Part shown: positions 1 through 47,224 of the stretch, piece after piece
Layout: each line of letters opens with the position of its first letter
Position numbering within the stretch: the stretch's first letter is position 1
Source of the DNA: Deltaproteobacteria bacterium
GTDB lineage: Bacteria; Desulfobacterota; WTBG01; CAIYCZ01; CAIRTM01
Length of the DNA stretch: 47,224 nucleotides
Direction of reading: 5' to 3'
NCBI GenBank assembly: GCA_024276465.1
Contig: JAJRXD010000167.1
Span: 1-47,224, forward strand
Notes under the pieces: model-generated
The model's database searches: none
Seen by the model: the letters and a program-made list of their open reading frames with translations, nothing else
Told to the model about the DNA's origin: nothing
Translations under genes and position numbers: made by a program

Positions 1-663
1 GATCATTTTGCCGGAAGGTTTTTTTCAGTTCCGTTTTTTTTCTCCTGTTTTTTACTGGTAAAATTAATAAAATGCAAAAAGACTGCTCTGGCTGTTTCAA
101 CAATAACCATGCTGATAATAATATTGAACCCTGTTACACCAATGAAAAGCAGTTTTGACTACAAGTTTATTGACGGGTTCAGCGGTATTTCTGATTCAAG
201 GGGATGGTATTATCCTGGCACTGGTTTTCTAAGTCATATGTTGAATGGTAAGATAAAACAGAAATGGTATATGTGGGGGAGGGCTTTGAGGAAGAGAAAG
301 AAAATGGTTGTTGTGTTTCCTGCCATAGGCTTTTTAGGCTTTAATGCCGGGCCAGCTAAATATATAATTGACCCCTTGGGGTTAAGCGACCCATTGCTTG
401 CCCGTTTGCCTGCTGAAAAAAAAGAGTCTTTCTGGATTGGTCATTTTAACCGTAAGCTTCCCCGCGGATATATAATATCCATTAAATGCTGGCAAAACTT
501 TATTGAGGATCCATACCTGCATCTTTATTATGACAAAATAATTAATATCATTAGAGGTCCAATTTTCAATCGGGAGAGATTTGCATATATTTTTTATATG
601 AATACCGGAAAATATCAGTATCTGATAAACCTGTATCTGAGCAATCAGAAAAAGGAGATATAA
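1..663 (+). CDS. C-terminal part of a membrane glycosyltransferase-like protein (5' end outside window)
   Basis: The frame is open from the first base, so the gene starts upstream and only about 220 C-terminal residues are present. The visible part opens with a hydrophobic stretch preceded by Asp-His-Phe-Ala-Gly-Arg, followed by another membrane segment. It then has a soluble C-terminal region with the block YIIDPLGLSDPLLARLPA and, a little later, IGHFNRKLPRGY. I associate these blocks with large bacterial polytopic proteins related to GT-C mannosyl/arabinosyltransferases that work on lipid-linked sugars at the membrane. That assignment is from family memory, not a search. The next gene on the same strand is also a large membrane protein, which fits a cell-surface polysaccharide context. 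The function and sugar donor cannot be told from this fragment. Confidence 0.6.
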   Translation, partial: DHFAGRFFSVPFFFSCFLLVKLIKCKKTALAVSTITMLIIILNPVTPMKSSFDYKFIDGFSGISDSRGWYYPGTGFLSHMLNGKIKQKWYMWGRALRKRKKMVVVFPAIGFLGFNAGPAKYIIDPLGLSDPLLARLPAEKKESFWIGHFNRKLPRGYIISIKCWQNFIEDPYLHLYYDKIINIIRGPIFNRERFAYIFYMNTGKYQYLINLYLSNQKKEI

Positions 664-837
664 ATTTAAGGCAGGATCAGAGTATAGTGGCTTTAACACG
701 CTTCTGTAAGAGGCAGTCAGCTTTAATGTAGTTTGGAAATTTCTCTCCTGTTTGGGCGGGGTCAGAGATAAAAGGCTATCAGCATTTAGCTGTCAGCTTT
801 AACAACAACAAAGAATCAGGGAAAAGGGGGGAACAAC

Positions 838-2637
838 ATGAAAAGCAAAATAAATAATATTTACAAATCCGTAAATCTTAAAGCCTCTTTTCCGGCAGAA
901 ACAGCATCACTGGCAGGATATTGTCTGCTGGCTGTTGTTCTTACCTTCCCAATGATTTTTAATCTCAATGAATACTATGAATTTCAAGACCCCGGGCATC
1001 TTGATATCCTGATTCAGTTCTGGGATTTCTGGTGGTTTAAAAAAGCCATCATAGACCTGAATGTAAATCCCATGTTCTGTGATTATATATTTTATCCAAA
1101 TGGTGCAAGCCTGGTTTTTCAGGCTCATACCCCTGTCTATTCATTGTTGTCCATACCCCTGCAGCTGATTTACGGGAAAAGCGGTATCTTCCTGTCTTAC
1201 AATATTTTTGTCCTGCTCTCTTTCATTCTGTGCGGGTGGGGAACCAGTCTTTTAGCAAACTATCTGTTTAAAAACCGATGGGCTGCTTTTCTGTCCGGAA
1301 CACTTTTTACATTATGTGGAATCAGGCTTTTCAATGTTTCCCGATTACATGTTCTTTCAATGGAATTTATTCCATTTGCACTCCTCTATCTGTTGAAGAC
1401 CCTGGAAGAGAAAAGCTTTAAAAATGTTTTAGCTTTAAGCTTGTTTTTAGCTCTGATCTTTTACAACTCTTTTACCAGTTTTTTAACTGCAGTTCTGACA
1501 GGGGGGTGCTTTCTGCTGTCACAAATGATTCAGAAAAAAAAAGCCATGTTTTCCATGGCAGTGTTTAAAAGGCTCTGTCTGTCTGCTCTCTTTTTTCTTA
1601 TTCTAACCGCACCCCTATCATTAATGACAGTAAAAGATTATTTTTCTGAAAACTCCAGCCTTTATAGAAATATGGTGGAAGCAAAAGACTATTCTCTTGA
1701 TCTTGCAAGTCTTTTCATACCAACAGAGTTTGATTCCATTTATGGCGGGGTTTTTAAAAAAACACATTTCGGAAAGTGGGATTACTCATTCAGCTATTTC
1801 CTGGGGTTTGCCTGGCTTTTTTTGATATTAACAGCTTTCCTGAGGGCAGATAATGAAAAGACCTTCATGCTGTGGTTTTCGGGCATTATTTTGCTGCTGT
1901 TTTCTCTGGGCCCATGCCTTACAGTGTTCGGATTTTCAACCGGCATTAAACTGCCATCTTTTTTCTGTTACAAATATCTTTCCTTTTTTAAAATCTGCGG
2001 AGTTCCTTTCCGGATTGTTGCAGGTGTTTACCTTTGCCTGTCTCTCCTTGCAGGACATGGGGCGAAAATTCTTCTCTCAAAAAAAAACAGGGGTATAAAT
2101 AAAATTATTTTTCCTGTTCTTTTAACTCTAATAATAATTGAGGGGATCGACACATTCCCTGTTCTCCAGAAAAACATGCCTGGATTTTATCAGGGTAATG
2201 ACCAGAAATTGTTTTATGAAAAAATAGCCCGGGACAGGCAAAATTATGCTGTTCTTGACCTGCCGGTTGCAGATGGGTTGGATCGCATATACATGCTGTA
2301 CCAGATATACCATGAAAAGAAGATCATCTGTGCCTGTCTTAGAAGGTCGGATTGTAACTCTTATAAATTCCTTGATTTCCTGCCGCTGTATTCTAAAACA
2401 AGAAAAATAGGGCATGATAATACAAAGGTTACTCCTCCATCATCCGAAGAGATTTTCCTGAATCTGAAAGCCCTGAAAAAAAATAATATCAAACTTGTGG
2501 TTTTACATAAAATATCTTTAGATTCAATTCCTTTTCAAAACACGGCAAGGTTTAGAAATTATAAAAAGATTCTTGAGCAGTATAAGCCTGTAAAAACGCT
2601 TGTTTTAGATGATTGTATAGTATATCAGTACTGGTAG
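838..2637 (+). CDS. Polytopic membrane protein, glycosyltransferase-like, function unknown
   Basis: This is a 599-residue protein with roughly a dozen hydrophobic segments spread from residue 25 to 450 and a soluble C-terminal tail of about 150 residues. The first periplasmic loop carries acidic and aromatic residues (EYYEFQDPGHLDILIQFWDF) and later NPMFCDYIFYPNG. This layout is typical of GT-C-type or YfhO-like proteins, in which an acidic loop after the first helix is catalytic. The start is well supported: a run AAAGGGGGG lies 6-7 bases before the ATG. It follows another such membrane protein after 174 bases, so both may act in surface glycan assembly. No family-specific catalytic motif is clear, so I give no symbol. 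An uncharacterised transporter is an alternative. Confidence 0.65.
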   Translation: MKSKINNIYKSVNLKASFPAETASLAGYCLLAVVLTFPMIFNLNEYYEFQDPGHLDILIQFWDFWWFKKAIIDLNVNPMFCDYIFYPNGASLVFQAHTPVYSLLSIPLQLIYGKSGIFLSYNIFVLLSFILCGWGTSLLANYLFKNRWAAFLSGTLFTLCGIRLFNVSRLHVLSMEFIPFALLYLLKTLEEKSFKNVLALSLFLALIFYNSFTSFLTAVLTGGCFLLSQMIQKKKAMFSMAVFKRLCLSALFFLILTAPLSLMTVKDYFSENSSLYRNMVEAKDYSLDLASLFIPTEFDSIYGGVFKKTHFGKWDYSFSYFLGFAWLFLILTAFLRADNEKTFMLWFSGIILLLFSLGPCLTVFGFSTGIKLPSFFCYKYLSFFKICGVPFRIVAGVYLCLSLLAGHGAKILLSKKNRGINKIIFPVLLTLIIIEGIDTFPVLQKNMPGFYQGNDQKLFYEKIARDRQNYAVLDLPVADGLDRIYMLYQIYHEKKIICACLRRSDCNSYKFLDFLPLYSKTRKIGHDNTKVTPPSSEEIFLNLKALKKNNIKLVVLHKISLDSIPFQNTARFRNYKKILEQYKPVKTLVLDDCIVYQYW

Positions 2638-2735
2638 TACATGCTGGTCGGGGTCAGGCAAAGTCAAGTTTTGATTTTTTACCGGACCATCAAACTTAAC
2701 AAAGGCATGAAAAAGGGGTGAATTTATTTTCATCA

Positions 2736-5426
2736 TTAGCTGAAGACCCATTTGTCAATTTTTTCAAATACTATCTCCCTTTTAATGGGTTTTGAGATAT
2801 AATCGTCCATCCCTCCTTCAAGGCATTTCTCCATGTCTCCTTTCATGGCATTTGCGGTCATGGCAACAATGGGAATCCGGGTTGTGGGTTTACTATTCAC
2901 AGCCTGTTCGAAATTCCGAAGTTTTTCTGTTGCTTCAAATCCATCCATCTCAGGCATCTGTATATCCATTAAAATAAGGTCAAAATCTTTTGGTGATGCC
3001 GTGTACTTTTCAAAAGCCTCTCTTCCGTTTGTGGTTGTTTCCACCTGGTACCCAGCCTTTGTCAACATTTTTTCAGCAAGCTTCTGATTTACAGGGTTAT
3101 CTTCTGCAAGAAGAATTCGCACTGACCTCTTCTTCTCCTCTGCGACTGAATGCTTGGTTATAATTGCTGTTTTTGCTTCATTATTCTTCCGCATGCTTTT
3201 TGTTGAAGCTTTTCCAAGTATTCTCTCTATCATATGATGTAATTTTTTTCTGTTGACTGGTTTGGACAGAAAAGCGTCATACCCTGCCTCCTCACATTGC
3301 TTTGCATCCATCTGGGAAGATACAGCAACAAGGGGAATTTTTGACAGATCGCCTCCGGAACTGCGAATCTGTTTTGCCAGATCATATCCGCTCATACCCG
3401 GCATCTGAATATCAGAAAGGCAAATGTCAAAAGGAGCCTCTGTTTTAACTGCTTCCTGCAGAGTCTGCAGAGCCTTGTCACCGTTACAAAGAGATACAAC
3501 TTTCATGCCTATCATCTCTAAAATGTGCGTTAAGATATCCAGATTAGTAATGTTGTCATCGACTATCAGGGCCTTTTTGCCTGAAATTGAAACAGAGGAA
3601 ACCCTGCTGGTTTCTTTTTCCTCGGACTTCCTGACCCATGCCGTAAAATGGAATGTACTGCCCGTATTGACTTTACTTTCCACCCACACATCACCATTCA
3701 TTAGATTTGATATTCTTTTGCAAATTGAAAGGCCAAGACCCGTGCCACCGTACTTTCTTGTGGTAGAACCGTCAGCCTGCTGGAATGACTCAAAAATTAC
3801 AGATATTTTATCCTCAGGGATTCCTATACCGGTATCGCGGATTGTTGCATGGAGCTTCAAGAAATCACCCTTTTCCTCTTCAATGCCAAGTCCCAGCTCA
3901 ATTTCTCCTGATTCCGTGAATTTAGAGGCATTTCCCATAAGGTTAGTAATGACCTGTCTTAACCGTGTGGGGTCACCTTTTAACTGCATGGGGAGGTTGT
4001 CATCAATATGGCACATTATTTCAACCGGCTTGTCTCCAACCCTGGGCCGTACCAGGTCACAGACGTCATATGCCAAAAGCTCCGGGTCAAAATCGATCTC
4101 CTCAATATCCATTTGCCCTGCCTCTATCTTGGAAAAATCAAGTATGTCGTTTAACAGGGAAAGCAGTGCCTCTCCGCTTCGTTTTACAGTTTTTGCATAA
4201 TCTGTCTGATCTTCATTAAGGCTGGTGTCAAGAAGCATGTCAGTAAAGCCGATTATCCCGTTCATGGGAGTACGTATTTCATGACTCATGTTTGCCAGAA
4301 ACTCGCTCTTAGCCAGGTTGGCCATCTCTGCCTGCAGTTTCATATCGTTAGCCCTGAGAATCTCTTTCTCAAGTCTATCTTCAGTTTTTTTACGTTCTTC
4401 TATCTCTGCAATTAGATTTTTACGGCCCTTTTTGAGATTGTTTTCAATGCGGCCTAAAAAAACCCAGAAAAATATAACAATTACAGAAGTGCATGCGAGT
4501 ATGCCCAGTGAAAGATGTTTCAAAAGTTTAATGATCGAGGCTCTCTGGGCTTTAACATCATAGAGGACAACAATATTACCAATATGATTTTTGCTTGCAT
4601 CAATCAGGGGAATAAGACCGCTGAAAAATTCATCGCTGTCTGTCTGGAAAAAATATATTTCTCCTTTATTAAGTCGAGCCATGTGATCTTCTATGGGCAA
4701 TTTCGACAGGCTGTAATCCATGGTATTGTCAATAACAACATATTTTTTGTACCTGTTCCAGTCACCTACGCGCCCTGATGATGTTAAGCCCTTTTCCCAA
4801 TTTGTACGATTAAGGTATTTTTTGTTAATTAGAAAAATCAGGCCAAAATCATTGTCCATGGCTAACTTTAAAGTTATATGTCCGATCTCCTCACTCAGCT
4901 CAATATATCCTCTGATCTTACCATTTATTTTCCAGGGATGAACCACCCTCAGGAGAATAGTACCAGATTTTCCAAGCTCAATTCCGTAAACCTCACGCTC
5001 ATTTTTTTCTGCATCATAAATGGTCTGATGATCTACAACGTCACCATAATGGGACGGGTCATTAACGCGTAAAAAGTTGACTTTGTCCAATCCATGAAAA
5101 CAGAACTGAGTAACCATGTATTTAGATTGCATATACTCAAAAAACTCAGTGCTGGAGCGCAGGAGTTTTTCCCTGTCTTTTTTGAGATAGGAATCCTTTA
5201 AATCCCTTTCACGTTCAAAAAAGTAAATAAGACCTGACAGCAATTCAGCATCCCTGGCAAGTTCTCTTTTGAATATTCCCTGTAAACTGCTGATTTTCCT
5301 TTCTACTTCTTTTTCAAGTTTGTTCATCTGATATTGATAAAACACGAAGGAATACCCCAAAAGCAACAGGAACAACAGTGTTAAGACAGGACCGATAACA
5401 TTTATTCTGATTTTTTCACTATTCAT
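2736..5426 (-). CDS. Hybrid sensor histidine kinase with Cache-type sensor and two receiver domains
   Basis: This is a membrane sensor kinase of 896 residues. A transmembrane helix (about 10-32) and a second one (about 303-325) flank a periplasmic sensor of about 270 residues. The sensor has [12 protein letters not shown] and a later dyad-like repeat, which resembles double-Cache (dCache_3-like) sensors. A short linker leads to HisKA with phospho-acceptor His382 in [16 protein letters not shown], then HATPase (N box near 498, [17 protein letters not shown]). Two receiver domains follow, with Asp672 (SDIQMPG) and Asp821 (MDIQMPE). No output domain or histidine phosphotransfer domain is present, so a separate Hpt/regulator partner is expected. 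A GTG at 5495 would add 23 residues. Neither start has a good Shine-Dalgarno, and I prefer the ATG because it leaves a normal short cytoplasmic N-terminus. It is monocistronic between intergenic repeats, and its signal is unknown. Confidence 0.92.
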
Positions 5427-5579
5427 ATCACTACATTTTAGTTTGAAAAAACTAATGCATAAGCTGCTATTATATGACAATCCTTTGTAAAACACCTTAA
5501 GGTAAAGGAAATTTATTACAAATCAGTTCGTCTTTTTTTATAAAAAGATTAATATTATTTTAGCCACTGTGCGGGCGCT

Positions 5580-5717
5580 GGGGTCTGACCAAGCCAACAG
5601 GTTGTAAAAAAGGAACTTAACAAAGGTGTGGAAAAGAGGCAATTTTAAGGCATATAAGGCTGTTTGGGATAAAAAGGGCGTTGTAAGGGATTAGACAGGT
5701 TAGCTTTGTCAGACCCC
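5580..5717. repeat. Small inverted-repeat element with GGGGTCTGAC ends
   Basis: The 19 bases at 5580-5598 (GGGGTCTGACCAAGCCAAC) and those at 5699-5717 are near-perfect inverted copies (17 of 19 pair). They bound a 138-bp segment without coding capacity. A degenerate relative lies at about 2646-2730: it has GGGGTCAGGCAAAG, and its inner stretch AACTTAACAAAGG is shared with this element. A short trace (GGGGTCAGAG) lies near 760. This looks like a non-autonomous MITE or REP-type repeat, and no transposase is in the window. The rest of the 458-base gap 5427-5884 shows nothing I recognise. Confidence 0.55.
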
Positions 5718-5884
5718 GCCCCTCCTTGAATTTAAATCTTGAATTTGCTCCTGTTTTTTTATATTACTTCAAGTAACTTAAAAATCCCCTGGCTTTCGTG
5801 CTTTAACCCGGTCTGCACACTGTGAGTGTCTGCGGTTAATTGGTGGTGAGAGCTTTAACACATAAACAAAGGAAAACTTTAAGC

Positions 5885-6277
5885 ATGCCAAAAAAGTCCC
5901 GGAACAGTGACGAGAAGATGAAGCGGTTCTATGAAGATATCCGCCGCGAGCGAAGGGAGCGGCAGAAAGGTTACCGGGATAGAGCGCTTAGCATTTTGCC
6001 TCATGTGTGTGCACGGTGCAGCCGGGAGTTTGAGGGCAAAAAGCTGCTGGAGCTTACGGTTCACCACAAAGATCATAACCATGATAACAACCCGCCGGAT
6101 GGGAGCAACTGGGAGCTGCTGTGTATGTATTGCCACGAAGATGAGCACGCAAGAGATTTCAACGCAGAGTGGTATGACGGCTCCCTGGTCGATGTCGAAC
6201 CTGTAGCGTCATCTTCGGTCTTCAAGCCGTTTGCCGGTCTTGATGATCTTCTGAAGAGAAAAAAAGGTGAAAGATGA
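5885..6277 (+). CDS. yajD: YajD-like HNH nuclease family protein
   Basis: This 130-residue protein closely follows the pattern of E. coli YajD (about 115 residues). It has an N-terminal basic region, a zinc-binding pair in VCARCSREF, the HNH core LTVHHKDHNHDNNPPDGSNW, then ELLCMYCHEDEH with the second Cys-x2-Cys pair, and the C-terminal KPFAGLDDLLKRKK. In this family the paired cysteines bind a structural zinc and the His-His/Asn region forms the beta-beta-alpha-metal site. The biological substrate is not known. The ATG at 5885 is chosen because AAAGGA lies about 11 bases upstream and homology starts there; an upstream TTG at 5840 in the same frame lacks support. It is monocistronic. The N-terminus is about 15 residues longer and more charged than in E. 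coli. Confidence 0.85.
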   Translation: MPKKSRNSDEKMKRFYEDIRRERRERQKGYRDRALSILPHVCARCSREFEGKKLLELTVHHKDHNHDNNPPDGSNWELLCMYCHEDEHARDFNAEWYDGSLVDVEPVASSSVFKPFAGLDDLLKRKKGER

Positions 6278-6427
6278 TCCATACGTTGTTGCGACTCCGG
6301 AGCTGAAGTAATGAGGGAAAAAAAAGCAGATTGCCAGAGTGACGACGTCAACCAATCAAGCATACGCATTGCCTCACGAGAAAATCTCACCATAAGCGCA
6401 TTAGCAACGTTAATAAACATTGATAAA

Positions 6428-6572
6428 GTCGTAAAAAGTGAAAATTCGATGGCAAAGTAAAAAGCTTCAAATTCAAGGCGCGCAAATCCTGAGGAATGAG
6501 GCGTACTTACTGTACGTTGGAATGACGAAGGATGCCGCGCAACGTCGAAGTTGGACTTTTTACGAAGCCATC
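6428..6572. repeat. Palindromic intergenic repeat, family A copy 1
   Basis: This is one of five copies of a 130-200-bp repeat. It begins GTCGTAAAAAGT, contains GATGGCAAAGTAAAAAGC and AAATCCTGAGGAATGA, has an inner palindrome CGTACTTACTGTACG, and ends GACTTTTTACGAAGCCATC. The two ends are imperfect inverted repeats. It fills most of the 313-base gap between yajD and the convergent flavoprotein gene. The other copies are at 24083-24270, 26555-26696, 34191-34388 and, reversed, 38227-38361. Confidence 0.7.
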
Positions 6573-6590
6573 AACATTAGATGGTAAAGT

Positions 6591-7502
6591 TTATTTGACC
6601 AGTGCCCTGCCAGCCTCTTTTGCATCGGCCATGCCATTTTTATCCAGTCTGGCAGTGCCTTTTTCATAATATGCTTCCCAGAATCCTGATCCTGTAACAA
6701 CCTCTGCAGTATCCATTCCAAAAAGTTTAAGAATGAACATTGCATTTTCAACAACATGGTCATATGAATCTTCTGACGGCCATCCCCATGTAACTACCAG
6801 CGCTCCCTTTCTTTTTCTGCTTAGCTTCTGAAAATGACCTTTGGTTCTCAGAGCTTTAAGCCTGTCAAAAAAGGCAGATGCCTGGCTGCACTCCCTTCCT
6901 GTATAAACAGGAAAGCCCATCACAAAAGCGTCATATTCGATGAATTTTCTGTACAGATCAGTCATATCATCCTTGATGGCGCAGAATGTTTCAAGTTCCT
7001 TTTTCTCGCACGCCATGCACCCAATGCAGGGTGAAATCTTAAGATCTGAAATATATTTTTTTTCAATGTTGCACCCGGATTCACTTATGCCTTCCAAAAA
7101 CGCATCCATTATACAGTCAGTATTGCCGTTTTTTCTTGGGCTGGCCATGAGGGCAAAAACATTCTTAACCTGCACGTCAAGGTTCAGTGCCGGGATGTCC
7201 CAGCGCTTTATCCTGACTGCAGGGTTTTCTTTATCTACCTGTTTCTGGGAAGCAACTATCCCTGAAAGCTTTTCAGGAGATTTAAACTTCAGAATTACGG
7301 GTTCAAATGATTTGGCCAGTGTCTCTTCAAGTGCCTTCAGCAGAATGTCTTTTGTTGCCTCGCTGGAGCTCTGTTTTAAGAGCTGGTAATCTATCCCCTT
7401 CATGATTTTTTGCCTGCATGACTCCCTGCTGGCAAGGGGAAAAACTGAAATAAGTTTTTCCAGTACATCTTTTGCTTCATCTGAAAGTTTTATATTATTC
7501 AT
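6591..7502 (-). CDS. Iron-sulfur flavoprotein (NADPH-dependent FMN reductase family) with helical N-terminal domain
   Basis: This is a 303-residue cytoplasmic protein. Residues 113 to the end form a flavodoxin-like domain with the FMN-phosphate loop ASPRKNGNT (120-128). Four cysteines at 159, 162, 165 and 174 (C-x2-C-x2-C-x8-C) match the compact cluster motif of iron-sulfur flavoproteins (Isf), which pass electrons from ferredoxin through a 4Fe-4S centre to FMN. Residues 5-62 form a separate helical segment (LSDEAKDVLEKL...) that weakly resembles the PCP_red domain of dark-operative protochlorophyllide reductase; this match is tentative. The start has AGGAG seven bases upstream. It is the last gene of the six-gene minus-strand operon, 42 bases after the FAD protein, so it probably exchanges electrons with the ferredoxin or flavoprotein of that operon. 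Substrate unknown. Confidence 0.82.
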   Translation of the reverse strand: MNNIKLSDEAKDVLEKLISVFPLASRESCRQKIMKGIDYQLLKQSSSEATKDILLKALEETLAKSFEPVILKFKSPEKLSGIVASQKQVDKENPAVRIKRWDIPALNLDVQVKNVFALMASPRKNGNTDCIMDAFLEGISESGCNIEKKYISDLKISPCIGCMACEKKELETFCAIKDDMTDLYRKFIEYDAFVMGFPVYTGRECSQASAFFDRLKALRTKGHFQKLSRKRKGALVVTWGWPSEDSYDHVVENAMFILKLFGMDTAEVVTGSGFWEAYYEKGTARLDKNGMADAKEAGRALVK

Positions 7503-7544
7503 TTTTATTCTCCTGAAAAAATACAGTGTTTTGTGCTTCCAGCA

Positions 7545-8864
7545 TTACTTGTTCGGGAATCCCCATTTTTTCTGCTGCTCACCCAGATCCGCTGATTTAG
7601 TCCTCATCTCAATCAGCTTATCCATTATTTCAGGCCTTTCTTCCTGGATTTTCGGAAGAAGTTCAGCATAGGTTCTGCCGATTGAGCTGAAGAGAGTATA
7701 AAAATTCATTGTTGCCTTTATTGGCTTTGTAACAATAGAAGCAAGATAGTCAATTTCCTCACCAGACAGGAATTTTTGAAGCTCAGCAGAAGCAAATTCA
7801 ACGCTGCCATGGGGTTCGTAAAAGCTTTCATTCCACCACTTAAAATAACCTGAAAGGCCATCTTTATTATATTTTTTTTCAAGAAGTGCCTGGGTGACAG
7901 AATTGGCTGCCTTCCATCCTGTACAAAAGGATGCCATGTTGCTGATTTCTTTAAACCATGCGGCATCCCCTATTAAAAGAACATTATCCTTAAATGGTTC
8001 CTTAATGGGTGAATGTTCACTGACAATACAATTAATAGTTCCGACCCGGCTGGCCCTGGCAAACCATGAAGAGTAGGTTTTGTCTTCCTTAACAAAATTT
8101 TCAAGAACAGCATTCAAATTGGTGGCCGGGTTGTAGGAGAATGTGCTTAGATGAAACAGATCCTTCCTGTAGGTGGGTACAAGAGAAAAAGTTGCTTTGT
8201 CAGACAGTAGAAAATTAAAGCTTCCCGGGTCAATGGGAAATTCACCTTCCATTTCCCAGCAAAGGCTTCTCCATGTCCCATGAAATTTTCTCTCTTTGTT
8301 AAACCCGAGGACCCGGGCAATCCTTGAATTAACCCCGTCAGCAGCAATAACAAAACATGCTTCAAAGGTTTTATCCCCGGCCACTACCTGCACAGTATCA
8401 CCGCTTTTTTTGACATCAGTAACATTGGTACCGGGAAAAACATCCACATGGAACTTCTCAGCTTCAAGCAGCAGGCATTCCATCAGTTTATCCTTGCTTG
8501 TCGAAATTCCAAGGGCAACCTCATCACCCTTTTTTTTCACCTCTTCCCAGTCTCCAATGCAGATTCGATTACCTCCAGGAGAATGTATCTGGAACCCGTA
8601 AACACTTGACCACGGGCCGTCATAGGGTATGGTGAAACCGCAAACAGGAAAGCAGAAGCGTTTGTCACGGGTGTTATATTTCAGTATTTCCATAAAATGA
8701 TATTCGTTGATACCAAGTGCACCAGCATCAACCCTGGAAATTTTTGTCATATCTGTTTTTCTCTCAAGAAGCGCAACTTCAAGACCGTTCTCTCCGGCAG
8801 CTTTTGCAGCCATAAGCCCTGCAGGGCCTGCGCCAACGACTACCAGATCATATTTTTTTGACAT
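7545..8864 (-). CDS. FAD-dependent oxidoreductase, geranylgeranyl-reductase/FixC-like family
   Basis: This 439-residue flavoprotein has the N-terminal Rossmann motif VVVGAGPAGLMAA (8-20), a second FAD motif around AADGVNSRIARVLG, and the late GDAAW motif (VLLIGDAAWFKEISN) that binds the ribityl chain. The overall plan matches the geranylgeranyl reductase/FixC group, which reduces isoprenoid double bonds or quinones using ferredoxin or ETF electrons. There is no transmembrane segment. The start has GGGAG nine bases upstream. The neighbouring 58-residue ferredoxin gene lies 41 bases upstream, a FixC-FixX-like pairing that suggests ferredoxin as partner. The conserved Cys-rich or Trp catalytic loop of true lipid reductases cannot be verified by eye, so the substrate is open. 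Cofactor and family are fairly sure; the reaction is unknown. Confidence 0.82.
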   Translation of the reverse strand: MSKKYDLVVVGAGPAGLMAAKAAGENGLEVALLERKTDMTKISRVDAGALGINEYHFMEILKYNTRDKRFCFPVCGFTIPYDGPWSSVYGFQIHSPGGNRICIGDWEEVKKKGDEVALGISTSKDKLMECLLLEAEKFHVDVFPGTNVTDVKKSGDTVQVVAGDKTFEACFVIAADGVNSRIARVLGFNKERKFHGTWRSLCWEMEGEFPIDPGSFNFLLSDKATFSLVPTYRKDLFHLSTFSYNPATNLNAVLENFVKEDKTYSSWFARASRVGTINCIVSEHSPIKEPFKDNVLLIGDAAWFKEISNMASFCTGWKAANSVTQALLEKKYNKDGLSGYFKWWNESFYEPHGSVEFASAELQKFLSGEEIDYLASIVTKPIKATMNFYTLFSSIGRTYAELLPKIQEERPEIMDKLIEMRTKSADLGEQQKKWGFPNK

Positions 8865-8905
8865 GTTGATTTCTCCCTTTTTCTGATTAATAAAAAATCC
8901 CGTAA

Positions 8906-9082
8906 CTATTCCTCTTCAGCAGGGGCATTAACAGGACAGATTTTCACGCATATTTTACACTCAGTACATAAATCGTTGTCTATAACTACATTGTCATTAA
9001 TCATGCTAATGGCTGTTGCCGGGCATATGTCTATACATCCGCCGCATACCGTACAAACTTCAGTGTTAATCTTTATCACCAT
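8906..9082 (-). CDS. Small 2[4Fe-4S] ferredoxin
   Basis: This is a short gene of 58 codons. It has two classical cluster motifs: C10-x2-C13-x2-C16-x3-C20-P and C39-x2-C42-x2-C45-x3-C49-P. Together they make a bacterial dicluster ferredoxin, a low-potential cytoplasmic one-electron carrier. AGGAGG lies only two bases before the ATG, so the next codon (GTG at 9079) may be the true start; the protein changes by one residue. It sits between the Mo/W enzyme and the FAD protein with gaps of 51 and 41 bases, so it is the likely electron shuttle between them and the iron-sulfur flavoprotein. The acidic tail (APAEEE) is normal for such proteins. Confidence 0.92.
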   Translation of the reverse strand: MVIKINTEVCTVCGGCIDICPATAISMINDNVVIDNDLCTECKICVKICPVNAPAEEE

Positions 9083-9133
9083 GACCTCCTGTTCTGTTTA
9101 ATTATGAAAATTAAAAGTAAAAAATTATTTTTT

Positions 9134-11167
9134 TTATGCTTTACTAACACTGCAGAGCATTGACTTGAAAGCTGGAAATCCGGAAACAGGGTCTCTTTGC
9201 TGATCATCAGTAAGAAGATTGCAGTTTGCCTCTTCCCATCCGTGGGCAAGATGGACAACCCCGGGAAGTATGCCTTCACAGTATGATGCCTTAATTCTGA
9301 CTGATCCGCGTTTTGTCTTTACTATTGTTGAATCACCGTCCTTTATGTCCAGTGAAACTGCTGTTTCAGGATTGATCTGCATTAAAGGATCCGGAAAGAA
9401 TTTTCTGAGGCTTGGGATGTTTCTTTGCTGGGAATGGACAAACACAGGATACCTGCCGCCTGTAATAAGTATAAGGGGATACGCTTTTGCAGTTTCAGGA
9501 TCGCTCACAGGGCTTTCAGATGGTTCAACATACGATGGGAAGGGGTCGTATCCATTTGATTCCATTGATTTGGAATGGAGTTCAATTTTTTCGGAGTAGG
9601 TATAGAATCCATCACGCAGAATGCTGCCAGGTTCACGCGGATCAAGGATTCCACCGGGTAACTGTTTTAATTCCTGTACAGTGTGCCCTGAGGGTGAGAT
9701 CAGGAATTCTATTGCCTCACTGGCATCATTCCAGGGAAAGTGTTCTCCGTATCCCATAACCTTTGCAAGTTCCATCCATATTTTTGTGTCAGGCCATGGG
9801 CCCTGAGGCTCAAAGACTTTATTCTGAAGGATAAGGGGGTTTGTGGTAACCTCATCCCTTTCAAGAAACATTGCCGCAGGCAGTACAAGGTCAGCCTTTT
9901 TTGCAGTGGATGTCATGAACTGATCAATTACAACAGTAAACTCCATCTTATCCATCAGTTTTTCAACTTTTCCGCTGTTGGCCAGAATACTTAAAGGTGA
10001 TCCGCCAACTGAAACCATGCCACGTACTGGATAAGGGGTGTCGGATAATATCCTGTCAATTGCAGCAACTGCATGTGCCTGCTTAATCATCCCCACAAAC
10101 ATTGGATGTTCCTCTGCCCCAAGGGCCTTGTCCATGGAAAGATCAATTACATCCGGAGGTGTCAGGGGTGTCTGGTTCAGAAAAACATTGCCTCCCCTAA
10201 CGTCAATGTTACCTGTAATTGACATGAGTATGTTGATAGCCCGGATGTTCTGAACCCCGTTTATGTGGTGCTCAACACCCGTGCCGATTTTAAAGCATGC
10301 AGGTTTTGTTGTGGCAAGCAACCTTGCAGTTTCATTGATTGTATTGCGGGGTACCCCGGTTATCTGCTCTATTTTTTTAAGTGGATAATCCTTAATAAAG
10401 CTTTTAAAATCTTCAAACCCTGATGTATATTTTTCTATATAAGTTTTGTCTTCAAGGTTTTCCTCAAGGATGGCCCTTATAAATCCAAGCGCAAGTGCAC
10501 CGTCAGTTCCTGGTCTGGGCTGTATGAAAATATCTGACAGTTCAGCTGCTTCAGTTCTGCGAGGATCAACAGTGATAAATTTTGCTCCATTTTCTTTTCT
10601 TTTTTTAAGCAAACCGGTCATCTGAGGATAGCTTTTCCCAAGGCCACCGCTTGCCAGAGGATTTGAGCCCCATAAAACAATACAGTTGCTGTTTTCATAA
10701 TCAGGCAGGGGTATGTTGCCGAATGTCGCAAAGTTTGCAAGCATGAGGGCAAGAAAGCACTCACTTCCTGCAGAAGAAAGATTAACAGCTTCGTAAAGGT
10801 TGAAAAACCTTTTCATCATGAAGAACGCGAGGCGGTTTTTTACGTATGTCTGGCCATGGTAAATGAAAAGTCCCTCAGGTCCGTAACGGTCCTTAATGTC
10901 CTGAAGCCCCTCTGAGCATATTTTAAGAGCTTCATCCCATGAAATTTCTTTCCATGATCCGCCCTCTTTTTTTAAAGGATGCCTGAGCCGGTCCGGTGCG
11001 TTATAGATATTTTTTGCAGCCATACCCTTGGGGCATAAAAAACCCTTGCTGTACGGATGCTCCTTTAACCCCCGGATTTCAACAATATCATTGTCCTGTG
11101 CTGTTACCTGCATACCGCAGGAATGCTCGCAGACTCCGCAGAATGTGTTAATGGTTGTTGTTCCCAT
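9134..11167 (-). CDS. Molybdopterin (Mo/W-bisPGD) oxidoreductase, cytoplasmic
   Basis: This is a 677-residue member of the DMSO-reductase superfamily. The N-terminus holds a 4Fe-4S site with Cys10, 13, 17 and 45 (FCGVCEHSCG ... FLCPKG), then LRHPLKKEGGSWKEISWDEA, typical of the fold. Pterin-contact signatures include VLWGSNPLASG, FITVDPRRTEAA, QPRPGTDGALALG and, at the C-terminus, LITGGRYPVFVHSQQRN and a molydopterin-binding beta-barrel. The probable metal ligand is Cys137 in SSAGSECF, which would place it near the Cys-ligated thiosulfate/polysulfide reductase-like and formate dehydrogenase-like groups. There is no Tat signal, so it should stay in the cytoplasm, unlike the exported PsrA/PhsA enzymes. 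It lies 69 bases after the sulfite-reductase-like gene and 51 before the ferredoxin gene. Substrate unknown. Confidence 0.9.
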   Translation of the reverse strand: MGTTTINTFCGVCEHSCGMQVTAQDNDIVEIRGLKEHPYSKGFLCPKGMAAKNIYNAPDRLRHPLKKEGGSWKEISWDEALKICSEGLQDIKDRYGPEGLFIYHGQTYVKNRLAFFMMKRFFNLYEAVNLSSAGSECFLALMLANFATFGNIPLPDYENSNCIVLWGSNPLASGGLGKSYPQMTGLLKKRKENGAKFITVDPRRTEAAELSDIFIQPRPGTDGALALGFIRAILEENLEDKTYIEKYTSGFEDFKSFIKDYPLKKIEQITGVPRNTINETARLLATTKPACFKIGTGVEHHINGVQNIRAINILMSITGNIDVRGGNVFLNQTPLTPPDVIDLSMDKALGAEEHPMFVGMIKQAHAVAAIDRILSDTPYPVRGMVSVGGSPLSILANSGKVEKLMDKMEFTVVIDQFMTSTAKKADLVLPAAMFLERDEVTTNPLILQNKVFEPQGPWPDTKIWMELAKVMGYGEHFPWNDASEAIEFLISPSGHTVQELKQLPGGILDPREPGSILRDGFYTYSEKIELHSKSMESNGYDPFPSYVEPSESPVSDPETAKAYPLILITGGRYPVFVHSQQRNIPSLRKFFPDPLMQINPETAVSLDIKDGDSTIVKTKRGSVRIKASYCEGILPGVVHLAHGWEEANCNLLTDDQQRDPVSGFPAFKSMLCSVSKA

Positions 11168-11236
11168 CAGTTTTCTCTCTTTTTAATATGGATGAAAGAC
11201 AGATCATTTTTTTAAAGCAGCTTTTCTGCACTTAAG

Positions 11237-12106
11237 TTACCGTATTGCATCAGGGCCTTCAGTGTCAATAATAGTTCTTAATGATTCCCCTGGCCTGGCA
11301 TTCCTCAATTTTGCAATGGCGTTTTTAAGTATTGTAAGGACTCTGTCCCTGGAAGTAAAGTCTTCGATAGTCTTTGCGAGGCAAGGATCGCGTCCTCCTG
11401 CTCCCCCGGCAATTACACGGAAGCCCCTTTCATTTACAGTCAGCTTGCCTGCAGGGCAGTCTCTGGCACACAGTTCGCATTGAACGCATGTTTTTCTGTT
11501 AATGACAGGTCCGTCATCTGTGAGGTGAATGGACTTGTCAATGCACATTTTCAGACAGTTCCCACACTGTGTGCACTCTTCATCAGTAATGTCAACCCTG
11601 TGCTGCATTATAATGCCGAAATCCTTCATGTATGGACTGACACAGCAGTTTGGACAACCTGTCATTCCAACAGTAAATCGGCTGGCCCCATGCAGTGCGA
11701 CCACAGCAAGGTCAGCCATAATTTCAGTGAGTTTCTCTTTTTCCATAACAGATTTTATTGACCGCATCATATCCTTGAGCGCTTCTCGCACCAGTTCACT
11801 GTTTTCGCCGTATTTAGTAAAACAGGTATCAATAAAAAACAGAGCGCTCTCATCATCGAAAAAAAGTTCATCTTCAAGCTCGGGAGCTGGCCCTGTTCCG
11901 TTAAGAAAGGCTTTAAACTGTTCATATTTTTCCCTGCCCATAAAATCCGCATACATTTTTTCAGTCTCTTTCAACACTTCTGCAGTGACATGATCAAGGC
12001 CTTTATGCCTTGCAGTTTTTTCAGACTGCAGGCGGGCATAAGGGCTCATCATGGGTGGTATCGGCAGCATTTCATGGATCTTCTCAGCGTCTTTTTCCCA
12101 TTTCAT
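11237..12106 (-). CDS. Sulfite/nitrite-reductase-like half domain fused to dicluster ferredoxin, with PCP_red-like N-terminus
   Basis: This is a 289-residue cytoplasmic protein. Residues 1-55 (W3, E8-A-type start, then ARHKGLDHVTAEVLKE) resemble the PCP_red helical domain of protochlorophyllide reductase. Residues about 130-170 carry VGMTGCPNCCVSPYMKDFGI, the second cysteine block of sirohaem sulfite/nitrite reductases. A ferredoxin insert follows with C178/181/184/188 and C207/210/213/217, then VIAGGAGGRDPCLA, the usual C-terminal reductase signature. The layout recalls AsrC, but the first C-x5-C pair that also holds the 4Fe-4S/sirohaem centre is not visible; only Cys95 occurs in the right area. 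A normal coupled sirohaem site is therefore doubtful. The ATG at 12106 has GGGA seven bases upstream and replaces a longer unsupported start. It is 49 bases downstream of the Tat gene. Confidence 0.78.
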   Translation of the reverse strand: MKWEKDAEKIHEMLPIPPMMSPYARLQSEKTARHKGLDHVTAEVLKETEKMYADFMGREKYEQFKAFLNGTGPAPELEDELFFDDESALFFIDTCFTKYGENSELVREALKDMMRSIKSVMEKEKLTEIMADLAVVALHGASRFTVGMTGCPNCCVSPYMKDFGIIMQHRVDITDEECTQCGNCLKMCIDKSIHLTDDGPVINRKTCVQCELCARDCPAGKLTVNERGFRVIAGGAGGRDPCLAKTIEDFTSRDRVLTILKNAIAKLRNARPGESLRTIIDTEGPDAIR

Positions 12107-12155
12107 AATGCTTTCCCTTTCTGTCTGGTTCCAGGTGATAACCACATTAAACTAA

Positions 12156-13142
12156 TCATGATATAAGCCCCAGTTTCTTTTTAATAGAAGCTACAGTATA
12201 TGTGAATGGGGGCACAGCACGCTGCCCAAAACCATTCGCTGTTACAGCATTATTAAACTCCTCAACCACATTGTAAATACATCCGATGAAACTGGTTGAA
12301 CCACCATGATACGCAGCATGTGACAGTGCCAGATAGTATCTCCAGTCCTCAAATTTTTTAACAGGGGAGGGGTCATTGTAATGGACAAGGAAGGGGATTG
12401 TTCTGATCTCCCAGCACGGAGCTGAAGCTGTCTGCCATATGTCAAGAAACAGCACTGTTGCAACAGGATTTTCCATCATGTTCTGGAAAGTATGGGTTTC
12501 CTTAAAGCCAAAAGCTTCAAAACCAGTGAACAGTTCCAGGGACCCCAGAGCTGTTCTGTCCCACAGTGATTTTTCATTGTAAATTTCTATTCTCCATGAC
12601 CTGAGATCTTCGGCAAGGTCCGGGTCCCTGGCATCAGCCCTTTCCTTAAAGCTCTCCATTGCCGTGATAAGTTCCTTCATGTATTCATCCCTGGGAAGAA
12701 GGGCCATTCCCTTTATTGCAGTGTTAAGTGAAAACGAACTGTCTCCTCTTCCTTTCCTGTTTCCACATGTTGCCACTGTTGGGTGATGGTGCCCGCCATT
12801 TGCCATGGGATGGTCAGCTTCTCCAGCCATAATAGAATACATGTCCAGTTTATCTTTTATGTACCAGTCAAAAAAATTATCATCAAGTTCTGCCAGCCTG
12901 TAAGTGTGCCACCAGTGGTCAACCCTTGCCTTAAGGGTAGCGTCATTAATTTTATCAGCTTTTACTGTGCTGTGAACAAAATACTGCTCTCCATCGGGCC
13001 CTGTTATCCAGTAGTCCTTTTTTGAATTCGGTTCTCTGCTAAGTGCAGTCTTTAAGCTGGAAAGGATGGTACCAGACAAAAGTGATGCCCCGCCCCATTT
13101 CAGGAAAGACCTTCTTTTGATACCTTTGGTATTATTCTCCAT
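12156..13142 (-). CDS. Tat-exported protein of unknown function, paralogue A (GGHHHP family)
   Basis: This is a 328-residue protein with a twin-arginine signal (KRRSFLKWGGASLLSG, residues 9-24), so it should be exported folded, probably with a cofactor. The start at 13142 is fixed by AGGGGA seven bases upstream; the longer frame to 13229 would bury the Tat motif. I do not recognise the family. It shares ordered blocks with the protein at 13675-14838: ARVDxxW and YRLAELD (72-87), NGGHHHP (115-121), GDSSFSLNTAIKG (133-145), SLWDRT with GSLEL (192-204), THTFQNMMENP (216-226), YHGG (278-281), VVEEFNN (292-298) and VPP (310-312). The clustered histidines suggest a metal site. It is the first gene of the six-gene redox operon. 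An enzymatic or electron-accepting periplasmic role is inference only. Confidence 0.8.
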   Translation of the reverse strand: MENNTKGIKRRSFLKWGGASLLSGTILSSLKTALSREPNSKKDYWITGPDGEQYFVHSTVKADKINDATLKARVDHWWHTYRLAELDDNFFDWYIKDKLDMYSIMAGEADHPMANGGHHHPTVATCGNRKGRGDSSFSLNTAIKGMALLPRDEYMKELITAMESFKERADARDPDLAEDLRSWRIEIYNEKSLWDRTALGSLELFTGFEAFGFKETHTFQNMMENPVATVLFLDIWQTASAPCWEIRTIPFLVHYNDPSPVKKFEDWRYYLALSHAAYHGGSTSFIGCIYNVVEEFNNAVTANGFGQRAVPPFTYTVASIKKKLGLIS

Positions 13143-13260
13143 TGTTAGTTCCCCTGTTACGATAATACTCACAGCAACAATGTTGAGGATTTCGGGAAAA
13201 GCTGATTTATACCCCTGAAATCCGGGCATCCTTTTAGAAACGACGCTGCATTTCTGACAG

Positions 13261-13549
13261 GGAAAACAGAACCTGTCATTTCGAGTTCTGACATTAGTCA
13301 GTGGAAAAATTTTTTACTGGTTCTAACAGTGGCTGAACGAAAAGTCCTGATTCAGGTTAAAATCTGATCAATAATTTTCTGTAGGAGCGCCTTCAGGCGC
13401 GATATTACGCAGCAACAGGTCTGTTTTTCGCGGCTAAAGCCGGCTCCTGCATACGCCGCGCTAACAAAAACAGGGTTTTCGTTCAGCCTCTAATTAAAGA
13501 AGATGAGATTTTTCGTCGTGAGTTCCTCGAAATGACAATCTTGTTTTCC
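13261..13549. mobile_element. Three nested MITE-like palindromic elements
   Basis: The outer arms at 13261-13285 and 13526-13549 are inverted copies (GGAAAACA...TGTCATTTCGAG). Inside lies a second element at 13328-13492. Its ends, AGTGGCTGAACGAAAAGT and the inverted GTTTTCGTTCAGCCTCT, match the element at 16818-16974. Inside that is a third palindrome around GTAGGAGCGCCTTCAGGCGC and CGGCTAAAGCCGGCTCCTGC (about 13381-13450). None encodes a protein. This stack separates the two Tat paralogues and occupies most of the 532-base gap 13143-13674. Confidence 0.65.
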
Positions 13550-13550
13550 T

Positions 13551-13647
13551 ACAATTCAAAACAGCCCGGCCACTTTGCTGTAAGCTTTACCAGCTTAGCT
13601 GCAGCATTCTGCAATCCCCGACCAGGTCGGGGATTGCTTTGAATTGT
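13551..13647. repeat. Hairpin with perfect 13-bp stem inside a wider inverted repeat
   Basis: GCAATCCCCGACC at 13611-13623 pairs perfectly with 13625-13637 around a single base. The pair ACAATTCAAA (13551-13560) and TTTGAATTGT (13638-13647) forms wider arms. It lies 38 bases beyond the stop codon of the upstream Tat gene and could end or stabilise its transcript. No T-run follows on the minus strand, so a classical intrinsic terminator is not supported. Confidence 0.5.
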
Positions 13648-13674
13648 GCCTCCTGCTTTTTGATTTCAGCAGTA

Positions 13675-14838
13675 TTAAACAGGCAGCTTTAATTTTTTAA
13701 TTACCTCGATTTTTTCCTCTTTGGAAAGTTTTTTCCTGTTTCTGTTCAGCTTTACATTTGCCATATTTGATGCAGTGGTTCCGTAGTTATAAGGCGGTAC
13801 CACACGTTTGCCCCTGCCATAGGGATCATAGCTTGGGGTGGTGTTGAACTCCTCAACCACAAGGAAGATATTTGTTGCAATATCGCAGTTTCCACCATGG
13901 TACCTGCAGTGTGCGTCATTGATGTAAGTGGAGATTTTCTGCTCATATTCACTGTTAGCGGGGTTGTGATGGGCAATAAGCCAGCAGAACCCCTTAAATG
14001 TCCATTCCGGTATAAGTCCCTCAATCCCTTCCAGAAAATTCTGGCCTCCCTCAGTGCTCCAGAATCCCATGTATGTAAGTGTCGACATGGGGTTGGCCAT
14101 GATATTCTGGAAAGTTTTGGTTTCATCGAAGCCGTAACCACCGGCTGTATCTTCTGCATTGATCGGGCGGCCAGAGTAAAGTTCAAGGGTTCCCATTCGG
14201 GTCTTGTCCCACAGGCTTCTGTCCTGGTAAAGGTCTTTCCTGAGCTTAAACAGGTCTACAGGCAGGTTCGCTTTGCCAGCCTCTGAAGCAGCATAGATGT
14301 TGTCCACTTCAGTATTTATAATATCAATACTTTCCGCCTTTGGTACAATGGTGAAGCCCTTAACCGCAGTATTGAGATGAAAATCACTGTCACCCCTTCT
14401 TCCGAATTTTCTACCATAAGTTCCCAGTATGGGATGGTGATGTCCACCGTTTGGTATGCCGGTTTCATCAATTTCATTGTTAAAATAAGCAATGAGCTGA
14501 TCATAGTACCAGAGCTTTTCAGATATCCACCATTCATGGAATTCACTGTCATACTCTGCCAGTTTATATTTTTTCCACATGCCGTCCACCCTGGCAGTAA
14601 CTATTCCCTTATCATTTGCTTTGTCTGTCTTGATATTTTTTGGAACAAAGTACAGATTGCCTTCCGGGTCGGTTTGCCATTGTGTTGAAGATCCGGAAAT
14701 CTTAGGTTCACCGGCATTTACGTTCCCCCATTTGGCAAAATAAGGGAAAGAGATTCCCAGCCCCAGTGAAGCCCCGGTTAGCTTTAAAAAAGAACGCCGC
14801 TTGATACTGTTTTCTTTAGAATGTTTTTTTTCCTTCAT
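13675..14838 (-). CDS. Tat-exported protein of unknown function, paralogue B (GGHHHP family)
   Basis: This is a 387-residue protein with a twin-arginine signal (IKRRSFLKLTGASLG, 12-26) and a strong start: AGGGAGG five bases before the ATG. It is a longer paralogue of the protein at 12156-13142. Shared blocks are ARVDGMW and YKLAEYD (82-97), PNGGHHHP (129-136), GDSDFHLNTAVKG (149-161), SLWDKT and GTLELYSG (208-223), KTFQNIMANP (241-250), YHGG (313-316), VVEEFN (327-332) and VPP (347-349). It has an extra Lys-rich tail of about 30 residues. The conserved histidines and Tat route suggest a folded, metal- or cofactor-bearing periplasmic protein. I recognise no named family. It lies between its probable regulator and the redox operon; whether transcription runs through the repeat-filled gap to the next gene is unclear. 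Confidence 0.8.
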   Translation of the reverse strand: MKEKKHSKENSIKRRSFLKLTGASLGLGISFPYFAKWGNVNAGEPKISGSSTQWQTDPEGNLYFVPKNIKTDKANDKGIVTARVDGMWKKYKLAEYDSEFHEWWISEKLWYYDQLIAYFNNEIDETGIPNGGHHHPILGTYGRKFGRRGDSDFHLNTAVKGFTIVPKAESIDIINTEVDNIYAASEAGKANLPVDLFKLRKDLYQDRSLWDKTRMGTLELYSGRPINAEDTAGGYGFDETKTFQNIMANPMSTLTYMGFWSTEGGQNFLEGIEGLIPEWTFKGFCWLIAHHNPANSEYEQKISTYINDAHCRYHGGNCDIATNIFLVVEEFNTTPSYDPYGRGKRVVPPYNYGTTASNMANVKLNRNRKKLSKEEKIEVIKKLKLPV

Positions 14839-14893
14839 GCTGCCCTCCCTGAGATTATATTGTTTTGATTCAACTGCAAAAGTTCTAAACTAA

Positions 14894-14930
14894 CATTATA
14901 CTATACTATGTAATAAAATTACTATGTGAA
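14894..14930 (-). promoter_or_regulatory. Possible promoter/operator before the Tat paralogue B gene
   Basis: The 148-base gap between the regulator gene and the Tat gene is AT-rich. On the minus strand it holds overlapping TATAGT/TATAAT boxes at 14895-14905, with TTCACA at 14925-14930 about 19 bases upstream. Between them is a 13-base perfect dyad, GTAATAAAATTAC (14910-14922). The position and symmetry would suit a LuxR-type binding site next to the promoter, and the adjacent gene encodes a LuxR-type protein. The spacing is not ideal, so this is tentative. Confidence 0.3.
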
Positions 14931-14986
14931 GTTGTAAAAAGGCAAGACTGGATTAATATTGGTATATTACTAGGATAAAGCAGGTG

Positions 14987-16339
14987 TTATTTAATAGATA
15001 AAAGGTAAGATCTCAGGTTGGCGCTTTTGTTTTTTATTCCAAATTTTTTTCTGATATTGTTTCTGTGAAATTCGATTGTTTTAGATGATAAATTCATTAA
15101 TTCTGCAATTTCTTTACTTCTTTTACCATCCTTAACAAGATTTGCTACTTTGATTTCTGAAGGCGTAAGGTTTAAAAAACTGGAACCTAATCTGTGTGGA
15201 AATGGAGAAATTATATCTTTAAGATTTGATTCAATGTTGTTCAGGCAGCGTTTCTGTTCATGATTCAGTTCACTGGTATTCAATTTTTTAACATAGGGTA
15301 AAACAAGTTTCTCAACATTGAATAAAACTTTCTCCTCTATCTCTGTTTTATCCTCATCTCTTTTATTCAGGAGAACTCGCAGGGCTGTATTTACCTCCTC
15401 AAGATTATGGGTTTGAACCTCCATCTCTTTTTTGCTTTTTAATAATGCCTCCTCAGCCTGTTTACGTTCAGTTACATCACGCATTATTGCCATAAAAATG
15501 TATTCAGCTCCTGACTTTAACAGAGAAACCGAGAATTCAGATGGAAACTCACTGTTGTCTTTTCTGGCCCCGACACCCTGAAGCACTCTTCCTTCAAAAA
15601 ACAGATGTCCGGCTGAAATTGCCTGCCTGAATATTTGCATCTGTGCTTTATGGAATCGCTGTGGGACTATTAGTAAAAATGACTTGTTCAGAACCTCATT
15701 GACAGGATATCCGAAAATTTCTTCAGCTCGACGGTTCCAGGATTTAACATTTCCTCTGCTGTCAAATGTCATTATTGCATCGTTTGCTGTTTGAACAAGG
15801 GACCGGTAACGATCTTCACTCTCACGCAGAGACTCTTCGGCTCTTTTCCGGTCGGTAATATCTTCTCCTGAGCAGATAATCTCTGTGATCCGGTTATTTT
15901 TGTTTCTTATAAATGCATTGTGCCAGGCAATAATTTTAATTTTTCCGCTTTTAGCGAGAAACCGGCCCTCAAAATACCCGACTGAGCCTATATCTCCCGC
16001 CATCAGTTTTTTATAGGAAATTTTAGGATGTGCAGCTTTGTTTGGTTTATCATGCAGGCTGAAAAGAATATCAGGCCATTTTTTGTTAACAATCTGCTTC
16101 TCAGTGCATTCAAAAACCTCACAGGCCTTTCTGTTGGCTAAAGTAACCCTTCGATTTTCATTAAGAGCTATGAAAATCACTCCTGCAAGGTCAAGATACT
16201 GCTTTGCTTTTTTTTCCTCTAATGCCTCAACTGTCAGTCTGCGATCTGTTTCCCGTGCCTCAAGTCCTGCAATGTACAGCCGCAGTTTAGAGATCTCATT
16301 TTCAAGTTGTTCTTTTGTCTTGTTTTTGTCAGCAATCAT
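14987..16339 (-). CDS. PAS-PAS-LuxR transcriptional regulator
   Basis: This is a 450-residue soluble protein. An N-terminal coiled coil (about 5-45) is followed by PAS 1 (about 45-165, ending EIICSGEDITDRKRAEE) and PAS 2 (about 170-290, with GYPVNEVLNKSFLLIVP and ending MRDVTERKQAEE). A second helical linker follows. The C-terminal LuxR/GerE helix-turn-helix spans about 388-445 (LTPSEIKVANLVKDGKRSKE, then SSKTIEFHRNNIRKKFGI). It has no kinase or receiver domain, so the PAS domains probably sense a ligand or redox state and drive DNA binding directly. This architecture is common in Desulfobacterota. It lies directly upstream of and co-oriented with the Tat gene, so control of the redox operon is a reasonable inference. 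The Shine-Dalgarno is weak. Confidence 0.88.
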   Translation of the reverse strand: MIADKNKTKEQLENEISKLRLYIAGLEARETDRRLTVEALEEKKAKQYLDLAGVIFIALNENRRVTLANRKACEVFECTEKQIVNKKWPDILFSLHDKPNKAAHPKISYKKLMAGDIGSVGYFEGRFLAKSGKIKIIAWHNAFIRNKNNRITEIICSGEDITDRKRAEESLRESEDRYRSLVQTANDAIMTFDSRGNVKSWNRRAEEIFGYPVNEVLNKSFLLIVPQRFHKAQMQIFRQAISAGHLFFEGRVLQGVGARKDNSEFPSEFSVSLLKSGAEYIFMAIMRDVTERKQAEEALLKSKKEMEVQTHNLEEVNTALRVLLNKRDEDKTEIEEKVLFNVEKLVLPYVKKLNTSELNHEQKRCLNNIESNLKDIISPFPHRLGSSFLNLTPSEIKVANLVKDGKRSKEIAELMNLSSKTIEFHRNNIRKKFGIKNKSANLRSYLLSIK

Positions 16340-16426
16340 GCTTTTTTACTAAAATCCTGCATGCAGGTTGAAGCATCCGGGATGAAAGTGTACAGTTATT
16401 AATAACTGGAAGACCATCAGTTGCAT

Positions 16427-16687
16427 TTACTGCTGTTTGTCAAACTTATGACAGAACAGACAGCGGTACTTGGGTGGGTGTTCCTCGGACAAAGGCATGT
16501 CATCCGGGTTGTGACAATCCCTGCAGAATTTTTCAGCTGCCTTTTTCCCTTCAGCATGTTCGATATCTCTGAACTCATTGTGGTTATCGTCAGCAGGTAC
16601 ATGGACGGTTGTTTCAGGAGGAGCAAACCAGAAAAACAAAACTATTAAAATACCTATGGCAATAAAAGCCAGATCACTTTTTCTCAT
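16427..16687 (-). CDS. Small membrane-anchored dihaem c-type cytochrome
   Basis: This is an 86-residue protein. One N-terminal hydrophobic helix (about 6-23) acts as a signal anchor and is followed by a periplasmic tail of about 60 residues with two haem c motifs, CRDCH and CLFCH. AGAGGA lies nine bases before the ATG. Its size suits a simple periplasmic electron relay tethered to the inner membrane. It lies 87 bases upstream of the PAS-LuxR regulator on the same strand and may share its transcript. It could connect the exported Tat proteins to the membrane redox chain, but that is inference from position only. Confidence 0.85.
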   Translation of the reverse strand: MRKSDLAFIAIGILIVLFFWFAPPETTVHVPADDNHNEFRDIEHAEGKKAAEKFCRDCHNPDDMPLSEEHPPKYRCLFCHKFDKQQ

Positions 16688-16817
16688 AAAAATATTCCTC
16701 TTATTTAAAATAAAACATTGAAGTTCATGAAGGCTGTTGTCAGCAGTTACCTGTTTCAGAAGTAAAAATTCTATAATAATTTTTTTTAAAAGTCTTTATT
16801 TATTTTGCGATGCTAAA

Positions 16818-16974
16818 TAGTGGCTGAACGGAAAGTTCATTAATCACACTTTTCCTGTCATTGCGAGGGAGGCACGACCGAAGCAATCTCCTGGAAACAA
16901 AGGGATTGCTTCGTCGTTCGTTCCTCACTCCTCGCAATGACAACCCGGAATCAGGACTTTTCGTTCAGCCACTA
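16818..16974. mobile_element. MITE-like element with TAGTGGCTGAACG inverted ends and a nested palindrome
   Basis: The left end TAGTGGCTGAACGGAAAGT (16818-16836) and the right end at 16955-16974 are inverted copies with one mismatch. The ends match those of the element at 13328-13492. The inner part differs: here TGTCATTGCGAG (16856-16867) and CTCGCAATGACA (16931-16942) bound a second palindrome. There is no open reading frame of note. It lies in the 535-base gap 16688-17222, which otherwise holds only the repeat at 17118 and AT-rich sequence. Confidence 0.65.
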
Positions 16975-17117
16975 AATACAGAACTTGTTCAACCAGAAAC
17001 ATAATTATTGAAATCAGAATTAAGAATATTGTAGAATTAGCGCTGAGTAGTACAGACTGTATTGCAATTGTGAATGAGAAGGCTATCTGTCCCGCTTACG
17101 GGGTGTAACATATTGAG

Positions 17118-17170
17118 ATTGCATGGGCCAAAAAGCGCAAACTGAAGTTTGCGGCTACCAAGTTTCTATT
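17118..17170. repeat. 53-bp palindrome-bearing repeat, copy 1
   Basis: ATTGCATGGGCC is followed by the dyad GCGCAAACTGAAGTTTGCGGC, then TACCAA and TTCTATT. The second copy is at 26197-26249 with only a few differences. It lies just upstream of the response-regulator gene. Confidence 0.6.
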
Positions 17171-17222
17171 ATGGTACAGTCTGGTATTGAGAGTACAGTT
17201 TTTACTAATGGGTGAGGTGAGC

Positions 17223-17675
17223 ATGGACAAATCAAAAGTTTTAATTGTTGAAGATAACAAAGTGACTGTAGAGCTTTATAATAAATTTCTTTTTGACGAA
17301 GTTTTTGAAAAACAGACTGTTACAAATGGAAAAGAGGCGCTGAAAACATACGAATCGTGGAAACCTGACATTATTATTCTTGATATTATGATTCCTGAAA
17401 TGAGTGGCTATATGGTATTGAAAGAAATACGGTTAAATTTTGGTGATAAAAAAACTGCAATCATAATGTCCACATCAATTTCCAGAAAAGAATCTGTTAT
17501 GGATTGTGTAAATCTCGGGATTCAGGGATATATTGTAAAACCTTTCAAGGCGAATGAAATCCCCGGTAAAATTTTAGAATCCTACGGTCTGGTTGAACCT
17601 GAAAAGGCTGACGCAGCAAAAGAATTATATCTAAAGCTTGCTGAAAATTCAGATGTCAGGAAAAAGGAAAATTGA
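17223..17675 (+). CDS. Single-domain response regulator (receiver only)
   Basis: This is a 150-residue CheY-like protein. It has the acidic pair Glu10/Asp11 (VLIVEDNK), the phospho-acceptor Asp54 in ILDIMIPEMSGY, a Ser/Thr switch near STSIS and Lys106 in IVKPF, so the receiver site is complete. After the fold there is a short helical tail with no output domain, so it would act by protein contact or as a relay for an orphan hybrid kinase. The ATG at 17223 follows GGGTGAGGTGAGC; an upstream frame extension to 17187 lacks such a site. The Smr-domain gene follows 45 bases later on the same strand. Confidence 0.88.
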   Translation: MDKSKVLIVEDNKVTVELYNKFLFDEVFEKQTVTNGKEALKTYESWKPDIIILDIMIPEMSGYMVLKEIRLNFGDKKTAIIMSTSISRKESVMDCVNLGIQGYIVKPFKANEIPGKILESYGLVEPEKADAAKELYLKLAENSDVRKKEN

Positions 17676-17720
17676 GAATTCAAGCAGTCTGGTTATGGGT
17701 AAGTTAACAGAAGACTTTTT

Positions 17721-18056
17721 TTGAAGAAATCTGAACCTGATGACATGAATGATACTGATGATTTGATTGAGTACCCCATTGACGGTGTGCTTGATCTGCA
17801 TACATTTAATCCATGCGAGATAAAGGAACTGATACCTGATTATCTTACTGCCTGCAGGGATCAGGGGATCCTGCAGGTAAGGATTATTCACGGTAAGGGA
17901 ACAGGTGCGCTGCGCCGAACTGTCCATGCAATTCTGGCCCGTTTACCCGGAGTTGATTCGTTTAAGCTTGCAGCAGAGGATGCGGGAGGCTGGGGGGCAA
18001 CAATTGTAATGCTTTTGCCTGAAGGAGAAACAGGCAGAGAGGAAATGTCAAATTAA
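17721..18056 (+). CDS. Smr-domain protein
   Basis: This is a 111-residue protein consisting almost wholly of one Smr (small MutS-related) domain: VLDLHTFNP (the DLH motif), VRIIHGKGTGALRRTVH (the HGxGxG motif) and DAGGWGATIVML. Smr domains bind or nick nucleic acids. Stand-alone Smr proteins of this short type are frequent in Desulfobacterota, but their substrate there is not established. The start is uncertain: TTG at 17721 begins the frame, and ATG at 17745 would shorten it by eight residues. Neither has a convincing ribosome-binding site. Confidence 0.83.
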   Translation: MKKSEPDDMNDTDDLIEYPIDGVLDLHTFNPCEIKELIPDYLTACRDQGILQVRIIHGKGTGALRRTVHAILARLPGVDSFKLAAEDAGGWGATIVMLLPEGETGREEMSN

Positions 18057-18242
18057 AAAGTCCAAATGACAAATAAATGTCAAAGCTCAAAGGCCTCTCA
18101 AAGATAACATCCAGGCACAGTGGCTCAAAAAAAGATTTATTTACCACAAAAATTACGAACAGATGCATTTAACTGTTTCATATTTTTGCGAAAAACGCCG
18201 ATAGTTTAAAAGGTGCTTTTTCCTGATTTCCGGAGGAGAGTT

Positions 18243-18446
18243 ATGGAAATACAATCCAGTGAAATGAGTGTAATCATGCAGACCAGGGCTCTGGACCAGA
18301 AGAAACCGGGGTCTGAGGTTATAAGCAAAACTCTTGATTTTATGAACCAGAGTAAGAACAGCTTGAGTAAGTCTGACTTTGATTTTCAGAAAGACGTGCT
18401 TTCCGCTGCCACAGGCAAGGGAAGCATTATAAACCTTTTAGCATAG
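18243..18446 (+). CDS. Small protein, possibly of the YjfB-type putative motility family
   Basis: This is a 67-residue protein with the start fixed by GGAGGAGAG a few bases before the ATG. The N-terminus MEIQSSEMSVIMQTRALDQK and the helical middle weakly recall the YjfB-like putative motility proteins (short, starting MDIxxLS). The match is from memory and is not strong. There is no signal peptide or membrane helix. A clear intrinsic terminator follows 27 bases after the stop codon, which supports a real transcript ending here. Function unknown. Confidence 0.6.
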   Translation: MEIQSSEMSVIMQTRALDQKKPGSEVISKTLDFMNQSKNSLSKSDFDFQKDVLSAATGKGSIINLLA

Positions 18447-18472
18447 TATTTTCAGGAAAAAGCCCTTAAACC

Positions 18473-18507
18473 AAACCCCTGCCTGATGAACCAGACAGGG
18501 GTTTTTT
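18473..18507 (+). terminator. Rho-independent terminator
   Basis: AACCCCTGCCTG pairs with CAGACAGGGGTT around the loop ATGAAC, and six T residues follow. It ends the small-protein gene on the plus strand. The stem is nearly symmetric, so it could also serve the convergent methyltransferase gene, whose stop codon is at 18526. Confidence 0.85.
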
Positions 18508-18525
18508 GTCTGTACCTGAAAGAAA

Positions 18526-19461
18526 CTACTTGTCATTTCTGAAAACATAGATTTTAAATATTTCTGGCAGCAATTTGCTGTCAGTAAGGTTTTTTTCAAA
18601 TCTGCATAAAACTTGCAGAATTTCGTTGTGCTGATTATTGTCGGCTTCAAAATTGTGGGCTATGCCATCAAGTAAGCGAAACAACAATGTACCCCCGGTT
18701 CCATGCTCTTCCAAAAGTGTAAAATGTTTTTTTAACAGACTGTCAATTTCATCAGATCGAATTGCTTCAGAAGGGTCAGAAAGATTTATCAGTTCAGGAT
18801 CAATACGGTTAATTCTGGTTTTGATTTTTGTCGGGTCAAAATGAAGCCGTCTTAACTCAAAGGGTATCTCCTGCAGAACCTTATCACCTGTTTGCAGAAT
18901 TTTTTCTGAAAACTGAAATTGTCTTGGGCCTACGTATTCATCAACATATATAAGGGCACCAGGGATCAGCGATTTTTTCAACTCACACAGCAGAAGTTCA
19001 AGGTTTTTCACATGATGAAGAATCATTTTGCAAATTGAAAAATCATAGGTGTTTTCCGGAAGGGTAATCGAGTTTAAATTTTGAAGCCTGTATTCTATGG
19101 GCATTAAAGTGGAAAGCTCTGCTGCTTTTTTTAATCTGCCAGGAGCTACATCAATACCAGTCATTTTTTCAGCAATTCCAAGGCTGATGGCAGTGCGCTC
19201 CAGGCTCCCTGACCCGCAGCCAAGGCTGATACCGGATTTAAAGGCTGTTTGTAAATACTTTTGAGAAAACCACTGCAGATACCCAAGGTTTTCATCACCG
19301 GAAATAAGCCTGTTGCGGTACTTGCCTATAACGGGCAGATCCCAGAACTGCCTGGGCCGGTAGCTTTCCCTTTGATCCCAGAAGTATGCGGTCTGTTTTA
19401 TGTTTTCCATGTTTTCATATCTGTTTTTTTTAAGGTCAAATCGGCCATCTGGAAATGGCAT
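18526..19461 (-). CDS. SAM-dependent methyltransferase (class I)
   Basis: This is a protein of about 311 residues with a class I methyltransferase core. It has the SAM-binding glycine motif GISLGCGSGSLERTA, an acidic motif after strand 2 (MTGIDVAPG), and the post-I motif region FSICKMILHHVKNLELLLCE. Then LIPGALIYVDEYVGP and a C-terminal domain of about 120 residues follow. The target is not evident; small-molecule, lipid or sugar methyltransferases share this core. The frame starts at 19461, inside the last codons of tsaD (26-base overlap). An internal ATG at 19410 just before the conserved region is an alternative. Neither has a clear Shine-Dalgarno, so translational coupling to tsaD is likely. 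Confidence 0.82.
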   Translation of the reverse strand: MPFPDGRFDLKKNRYENMENIKQTAYFWDQRESYRPRQFWDLPVIGKYRNRLISGDENLGYLQWFSQKYLQTAFKSGISLGCGSGSLERTAISLGIAEKMTGIDVAPGRLKKAAELSTLMPIEYRLQNLNSITLPENTYDFSICKMILHHVKNLELLLCELKKSLIPGALIYVDEYVGPRQFQFSEKILQTGDKVLQEIPFELRRLHFDPTKIKTRINRIDPELINLSDPSEAIRSDEIDSLLKKHFTLLEEHGTGGTLLFRLLDGIAHNFEADNNQHNEILQVLCRFEKNLTDSKLLPEIFKIYVFRNDK

Positions 19462-20437
19462 TAAGGAAGAAAGGAAACTTCTCTTCAGGATTCAGCCTGT
19501 ATGATCCTGCCAAAGCAATCATTGCAGCATTATCGGTGCAGAAAACAGGTGAAGGAAAAAACAGAGCAATACCTTCATCGGCTGCTCTTTCATTCATTTT
19601 CATACGAAGAAGCGAGTTGCATGCAACCCCGCCTGTAATCGCGATGGCATGTACATGGTGTTCATCTGCAGCCAGAACTGTTTTTTCAATCAGGATGTCT
19701 ACAACTGCCTGCTGAAAGCTTGCAGCAATATCAGTGACAGCGCTGTCTGTCAAACCATTTATACCAATCTCTTTAACATGGTACAGAACAGCTGTTTTTA
19801 ATCCGCTGAAACTGAAATCCAGTGACCTGTCGTGCAGCATTGGCCGTGGAAACGCAATTGCTGAAGGATTCCCCTTTTTTGAAAGTTTATCAATTGCAAC
19901 ACCCCCTGGATACCCAATGCCAAGAAGTTTAGCGACCTTATCAAAAGCCTCACCAGCTGCATCATCTCTTGTCCTCCCTAAAAGCTTATATTGGCCGACT
20001 TTTTTTACAAGATATAAATTAGTATGACCGCCTGAAACAACAAGTGTAATATTTGGAAAAGAGATATTATGTTCAAGATGAGGAGCAAGCAGATGACCTT
20101 CAAGATGATTGATGCCTGTAAGGGGTATTTTGCGGGCGAAGGAAACAGCCTTGGCAAAATTAATTCCAACAAGTAGAGATCCGACAAGGCCAGGCCCCTG
20201 AGTTACAGCGATTCCATCAACATCATTCAGGCTGATTCCTGCCTGGTTGAGGGATTCTCTTACAACAGGCACGATGTTTTCCTGGTGTTTTCTTGATGCG
20301 ATCTCAGGAACAACGCCGCCATATTTGTTATGGAGTTGTGCCTGAGAGGAGATGATATTTGAAATAATTTCTTTCCTGTCTTTTAAAACAGCTGCCGCTG
20401 TTTCGTCGCAGGAAGTTTCAATGCCTAATATGATCAT
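19436..20437 (-). CDS. tsaD: tRNA N6-adenosine threonylcarbamoyltransferase TsaD
   Basis: This 333-residue protein is of normal length for TsaD, the catalytic subunit that transfers threonylcarbamoyl from TC-AMP to A37 of ANN-decoding tRNAs, working with TsaB and TsaE in the cytoplasm. The family marks are all present: ILGIETSCDETAAAV at the start, the metal-binding histidines in NHLEGHLLAPH, LVVSGGHTNLYLV, and GVACNSLLR with the late CTDNAAMIALAG. The end FLNAISRWPI is typical. It is the first gene of a two-gene minus-strand unit with the overlapping methyltransferase. Upstream is a 407-base gap full of palindromes. Confidence 0.97.
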   Translation of the reverse strand: MIILGIETSCDETAAAVLKDRKEIISNIISSQAQLHNKYGGVVPEIASRKHQENIVPVVRESLNQAGISLNDVDGIAVTQGPGLVGSLLVGINFAKAVSFARKIPLTGINHLEGHLLAPHLEHNISFPNITLVVSGGHTNLYLVKKVGQYKLLGRTRDDAAGEAFDKVAKLLGIGYPGGVAIDKLSKKGNPSAIAFPRPMLHDRSLDFSFSGLKTAVLYHVKEIGINGLTDSAVTDIAASFQQAVVDILIEKTVLAADEHHVHAIAITGGVACNSLLRMKMNERAADEGIALFFPSPVFCTDNAAMIALAGSYRLNPEEKFPFFLNAISRWPI

Positions 20438-20462
20438 GCACTTAACTTATTAAAAGGTAAGC

Positions 20463-20651
20463 TGAGCGATTTTTCAGATAAAGACAGCATAGTGACAGCA
20501 TTTCACTCATTCTCAGCAGACATCCATGTCTGCTTCCGAGGTAAGCATTATACTTCACCATCCAGGTGAAGTATAATGTAATGCTTAAATCCGTTCAATG
20601 CTATTACACTATGCTGCTGTATGTGGCATCATGTTTTTTTAGAATCGCTCA
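20463..20651. repeat. Long composite palindrome upstream of tsaD and nadB
   Basis: TGAGCGATTTTT (20463-20474) matches the inverted end AGAATCGCTCA at 20641-20651. Further in, CAGCATAGTG and CACTATGCTG pair. At the centre CATTATACTTCACC (20546-20559) pairs perfectly with 20565-20578 around a five-base loop. The whole 189-bp segment could fold into one long interrupted hairpin. It has no coding capacity and resembles a MITE. It sits between the divergent tsaD and nadB genes. Confidence 0.6.
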
Positions 20652-20663
20652 ATTCAGGTAAAA

Positions 20664-20756
20664 GGTAACTACACAGGTATTTAGGTCGAAGGCTGAAGTA
20701 TATCATTTGTGCCTAAAGGTCTTCAGCCTTCAGTCTATCACCCTGGAGTAGTTACA
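20664..20756. repeat. Second palindromic element with GTAACTAC ends
   Basis: GTAACTAC (20665-20672) and GTAGTTAC (20748-20755) form the outer arms. GAAGGCTGAAG (20688-20698) and CTTCAGCCTTC (20721-20731) form perfect inner arms. It follows directly on the preceding palindrome and ends about 90 bases before the nadB start. Confidence 0.55.
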
Positions 20757-20844
20757 TTAAAAGTTGTATTTTTTCTCTGAAAATAGTACCATTTTTCAGT
20801 TTGAACTAATTGCCACAGTATAAACTTTCGATTATTGTAGCCTA

Positions 20845-22551
20845 ATGGAAATCAAAACAGACTTTTTGATCATCGGATCCGGAATTGCAGGACTCACATA
20901 TGCCCTGAATGTAAGTCCCTACGGCAGCGTAGCCATTATAACCAAAAAAGATAAAAAGGAGTCAAATACCAACTATGCCCAGGGTGGAATTGCAGCAGTA
21001 GTAGATCCTGATGATGACCTGCAGTTCCATATTAGTGATACTATAACAGCAGGCTGTGGTTTGTGCAAGCCTGATGTTGTAAGGCTGGTGGTAACAGAAG
21101 GACCTGAAAGAATCAGGGACTTGATTAGCTGGGGAGTATCGTTCTCAAAAAAAAAAGGAGGCAGCACTTTCGACCTGGGGAAAGAGGGGGGGCATTCGAA
21201 AAGACGGATTCTGCATGCCGGAGATCTTACCGGGAAAGAGGTTGAAAAAATTCTGCTCAAGAAAGTGGATGAGTCTCCTAATATAAGGCTTTTTGAACAT
21301 CACATAAGCATTGATCTTATAACAGAAAAAAAACTTGGGATAAAAAACATAAAAAAAAATGCGTGCTGTGGTGCCTATGTGCTGGATATAGATAAGGCAG
21401 AGGTCCATACTTTTATATCAAAAGTGACCCTTCTTGCAACAGGGGGTGTGGGCAAGACATATCTGTACACAAGCAATCCTGATATTTCCACAGGCGATGG
21501 TATTGCCATTGCATATCGTGCTGGTGCAAGAATTGCCAACATGGAGTTCATTCAGTTCCACCCTACGTGTCTGTATCATCCGCATGCAAAAAACTTCCTT
21601 ATATCTGAAGCTGTCCGTGGTGAAGGAGCTGTTTTAAGGCTTAAAGACGGCACACCTTTTATGGGCAAATATCACCACCTGAAAGACCTTGCACCAAGGG
21701 ACGTTGTAGCCAGGGCTATCGACACGGAGCTTAAGAAAAGCGGAGATGAATGTGTGTACCTGGATGTGAGTCACAGAAGTTCTGCTTTTATTAAAAGCAG
21801 GTTCCCGAACATTTATGAAAAATGCCTTTCTTATAATTTTGATATGGCTGTTGATCCAGTTCCTGTAGTGCCTGCAGCACATTATATCTGCGGTGGTGTC
21901 ATGACAAACACCTGCGGGGAGACAAATATTACCGGGCTTTTTGTTGCAGGTGAGGCAGCCTGTACAGGATTGCATGGTGCCAACAGGCTTGCAAGCAACT
22001 CATTGCTTGAAGCCCTTGTCTTTTCACATAGAGCTGCAATAATGTCGGTCAGGCAGGTTAATGAAAGGGCTTTTCCTGATCTGGCTTTATCTCCGTGGGA
22101 TCCGGGAAACGCAATGGATATTGATGAATCTGTTGTTATTTCCCATAACTGGGATGAGATAAGAAGACTTATGTGGAACTATGTTGGAATAGTCAGGTCT
22201 GACAAAAGACTGGCAAGGGCATGGCGGAGGATTCAGCTGCTGCAGAAGGAGATAACAGATTATTACTGGGACTTTATTATTAATTCTGACCTGATCGAAC
22301 TGAGGAACATTGCAACTGTTGCAGGGCTTATTATTTCATGTGCTTTAAAAAGAAGGGAGAGCAGGGGGCTCCACTATAATATTGACTATCCGGAGAAGGA
22401 TGAGACACGGTGGAAGAAGGATACGGTTGTACAGCTCAGGACAAGGAAAAGCTCTTTCTCAGAAAAACCCGTGCTATGCTCTCAATCCGGCAAAAAGTCC
22501 AAACCTTCCGGTTTTACCACTTTCTCTTCTGTGAGAAAAAAAAAGGTGTGA
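20845..22551 (+). CDS. nadB: L-aspartate oxidase NadB
   Basis: This 568-residue flavoenzyme oxidises L-aspartate to iminoaspartate, the first step of de novo NAD synthesis; anaerobes use fumarate or quinone as acceptor. It has the FAD motif FLIIGSGIAGL, NYAQGGIAAV, ATGGVGKTYLYTSNPD, the catalytic-region EFIQFHPTCLYHP, SEAVRGEGAVLR and ASNSLLEALVFSHRAA, all typical of NadB rather than fumarate reductase. The homologous part ends near residue 520 (GLHYNIDYPE). About 45 further residues rich in Lys and Ser are unusual and are encoded opposite the 3' end of pgeF. The ATG has only a weak ribosome-binding site. No nadA or nadC is in the window. Confidence 0.95.
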   Translation: MEIKTDFLIIGSGIAGLTYALNVSPYGSVAIITKKDKKESNTNYAQGGIAAVVDPDDDLQFHISDTITAGCGLCKPDVVRLVVTEGPERIRDLISWGVSFSKKKGGSTFDLGKEGGHSKRRILHAGDLTGKEVEKILLKKVDESPNIRLFEHHISIDLITEKKLGIKNIKKNACCGAYVLDIDKAEVHTFISKVTLLATGGVGKTYLYTSNPDISTGDGIAIAYRAGARIANMEFIQFHPTCLYHPHAKNFLISEAVRGEGAVLRLKDGTPFMGKYHHLKDLAPRDVVARAIDTELKKSGDECVYLDVSHRSSAFIKSRFPNIYEKCLSYNFDMAVDPVPVVPAAHYICGGVMTNTCGETNITGLFVAGEAACTGLHGANRLASNSLLEALVFSHRAAIMSVRQVNERAFPDLALSPWDPGNAMDIDESVVISHNWDEIRRLMWNYVGIVRSDKRLARAWRRIQLLQKEITDYYWDFIINSDLIELRNIATVAGLIISCALKRRESRGLHYNIDYPEKDETRWKKDTVVQLRTRKSSFSEKPVLCSQSGKKSKPSGFTTFSSVRKKKV

Positions 22552-23286
22552 ATTGCATGATGTGCAGATGTGTGACACTTCTATGTTATCTGCCCTGACT
22601 CCGCGCATAGTCATCTGGACTTTGTTTGCTTCCTGCAGATTAACAGAAAAACCACTCTTTTTTATTATTATTAACGATTCTGACTTGCATGTCTGACTGC
22701 GGAAACGATCTGCAACATTTTCCCGCACTCTGAAGCAGCATGGTCCGATTGAAGGCCCTATGCCTGCCTTAATGTTGCCCGCAAGGCAGCTGTACTGGTT
22801 AATCAGCACGTCAATTGTTTTAGAAGTAATTCCTTCTGCTGTTCCCTTCCATCCGGCATGTATAACAGCCATAACTGTTGTAACAGGATCAAACAATATA
22901 ATAGGAACACAGTCTGCCACCCTTATAACAATTGTCACGTCTGGACAGGCTGTAATCAGAGCGTCATATCCATCAAAAGTATATTTTATAACAGATCCTG
23001 TTTTTGATTCTTCGGGTATTGAATTAACAGTTTTTATCCTGCTGCTGTGTATCTGGACGGAGGAGACCAGGGAATTAAGATCGAATTCAAGGGCATTGCT
23101 GAGTGCCAGGTGGTTTGACATGACATTTTCATATGTGTCATCAGTGTTAAGCCCTATATTTAAACTTTTAAAGGGGTATGTACTTACCCCTCCAACTCTT
23201 GTCGAAATACCGTGAAAAAGGCAGTTGCAGGAAGAAAGATTTTCAAAAAAGAAAAGTTTTAAACCATTTATGTTAGATGAATTCAT
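22474..23286 (-). CDS. pgeF: Peptidoglycan editing factor PgeF / laccase-domain purine nucleoside phosphorylase
   Basis: This is a 270-residue member of the YfiH/YlmD (PF02578) family. The metal-binding pattern is visible: FHGISTRVGGVS, SLNIGLNTDD, RVADCVPIILFD, the HAGWKGTAEGI block, GPSIGPCCF and a C-terminal CTSC...FFSHRRESGKTGRF. In E. coli the protein removes misincorporated residues from UDP-MurNAc precursors; purified relatives also act on purine nucleosides. The ATG at 23286 overlaps the stop region of the upstream phosphatase gene and has GGGGAG 13 bases upstream; a longer frame to 23400 has no support. Its 3' end overlaps the end of nadB by 78 bases in convergent orientation. Confidence 0.92.
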   Translation of the reverse strand: MNSSNINGLKLFFFENLSSCNCLFHGISTRVGGVSTYPFKSLNIGLNTDDTYENVMSNHLALSNALEFDLNSLVSSVQIHSSRIKTVNSIPEESKTGSVIKYTFDGYDALITACPDVTIVIRVADCVPIILFDPVTTVMAVIHAGWKGTAEGITSKTIDVLINQYSCLAGNIKAGIGPSIGPCCFRVRENVADRFRSQTCKSESLIIIKKSGFSVNLQEANKVQMTMRGVRADNIEVSHICTSCNSHLFFSHRRESGKTGRFGLFAGLRA

Positions 23287-23980
23287 GCAATGCAAAGTCT
23301 CCCCTGTCATACAGCAGATACCACCCCCTGGAATTTTCCCAGCAGGGCAGTGCGTAAAATCGATTTTTACCAAACACCAGATTTTCAGTTCTGTGGGCAT
23401 GTCCGCAAATTACAGTGTCAATTCCTGAGCTGAAATATCTCTTGATAATATCTGCTGAAAACTGAAGTTTAGACTGATCCTGTGAGCAAATTACGCTTTT
23501 GCTTTTTAAAATAAATTTTCTTGCTATATAATTTTCTATAAAGCCGGGAAGGATTTTGTCCAGAAGAATAAACACTGGCCATGCTGATTCCTTGTACTTT
23601 TTAAATTTTATATCCAAAGCACATAAGGTATGTCCATGTGTGAGAAAGACCCTTTTTGAATCTAAAGTGATTTCTGCTTCTTCACCTAAAAAATCAATTC
23701 CAAAAGATGAAAGCGTTTTGTTTTTGAGAAGAAAGTCCCTGTTGCCAAAGATAAAACCAACACGAAACCCGGAAGCGGTTATTTTCTCAAGTGTGCTGAA
23801 TATTTTAAAGTAGTTTCTTGATAGCCGCCTGTTGTTTGTCCAGAAGTCAAACAGGTCTCCAAGAATATAAATATCACCCTTCTCAATCATTGCCATATCG
23901 AGGAATGACTGGAAAAGTATGTTTTTTTCAGGGTAATCAGTGCTTAAATGAATGTCAGCAATGAAAAATGTTTTTGTCAT
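23273..23980 (-). CDS. LpxH-like UDP-2,3-diacylglucosamine diphosphatase / metallophosphoesterase
   Basis: This is a 235-residue calcineurin-type metallophosphoesterase. The metal ligands are in order: FFIADIHLS (D-x-H), LGDLFDFW (GDxxD), FGNRDFLL (GNxD), FLTHGHTL and CGHAHRTE. The length and the Phe-Trp after GDLFD match LpxH-type hydrolases that make lipid X in lipid A synthesis, consistent with the LPS genes elsewhere in the window. Some relatives have other substrates, so I leave the symbol blank. The start at 23980 puts the first strand at the N-terminus; an upstream ATG at 24046 adds an unlikely basic stretch. It overlaps pgeF by 14 bases, so the two are probably co-transcribed. Confidence 0.82.
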   Translation of the reverse strand: MTKTFFIADIHLSTDYPEKNILFQSFLDMAMIEKGDIYILGDLFDFWTNNRRLSRNYFKIFSTLEKITASGFRVGFIFGNRDFLLKNKTLSSFGIDFLGEEAEITLDSKRVFLTHGHTLCALDIKFKKYKESAWPVFILLDKILPGFIENYIARKFILKSKSVICSQDQSKLQFSADIIKRYFSSGIDTVICGHAHRTENLVFGKNRFYALPCWENSRGWYLLYDRGDFALHEFI

Positions 23981-24082
23981 GGATTTTTTTATGTTTGAAT
24001 TCGATCTGTTTTTTTTACATAATATGAGAAGATAAAAATATAACATATATTCTTTACTTCAACAACAATTCCACAATGCAAT

Positions 24083-24270
24083 TTTGATGAAGTGGTAAAA
24101 AGTCAAAAAACAGGCGACAAGGAAAAAAGCTCCAGATACAGGGCGTGCAAATCCTGAGGAATCCCCGCCTCTGTCGGGATGTTCCAGAGGCGTGCTTGTT
24201 CGTATGCTGCAACAACTGAATATGCAGCGCAACGCAGCAGGCGGACATTTTCGTGAAGTCGTCAATTTTG
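24083..24270. repeat. Palindromic intergenic repeat, family A copy 4 (divergent)
   Basis: The segment carries the family A core GGCGTGCAAATCCTGAGGAAT, with AAGTGGTAAAAAGTC at the left end and an inverted-like end ATTTTCGTGAAGTCGTC. An inner hairpin-like part (CCCCGCCTCTGTCGGGATG) is also found, reversed, in the copy at 38227. It occupies most of the 315-base gap between the phosphatase gene and apbE. Confidence 0.55.
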
Positions 24271-24295
24271 TTAACAAACATAAATATACAGCGAC

Positions 24296-25357
24296 ATGTC
24301 AGGATTTAAATTAATAAAAAGAGGAGGATGTTTTACAATATCTGTCAGCCTGTTTTTTATAGTGCTCCTGCAAGAGCTTTTTCTCCCCCGCGCTTTTGCT
24401 GACAACAGGCAATTAATTACAAAGTCAGGACCACTGCTTCATACGTTTGTTGAAATAAAGGCCTATGGTGAAAATGCCGGACAGGCTATAGATGCAGCTT
24501 TTAATGAGATGGAGAGGATAAACGCTCTTCTAAACAATTATAACAGCGATAGCGAAGTTTCAATGATAAACAGGCAGGCTGGATTAAATCCTGTCCTGAT
24601 AAGTTCTGATACAATGCAGGCATTACAACTTGCAAAAAAATTTGGTGATATTTCCAGAGGTGCATTCGATATTACCATAGGTCCCCTGCTTGAATTATGG
24701 GGTTTTGCACAGGAGGAGGCTGGGTTAGGGGTTACGGAACCGGATATTGACTCTGTCAGAAAGGCAAAGTTCTACGTTGATTATAATGCGCTGGAACTCA
24801 ACAGCGGAAAAAGCAGAAATGATTCAGGAACTGCAAGGCTGAAAAAGAGGGGGATGCGGATTGATGTTGGAGCGTTTTCAAAAGGGTATGTGGCTGACCG
24901 TGCCATGCAGGTTTTGAAGAAAAATGGGATTGCAAATGCTTTGATATCAGCGGGTGGAACAATCCTTGCTCTTGGCAAAAGGCCTGAATCAACATTGTGG
25001 AGAATTGGCATCAGGCATCCGAGAAAGCCCCAGAGCTTTTTAACAGTTGTTTTGCTGACTGACAAAGCTGTTTCAACTTCAGGAGATTATGAAAAATTTT
25101 ATAAAAAAAACGGAAAAAAAAGAACACACATTATTGATCCGCGCACTGGTATGCCGGTGGAAAAAATGCAGTCTGTAACAGTGATTGCCAAAAGCGCTGT
25201 TGAAAGTGATGCACTTTCAACAGCGCTTTTTGTTTTAGGTGTTGACGAAGGTATTGACCTTGTTAACAGGCTGCCAGGTGTGGAAGCATTGATTGTTACA
25301 GGTGAGGGAAAAATATTTTTTTCTACCGGATGGCCGGAGAAGAATGTTTTCTATTAA
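24296..25357 (+). CDS. apbE: FAD:protein FMN transferase ApbE
   Basis: This is a 353-residue exported protein with a Sec-type signal (hydrophobic 14-30, AFA before residue 37). It transfers FMN from FAD to Thr of target proteins such as RnfG/RnfD and NqrB/NqrC in the periplasm. Family marks include FDITIGPLLELWGF, the GAFSKGYVADRA block, SAGGTILALG, STSGDYEKFY and HIIDPRTGMPVE; the acidic metal ligand region AVESDALSTALFVLG follows. The ATG has no Shine-Dalgarno at normal distance; AGAGGAGG occurs 30 bases inside the gene. It is monocistronic and immediately downstream of a family A repeat. A perfect 19-bp hairpin lies in the coding region at 25190-25230. No rnf or nqr genes are nearby. Confidence 0.95.
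   Translation: MSGFKLIKRGGCFTISVSLFFIVLLQELFLPRAFADNRQLITKSGPLLHTFVEIKAYGENAGQAIDAAFNEMERINALLNNYNSDSEVSMINRQAGLNPVLISSDTMQALQLAKKFGDISRGAFDITIGPLLELWGFAQEEAGLGVTEPDIDSVRKAKFYVDYNALELNSGKSRNDSGTARLKKRGMRIDVGAFSKGYVADRAMQVLKKNGIANALISAGGTILALGKRPESTLWRIGIRHPRKPQSFLTVVLLTDKAVSTSGDYEKFYKKNGKKRTHIIDPRTGMPVEKMQSVTVIAKSAVESDALSTALFVLGVDEGIDLVNRLPGVEALIVTGEGKIFFSTGWPEKNVFY
25190..25230. other. Perfect 19-bp hairpin inside apbE
   Basis: AAAAGCGCTGTTGAAAGTG (25190-25208) is the exact inverted complement of 25212-25230, with ATG as the three-base loop, and five T residues end the right side. In RNA this would look like a strong intrinsic terminator within the coding region. The encoded residues are the conserved ApbE block AKSAVESDALSTALF. 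Confidence 0.75.
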
Positions 25358-25468
25358 CCCGAATTATTTGTCCTGAATAGTACCGTTCGCTTTATTCAAC
25401 CTTCTTATGGCGCCACAGGACAGCCTGTCCTGCTATACTGGTTTTTCATTATAAGAAGATCCATAATA

Positions 25469-25678
25469 TTAATCATTATCACCAGGTTTACTGTAGGAAT
25501 GAGGATTAATTATGTACTGTGCATCCTGCCCATAGAAAGGCTCACATGGCTGAGGGCAGGGAATTTCAATAGTGTTGTTATAACACCTGGTCTGCCCAGT
25601 ATCAGGAACATGCCCTGCAAAGGCAGATATGGTTATTAAGGGCAGGATGAGACATGAAAGAGTAAATAACTTCTTCAT
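25469..25678 (-). pseudogene. N-terminal remnant of a secreted DUF1566 (Lcl-type) protein
   Basis: This 69-codon frame has a good ribosome-binding site (AAAGGGG) and a clear signal peptide (KKLFTLSCLILPLITISAFA). The sequence VPDTGQTRCYNNT, then CPQPCEPFYGQDAQYIINPH, is in my recollection the start of much longer secreted proteins with a C-terminal DUF1566/Lcl domain. Here the frame stops right after SYSKPGDND and nothing recognisable follows, so the gene looks truncated. It could still be expressed as a short secreted peptide. It is convergent with apbE. Confidence 0.55.
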
Positions 25679-25931
25679 AGCGAACCCCTTTCTGTATGGG
25701 CTAAAATATTTTATCCTATGGACTGAGAAATGTGAAGCTCCCCGCCTATCCCGAAAGCATTCTGGACGGGGCTTGCGCGGAACGTTCCGGTCAAGAAAAA
25801 ATAAAAGGTTTATCAGTGAGTTGTTGGACTGATTGGGCTAAAAACCAGGAAATTGCTATAAAATAAATCATTTGACTGCTGTGCATTTTTGTGTACACTA
25901 CTGTACAGATTAATTATTAAGGAGCACCCCA

Positions 25932-26171
25932 ATGAAAACAGTCACATTCACTGAATTCCGCAGGCACGCATCTACATTACTTGATGATGTTGAAAATGGA
26001 GAAATAGTTCGCATCTTGAGGCATGGGCATCCGGTTGCTGAAGTAACGCCTCTATCTAACGATTTATCTGAAACACCTTCATGGAAACGTCCGGGGCTTA
26101 AATTGACGACAAAGGGGTTGGCATTATCCCAGGCCATTCTTGATGAAAGGATTGACATGGGCTGTGGCTAA
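25932..26171 (+). CDS. Phd/YefM-family antitoxin, without a following toxin gene
   Basis: This 79-residue protein has the typical Phd/YefM N-terminal DNA-binding fold: MKTVTFTEFRRHASTLLDDV, then NGEIVRILRHGHPVAEVTPL, and a C-terminal toxin-binding tail ending SQAILDERIDM. AAGGAG lies eight bases before the ATG. In this family the antitoxin represses its own promoter and is followed by a PIN or Doc/RelE toxin gene. Here only about seven codons compatible with a toxin start (GTG at 26164) follow before a stop codon and the repeat at 26197. It therefore looks like an orphan. Confidence 0.85.
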   Translation: MKTVTFTEFRRHASTLLDDVENGEIVRILRHGHPVAEVTPLSNDLSETPSWKRPGLKLTTKGLALSQAILDERIDMGCG

Positions 26172-26196
26172 TGTATATGTTTAGGCAATGGCAAGA

Positions 26197-26249
26197 ATTG
26201 CATGGGCCAAACGGCGCAAACTAAAGTTTGCGGCTACCAAAATTCTATT
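26197..26249. repeat. 53-bp palindrome-bearing repeat, copy 2
   Basis: This second copy of the segment at 17118-17170 has the dyad GCGCAAACTAAAGTTTGCGGC at its centre. It lies between the antitoxin gene and the convergent ACP-like gene. Confidence 0.6.
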
Positions 26250-26277
26250 GTGACTCAGTATCGCTGGGCCCGGATTT

Positions 26278-26520
26278 TTACTCATCCATCATCTTCATAA
26301 CCAGTTCAACAGCTTCATTTAAGGTGTTTACTTCATCCTGATCATCTTCATCGAACATTAAATCCCACTCATCTTCAATCATTGTAAAAAATTCAAGTCT
26401 GCCTGAAGAATTTAATCCAAGATCCTTGAAATCAACATCAGGTTTTATTTCAGCATCTTTATTTGCCAATGCTCTTCTTAAAAAACCAGCGAGTTTTTCA
26501 GACAGTTCCTGTTTTTCCAT
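26278..26520 (-). CDS. Acyl carrier protein-like protein
   Basis: This is an 80-residue acidic helical protein with the plan of an acyl carrier protein: a first helix, then DFKDLGLNSSGRLEFFTMIE, where one of the serines takes the place of the phosphopantetheine-attachment Ser in the usual DSL motif. A strongly acidic helix (DEDDQDEV) and a final helix VELVMKMMDE follow. The replacement of Asp-Ser-Leu by Asn-Ser-Ser makes 4'-phosphopantetheine loading plausible but not certain. The ATG at 26520 has AAGGA eight bases upstream; the ATG six bases earlier is too close to it. It lies downstream of the acylating aldehyde dehydrogenase gene with a family A repeat between, so a shared acyl-thioester role is possible. 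Confidence 0.72.
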   Translation of the reverse strand: MEKQELSEKLAGFLRRALANKDAEIKPDVDFKDLGLNSSGRLEFFTMIEDEWDLMFDEDDQDEVNTLNEAVELVMKMMDE

Positions 26521-26554
26521 TTGCATCGTCCTTTCTGTAAAGTTTGATAATCAG

Positions 26555-26696
26555 GAAAAAGTCAAAATTCGATGGCAAAGTAAAAAGCTTCAAATTCAAG
26601 GCGTGCAAATCCTGAGGAATGAATCGTACTTACTGTACGTTGCAATGACGAAGGATGCAGCACAACGCCGAAGTTGGACTTTTTACTTTGTCATCA
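26555..26696. repeat. Palindromic intergenic repeat, family A copy 2
   Basis: This is nearly identical to the copy at 6428-6572 over its whole length, including GATGGCAAAGTAAAAAGCTT, the inner CGTACTTACTGTACG and the end GTTGGACTTTTTAC. It separates the ACP-like gene from the aldehyde dehydrogenase gene. Confidence 0.7.
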
Positions 26697-26699
26697 AGT

Positions 26700-28088
26700 T
26701 TACTTCCCGTATTTGTCCCAATATGTCCTGAACAGTTTGTCTTCTTCAGGAATGTTCTCCGGAATGGGCTTTGAAACCCAGGTATAATTGACCATGTTTC
26801 TCCAGGTTATATTGTCGGTTGTACTGTTTCTGCCCCAGGTTCCGCAGGCAAGTGTCATGGTAAAAGGCATGCCGTTAGTGAATGAACCGCTGTTTGCAAG
26901 GCACTGGGGCTGGTTTACCATAAGCCTGCTGACACGTGCTTCTTCGGCCAATTCCTTTATCCGTTCCTCATTTTTTGTATGTATCCCGCAGCAGTGTCCT
27001 TTTCCGCGTACTGCATGAATCCGTTTGAGATAATCAAGAGCATCGGTGAACTCATTGTATTTCCAGAGGGTGAGAACAGGTGACAGCTTTTCATCAGCAA
27101 ATTTGTCGTTTTCAACCGGGTCTTCACCAAGCACCATGAGAAAGCGTGTTCCTTCCGGTACATTCAGCCCGGCAATTTTGTTTGCGATCCTTTCAGCAGA
27201 ACGTGCAACAGCCTTTCCGTTTATATGTTCACCATCAGGCCACAGGGCTTCTTTAAGCTTTGATTTCTCCTCGGCACTGCAAAGATAGCCATTGTGTGAC
27301 TTGAGGCCCTCAAGGGTTTGATCCCACACAGACTCCTGTATTACTGCATTGTTTTCAGCTGAGCAGGATGTGGCGTTATCAAAAGTTTTGCTCATGAATA
27401 TTTTTTCAGCTGCATCAGCAACATCAGCAGTTTCATCAACTATCATGACAGAGTTGCCGGCTCCTACGCCTAATGCTGGTTTCCCGCTTGAGTATGCTGC
27501 TATTACGGACTGGGTGCCGCCTGTGGATATTACCATGTCAGAAGCGGACATCATTGTCTGAATGTCTTCAATAAACGGTTTTTCCATGCACTGTATCAGG
27601 TCAACAGGAGCCCCGACTTTTTCAAGGCCCTTGCGCATGAATTCTACGGCTTTTCCTCCGCAGCGCCTTGCTATCATGTGTGGTGCAAAAATGATGGCAT
27701 TGCGTGTTTTCAGTGAACTGATGCCTTTTATCACCGGTGTAGCAGTAGGGTTAGTGCATGGAGTGGGTGCGAAAATAACGCCCATGGGTTTAATTACCTT
27801 GAAAATGCCCTTTTCCCTGTTTTCTTCCACAATCCCCGTTGTCTGGGCGCCTTCCATGTCACGCAGGGCTCCAAGAACCTTGTTTCGGTGTTTGGCATAC
27901 TTGTTTTCATAGATACCCATTTTTGTCTCTTTTACTGCAAGTTCCGCACATTCTTTTGCGTTTTCCGGCTTGATTGCTTCCCAGGCAGCTGCAAGTACCA
28001 TTTCATCTACTTTTTCCTGTGGCCAGTGTTCTACGGCTTCATATGCTTTTTTAGCCCTGTCAAGCATGTCCTGTAATACTTCGTTCAT
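26700..28088 (-). CDS. Acylating CoA-dependent aldehyde dehydrogenase, sulfoacetaldehyde dehydrogenase-like
   Basis: This 462-residue member of the aldehyde dehydrogenase superfamily is of the acylating type, which interconverts aldehyde + CoA + NAD(P)+ and acyl-CoA. It has GVIFAPTPCTNPTATPV, STGGTQSVIAAYSSGKPALG (nucleotide and coenzyme binding) and catalytic Cys242 in NATSCSAENN. GMPFTMTLACGTWG and SRLMVNQPQC near the end agree with the AdhE N-terminal/SauS/EutE group. The pattern reminds me most of SauS (sulfoacetaldehyde to sulfoacetyl-CoA), but acetaldehyde or propionaldehyde forms cannot be excluded. GGAGG lies four to five bases before the ATG. There is no microcompartment targeting peptide, shell gene or alcohol dehydrogenase nearby. 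Confidence 0.85.
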   Translation of the reverse strand: MNEVLQDMLDRAKKAYEAVEHWPQEKVDEMVLAAAWEAIKPENAKECAELAVKETKMGIYENKYAKHRNKVLGALRDMEGAQTTGIVEENREKGIFKVIKPMGVIFAPTPCTNPTATPVIKGISSLKTRNAIIFAPHMIARRCGGKAVEFMRKGLEKVGAPVDLIQCMEKPFIEDIQTMMSASDMVISTGGTQSVIAAYSSGKPALGVGAGNSVMIVDETADVADAAEKIFMSKTFDNATSCSAENNAVIQESVWDQTLEGLKSHNGYLCSAEEKSKLKEALWPDGEHINGKAVARSAERIANKIAGLNVPEGTRFLMVLGEDPVENDKFADEKLSPVLTLWKYNEFTDALDYLKRIHAVRGKGHCCGIHTKNEERIKELAEEARVSRLMVNQPQCLANSGSFTNGMPFTMTLACGTWGRNSTTDNITWRNMVNYTWVSKPIPENIPEEDKLFRTYWDKYGK

Positions 28089-28118
28089 AAATCCTCCATA
28101 ACAGTTTGTGGTTATACC

Positions 28119-28304
28119 GGGACTGTTGAAAAAACCCTCATCTGTCCCGATTATGTCGGGATTGCATTCATCATCCGTTATTTCCCGAATGTATTATCGG
28201 AATCTTCGAGCGACGCACGAACAGGTACGCCTCATTCCGCATGATTTCATGTGCCCACGAAAGCGGGATTTTCAACTTGCATCCGGATGTTTTTGAACAG
28301 CCCC
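28119..28304. mobile_element. MITE-like element with CTGTTGAAAAA-type inverted ends
   Basis: GGGACTGTTGAAAAAACC at the left and GGATGTTTTTGAACAGCCCC at the right (28285-28304) are imperfect inverted copies. Between them are small hairpins such as TCCCGATTATGTCGGGA. It makes up most of the 337-base gap 28089-28425. A further hairpin, TCCCGCTGAAATCGGGA, lies near 28351. No coding capacity is seen. Confidence 0.5.
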
Positions 28305-28425
28305 ATTGAAATGACTTTATTAACACACCCATACTCCAGGATATTTCAGTCCCGCTGAAATCGGGACTGTGGAGCAAAAATCCCTGTTGTAACGCTTGTT
28401 TCAGCAAGGTCACCTATGGTGCCCA

Positions 28426-29226
28426 CTACAATATTCGGGTTTTAAAATAAAAAATAATACCTGAAATTGCTGCAAGATAACAACAGATCAGTAAAACGAT
28501 AAAAAACGGGCTCTTAAAAATATCTGATTTGTGAATTTTCCCAAACAAAAAACTATCAGTCGGTACTCCATGGCAGTTAACACATTTTTTTGGCTTCAGT
28601 TCATCATTTCCATGCCTGCCAACATCAAAGTGGCAGTCAGTACATCGCCTGGTGCTGAAGTCACATGACATATTAACTTTTCCATGTCCCTTAACCCGGG
28701 TTGCAATAAATGATAGAAGTGAATCATGGGCTTCATCTTTGTGGCACTTTCCACAGGTGGTGGACAAATTGTCAGGGTGTACAGAAGACGCCGGGTTGTC
28801 AGCTGTCAGCACATCATGCATGCTGTGGCAGTCATAGCACTGAGGTGCGTTGGGGTTGCCTGCTTTTAACAGCATTCCGTGCCTGCTTTTTTCATATTCT
28901 TTAAGAGCTTCTTCATGGCATCCACCGCACTTCACATCTGGGATGCCTTCCTTAGGATGACTGTCTGTTTTTACCCCTTCATGACATTCAACACATGTGT
29001 ATTCCATTTCAGCATGAACAGAACCCAGAAATGCTTTTTTATCAACATACAGGCTGTGGAGTGTTCCTGAATCATCAACCCTGGTAAGGTGGATATCTGT
29101 GTGGCATTCAATACATTCGTCTATTTCCTGGGATAACACTGATGAGTGGTCTGAAAAAAGCACAGAAGATAAAAGAAATATCATAATTATTAGCGTTTTT
29201 ATTGTGGTAATAATCATTTTATGCAT
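28426..29226 (-). CDS. Heptahaem c-type cytochrome with C-terminal membrane anchor
   Basis: This 266-residue periplasmic cytochrome has a signal sequence (about 5-33), seven CxxCH motifs (CIECH, CVECH, CGGCH, CYDCH, CGKCH, CTDCH, CVNCH) and a C-terminal transmembrane helix (about 238-262). The spacing and His-rich stretches are typical of multihaem electron-transfer proteins of anaerobes. GGAG lies about 11 bases before the ATG. The gene begins nine bases after the NarI/HdrD fusion gene ends, so it is the last gene of the complex operon. It is probably the periplasmic electron entry or exit of that complex. The exact named family is not clear to me. Confidence 0.9.
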   Translation of the reverse strand: MHKMIITTIKTLIIMIFLLSSVLFSDHSSVLSQEIDECIECHTDIHLTRVDDSGTLHSLYVDKKAFLGSVHAEMEYTCVECHEGVKTDSHPKEGIPDVKCGGCHEEALKEYEKSRHGMLLKAGNPNAPQCYDCHSMHDVLTADNPASSVHPDNLSTTCGKCHKDEAHDSLLSFIATRVKGHGKVNMSCDFSTRRCTDCHFDVGRHGNDELKPKKCVNCHGVPTDSFLFGKIHKSDIFKSPFFIVLLICCYLAAISGIIFYFKTRIL

Positions 29227-29234
29227 ATGATGAT

Positions 29235-31157
29235 TTACTCCATGGCTTTTACAATAAATTCAGCTATGTCTAAACTTTTTACAGAGTCACTTTTTTCCCT
29301 GACCTTTAATCCATCATCTATCATGGTCAGGCAGTACGGGCAGGCAGTGGCAATTGCATCAGGGTTCTTGTCAAGAGCCTGGTCTGTTCTCATCTCATTA
29401 ATTCTTTTGCCAATATCTTCCTCCATCCACATCCTTCCACCCCCTGCCCCGCAGCAAAAGCTTTTGTCTCTGTTTCTGTCCATCTCAACCAGGTTTATCC
29501 CGCTGATTGACTGAAGGACATCTCTTGGATAATCATAAATATCATTGTAGCGCCCCAAAAAGCATGAGTCATGGTATGCAACTTTCATGTTTTCTGAAGA
29601 TTTCAGTTTTATGCTGCCGTTGCTGATAAGTTTCATTAGAAATTCACTGTGGTGCAAAACTTCAAATTCACTCCCGTACATGGGGTAATCATTTTTAAGG
29701 CTGTTAAAGCAGTGAGGACAAATGGTCAGTATTTTGTTTACATTGTAGTTTTTCATTACTTCTATGTTGGTTTGCGCCAGTGTTTCATACAGATACTCGT
29801 TCCCAAGCCTTCTTGCAGAATCACCACAGCAGCCTTCCTCTGCGCCAAGAACAGCGAAATTTACACCTGCTTTCCGGAGAATTTGCGTTAAGGCAATTGA
29901 AACTTTTTTATACCGATCGTCAAAAGCTCCTGCACAGCCAGGATAAAAAAGAATATCAAAAGAATCAGCTTCAGAAGCAGTTTTAACCCCCAACTCTTTT
30001 GTCCAGTCTCCCCTGGTATGTGCCCCCACACCCCAGGGATTGCTGTTGTTCTCCATGTTTTTGAAAACAGCCTGAACCTCACCTGGAAAGTTCGGCTCAG
30101 TCATAACAAGGTAACGACGCAACTCAATTGTTTTATCAACTGTGGTATCAAAAACAGGACACTGTGAATGGCAACTGAGACACATTGTGCATGACCAGAG
30201 GGTTTCATGGCTTACAATGTCGCCAATAAGGCTTTTATCTTTATCCTTAGATCTATCAGCTGTTTTTTCCTCCATATGTTTTTTCATGTCCTGGAGCAGT
30301 TTTTTGGGGGACAGAGGTTTATCGCTTAAATGTGCAGGGCAGTTGTCCTGGCACCGACCGCATCGTGTGCAGGCATCAAGGTTGAAAAGCTGGGTGGTTG
30401 TGAACTCTTCGATGTTTGACACCCCGTAAGTTTCTGCTGTTCCAAAATCAATTCCCCTGAGCTGTCCCGGGGAACCGTATTTTCTGAGAAAAATGTTAAG
30501 CGCAGAGGTAAATATATGGAGAAATTTGGTGTATGTAATGCATGCAATTAGTGCAAGAACGAGAAAAAAATGAATCCTCCAGAAAAAACTGTGCAGAAAC
30601 AGTTGTAACTGCGTGCCAAACGGCAAAAAGGCATATGAAAAAACTGCTCCTACAGGTGCCCACCGGGCATCTGCGCCAGTTATACTTATGCGCAGCCCCT
30701 CTATGCAGAAGCCTAAAGAAATTATTACAAAAAGCCAGACAAGGGCAATAGCATCATCCTTTCCGGTATCGTCAAGACGCTCAGGTTTCTGTATGTATCT
30801 TCGAAATGCTGCCAGCAACACAGCTATCAAACCTGCTGCTCCAAGAAGATCAAGAAATACAGAAAAATAATTGGCAAACACAACAGGCAGGTGCAGTGTT
30901 GCCTGGGAGGCAAAAATAACAAGAAGGGGAATCAGGCAGGCGAAGAATATGAAAAAATGCATCAGCCCGGGGTACAATTCTTTTAGAATTTTTGCCTGGC
31001 CAATGCCGTATATTAAAAAATCTTTTATCCTGAGGCCGATATTTTCAATATGCTCAGCTTTCTGTCCGATCTTCCATAGCCTTGCTCTTCTTACAAGACC
31101 GGTTATGCAGATAATTAAAGCAATTACAATCAGCAAAGGATCTATTAAAGCAAACAT
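29235..31157 (-). CDS. NarI-like cytochrome b domain fused to HdrD-like iron-sulfur protein
   Basis: This is a 640-residue membrane protein. The first about 235 residues form a nitrate-reductase-gamma-like haem b domain with five or six helices. Two 4Fe-4S motifs follow (CTRCGRCQDNCP and CTMCLSCHSQCP), then two CCG domains (FYPGCAG ... EEGCCGDSARR, and HDSCFLGRYND ... FCCGAGGGRMWMEE) that in HdrB/HdrD hold noncubane clusters. It is thus a single-chain equivalent of DsrM+DsrK or HmcE+HmcF. Related fused proteins also serve as ETF:quinone oxidoreductases (FadF type). GAGGAG lies nine bases before the ATG. It is probably the quinone-reactive and cytoplasmic module of the five-gene complex. The electron partner in the cytoplasm is unknown. 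Confidence 0.92.
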   Translation of the reverse strand: MFALIDPLLIVIALIICITGLVRRARLWKIGQKAEHIENIGLRIKDFLIYGIGQAKILKELYPGLMHFFIFFACLIPLLVIFASQATLHLPVVFANYFSVFLDLLGAAGLIAVLLAAFRRYIQKPERLDDTGKDDAIALVWLFVIISLGFCIEGLRISITGADARWAPVGAVFSYAFLPFGTQLQLFLHSFFWRIHFFLVLALIACITYTKFLHIFTSALNIFLRKYGSPGQLRGIDFGTAETYGVSNIEEFTTTQLFNLDACTRCGRCQDNCPAHLSDKPLSPKKLLQDMKKHMEEKTADRSKDKDKSLIGDIVSHETLWSCTMCLSCHSQCPVFDTTVDKTIELRRYLVMTEPNFPGEVQAVFKNMENNSNPWGVGAHTRGDWTKELGVKTASEADSFDILFYPGCAGAFDDRYKKVSIALTQILRKAGVNFAVLGAEEGCCGDSARRLGNEYLYETLAQTNIEVMKNYNVNKILTICPHCFNSLKNDYPMYGSEFEVLHHSEFLMKLISNGSIKLKSSENMKVAYHDSCFLGRYNDIYDYPRDVLQSISGINLVEMDRNRDKSFCCGAGGGRMWMEEDIGKRINEMRTDQALDKNPDAIATACPYCLTMIDDGLKVREKSDSVKSLDIAEFIVKAME

Positions 31158-31262
31158 ATTTTATTCATCTCCTCAGCTATACTTTATCAGTTAATCAGTA
31201 TCAAAGATTAATAAAGCAGCAAACAGAGGCTGTTATTTAATCAGATGAACAGGCGTATAAAA

Positions 31263-32435
31263 CTACCCCTCTGCCTTTGGAACTTCTTTCTGCCACACAG
31301 GAAGTATCAGGTTGAATACATACATGGTTATAAAAGGCAGGGCAACAAGAACAACGGCCATGGCAAGTCCCTCACGTCCAAAGAAGGGGAGGTTGTAAGT
31401 TGTAAGTCCTCTCAGGCTTTTGGAGAAAAGCTGGCCGCCTATTACTACGTTCCAGCGCATGGCAAGAACCTGAATGAGGATTAATGCTGATGAAAAAATG
31501 CCAAGAGTGTTTCTTGTTGAATCTTTCATGTTTGTAAGCGACACAATGCCCAGTAGAATCATGGGAATTACGGAACAGATAGACATTTGAAGTATTATGT
31601 AGCTGAATCCCAGTCTTTCAGTCAGCATCCGTGAAATAATATGCCATTCCTCATGTGCTTCATAGTACATAGTCAGGATTTCAAGCATTTCAAGTGTCAG
31701 ATCAACTATAAAAAACCCCCATAGATATTTATAGAGACATTTAAGACAGTTGTTGTCAGGCTTCATCCCTTTTGCTTTCATCACAATCCAGTAGCAGATA
31801 ATCAGAACCGCAATTCCTGACACAATGGCTGACATAAGGAAAATTACCGGCATCAGGGGCGTTGACCACCATGGATTTGACTTGAGGGATCCGAAAAGGA
31901 ACCCGACATAACCATGCAACAGGCATGCTGATGGTATCCCTATGGCAGCAAGGAATAAGATTAGCTTACGGTCAATCGCCAGGGTTTTTTCAGACAGGTC
32001 ATAGTTGCCTAATGCAAGAAACCAGTAAAAAAGCTTTTTAAGACCAGTGCTTTCCAATGCCATGCTGACTATTTGAGGCCTGAAAACAAACCATATTTCA
32101 AGAAGAACAAGAACCAGATAGAAGGAATATATGTAACCAAACCCTGACATGGCTGAAGTAAACTTGGGGGTAAACATGATGTTAAAAGCCCTTTCAGGAT
32201 GGCCAAGATGGAAGAGAAGAGGTGTGCAGGCAAAGTTCAGAAAGCAGAATGCCCCGACAAGAGAGAACTTTGCTATTGGTTTAAGTTCTTTAACCCCAAA
32301 CACATGATAAAGTGATGATACAATAAATGCGCCAGCCACAAGGCCCGTTATATAGGGATAGATCACTATCATAATGCTCCAGTGTACCTCTATTTCATTC
32401 GGGAATAAAAAGCCGCTGGTAACTATTTCATGCAT
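31263..32435 (-). CDS. NrfD/HmcC/DsrP-like polytopic membrane subunit
   Basis: This is a 390-residue integral membrane protein with about ten hydrophobic helices, of the NrfD/PsrC family (YITGLVAGAFIVSSL near the start; LGHPERAFNI, a hallmark of the family's quinone-side loop). In Hmc, Dsr, Tmc and Psr complexes this subunit anchors the iron-sulfur subunit and interacts with menaquinone. Its ATG overlaps the stop codon of the iron-sulfur gene (TAATG) and has AAGGAGG upstream, so the two are translationally coupled. The NarI/HdrD gene follows after 105 bases. Confidence 0.92.
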   Translation of the reverse strand: MHEIVTSGFLFPNEIEVHWSIMIVIYPYITGLVAGAFIVSSLYHVFGVKELKPIAKFSLVGAFCFLNFACTPLLFHLGHPERAFNIMFTPKFTSAMSGFGYIYSFYLVLVLLEIWFVFRPQIVSMALESTGLKKLFYWFLALGNYDLSEKTLAIDRKLILFLAAIGIPSACLLHGYVGFLFGSLKSNPWWSTPLMPVIFLMSAIVSGIAVLIICYWIVMKAKGMKPDNNCLKCLYKYLWGFFIVDLTLEMLEILTMYYEAHEEWHIISRMLTERLGFSYIILQMSICSVIPMILLGIVSLTNMKDSTRNTLGIFSSALILIQVLAMRWNVVIGGQLFSKSLRGLTTYNLPFFGREGLAMAVVLVALPFITMYVFNLILPVWQKEVPKAEG

Positions 32436-33175
32436 TATCGCACCTCCTTGTCCAGACCCAGATACATTGTCATGGGCTCGTTGCCTGTCTCAGGCTTTAG
32501 AATCTGCAACATCTTTTCCTTTACTGTTTTATGTACAGGGCTTTCAGGGTCGTCTATCCTGCCAAACTGACGGGCCCCGGTCGGACAGACAAGAACGCAG
32601 GCAGGTTTGTAACCCTTTTTAATTCTGTGATAGCACCAGGTGCACTTGTCTGCTGTTCTGGTTTCGGGATTTATAAAGCGGGCACCATAGGGGCAGGCCT
32701 GAACACAGTAACTGCAACCCACACAGTGCTTATCATCCACCAGCACAACACCCTCCTTTGACACATACGTTGCTACAACAGGACACACCTGAACGCAGTT
32801 TGGTTTTTTGCAGTGATTGCACAGCTTTGGGACAAAAAAAGCTTTTTCAACTTTGTGCTTGAATTCCTGCGGTTTGAATCCGTCTGAACCTCCGTCAGGT
32901 GAATCTACAATAACCTCTCCATTTTCCAGAATGTGGTAGCGTTCTACCCATGTCCTGTAGAAATCATTCGGGACACTGTTTTCTTTTATGCATGCATTAA
33001 CACATTTGCCGCATCCTATGCACTTTTCAATGTCCACAATAAATGCAAATATGTGGTTTTTGTTTTTGGAAGCATGTGCTGAACCCGGTAACAATGGAAA
33101 TACTGAGATTAATAAACCGCCTCCCAGTATGCTCCAGCCAGTTTGTTTAATAAAATTTCGCCGGTCCTTGTTCAT
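32435..33175 (-). CDS. Tat-exported ferredoxin-type iron-sulfur subunit (HmcB/DsrO/NrfC-like)
   Basis: This is a 246-residue protein with a twin-arginine signal (DRRNFIKQTGWSILGGG). Four 4Fe-4S motif groups follow: CIGCGKCVNAC, CNHCKKPNCVQVCP, CVGCSYCVQACPYGARF and CTWC...CVLVCPTGA. This is the standard periplasmic electron-transfer subunit paired with an NrfD membrane protein. AAGGAT lies before the ATG. It is upstream of and overlaps the NrfD gene by one base. The 288 bases upstream (33176-33463) show no gene and no clear repeat. Confidence 0.94.
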   Translation of the reverse strand: MNKDRRNFIKQTGWSILGGGLLISVFPLLPGSAHASKNKNHIFAFIVDIEKCIGCGKCVNACIKENSVPNDFYRTWVERYHILENGEVIVDSPDGGSDGFKPQEFKHKVEKAFFVPKLCNHCKKPNCVQVCPVVATYVSKEGVVLVDDKHCVGCSYCVQACPYGARFINPETRTADKCTWCYHRIKKGYKPACVLVCPTGARQFGRIDDPESPVHKTVKEKMLQILKPETGNEPMTMYLGLDKEVR

Positions 33176-33463
33176 ATAGATGTCATCCTTGTTATTGTAT
33201 CTTTCAGGGTATAAAACCTTAGCCTTTCCCGTTAAAGGCGGTATCTTTGAAAGGCAGGGAATGTTAACAGTATAAATCTAATTTATTGTAATGTCATTTT
33301 GCTCAGCCCCAGAAGAATTTTTTTCATTTAGCCCCGGTGCATCGGGAGACTGAATCCACCCCGTCACATCAGGGTGCTAATTCTTATTAAGGCAGTTGTT
33401 TTTGTAATACAATATATGGATCGTAGAGCTCAGCCTGATTCGGTGGGCTTGTTGGAATATGAT

Positions 33464-33946
33464 TCACAGTGGTTCGTGAGGGTCGTGACAGTCAAGACAT
33501 TCCATGCCTTTTTCAAACTCTTGCTCCTGATCATCCATGTGCTGTTTTATATCCGTAATTTGAGGGAATGCTGCAGGGCGTGCTGAAAGTTTTTTATGGC
33601 ACTGCATGCATGCCTCAATAGAACCGTTTTTTAAGACTTTATTTCTGGTGTTATTATTGTGCGCCTGCCAGTTTGCATGACATGATTCACAGGCGATTTT
33701 TGAGTGTCCTGCCTGGGACTCCTGTTCATACAGCTTCTCATGACACTTTCTGCATTTATCTGAACCGTAATATAGAATTGGCTGAGCAGCCTCTTCACTG
33801 TCTGAGTTGCCACGGTGATAGCCATACATATAGGTGCCGTAAACACCAAATGATTCAGGAACTATAAAACCTCTGACTGCAAAGAAACCAATAAGTACGG
33901 CTGTTAAAATAATGGCAAATCTGATTACGTGGTTATAATGCCTCAT
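33464..33946 (-). CDS. Membrane-anchored tetrahaem c-type cytochrome
   Basis: This is a 160-residue protein with an N-terminal hydrophobic helix (about 8-28) that could be a signal anchor. The motif FGVYGTYMYGYHRG, seen in cytochromes of such complexes, is followed by four CxxCH haem sites: CRKCH, CESCH, CMQCH, CLDCH. AAGG lies about nine bases before the ATG. It is the first gene of the five-gene complex set on the minus strand, with a 288-base gap before the iron-sulfur gene, so an internal promoter is possible. Probably a periplasmic electron carrier for the complex. Confidence 0.88.
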   Translation of the reverse strand: MRHYNHVIRFAIILTAVLIGFFAVRGFIVPESFGVYGTYMYGYHRGNSDSEEAAQPILYYGSDKCRKCHEKLYEQESQAGHSKIACESCHANWQAHNNNTRNKVLKNGSIEACMQCHKKLSARPAAFPQITDIKQHMDDQEQEFEKGMECLDCHDPHEPL

Positions 33947-34190
33947 GTTTGCAAACCTTATCCTTGACTTTTTATTTGATTATCTGTTTTTTGCAATCCC
34001 CAAGCACTGTTAAACAGCAATATTTTGATTTTCGTAGTATAGTGAAAAAAAATTACCATGTCAAATAAATATTGTTATTTATCAATTGAAAGAATTAGTG
34101 GACGCAGAAGCAGTTCTTTTTTTATTGCCTTCCAAAATTAATTACACTATACTCAAAAACTTTATTTTACCCATACTGACTAAACAGCAG

Positions 34191-34388
34191 GAAGTCAAAA
34201 TTCGAGGGCAAAGTAAAAAGCTTCAAATTCAAGGCGTGCAAATCCTCCGGGAATCCCCGATCTGGCCGGAATCTTCAAAAAGCATACCTGCTTGAATGTT
34301 ATTCCGATTAATGTCGGGAAAGGATACAGCACAACGCTGATCGCAGATCCCGGCCTGACGGTGAGTTGGACTTTTTACGAAGCCATCA
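34191..34388. repeat. Palindromic intergenic repeat, family A copy 3 (expanded)
   Basis: It starts GAAGTCAAAATTCGAGGGCA and AAGTAAAAAGCTTCAAATTC like the other copies, and ends GTTGGACTTTTTACGAAGCC. The middle is longer, with ATTCCGATTAATGTCGGGAA and other small dyads. It lies in the 515-base gap 33947-34461 just before dacA. The remainder of that gap, about 240 bases after the cytochrome gene, is AT-rich without recognisable features and should hold the divergent promoters. Confidence 0.65.
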
Positions 34389-34461
34389 AATTTAAACAAG
34401 AATTGGTTGCCTGAATGCAGATGGCGGAAGAGGCACAACACTCAAAAGAAGAAGATATATT

Positions 34462-35721
34462 ATGTTTGCAAGAATTTGTCTGTCAGTTTTTGTATTATCA
34501 ATATTTATAAAACCTGCATATGCTGAGTTGCCGTTTAAAGTAAAAGCCAGGGCTGCCCTGCTTGTAAATGCAGTTTCCGGCCAGGTTATTTTTGAGCAAA
34601 ATCCGGATAAAAAGATACCTCCTGCAAGCTTGACAAAACTAATGACCCTGTACCTGGCATTTGACGCTGTGGATGACAAACTTGTTGCTCTGACTGACAA
34701 GGTAAGGATTAGCAAAAAAGCCTGGAAAACCGGTGGGTCAAAGATGTTTCTTGAGGTTAATTCTGAGGTTCCTTTAAAGACGCTTTTGAAAGGTATAGCT
34801 GTGGTTTCAGCAAATGATGCCTGTGTTGCTGTGGCTGAACACATAGCAGGAGTTGAAGAAGTTTTTGTTGAAAAGATGAACAGGAAAGCACTTAGCATTG
34901 GGATGGTTAATACTGTTTTTAAAAACAGCCATGGGCTTCCATCTGATGGGCAATATACCACTGTGCGTGACATGGCCATGCTGGCTTGTCATTATTTGAA
35001 AGACCACCCTGGTGCTCTGAAAAATCACAGTTCCAAAGAGATGACTTTTAATAATATCACGCAAAAAAACAGAAATGGACTTTTGTGGGTTGACGATAGC
35101 GTGGATGGTCTTAAAACAGGATGGTTTTCATCTGCAGGCTATCATATTGTAACAACTGCCTTTAGAAATGGGGACAGATTTATTTCAGTAGTGATGGGGG
35201 CTAAAGGTGAAACCCAGCGAGAAAACGCTGCACTCAAACTCCTCAATTATGCTTTCAGGAATTTTAAAACAATAAAAATCAGTGACGAAAAAACCCGTGC
35301 TGAAACAGATGTGTGGTATGGAACCAGGGGAAAAGTTCTCCTGGGAACATCACAGGAAATATACATTACGATACCAATTGATAAAAAAGGGGAACTGTAT
35401 GTAGAAAAGCAATTCCCTGAAAAAATTTATGCGCCGATTCAAAAAGCCCAGGAGATAGGGCATGTACGTATAATGGTAGAGGGAGAGGTTCTGAAAAATG
35501 TACCGCTTGTTTCTCTGGAGTCAATTGAACCGGCTGGTTTCGTTAAAAAAATATTACATGGAATAACTCTTTTTTTCATATTACCCCCGTACATGGGTAT
35601 AATGATAATTTTTCTGTTTTTAATGATATTGGTTTTTGTCAGGATTGTGATTTCAAGGAAAAAAAAAGAAAAAAGAAAAAGGCGTGAAACTGTATCTGAT
35701 TTAGACGGTTTTCTGAAGTGA
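34462..35721 (+). CDS. dacA: D-alanyl-D-alanine carboxypeptidase (penicillin-binding protein 5/6 type)
   Basis: This is a 419-residue S11-family peptidase that removes the terminal D-Ala from peptidoglycan stem peptides in the periplasm. The signal peptide ends near AYA21. The catalytic motifs are Ser56-x-x-Lys59 (PASLTKLM), Ser116-Ala-Asn118 (VVSANDA) and Lys218-Thr-Gly220 (LKTGWF). The PBP5 C-terminal domain follows. A hydrophobic helix (about 372-395) and a very basic tail then anchor it, where E. coli PBP5 has an amphipathic helix. The start follows a purine-rich stretch without a clean Shine-Dalgarno. kdsB follows after 45 bases, so it may be co-transcribed with the Kdo operon. Confidence 0.95.
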   Translation: MFARICLSVFVLSIFIKPAYAELPFKVKARAALLVNAVSGQVIFEQNPDKKIPPASLTKLMTLYLAFDAVDDKLVALTDKVRISKKAWKTGGSKMFLEVNSEVPLKTLLKGIAVVSANDACVAVAEHIAGVEEVFVEKMNRKALSIGMVNTVFKNSHGLPSDGQYTTVRDMAMLACHYLKDHPGALKNHSSKEMTFNNITQKNRNGLLWVDDSVDGLKTGWFSSAGYHIVTTAFRNGDRFISVVMGAKGETQRENAALKLLNYAFRNFKTIKISDEKTRAETDVWYGTRGKVLLGTSQEIYITIPIDKKGELYVEKQFPEKIYAPIQKAQEIGHVRIMVEGEVLKNVPLVSLESIEPAGFVKKILHGITLFFILPPYMGIMIIFLFLMILVFVRIVISRKKKEKRKRRETVSDLDGFLK

Positions 35722-35766
35722 TCTGTCCATAGTTAGCTTTTCAATGCTTGAACAAAGGTATTTAAC

Positions 35767-36492
35767 ATGAAGGTTGTTGCAATGATTCCGGCAAGACATG
35801 AGTCCACACGTTTTCCCGGGAAACCACTTGTCTTGATTCATGGCAAGCCAATGATTCAGTGGGTTTATGAAAACACCTTGAACTGTAATTTCATTGACCG
35901 TGTAATAGTAGCAACAGATAATTCAGATATTGCCTGTGCTGTTGAAGGCTTTGGAGGAGAAGCATGCAGGACATCTTCAACACATGAAACAGGCACCGAC
36001 AGAATTGCAGAGATTGCAAAAGACATTGATGCGCAAATAATTATTAATGTCCAGTGTGATGAGCCTTTACTGCCTCCCAATGCCATGGAAGAGGCTGCAG
36101 CACCTTTGTTGAACGACAGCACCATCTGTATGGGAACACTCAAGACAAAAATAAAGAACCAGGATGATTTATCCAATCCGAACATTGTTAAAGTTGTAAC
36201 TGATTTTCAGGATTTTGCTTTGTACTTTTCCCGTTTTCCTGTTCCATTTGTAAAATCAAAGGCAGTTGCTGTTGATCTGTTCAAGCACATAGGGCTTTAT
36301 GTTTACAAAAAAGATTTTTTGATGAAGTTTGCAGGTTTTCCAAGGTCAGCATTGGAAAAGGCAGAAAGCCTTGAGCAGCTAAGAGCATTGGAGAATGGAT
36401 ATTCCATAAAAGTAATAGAAACAGACTATGATCCTGTTGGGGTTGATGTTCCGGGCGATATATCTCTTGTGGAACAAAAGATAAAAAGGTAA
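35767..36492 (+). CDS. kdsB: 3-deoxy-manno-octulosonate cytidylyltransferase KdsB
   Basis: This 241-residue enzyme activates Kdo with CTP to CMP-Kdo, the donor for the LPS inner core. It has the nucleotide-binding start MIPARHESTRFPGKPL, the family segment HETGTDRIAEI, NVQCDEPLLPP with the metal-binding Asp, and the late HIGLYVYKKDFL. The length is normal. AAAGG lies about nine bases before the ATG. Next downstream is pyrG, which makes its CTP substrate. Confidence 0.97.
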   Translation: MKVVAMIPARHESTRFPGKPLVLIHGKPMIQWVYENTLNCNFIDRVIVATDNSDIACAVEGFGGEACRTSSTHETGTDRIAEIAKDIDAQIIINVQCDEPLLPPNAMEEAAAPLLNDSTICMGTLKTKIKNQDDLSNPNIVKVVTDFQDFALYFSRFPVPFVKSKAVAVDLFKHIGLYVYKKDFLMKFAGFPRSALEKAESLEQLRALENGYSIKVIETDYDPVGVDVPGDISLVEQKIKR

Positions 36493-36546
36493 AAGAAAAC
36501 TCTATGGAAGTTATTACCTGAATAACGGGTTATCCCAATTGCTTAA

Positions 36547-38190
<1,644 letters not shown>

Positions 38191-38226
38191 GCATAAAGTT
38201 AAAGGACATGTTGAAAAATTAATATT

Positions 38227-38361
38227 GATGGCTTTGTAAATCCCGTCAGGCGGGACGGCGTTGCGCTGCATCCTTTCCTGACATTAATCGGGATACACAG
38301 TAAGTACGCCTCTGGAACATCCCGACAGAGGCGGGGAGCTTCACTTTTTACGAGTTTATTA
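38227..38361. repeat. Palindromic intergenic repeat, family A copy 5 (reversed), inside the Kdo operon
   Basis: Read on the minus strand it starts near ATAAACTCGTAAAAAGTGAA and ends GCCATC, as in the other copies. It shares TAAGTACGCCTC and the dyad around CCCGACAGAGGCGGGG with the copy at 24083. It fills the gap between pyrG and kdsA and ends 23 bases before the kdsA start. Confidence 0.6.
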
Positions 38362-38384
38362 ATATTCAATAAATTGTATGTCTG

Positions 38385-39215
38385 ATGAGTAAAATAAAAA
38401 CCCGCCAGGTTGAAGCCGGCAATATTAAAATAGGTGGAGAAAACCCGCTAATCCTTATAGCAGGCCCATGTGTTATAGAGGGTGAAAGAGATACTTTTGT
38501 GATGGCGGAAAAGCTGAAAGAGATAGCACATGGCGCTAATGTCCCCCTGATTTTCAAGGCATCATATGACAAAGCAAACAGAACTTCTGTTAACTCTTAT
38601 CGTGGGCCAGGCCTGAAAGCAGGTCTTGAAATTCTTTCCTGCATAAAAGAAGAACTTGAGCTGCCTGTTCTTTCTGATGTACACAGGTTTGAAGAAATTG
38701 GCCCTGCTTCAGAGGTTCTGGATATAATTCAGATCCCGGCTTTTTTGTGCAGGCAGACTGATTTCCTGATAGAGGCTGCCCGGACAGGAAAGGCTGTAAA
38801 TATTAAAAAGGGTCAGTTTCTTGCTCCAGAGGATATGCGTTTTGTTGTTGAAAAAATTACTTATGCTGATAATCATAATCTTTTATTGACAGAAAGGGGA
38901 ACAACCTTCGGTTACAATAACCTCGTAGTTGATATGCGATCCCTGGTTATAATGAGGGAGTTAGGGTATCCTGTTGTTTTTGACGCCACCCATAGTGTTC
39001 AGCTTCCAGGGGGGCAGGGAAGTGCTTCAGGAGGCGACAGGAGGTTTGTTGAGCCGCTTGCCAGAGCTGCTGTGGCAGCAGGTGTAGACGCGGTTTTTCT
39101 GGAAATACATGAAAACCCTGATGAGGCATTATGTGATGGTCCAAATTCATTGAAACTGTCAGAACTTGGAGATTTTATTAAACAGATTGTACATTATTCG
39201 AAAACTGCAGGGTGA
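38385..39215 (+). CDS. kdsA: 2-dehydro-3-deoxyphosphooctonate aldolase (Kdo-8-phosphate synthase) KdsA
   Basis: This 276-residue enzyme condenses PEP with arabinose-5-phosphate to Kdo-8-phosphate. Family motifs are LILIAGPCVIEGERD, FKASYDKANRTS, LSDVHRFEEI, IQIPAFLCRQTDFL, FDATHSVQLPGG and EIHENPDEALCDGPNS. FLCRQTD is preserved, and a Cys in the early AGPC segment suggests the metal-dependent class. No Shine-Dalgarno is visible before the ATG: the upstream DNA is a family A repeat, so translation may depend on coupling or be weak. Confidence 0.97.
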   Translation: MSKIKTRQVEAGNIKIGGENPLILIAGPCVIEGERDTFVMAEKLKEIAHGANVPLIFKASYDKANRTSVNSYRGPGLKAGLEILSCIKEELELPVLSDVHRFEEIGPASEVLDIIQIPAFLCRQTDFLIEAARTGKAVNIKKGQFLAPEDMRFVVEKITYADNHNLLLTERGTTFGYNNLVVDMRSLVIMRELGYPVVFDATHSVQLPGGQGSASGGDRRFVEPLARAAVAAGVDAVFLEIHENPDEALCDGPNSLKLSELGDFIKQIVHYSKTAG

Positions 39216-39345
39216 AAACAGCTTCCTGGCAGAAAAAAGTTTCAGAAAACATAGGTTTTATTAATCATTATCATATATATAATTTTAAAAATCATATTAA
39301 CTTTAATGCCTTTGGAACAGCAGTGGCAGTAGTGTTGAGGTAACG

Positions 39346-40308
39346 ATGTTAGAGCATGCAAAAAAGACTTTTGAAATTGAGGGCAATGCTATTCTGAACC
39401 TGAGAGAGAGATTGAATGATAATTTTATTAATGCCGTCAATATTATTCTTTCCTGTGAGGGTAAAGTCATTGTAACAGGAATTGGAAAATCAGGGCTTAT
39501 TTCCCAGAAAATTGCATCAACTTTTGCATGTTCGGGTACACCTGCTTTTTTTATCCATTCTGCTGAAGGAATTCATGGTGATATAGGCATGATTTCAAAA
39601 AAGGATGTTGTAATTGCTGTTTCCAATAGTGGAGAGACTGACGAACTTGTAAAAATTCTGCCTATCATTAAACGGCTTGGGCTCAAACTGATTGCGCTAA
39701 CCGGCAACAAAGAATCAGTTCTTGCAAAAAATGCTGATATTCTTATTGATGTCAGTGTTAAGGAGGAGGCATGTTCAATGGGATTGATCCCGACAGCAAG
39801 CACTGCTGTAACAATGGCCATGGGAGATGCATTGGCAATAACAGTGTTAGAGAGCCGGGGATTCAGCGAAGAAGATTTTGCTGTGCTTCATCCGGGAGGT
39901 GCACTCGGCAAAAAGCTTCTTTTGATGGTAGAGGATTTAATGCACGTCAGTGATGAAATTCCCCTTGTATTGGAAACTGATTCAATTAAAGAAGTTCTGA
40001 TTGAAATAACTTCAAAAAGACTGGGTGTGACAGGGGTTTCCGATAATGAAGGCAATTTAACCGGTATTATTACCGACGGTGATCTCAGGAGGGCACTTGA
40101 AAGAAAACAGGATATTCTTTCAGCAGAGGCAAAGGAGGTTATGAGCACTTCTCCAAAAACGATAGAGAAGACAGCTCTGGCAGCTAAAGCACTTCAAGAG
40201 ATGGAACAGCATTCAATTACTTCGCTTTTTGTTTTTTCAGCAACAGCAACAGAGAAAATAGAAGGTATAATCCACCTCCATGACATACTTAAGGCAGGAG
40301 TTGTGTAG
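39346..40308 (+). CDS. kdsD: Arabinose-5-phosphate isomerase KdsD (KpsF/GutQ family)
   Basis: This 320-residue protein converts ribulose-5-phosphate to arabinose-5-phosphate, the KdsA substrate. The SIS domain covers about 1-190, with IVTGIGKSGLISQKIASTFA, VIAVSNSGETDEL and MGLIPTASTAVTMAMGDALA. A tandem CBS pair covers about 205-320, with TGIITDGDLRRALE. The active-site Lys and His residues of the family fall within these blocks. GAGG lies five bases before the ATG. It is preceded by kdsA and followed by kdsC, the usual Kdo order. Confidence 0.96.
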   Translation: MLEHAKKTFEIEGNAILNLRERLNDNFINAVNIILSCEGKVIVTGIGKSGLISQKIASTFACSGTPAFFIHSAEGIHGDIGMISKKDVVIAVSNSGETDELVKILPIIKRLGLKLIALTGNKESVLAKNADILIDVSVKEEACSMGLIPTASTAVTMAMGDALAITVLESRGFSEEDFAVLHPGGALGKKLLLMVEDLMHVSDEIPLVLETDSIKEVLIEITSKRLGVTGVSDNEGNLTGIITDGDLRRALERKQDILSAEAKEVMSTSPKTIEKTALAAKALQEMEQHSITSLFVFSATATEKIEGIIHLHDILKAGVV

Positions 40309-40371
40309 AAAATAAAGTCAAAACCTGATTACCGAAGGACACCCTGCAGCCCGGGTGTATCATTTATTTGT

Positions 40372-40914
40372 ATGAGCAGACCTGAAGACCAAAGCAGTAT
40401 TGAGGAAAAAGCACGAAACATTAAACTCCTTATTCTTGATGTTGATGGAGTATTAACCGATGCCAGAGTTGTGTATACGGATGATGGGAAGGAAATGAGG
40501 TTTTTTGATGCCAGGGACGGACATGGTATTAAGCTTTTAATGAGGGCTGGAATAGAGGTTGCCATTGTTTCTGGAAGATATTCGAAATCAGTTGAATACC
40601 GGGCTGATGATCTTGGAATAAAAATGGTTTTTCAGAAAGCACTGAATAAAATTGAAGTTTATGAAGAAATATTAGAAATGAAGAACATGGCTGACAGACA
40701 AATATGTGCTGTAGGAGATGATCTGCCTGATCTGCCGGTTCTTAGAAGATGCGGGTTATCATTTGCTGTTCCGGAAAGTGTTGAAGAGCTCAAAAGAGAG
40801 GTTGATTTTATCACTAAGAAACAGGGGGGGAGGGGTTCAGTAAGAGAAATTTGTGAGATTATCCTCAAGGCTCAAGGTCTCTGGGAAAAGGTGACTGCAA
40901 GGTACTATTCATGA
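40372..40914 (+). CDS. kdsC: 3-deoxy-manno-octulosonate-8-phosphatase KdsC
   Basis: This 180-residue HAD-family phosphatase dephosphorylates Kdo-8-phosphate. The HAD motifs are DVDGVLTDARV (nucleophile Asp), a Ser in AIVSGRYS, a Lys in FQKALNKIE and AVGDDLPDLPVL. There is no cap domain, as in KdsC/YrbI proteins that work as tetramers. Its last four bases overlap the lptC start (ATGA), indicating translational coupling. Confidence 0.95.
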   Translation: MSRPEDQSSIEEKARNIKLLILDVDGVLTDARVVYTDDGKEMRFFDARDGHGIKLLMRAGIEVAIVSGRYSKSVEYRADDLGIKMVFQKALNKIEVYEEILEMKNMADRQICAVGDDLPDLPVLRRCGLSFAVPESVEELKREVDFITKKQGGRGSVREICEIILKAQGLWEKVTARYYS

Positions 40915-41477
40915 AGAAGTCCATGAAATTAAGGACAGGTCTCTTGTGCTTTTCACTTGTTATGATTCTGGCTGTGTTTGGAGTTGCCTTAAGGGATAAA
41001 AAGAAACAGATAGTTTTAAAATCGGACAAACCAGTCAGCTGGACAAGCGATGCAGACATTAAGCTTAATGAAGTGCTCTATAATACAGTAAATAAGGATA
41101 ATTTCAAGGACTGGGATCTGAAAGCTGATACAGCAAAGTATTTCAAGGATGAAAACAAAGTTGTTTTGGAAAATCTTACAGTTAGTTTATATCGGCCTGA
41201 TGGCAAAACATACTATCTGACCGGAAAACATGGTGAGCTTGACATGGATTCCCGCAATATAAAAATAAAGGGCATGGTGCAGGCAATATTTCCGGATAAA
41301 ACAATTATCCGGACAGAGTCAGTTTTTTATGATCATAAAAAACGGGAAATCACTACAAACGACAAGCTGTTAATAAAACGGGGGAAATTTGAAATGGAAG
41401 GCATTGGAGCCATTATTGACCTGGAGCGGGAGAAACTGACTGTTTTGAGTCAGGTAAAAGTAAGGGGGAACAATTGA
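40911..41477 (+). CDS. lptC: LPS export system protein LptC
   Basis: This is a 188-residue protein with one N-terminal transmembrane helix (about 8-27) and a periplasmic beta-jellyroll. LNEVLYNTVNKDNFKDWDLK, then LTGKHGELDMDSRNIKIKG, shows the repeating pattern of the LptC/OstA fold. It passes LPS from the LptB2FG transporter to LptA. It overlaps kdsC at the start and lptA at the stop, and its place in the operon fits the assignment; the sequence of LptC is poorly conserved in general. Confidence 0.9.
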   Translation: MKKSMKLRTGLLCFSLVMILAVFGVALRDKKKQIVLKSDKPVSWTSDADIKLNEVLYNTVNKDNFKDWDLKADTAKYFKDENKVVLENLTVSLYRPDGKTYYLTGKHGELDMDSRNIKIKGMVQAIFPDKTIIRTESVFYDHKKREITTNDKLLIKRGKFEMEGIGAIIDLEREKLTVLSQVKVRGNN

Positions 41478-42673
41478 GAATAAGGGTTTGCGTGCTGGTT
41501 CTCATATTATTTTTTGTGCCTGGTGTGATAAAATCTGAAGACGTGCCAGCAGTGAAAATTGCTGTTCTGCCATTAGAGGTTTTCAACTTTGAGAAAGAGT
41601 ATGACCTTGGACAGGAAGTTTCAATGAAGCTTTTAAAACAATTGTCCATGAACCCCTATATCTACACGTGTGACTTGAAACATGTTAAATCGATACTCAG
41701 GCAGGATGAGCATGGGTCAATAGAAGAAAAAAGGCTCAAAGAGATAGCAAAAATTCTTGGGGCTAACTTTATATTGTCAGGCAGCATAACTAAAATCATG
41801 GATGAAGTCAGTATTGATGTTAAGGTTTTTAACAGTTTTTCAAATGAAAAATATTTTAAAACATTTGCAGGAGGTGTGGATATTGATGCCCTGATTGAAA
41901 AGATCTCTGCTCAGGTAGAACAGGATGTTTTAGCTAAAGCAGATCTTATTCCACCATCACAGCGGTCTGAACTTAAATCCAGCATTAAAAGCGGCAGGGT
42001 CATGCAAGGGGGGACAAACAGTCCTGATGATTATGAGGATGAAATTGTTCAGGAGACCGGAATCTCTGATGAGAAAATAATTATAGCGGGTAAAGGTGAA
42101 ATGAATGAAGAATTTGAGTCTGTCAGGGATCAGCCGGCGAATGAACCTTTTGTAATTTATTCTGATTCCAGGGATAAAGAGCCGTCCTTTGATGGTGAGG
42201 TTAAGGAAACCACAATAAAAAAAAGAAAAAGAAAAAAAAATCTGGATTTAGCCTCCTTTAAATCAGATATGCCAATCAGTATTAATGCTGATTCAATGGA
42301 GTATGACAACAGGAAAAACACGGCTCTTTTTAAAGGCAATGTTGTAGCCCGTCAGGGAAGCATTCTTATGTTTGCTGATAATATGAAGGTTCAGTATGGT
42401 GCGAAGGGTGGTTTGAAACGGCTTTTTGCTACGGGTAATGTTAAAATTATTCAGGGTGAAAGAATTGCGACCGGTAAAAAAATTGTATTTTACAATGATC
42501 AGCAGAAGATTGTTGCAACAGGAAACCCCAGGGTATGGCAGGGAGATAACGTTGTCCAGGGTAAAAAGATAACAGTGTTTTTAAAAGAAGATCGGACAGT
42601 TGTTGAAGGCGGGCCTGAAAACCGGGCAAGTGCTACTATATATCCCGATAAAAAGAAAGCTGAAAAAGATTGA
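41474..42673 (+). CDS. lptA: LPS export protein LptA with an extra N-terminal TolB/CsgG-like domain
   Basis: This is a 399-residue periplasmic protein, more than twice the usual LptA length of about 180. The signal peptide covers about 1-21. Residues 26-155 (VKIAVLPLEVFNFEKEYD ... LGANFILSGSITKIMDEVSI) resemble the TolB-N/CsgG-like domain found in several Desulfobacterota envelope proteins. An acidic, then Lys-rich linker (about 160-260) leads to the OstA/LptA domain at about 262-385 (SINADSMEYDNRKNTALFKG, FATGNVKIIQ), which bridges LPS across the periplasm. The start is a TTG overlapping the lptC stop codon, with AGGGGGA upstream. The extra domain could dock to an envelope partner. Confidence 0.88.
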   Translation: MRIRVCVLVLILFFVPGVIKSEDVPAVKIAVLPLEVFNFEKEYDLGQEVSMKLLKQLSMNPYIYTCDLKHVKSILRQDEHGSIEEKRLKEIAKILGANFILSGSITKIMDEVSIDVKVFNSFSNEKYFKTFAGGVDIDALIEKISAQVEQDVLAKADLIPPSQRSELKSSIKSGRVMQGGTNSPDDYEDEIVQETGISDEKIIIAGKGEMNEEFESVRDQPANEPFVIYSDSRDKEPSFDGEVKETTIKKRKRKKNLDLASFKSDMPISINADSMEYDNRKNTALFKGNVVARQGSILMFADNMKVQYGAKGGLKRLFATGNVKIIQGERIATGKKIVFYNDQQKIVATGNPRVWQGDNVVQGKKITVFLKEDRTVVEGGPENRASATIYPDKKKAEKD

Positions 42674-42737
42674 TGAACATGGTCAAATATAATAATATTC
42701 ATAATGAAAAAACTTATAAATTTTTTATCTCTTATTT

Positions 42738-42839
42738 ATGGTAATATCCAGGGGTCAGCTCAGGTCTGAAGGCCTTGTTAAGAAATTTGGGGACAAGCGC
42801 GTTGTTGACCGCATATCTCTGAATGTCCAAAAGGGTTAA
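42738..42839 (+). pseudogene. lptB: Interrupted 5' part of lptB, ending in an in-frame TAA
   Basis: From ATG 42738 the frame encodes 33 residues that look like a normal LptB N-terminus: LRSEGLVKKFGDKRVVDRIS, then LNVQKG. It stops at TAA 42837-42839 where the family has Glu or Asp (GEVVGLLGPNGAGKT in homologues). The frame then continues without any shift into the main part of lptB. A single change from GAA to TAA would explain this. Confidence 0.8.
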
Positions 42840-43472
42840 GTGGTTGGACTTCTGGGGCCAAATGGTGCGGGCAAGACAACTACTTTTTACATGTTTGTTG
42901 GACTTTACAAACCTGATGGTGGAAGAGTTCTGTTGAATGGTGAAGACATTACTGATTGTCCAATGTATGTAAGAGCAAGAAAGGGGATTACATACCTTCC
43001 ACAGGAACCCTCTATTTTCAGAAAACTTACTGTTGAGGAAAACATATTAGCAGTTCTGGAAACCCTTCCCATCAGCAGGGAAGAAATGATGGGAAGGCTT
43101 CAGAACCATCTGAAGGAACTGAATATTTCTCATATTGCAAAAAGAAAAGCATTCCTTCTTTCAGGTGGTGAGAGAAGGCGTGTTGAAATATCAAGGGCAC
43201 TTGTAACATCTCCTGAATTCATACTTTTTGATGAGCCTTTTACCGGTGTTGATCCAATTGCTGTTCAGGAAATTCAAAATATCATAGTAAGATTAACATG
43301 CACCGGAATAGGTGTTCTTATCTCTGACCATAATGTCAGAGAGACTCTGGGAATCTGCAACAGAGCATATATTACCTTTGAGGGAAAGGTTCTGGTAGAT
43401 GGCGAGCCGGACAAGATTGTAAAAAGTGACAAGGCACGAAGTATTTACCTGGGTGAGAATTTTATTATGTAG
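42840..43472 (+). CDS. lptB: LPS export ABC transporter ATPase LptB (main part, N-terminus interrupted)
   Basis: This is a 210-codon frame beginning with GTG directly after the TAA at 42837. It carries Walker A (GLLGPNGAGKTT), the Q loop (YLPQEPSIFRKL), the signature LSGGERRRVEISRAL, Walker B (FILFDEPFTG) and the switch His (SDHNV), and ends with the normal SIYLGENFIM. With the 33 upstream residues the total is 244, the usual LptB length. AAAAGGG lies just before the GTG, so re-initiation is conceivable, but the product would lack the first strand and A-loop. LptB powers LPS extraction with LptFG. Either the gene is rescued by re-initiation or read-through, or the stop is a sequence error, or a second copy exists. 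Confidence 0.85.
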   Translation: MVGLLGPNGAGKTTTFYMFVGLYKPDGGRVLLNGEDITDCPMYVRARKGITYLPQEPSIFRKLTVEENILAVLETLPISREEMMGRLQNHLKELNISHIAKRKAFLLSGGERRRVEISRALVTSPEFILFDEPFTGVDPIAVQEIQNIIVRLTCTGIGVLISDHNVRETLGICNRAYITFEGKVLVDGEPDKIVKSDKARSIYLGENFIM

Positions 43473-43645
43473 AATTGTATCAGCATTCCCGACAGATCGG
43501 GGCTGAAGGAAAATCAAAAAACAACAAAATTTTCCTGAGGGTTAAGCAAAACTGCATAACAGCACTTAGTGATTCACTCAAGTCCTGTAAGTCAAAGTTT
43601 TCATAATTAATAACTACAAAGTGATTTTTCTTAAACTAATTTAAA

Positions 43646-45064
43646 ATGATGGAACTAAAACAGCAGCTAAAACTTTCACAGCAACTGGTTATGACACCAC
43701 AGCTGCAGCAGGCTATCAAACTGTTGCAGCTTTCCAGGCTGGAACTGTCCGAAGTCATCAGGCATGAGATAAACGAAAATCCTGTGCTGGAGGAGGAGGT
43801 TGAAACAGAGAACAATGAGAAGGAAAGTGAGCAGGAATTATCTGCTGATTCTGCAGATTCTGACAGCAGCAAACCTGAGGCAGAAAATGATTTTGACTGG
43901 AAGGAATATTTTGACAGTTCAATAACCCCTTCAAGGGGTTCTCTGCCTGCTGATTTTGACAGGGAAGAGATGGATCCGATTATTACTGAAAAGAAATCAA
44001 TAACAGACCATCTGTTCTGGCAGTTATGGCTTCAGGATTTTACTGAAAATGAGATGGAAATTGGCGAATACATAATAGGAAATCTCAACAAGGATGGTTA
44101 TCTTGAAACAACTTCTGAGGATATTGCTGCTGAAACATGCAACAGCATTGTTCTTGTTGAGAAAGTACTCGAAAAAATTCAGAGTTTTGACCCGGTTGGA
44201 ATTGCATCTCAGAATCTGAAGCAGTGCCTTTTAAAGCAGGTAGAGATCCTGCCCGGAGATACTTCATTGATAAAAGATATTTTGCTTAAGCACATGCATG
44301 ACCTTGAAAAAAGGAAATATCAGTCAATTGCAAAAGGGCTGAAAATTCCAATGAAGGAAGTGTTTGAAGCCTGTGACATAATTGCTAAGATGGAACCACG
44401 CCCTGGACGGGCTTTCAGTGACAAGGAGCCGCAGTATATTACCCCTGATATTTATGTTTTCAAGCTTGATGATGAATACGTTGTTGTGCTAAATGAGGAT
44501 GGGCAGCCCAAGCTGAGGGTCAGCTCATTTTATAAAAACATTTTATCAAACAACCGTATCAGTTCAATTAAGGCAAAAGAGTACATCCAGGAAAAGCTGC
44601 GATCTGCCGTATGGCTGATAAAAAGTGTTTACCATCGTCAGTCAACAATAATTAATGTGATGAAGAGCATTATAAAATTTCAGATGGATTTTTTTGCTTA
44701 TGGTTCTGATCATTTGAAACCACTTGTACTCAGGGATGTTGCCGATGATATCCAAATGCACGAATCAAATATCAGCAGAGTAACTACAAACAAATATGTG
44801 CATACCCCTCATGGAATTTTTGAACTGAAATATTTTTTCAATAGCGGCATTTCGTCATATGATGGTGATAGCATTGCTTCTGAAAGTGTGAAGAACAAAA
44901 TTATGGAGATAATACAGAATGAGGACCCGCACAAGCTACTCAGCGATCAGGATCTGGCTGATCTGCTTAAAAACCAGGGGATCAACATAGCACGCAGGAC
45001 CGTTACCAAGTATAGAGAGATGAAGGGAATTCTTTCCTCATCAAAAAGAAAGAAACATTATTAA
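43646..45064 (+). CDS. rpoN: RNA polymerase sigma-54 factor RpoN
   Basis: This is a 472-residue sigma factor. Region I is the Gln/Leu-rich activator-contact segment (LKLSQQLVMTPQLQQAIKLL), followed by an acidic region II. The core-binding and helix-turn-helix regions follow (RDVADDIQMHESNISRVTTN), and the C-terminal RpoN box is ARRTVTKYRE. It directs transcription from -24/-12 promoters together with AAA+ activators. The conserved position between lptB and hpf matches many Gram-negative genomes. Two adjacent ATGs at 43646 and 43649 are possible starts, and no good Shine-Dalgarno is visible. Confidence 0.97.
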   Translation: MMELKQQLKLSQQLVMTPQLQQAIKLLQLSRLELSEVIRHEINENPVLEEEVETENNEKESEQELSADSADSDSSKPEAENDFDWKEYFDSSITPSRGSLPADFDREEMDPIITEKKSITDHLFWQLWLQDFTENEMEIGEYIIGNLNKDGYLETTSEDIAAETCNSIVLVEKVLEKIQSFDPVGIASQNLKQCLLKQVEILPGDTSLIKDILLKHMHDLEKRKYQSIAKGLKIPMKEVFEACDIIAKMEPRPGRAFSDKEPQYITPDIYVFKLDDEYVVVLNEDGQPKLRVSSFYKNILSNNRISSIKAKEYIQEKLRSAVWLIKSVYHRQSTIINVMKSIIKFQMDFFAYGSDHLKPLVLRDVADDIQMHESNISRVTTNKYVHTPHGIFELKYFFNSGISSYDGDSIASESVKNKIMEIIQNEDPHKLLSDQDLADLLKNQGINIARRTVTKYREMKGILSSSKRKKHY

Positions 45065-45087
45065 AAATCGATTTCAAAGGAGTTATT

Positions 45088-45618
45088 ATGGAAGTAACAG
45101 TAACATTTCGTCATCTTCAGCCAAACGATGCTTTAAGGAGTCATGTCCAGGAGAAGGTTTCAAGGATTGAAAAGTATTTCAGCAATGTAAATGAAGTGCA
45201 TGTTATTCTATCCTTGGAGAAACGCAGGCATATAGCTGAGATAATTGTTAATTTAAACCGGACAAAAATCACTGCAAAAGAGATAAGTGAAGATAATATG
45301 TACACGGCTATTGACCTGGTGATGGATAAAACAGAAAAACAGGTTAAAAAATATAAAGATAAAGTCACAAGCCATAAATCCTCTCATGGAAAAGCCAGAC
45401 ATGACATTTTTGAAAGTATGGAAAAAACAAATGAACCATACATCATCAAAACCGAGAGTGTTTTTATCAGGCCAATGACAGTCGATGATGCTATAGCTCA
45501 GATAGAGCTTGTTGATGACGACTTCTTAGTGTTCAAGAATGCGGAAACAGAGAAAGTGAATGTTCTTTACAGAAGAAGAGAAGGCTGCCTGGGCCTTATA
45601 GAGCCGGAAAACACATAA
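45088..45618 (+). CDS. hpf: Ribosome hibernation promoting factor HPF, long form
   Basis: This is a 176-residue protein. The N-terminal S30AE domain (about 1-100, MEVTVTFRHLQPNDALRSHV and EDNMYTAIDLVMDKTEKQVK) binds the small subunit. The C-terminal domain (about 120-176, VFIRPMTVDDAIAQIEL, FRN-like FLVFKNAETEKVNVLYRRR, GLIEP) mediates 100S dimer formation. This is the long form, as usual in Desulfobacterota, unlike the short E. coli HPF. AAAGGAG lies about eight bases before the ATG. It is part of the rpoN-hpf-ptsN-rapZ set. Confidence 0.96.
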   Translation: MEVTVTFRHLQPNDALRSHVQEKVSRIEKYFSNVNEVHVILSLEKRRHIAEIIVNLNRTKITAKEISEDNMYTAIDLVMDKTEKQVKKYKDKVTSHKSSHGKARHDIFESMEKTNEPYIIKTESVFIRPMTVDDAIAQIELVDDDFLVFKNAETEKVNVLYRRREGCLGLIEPENT

Positions 45619-45643
45619 GAAATTTTGTATAGGAAAAATGATA

Positions 45644-46111
45644 ATGAAACTCAAGGATTTAATTAAAGAAAATCTGATTATTGCTGAACTTAAGGGAAAG
45701 AGTAAAAAACAGGTTTTGGAAGAGCTTGTTAATCATCTTGTTTCAATGAACAGAAGTATTGATTCCAATGAACTGTTGAGGGTCCTGATTGAGAGAGAAA
45801 AGCTGGGGAGCACAGGCATTGGTAATGGTATTGCCATACCCCATGGTAAGTTGAATGGTCTTGCCAGTATTGTTCTGTTGTTTGGCAAGAGCTCTCAGGG
45901 CATTGATTTTGACTCAATTGATGGCAGTCCAGTCCACTTGATTTTTTTGCTTGTTGCCCCATCTAATTCTGCCGGTGTTCATCTGAAGGCACTTGCCAGG
46001 CTGTCGCGTCTGCTTAAAGATAATAATTTCAGACAGGCACTTATTAAGGCATCAGATTCTCAGAGCATACACCGTATCATTGTTGATGAAGACAAAAAAG
46101 TTTCCTGCTGA
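45644..46111 (+). CDS. ptsN: PTS-Ntr EIIA component PtsN
   Basis: This is a 155-residue PTS EIIA type-2 domain protein with the phosphorylatable His67 in GIAIPHGKLNGL. In the nitrogen PTS it takes phosphate from NPr and regulates potassium transport and other targets rather than sugar uptake. The frame has ATGs at 45638 and 45644; the second has AGGA at nine bases, the first at only three, so I chose the second. It is 26 bases after hpf. Confidence 0.95.
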   Translation: MKLKDLIKENLIIAELKGKSKKQVLEELVNHLVSMNRSIDSNELLRVLIEREKLGSTGIGNGIAIPHGKLNGLASIVLLFGKSSQGIDFDSIDGSPVHLIFLLVAPSNSAGVHLKALARLSRLLKDNNFRQALIKASDSQSIHRIIVDEDKKVSC

Positions 46112-46191
46112 GAATTGATTGAAAACAATCTGTTGCAAAGTATAATGCCCCGCCATGTCAGGTGGGGTAGTTTGTTTCGCAGGATTTACGG

Positions 46192-47055
46192 ATGGAAAAA
46201 ACAAACATAATTATAATCAGCGGACTTTCGGGTTCCGGTAAAAGCACTGCTTTAAGAACACTTGAAGACCTTGGATTCTACTGTGTTGATAATTTGCCAA
46301 TCGTACTTCTGCCGGAATTTATTGAACTGTGTAACAGTTCCACCTATGACATATCCAGAATAGCCCTGGTGGTGGATGTCCGCGAGGGGTCTTTTCTCAA
46401 TGAATATAAACCTACACTAAAGAAGTTAAAGGGTGAAGGCAATAAAATTGAGATGATTTTTTTAGAATGTTCTGATGAAATTTTAATTCAAAGATTTAGT
46501 GAGACCAGGAGATATCATCCTTTGAGTAAAAAAGGATCTGTGCGCGAAAGTATTATTCTTGAAAGAAGTATTCTCAGCGAAATAAAATCTCAGGCTGACA
46601 GAAGTTTCGACACATCAGTAATGAACGTGCATCAGCTGAGAAGTATGCTGCAGGACTATTTTGAACGGTTTTCCAAGCCGGATATGGCGATAACATTCAT
46701 GTCTTTTGGCTTCAGATATGGTGTCCCACATGATAGTGATATTGTTTTTGATGTTCGATTTTTGCCGAACCCCTATTTTGTTGGAGAATTAAAAGATCTT
46801 GACGGGAATGATGAAAAGGTGTCCAGGTATGTTTTTGGCTGCAGTGAGGCAGAGGTTTTTTTTGAAAAGTTAACGGACTTTTTATCGTATCAAATTCCGC
46901 TTTTTAAAAGGGAGGGGAAGGCATATCTAACGGTGGCTGTTGGATGTACCGGAGGCAGGCACAGGTCTGTTGCAATTGCTAACTGCCTTAAGGATTTTTT
47001 TGTAAAGGAAAAACATCGTGTCTATGTTATGCACCGTGATTTAGAAAAAAAGTAA
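46192..47055 (+). CDS. rapZ: RNase adapter protein RapZ
   Basis: This 287-residue member of the RapZ/YvcJ family has a Walker A site at residues 11-19 (GLSGSGKST), LEDLGFYCVDNLP, an arginine-rich region and a C-terminal domain with FGFRYGVPHDSDIVFDVRFL, then GCTGGRHRSVAIA. In enteric bacteria it directs RNase E to GlmZ sRNA and so tunes GlmS. In other bacteria it is a nucleotide-binding protein of less clear role. AGGA lies seven bases before the ATG. The context ptsN-rapZ-PTS is the classic one. Confidence 0.95.
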   Translation: MEKTNIIIISGLSGSGKSTALRTLEDLGFYCVDNLPIVLLPEFIELCNSSTYDISRIALVVDVREGSFLNEYKPTLKKLKGEGNKIEMIFLECSDEILIQRFSETRRYHPLSKKGSVRESIILERSILSEIKSQADRSFDTSVMNVHQLRSMLQDYFERFSKPDMAITFMSFGFRYGVPHDSDIVFDVRFLPNPYFVGELKDLDGNDEKVSRYVFGCSEAEVFFEKLTDFLSYQIPLFKREGKAYLTVAVGCTGGRHRSVAIANCLKDFFVKEKHRVYVMHRDLEKK

Positions 47056-47084
47056 AACTTTCAGAAGGGGGAGAATATAATTCT

Positions 47085-47224
47085 ATGACAGGTATTGTTA
47101 TAGTTGGCCATTGTAACCTGGCACAAGAACTCCACAACATAGTTAAGATGATAGTAGGAGATGTGAAAAATATTTGTCCTGTTTATTTCGACCCTGATGA
47201 GCCGCCTGATGTGTCTATGAAAAA
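47085..47224 (+). CDS. PTS mannose-type EIIA domain protein (3' end outside window)
   Basis: Only 46 codons are present before the window ends. The start MTGIVIVGHCNLAQELHNIV matches the EIIA-Man/PTS fructose family start (usually IVIVTHGxLA), with the probable phospho-acceptor His at residue 9. GGGGGAG lies about 11 bases before the ATG. It follows rapZ after 29 bases. Such proteins often occur downstream of rapZ in Desulfobacterota with HPr and enzyme I next. The Cys after the active His, instead of Gly, is a small departure from the usual motif. Confidence 0.82.
   Translation, partial: MTGIVIVGHCNLAQELHNIVKMIVGDVKNICPVYFDPDEPPDVSMK

Follow-up and report, generated by a model that had tools for sequence, protein, structure and literature searches.

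A minus-strand directon pairing an acetylene-hydratase-like Mo/W protein and a geranylgeranyl-reductase-type flavoprotein with a Tat-exported orphan family

Why would a bacterium line up a tungsten or molybdenum protein, half of a sulfite reductase domain, two flavoproteins and a ferredoxin behind the gene of an exported orphan protein? In the window, the whole stretch of 47,224 nucleotides analyzed here, six ORFs follow each other on the minus strand in the order TatA2 (positions 12156 to 13142, 328 aa), SirL (11237 to 12106, 289 aa), MoA (9134 to 11167, 677 aa), Fdx (8906 to 9082, 58 aa), GGR (7545 to 8864, 439 aa) and ISF (6591 to 7502, 303 aa), separated by 49, 69, 51, 41 and 42 bases, in agreement with an earlier note on this DNA. 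The run is a real directon, and its spacing exceeds chance, judged from the five successive short same-strand gaps alone. These gaps argue for co-expression, and the six genes are presumably co-transcribed. Redox or metal families account for five of the six products, and none of the six is, by family, a membrane electron carrier. A PADLOC scan of four proteins gave no match.

Upstream lies TatA1 (13675 to 14838, minus strand, 387 aa), which belongs to the same orphan family as TatA2. The 532 bases between the two genes contain a MITE-like repeated element (13328 to 13491) with 16-base inverted ends that are 94% complementary, and a perfect 13-bp hairpin shortly after TatA1 (13611 to 13637). 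The element has at least 40 matches in the genome, its own copy included (40 of 144 candidates scored). Because of this gap with its repeat and hairpin, TatA1 probably stands outside the directon and is probably a separate transcript. Next comes the PAS-PAS-LuxR regulator that the earlier note had placed there, with PAS and GerE domains in Pfam (14987 to 16339, minus strand), and upstream of it a small protein (16427 to 16687, minus strand) whose N-terminus is hydrophobic and whose sequence holds two CxxCH motifs, a candidate dihaem c-type protein for which the Pfam scan returned no match.

What kind of enzyme is MoA? It carries the Pfam domains Molybdopterin, Molydop_binding and Fe4S4. Acetylene hydratase is a non-redox tungsten enzyme, and among PDB sequences it is the closest to MoA (2e7z, 292 bits; runner-up, 205); a profile search gives 364 bits to acetylene hydratase, 301 to the next and 266 to thiosulfate reductase. 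This relationship gives no support to the view of MoA as plainly a redox enzyme. Nor is it a formate dehydrogenase: MoA has Cys-Phe where four aligned formate dehydrogenases have Cys/Sec-His, so the catalytic His is absent, and its 340 of 666 bits against TIGR01591 lie under the NCBIfam cut-off. The subfamily of true acetylene hydratases is recognized by Asp13 next to the second cluster Cys, and we class MoA as acetylene-hydratase-like, outside that subfamily, because it has Glu there, which retains a carboxylate. Glu occupies this position in all four close MoA members in which the N-terminus is present and in none of nine wider homologues (the count leaves out close member G013, whose N-terminus is missing, and a tenth wider homologue, L099). 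In a review, the Asp13-to-Glu exchange is reported to be tolerated in acetylene hydratase (PMC12096430). The ligand Cys at the Cys141 position is aligned in MoA and three close relatives. The positions Ile142, Trp179, Trp293 and Trp472, which we take to be pocket positions of acetylene hydratase, are changed, Ile142 to Phe and the three others to residues other than Trp (read from the alignment, with numbering by offset), and hence the substrate of MoA, and even a hydratase chemistry, are guesses. Genes next to its relatives encode FmdE, sulfur transport, binding protein, SpoU, M50 and thioesterase functions, and none of these suggests a terpenoid link.

SirL is a short protein that combines the second half of a sulfite reductase domain (NIR_SIR, 2.4e-9) with an inserted 2[4Fe-4S] ferredoxin (Fer4); a PCP_red-like N-terminal stretch scores under the model cut-off. 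Sirohaem sulfite and nitrite reductases bind their cofactor through a Cx5C ... Cx3C ligand set. SirL keeps the Cx3C (C151 and C155) and two intact ferredoxin motifs but has no Cx5C upstream, only the single C95, which is invariant in 6/6 homologues. The missing Cx5C speaks against a canonical sirohaem reductase, and the label "sirohaem-like" given to the protein earlier is half supported. The match to F420-dependent sulfite reductase and to NIR_SIR, together with the score of MoA against thiosulfate reductase, could point to sulfur or nitrogen oxyanion chemistry. SirL would then be the reductase partner for sulfite or nitrite, and MoA a reductase of the thiosulfate or polysulfide type. The half motif in SirL and the lead of acetylene hydratase over thiosulfate reductase in the MoA search make this improbable.

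The families assigned earlier to the other redox proteins, as to MoA, are borne out by Pfam and NCBIfam. Fdx has two CxxCxxCxxxC motifs and two Fer4 domains (4.5e-13). A compact Cys motif is the hallmark of iron-sulfur flavoproteins, and ISF belongs to them by its flavodoxin-like domain (FMN_red, 9.6e-16; Flavodoxin_2) and its CxxCxxCx9C motif. GGR matches FAD_binding_3 (1.9e-14) and, under the cut-off, TIGR02032 (1.6e-21; 77 of 158.8 bits). The catalytic motif PxxYxWxFP was not found in its sequence, and its substrate therefore need not be an isoprenoid; a review describes this motif as not highly conserved among archaeal geranylgeranyl reductase paralogues either (PMC10821996). A ferredoxin gene adjoins 4 of the 29 GGR-family genes examined, the one in the window and three others. 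Further genes next to GGR relatives, for isocitrate dehydrogenase, TPP enzyme, methyltransferase and DUF169, point away from a terpenoid role.

Is this set of genes a conserved system? The earlier note had suggested a candidate undescribed redox system, possibly one in which a reductive step in the cytoplasm is coupled to binding or oxidation in the periplasm, and had named homologues occurring mostly apart as the finding that would speak against it. Its observation that an exported Tat partner lies beside a Mo enzyme without an export signal is correct, as both Tat proteins carry RRSFLK signals and MoA has none, and the literature searched describes no pathway for this set of known families. 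The neighborhoods in 17 genomes of the class nevertheless show the homologues mostly apart. Of the ten pairs among GGR, ISF, SirL, MoA and Tat, two co-occur within 15 kb off the window contig, once each: MoA with Tat (G010:C477, 1.6 kb apart, divergent and with other genes between) and SirL with Tat, via a 30% SirL paralogue of the window genome. This count covered 150 of the 166 GGR matches in the class, the best 25 for SirL, the 5 closest for MoA and 22 Tat rows less one second fragment; Fdx was omitted, as was the second fragment of each of two DUF1329 genes, and the chance expectation (copies times window over genome size) is rough. Conserved synteny of the set was not seen in the 17 class genomes, a sample that contained no genome of the same genus, and of all genomes searched a single one has the full six-gene set. 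Eight of the 17 fall under the standard of 90% completeness and 5% contamination, and many contigs of the class are shorter than 20 kb, so that synteny may be missed; a simple ORF caller supplied the neighboring genes, and a part of these was scanned with Pfam. The position of cytoplasmic redox proteins next to one exported by Tat, and the single MoA-Tat locus, would fit the proposed conserved system, but the scatter of the homologues largely refutes it. The mixed genes that adjoin Tat homologues elsewhere and a directon devoid of a membrane electron carrier by family also count against it, and we regard it as very improbable.

The same scatter raises the possibility that the row arose by chance or by recent assembly of independent paralogues that serve different processes and share a promoter at most. 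Eight of the ten family pairs never occur within 15 kb off the window contig, and Tat, SirL, GGR and ISF each have paralogues in the window genome. SirL homologues with 64 to 73% identity occur in 5 other class genomes, where their neighbors, adjacent or one gene away, are MazG, a sigma-54 activator, PolX, a lipocalin or a molybdate transporter. We take this explanation seriously while leaning against it, given the five consecutive short gaps, the predominance of redox and metal proteins and the recurrence of the ferredoxin-GGR pair. The directon looks like a set put together in the lineage of the window from families that mostly live apart.

The Tat-exported proteins form a family of their own. 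Ten of the 16 class genomes searched contain it, as against none of 379 others sampled across the phylum. In Pfam, TatA2 has a weak TAT_signal match only, and for 17 members, with E values up to 1, the TAT signal alone rose above noise; the family profile found no convincing relative in the PDB, and an AlphaFold2 model from TatA1 and nine other sequences had a pLDDT of 46.7, too low for a usable fold. "Second copy", as TatA1 had been described, is a loose term: a Tat gene is there, but the two proteins share 38 to 39% identity and fall into separate subfamilies, which rules out a recent tandem duplication. TatA1 clusters with a paralogue of its own genome on contig C172 (support, 100/99). Tat pieces on C171 and C132 are one gene rather than two, since their overlap at the contig ends is identical, and the tree places it with the TatA1 type. 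The four 3' flanks of Tat genes that were compared share essentially the repeat element alone, and no common duplicated block.

A PAS sensor adjoins 5 of 11 TatA1-type loci, compared with 17 of 562 genes across the loci examined (binomial P of about 2.6e-4; genes shorter than 150 aa were passed over, several loci lack one flank and, as in the co-occurrence count, the pattern was noticed before testing). The Tat proteins might work with PAS regulators as sensors or ligand binders in the periplasm, apart from the catalysis of the directon. No PAS sensor is adjacent in the 11 loci of the other subfamilies, one of which holds TatA2, and for the Tat proteins as a whole we consider such a partnership plausible, if somewhat doubtful. 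The TatA1 subfamily itself probably belongs to sensing; this role, like every function suggested here for Tat proteins, is one that we infer.

Our own reading of the directon starts from GGR. At 1e-30, 14 of 17 class genomes contain its family, with 3 to 19 matches each, compared with 0 of 41 other genomes; at 1e-60 it was absent from all 379 genomes outside the class. GGR paralogues of the window genome lie on C116 with MMPL, DUF1302, DUF1329 and YCF48 genes and on C138 with MMPL and YCF48, and we take COG4447 to be YCF48-like. AmeABCD of Castellaniella defragrans has this make-up of MMPL, DUF1302, DUF1329 and COG4447 (PMC6394551). The nearest relative of ISF (50%) sits within an AmeABCD-like operon. 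DUF1329 lies within 10 kb of 32 of 150 GGR genes and 10 of 109 clusters (upper-bound expectation, 4.0 clusters) and within 15 kb of 12 clusters (expectation, 5.9); several of these clusters are one conserved array, and the link is modest, and weak at the level of clusters. Near DUF1329 we counted 1 of 24 ISF genes (expectation, 1.0), 0 of 25 for SirL, 0 of 5 for MoA and 0 of 21 for Tat. The window contig has no DUF1329 match and no AmeABCD-like module; the DUF1329 matches of the window genome are on C5, C116, C24 and C17.

The expansion of the GGR family in the class, and its partial link to AmeABCD-like modules, lead us to propose tentatively that the directon helps to convert an apolar unsaturated, perhaps terpenoid, substrate in the cytoplasm and without oxygen, a proposal that we ourselves doubt more than we trust. 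MoA, with tungsten or molybdenum, would add water or a hydroxyl group at an unsaturated carbon, and GGR, fed or drained by Fdx, would reduce or desaturate a C=C bond. The electron carriers may be ISF and SirL, and the TatA proteins may bind a metal or ligand in the periplasm. We infer the substrate, the reactions and the electron flow. The full version, an undescribed oxygen-independent route in which a carboxylate-bearing tungsten MoA hydrates or hydroxylates the compound, a ferredoxin-coupled GGR reduces or desaturates it and a new Tat metalloprotein family binds or senses in the periplasm, is very unlikely to be right. Should MoA hydrate a compound bigger than acetylene, the only non-redox branch known among Mo/W enzymes would gain a member. 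The massive, class-restricted expansion of GGR, in part as tandem arrays, in genomes with many DUF1329 genes points to a guild possibly able to deal with apolar compounds without oxygen. Both this expansion and the Tat family are of interest regardless of what the operon does. The Tat proteins are exported, contain histidine and share blocks that are strongly conserved; neither Pfam nor the PDB sequences offer a relative, and in the genomes sampled the family is limited to one small class of MAGs.

How does the directon compare with systems already described? Acetylene hydratase of Syntrophotalea (Pelobacter) acetylenica matches MoA over most of its length, and MoA keeps from it the four N-terminal cluster Cys residues, the Cys that ligates tungsten and the Lys that follows the final cluster Cys. 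The best PDB match of SirL, F420-dependent sulfite reductase 7np8 (residues 142 to 244, 5.5e-16), has the CPN-CC motif and the inserted 2[4Fe-4S] ferredoxin aligned with it, whereas the alignment spans only about 100 residues and the first sirohaem Cys pair is missing from SirL. With archaeal geranylgeranyl reductases and their paralogues, GGR shares the TIGR02032 superfamily, the GxGxxG (GAGPAG) and LxGD (LIGD) motifs and a ferredoxin gene beside some members (PMC10821996); it differs from them in lacking PxxYxWxFP and in its score below the TIGR02032 cut-off. The AmeABCD/ctm monoterpene island has its counterpart in some GGR and ISF relatives of the class, which sit with MMPL, DUF1302, DUF1329 and YCF48-like genes. 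The ctm cluster of Castellaniella defragrans also has a flavoprotein, a ferredoxin and a LuxR-family gene (PMC4109377). Its CtmAB is of the phytoene dehydrogenase type, and GGR, by its matches, is not.

The six genes from TatA2 to ISF form a genuine directon on a window that is one complete contig of a metagenome-assembled genome (MAG) of 4.1 Mb and 181 contigs. The row of minus-strand genes described in the earlier note was borne out: the gene for the Tat-exported protein TatA2 (12156-13142) comes first and is followed, at gaps of 49, 69, 51, 41 and 42 bases, by those for the sulfite-reductase-like ferredoxin protein SirL (11237-12106), the Mo/W-bisPGD protein MoA (9134-11167), the 2[4Fe-4S] ferredoxin Fdx (8906-9082), the geranylgeranyl-reductase-superfamily flavoprotein GGR (7545-8864) and the iron-sulfur flavoprotein ISF (6591-7502). 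The other Tat gene, TatA1 (13675-14838), and a PAS-PAS-LuxR regulator gene (14987-16339) indeed lie upstream on the same strand, and the minus-strand gene for a small protein that has a hydrophobic N-terminus and two CxxCH motifs (16427-16687) is found directly upstream of the regulator. The 532-base spacer between the Tat genes contains a perfect hairpin of 13 bp and a repeated element about 165 bases long, so TatA1 is probably transcribed apart from the TatA2-ISF row. Promoter-like sites (22 vs 16.6 in shuffles, sd 4.2) and terminator-like sites (12 vs 9.2, sd 3.3) show little excess in the region. The repeated element (13328-13491) is MITE-like, with inverted ends of 16 bases, and has 40 matches in its own genome, this copy included (40 of 144 candidates scored), the remaining scored matches being 78-98% identical to it. 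Three of the five Tat-family genes that are completely assembled in this genome have a copy less than 200 bases to their 3' side (window 13328-13491, C172:27230 and C8:14485), for which the chance, calculated post hoc, is about 2e-5 even when all 144 candidates are counted as copies; the compared flanks have essentially nothing but this element in common. Elsewhere in the window (28426-33946) stands a row of genes whose products, named by reading of the sequences, are a multihaem protein, a 640-aa HdrD/DsrK-like protein, a 390-aa NrfD-like protein, an iron-sulfur protein with a Tat signal and a cytochrome c; the row resembles a Dsr/Hdr-type membrane redox module.

The best solved relative of MoA is acetylene hydratase (2e7z; 292 bits, next 205), and a profile of five relatives gives 364 bits to this enzyme against 301 to the next. 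Like acetylene hydratase, MoA keeps the four cluster cysteines and the metal-ligand cysteine; it has Cys-Phe where formate dehydrogenases have Cys or Sec followed by His. In a profile alignment read by eye, with numbering by offset, MoA differs from acetylene hydratase at Ile142, Trp179, Trp293 and Trp472, which we take to be pocket residues of that enzyme. Asp13 of acetylene hydratase, beside the second cluster cysteine, is Glu in MoA and in its three close relatives whose N-terminus is known; the position holds S, P, I, Y, F or H in nine wider homologues and G or A in four formate dehydrogenases. A review describes Asp13 as highly conserved in the acetylene hydratase subfamily, with Glu tolerated and Ala not (PMC12096430). 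On this evidence we regard MoA as acetylene-hydratase-like, with a substrate that probably differs from acetylene. An enzyme of this predicted kind need not be a redox enzyme.

TatA1 and TatA2 belong to a genuine orphan protein family. Each bears an RRSFLK signal, neither matched a Pfam or NCBIfam family at E 0.01, and a Pfam scan of 17 members at E up to 1 made the TAT-signal model alone stand out (13/17); comparison of the family with PDB chains gave no convincing match. The earlier note's 'second copy' is a loose description of the pair, which are 38-39% identical and fall into separate subfamilies, TatA1 pairing with a gene on contig C172 of its own genome (support 100/99) and TatA2 standing loosely in a group from C8 and C125 (83/92). 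Conserved blocks (NGGHHHP, RGDSxF, ETxTFxN and YHGG) mark the family, the most distant members being without some of them. The own genome has six family genes from seven matches, pieces on C171 and C132 being one gene with an identical overlap. The family is present in 10 of 17 class genomes and, when 395 genomes were drawn from the phylum (16 listed as class), was confined to the same 10 (0/379 outside the class); among named genomes that were scanned, 8 loci turned up, in MAGs whose titles read Thermodesulfobacteriota, Pseudomonadota, Proteobacteria or bacterium. Scanned neighbours varied (methylmalonyl-CoA mutase, Na/H exchanger, ABC exporter, porin, MopE-like protein, multihaem cytochromes, peroxiredoxin and transposase). 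The single pattern among them is a PAS-containing sensor as the next gene of at least 150 aa, seen at 5/11 TatA1-type loci vs 17/562 genes of that size in the retrieved loci (P ~2.6e-4, the pattern having been spotted before testing) and at 0/11 loci of other Tat subfamilies. Some distant family genes (L033 12535-13629, L035 6782-8041, L038 5206-6537) adjoin a MopE-like copper-binding protein or multihaem cytochromes, which hints at metal or redox roles.

SirL matches the second half of a sulfite reductase domain into which a 2[4Fe-4S] ferredoxin is inserted, and its best match is the F420-dependent sulfite reductase. Twelve cysteines (289-aa numbering) are invariant in all six homologues, including C151, C154, C155 and the eight of the ferredoxin. 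The label sirohaem-like is borne out only by half: the first cysteine pair of the sirohaem motif is absent, C95 being the sole upstream cysteine. Homologues at 64-73% identity, several of them at contig ends, adjoin MazG, sigma-54 activator, PolX, lipocalin or molybdate-transporter genes or are separated from them by a single gene.

Is the gene set conserved? We compared the listed places of GGR (150), ISF (24), SirL (25), MoA (5) and Tat (21) relatives, leaving Fdx out. The redox system proposed in the earlier note did not emerge as a conserved set from these neighbourhoods, in which the families are mostly apart: among the places listed, and with the window contig set aside, 8 of the 10 possible pairs of families are nowhere found less than 15 kb from each other. 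MoA and Tat do so once (G010:C477, divergent, with other genes between), as do SirL and Tat (C172 of the own genome, via a 30% SirL paralogue). There is thus no conserved system in the class genomes compared, a class-level statement drawn from short contigs, the relatives compared all being of other genera, and not a genus-level one. The directon could be a mere assembly of unrelated paralogues, a close rival that we consider quite possible and marginally more probable than the role preferred below. GGR has the GxGxxG and LxGD motifs and lacks PxxYxWxFP. At 1e-30 its subfamily occurs in 14/17 class genomes (3-19 matches each) and 0/41 others, and at 1e-60 in 0/379 phylum genomes outside the class. 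In six genomes of the family, four to six GGR-family genes stand in tandem (G001:C15, G002:C243, G003:C130, G004:C25, G005:C7 and G007:C95). Both arrays scanned have MarR genes interspersed with or flanking the GGR-family genes; one (L121) is accompanied by Nuo51-type genes and the other (L119) by CCG and FAD_binding_4 genes. A ferredoxin motif lies less than 400 bases from 4/29 GGR-family genes examined, the window's GGR counted. ISF relatives at 1e-30 occur in 12/58 genomes, every one in the class.

The role that we tentatively favor, while holding it doubtful, is the oxygen-free conversion of an apolar unsaturated compound. Our literature search, in which subscription journals are mostly outside coverage, returned no paper naming both 'geranylgeranyl reductase' and either 'acetylene hydratase' or 'DUF1329', and no such pathway among the matches listed; given this coverage, the absence is weak evidence of novelty. 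The nearest relative of ISF (50%, G004:C42) is part of an operon that also has YCF48-, MMPL-, DUF1302- and DUF1329-type genes (MMPL and DUF1329 called by profile, YCF48 and DUF1302 by BLAST to C116). In the own genome, GGR paralogues come after MMPL-DUF1302-DUF1329-YCF48 on C116 and after MMPL-YCF48 on C138. AmeABCD-like operons that include GGR-family or ISF genes span L125 (the C116 locus) 1051-10541 and L129 5673-13538. DUF1329 occurs in 17/17 class genomes (1-18 matches) and 0/14 control genomes. Against this context weigh the few pairs with DUF1329 (10/109 GGR clusters within 10 kb vs an upper-bound expectation of 4.0, 1/24 for ISF vs 1.0, and none among the listed SirL, MoA and Tat places), a window contig without DUF1329, and the neighbors of unrelated kinds beside other GGR and MoA relatives. 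The MMPL-DUF1302-DUF1329-YCF48 groups by GGR and ISF relatives have the same make-up as AmeABCD of Castellaniella defragrans, whose deletion reduces monoterpene tolerance (PMC6394551). In the same bacterium, limonene metabolism depends on a ferredoxin together with two FAD proteins, and its cluster contains a LuxR-family gene (PMC4109377).

Follow-up and report, generated by a model that had tools for sequence, protein, structure and literature searches.

The window analysed here, a stretch of 47,224 nucleotides, carries on its minus strand two genes, P0001 (12156..13142, 328 aa) and its paralogue P0002 (13675..14838, 387 aa), whose products are both predicted to combine a twin-arginine leader with a split beta-barrel protein. 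The first-pass annotation had described them as paralogues with Tat-type leaders and eight ordered common blocks, and our comparison agrees: the leader motif KRRSFLK is present in both, BLASTP aligns the two proteins along their whole length (E 2e-67, 36% identity across 346 columns), and all eight blocks were located in the same order in each. With the leaders removed, the local alignment score was 501, against 34.9 ± 5.0 with a maximum of 52 in 200 shuffles, and since the observed score lies far above the shuffle maximum, a chance likeness is excluded. Among the blocks of P0001 are GGHHHP (residues 116-121), RGDS (132-135), HTFQN (217-221) and YHGG (278-281); at the putative cofactor-phosphate helix P0002 has KT, not HT. 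The two genes are not tightly coupled, because they are separated by a 532-bp spacer (13143..13674) that contains a REP-like palindromic element (13380-13397).

Downstream of P0001, and also on the minus strand, follow in order a 4Fe-4S/NIR_SIR-domain protein (11237..12106, 49 bp from P0001 if the inner ATG at 12106 is the start; the ORF listing gives a GTG start at 12145), a molybdopterin oxidoreductase of the formate/nitrate-reductase type with no visible leader (9134..11167), an FAD-dependent oxidoreductase whose best match, below the cut-off of the model, is the geranylgeranyl-reductase superfamily (7545..8864), and a flavodoxin-fold/FMN_red protein (6591..7502). The NIR_SIR/4Fe-4S protein is small and has a weak PCP_red-like N-terminus, and two distant relatives of it, one with a heavy-metal-associated (HMA) domain, lie near another member of the family at locus L022. 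Upstream of P0002, on the same strand, is a PAS/PAS/LuxR-type protein (14987..16339), a possible regulator of the locus. Further away in the window, inspection by eye suggested an ApbE-like flavin transferase with a signal peptide (24296-25357), an aldehyde dehydrogenase (26700-28088) and, beside the latter, a set of genes resembling a cytochrome c/NrfD/HdrD-like membrane redox complex (28426-33946). No clear flavinylation motif was seen in the sequences of P0001 and P0002.

The mature parts of the two proteins are covered by no Pfam or NCBIfam family. The Pfam hits were confined to a weak Tat leader in each protein (TAT_signal at 16.1 bits for P0001 and 12.1 for P0002, below its cut-off) and, in P0002, some chance hits besides. 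NCBIfam matched neither protein, phmmer and profile searches of PDB sequences returned chance matches only, and a literature search for the motif found nothing. AlphaFold2 models built on family alignments (mean pLDDT 79 for P0001 and 72 for P0002, with many barrel stretches above 90) were compared with known structures by Foldseek and VIA-align 2, and for both models nearly all the identified matches listed were split barrels. The closest was HupZ, with Z 12.2 and an rmsd of 1.9 Å over 125 of its 126 residues (17% identity) for P0001, and Z 11.5 and 1.9 Å for P0002; the P0001 model also matched the Desulfovibrio vulgaris FMN-binding protein (Z 9.9) and Escherichia coli PNPOx (Z 9.8), and further matches included PNP oxidases and F420-binding and haem-binding relatives. 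The Foldseek E-values were modest (3e-4 and 7e-4 at best), probably because inserted helices stretch the alignment, and the assignment rests instead on the uniformity of the match list and the low rmsd along the whole HupZ chain. In the predicted architecture a helix precedes strand 1 of a six-stranded barrel, strands 2 and 3 are separated by a helical hairpin, and the N-terminal part contributes a beta region of its own. The earlier view that this is an unrecognised family thus fails the test that had been set for it, since both predicted structures match the known FMN-binding split beta-barrel (PNPOx-like) fold.

Because fold matches alone can mislead, sequence homology was sought in addition. 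Neither protein matched Pfam PNPOx_N (PF01243) at E values up to 1, and no signal came from hhalign comparisons with ordinary PNPOx proteins from the family's own class (six from the genome of the window, G000, and one from G001), so that bridging homologues were needed. With the family profile, a 206-residue protein was recovered from a different family of the phylum (L060:1129-1749, E 3.6e-6). The alignment by hhalign of the profile with this protein extends over 190 columns (98.5%, E 3.9e-15), and the protein lies above the PNPOx_N cut-off (31.7 vs 28.1 bits). Used in turn as a query, L060 recovered L083 and L086, the latter a HupZ-type ordinary PNPOx (PNPOx_N 73.6 bits; HupZ 4e-20). Taken alone, the link between L060 and L086 (E 6.6e-4) is weak evidence, but both the fold and the separate Pfam match are consistent with it. 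When these sequences are aligned together, nearly all of them share the positions N, K, T, N, NP, E and G. Homology to accepted split-barrel members is therefore detectable at the sequence level, through bridges only. The annotation's statement that the proteins belong to no named family stands as far as Pfam and NCBIfam models are concerned, but they do not form an unrecognisable family, given models with an FMN-binding split barrel and a homologue above the PNPOx_N cut-off.

The blocks can be placed on the predicted barrel (residue numbers of P0001). ARVDxxW falls in the N-terminal extension, and LAExD in the segment that leads into helix 1; GGHHHP lies between helix 1 and strand 1, just before the strand, and RGDS in the loop between strands 1 and 2. 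LNTAIKG (139-145) is strand 2 with the canonical NxxxK, its counterpart in L086 being PNVTPKG. HTFQNMMENP (217-226) corresponds to the helix after strand 3 with the pattern [H/K]TxxNxxxNP, which in relatives holds the phosphate or propionate of the cofactor; YHGG lies between the last helix and strand 6, just before the strand, and VVEEFN forms the last strand, where L086 has TVEEIYD. RGDS is present in all Tat members, one of which has T for S, and absent from L060, a short, leaderless PNPOx homologue that keeps HNP and YH. The helical hairpin (152-189) has a corresponding helical stretch in L060 as well and is therefore not tied to export. From the alignments and models, the features specific to the family would be the predicted Tat export, the N-terminal extension, the RGDS loop and the helical hairpin between strands 2 and 3.

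Conservation, counted over 20 family members, is highest for GG, RGD, N140, P150, E215, N221, N225 and P226. Of the His clusters that had been called conserved, the claim holds for H119, the middle His of GGHHHP (18/20), and for H279 of YHGG (19/20), but not strictly for H118 (14/20) or H120 (12/20), and at loci L036 and L037 GGVYCP replaces GGHHHP so that all three His are gone. These counts bear on the idea of a new metalloenzyme in which the His of GGHHHP and YHGG form a metal site inside the barrel dimer. The constancy of H119 and H279 speaks for it, and Tat export suits pre-loaded metal cofactors; against this, the L036 and L037 members lack every GGHHHP His, L060 retains HNP and YH yet is a short leaderless PNPOx homologue, and no metalloenzyme fold was found among the matches listed. 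Such a site is possible, not favoured, and we regard a metalloenzyme of this kind as very unlikely.

The family is multiplied within single genomes and narrowly distributed. Genome G000 (4.1 Mb, 95% complete) gave seven matches, of which those at the ends of contigs C171 and C132 overlap in sequence and look like the two halves of one gene, so we count six family genes. Members occur in 10 of the 17 genomes of the same class, and among 395 genomes of the phylum full-length members are confined to that class; the phylum-wide hits beyond it that were read were other Tat-leader proteins (xanthine-dehydrogenase-type molybdopterin oxidoreductases and an Fe-S protein), L060 being the exception. When 85,000 species genomes were scanned with the alignment of the P0002-type subfamily as query, eight loci emerged, all in metagenome-assembled genomes labelled Thermodesulfobacteriota, Pseudomonadota/Proteobacteria or plain bacterium, five of which probably correspond to records already counted; the same kind of scan of genome contigs with a single protein as query gave no match, and no relative was found in the viral contigs scanned. 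One more candidate homologue, at L084 in genome G253, gave no readable ORF under the filter used and was set aside. The tree, in which some forks are weak and some branches long, contains several divergent subfamilies, with P0002 grouping with a gene on contig C172 of the same genome and P0001 standing alone. It had been proposed that the two proteins are subunits of one heteromer, as their adjacency, common strand and shared leader type would allow. The spacer with its REP-like element, the position of the two genes on different branches, with the nearest relative of P0002 on another contig, and the lack of a second such pair in any other neighbourhood examined leave this proposal without support, and we hold it to be most improbable.

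As to the cofactor, split barrels bind FMN, FAD, F420 or haem (PMC12204192, PMC8131568), and the pocket can be inferred here from secondary structure and alignment. We judge a flavin (FMN) to be the most likely cofactor, with somewhat more for it than against; haem is a clearly less likely candidate, at any rate for paralogues of the H type, P0001 among them, and the remaining probability falls to a metal or to no cofactor at all. Since the GGVYCP of two members leaves none of the three His, a His-bound metal fits less well than a flavin or haem. F420 is unlikely in this genome, since no CofD family protein was found in G000 (~95% complete) by a search that was positive in 10 of 14 control genomes. 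At the [H/K]T position a His is present in 16 of the 20 members, P0001 included (with HT replaced by HY in four of them and by HS in one), and a Lys in P0002 and three others. Judging by these residues, the KT form of P0002 looks like the flavin binders and the H form of P0001 like the HugZ group.

The latter likeness raises the alternative of a periplasmic haem-binding or haem-processing protein of the HugZ/HutZ/Pden_1323 type, in which the HTxxN His would hold a propionate, H119, H279 or a haem peptide would provide the axial ligand, and the function would be haem storage, c-haem salvage or haem-based redox. HutZ, Nostoc alr5027, ChuZ, HugZ and PA4388 have a His at the same place as the 16 members (the query for this comparison was a HutZ stretch, the evidence being the retrieved chains of solved members), HTKNIEANP of alr5027 resembles HTFQNMMENP of P0001, and cytochrome genes adjoin two members. 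The carboxylates of haem are contacted by H63 of HutZ and by H64 of Pden_1323, a protein that degrades c-type haem (PMC8131568, PMC6018153). However, the four Lys members agree by alignment with the Desulfovibrio FMN-binding protein, the second propionate ligand (HutZ R92) aligns with C, E, T, H, A, V, S or N in the family, and neither P0001 nor P0002 has a His after strand 6, where HugZ has its axial ligand. DUF2470, which marks the HugZ/ChuZ subset, did not match either protein at E values up to 1. Oxidative haem cleavage requires O2, whereas the neighbouring genes look anaerobic, and haem is usually not loaded before Tat export. A haem protein of this type is, in our estimation, unlikely.

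The closest known systems share the fold of the family and differ from it in other respects. HupZ of group A Streptococcus (PDB 7kpz, 5esc), linked in sequence through L086, superposes with its whole barrel on P0001, but this small protein lacks a Tat leader, the N-terminal beta region, the RGDS loop, the inserted helical hairpin and the GGHHHP and YHGG blocks; it is reported not to bind FMN (PMC6018153). The FMN-binding protein of D. vulgaris Miyazaki F (1wlk, 3amf) has the same fold (Z 9.9, rmsd 2.6-2.7 Å, 116 aa), and in our alignment its KT corresponds to KT of P0002 and HT of P0001, although it has 122 residues, no leader, 13-14% identity over the aligned residues and neither RGDS nor the His blocks. 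This protein is a dimer with FMN near Trp32 and Trp106 (PMC8695315). The HugZ/HutZ/ChuZ/Pden_1323 haem proteins share the fold and an HTxxNxxxNP-type motif with the propionate His, but the family lacks the second propionate Arg (by alignment), the C-terminal axial His and the DUF2470 match. Pyridoxine 5'-phosphate oxidase (1dnl, 1wv4; Z 9.2-9.8) is a cytoplasmic enzyme of the same fold, whereas P0001 and P0002 have an export leader and no match to PNPOx_N.

All 20 members carry an RRxFLK or RRxFMK twin-arginine leader, and TatC is encoded in the genome. Our preferred reading, of which we are fairly confident as regards fold, family and export, is that both genes belong to a Tat-type family, divergent within the FMN-binding split beta-barrel (PNPOx-like) superfamily and with a fold closest to HupZ, whose products would be exported. 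The family is real, unannotated and lineage-specific, but it has a known fold and represents a variant within a familiar superfamily. The protein would fold in the cytoplasm around its cofactor, plausibly inserted before export as had been suggested, and then be exported by Tat; by analogy with its relatives, the working form would be a homodimer that binds the cofactor where the two subunits meet. H119 and H279 may sit near this cofactor and either modulate it or act on the substrate.

Periplasmic redox work is pointed to by the Fe-S, molybdopterin, FAD and FMN genes in the window, by a molybdopterin neighbour shared with another locus (a 53% identical homologue near the family member at L032, on contig C477 of genome G010, from another family of the order) and by the multihaem cytochrome genes that directly precede the members at L036 and L037, together with further flavodoxin, PNPOx and FrhB-like genes at L037. 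Most other members have unrelated gene neighbourhoods, so that gene context says little about the substrate and none can be named. We tentatively suggest one- or two-electron chemistry in the periplasm, with electrons passing to or from c-type cytochromes or other flavoproteins, in which the paralogues would serve different partners. A bolder and rather doubtful extension is that this Tat-exported branch includes, within one genome, paralogues whose cofactor site has changed between a flavin type (KT) and a haem type (HT), the His of GGHHHP and YHGG forming a new periplasmic catalytic or metal/haem site that works with multihaem cytochromes. If the paralogues of one genome do use different cofactors at the same site, they would offer a good natural experiment on the choice between flavin and haem in split barrels. 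With this assignment, a family of exported proteins that lacked annotation, has multiplied several-fold and comes from uncultured bacteria, for the most part Thermodesulfobacteriota, joins a superfamily of ~300,000 sequences (PMC12204192).

Other split-barrel proteins were noted as well. The L037 locus also encodes a flavodoxin, a CXXCH-bearing PNPOx protein and an FrhB-like protein, the last so called for clustering with the protein at L035, itself identified by Pfam. The PNPOx-domain protein at L037:10688-11506 and another at L088:6068-6622 (contig C138 of G000) begin with a signal-like segment and carry a motif of the CXXCH type (CNDCH, CVECH), and from their sequences they are possible periplasmic split barrels tethered to haem c; that at L088 is just under the PNPOx_N cut-off and appears truncated or frameshifted. 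By eye, the surrounding L088 cluster (3594-15715) contains three GG-reductase-like FAD proteins, several PNPOx proteins, an FrhB-like and a HemD-like protein, and it is related in kind to the FAD protein at 7545-8864 of the window. Finally, the REP-like 18-mer of the spacer has 87 copies in the genome when up to two mismatches are allowed, while the reversed control has 0. The copies often form inverted pairs spaced by about 40 bases, and contig C3 carries an array of them. Adjoining another copy of the family, at L025:10603-11298 (contig C125), is a protein that by eye resembles a REP-associated tyrosine transposase (RAYT) and might mobilise these elements.
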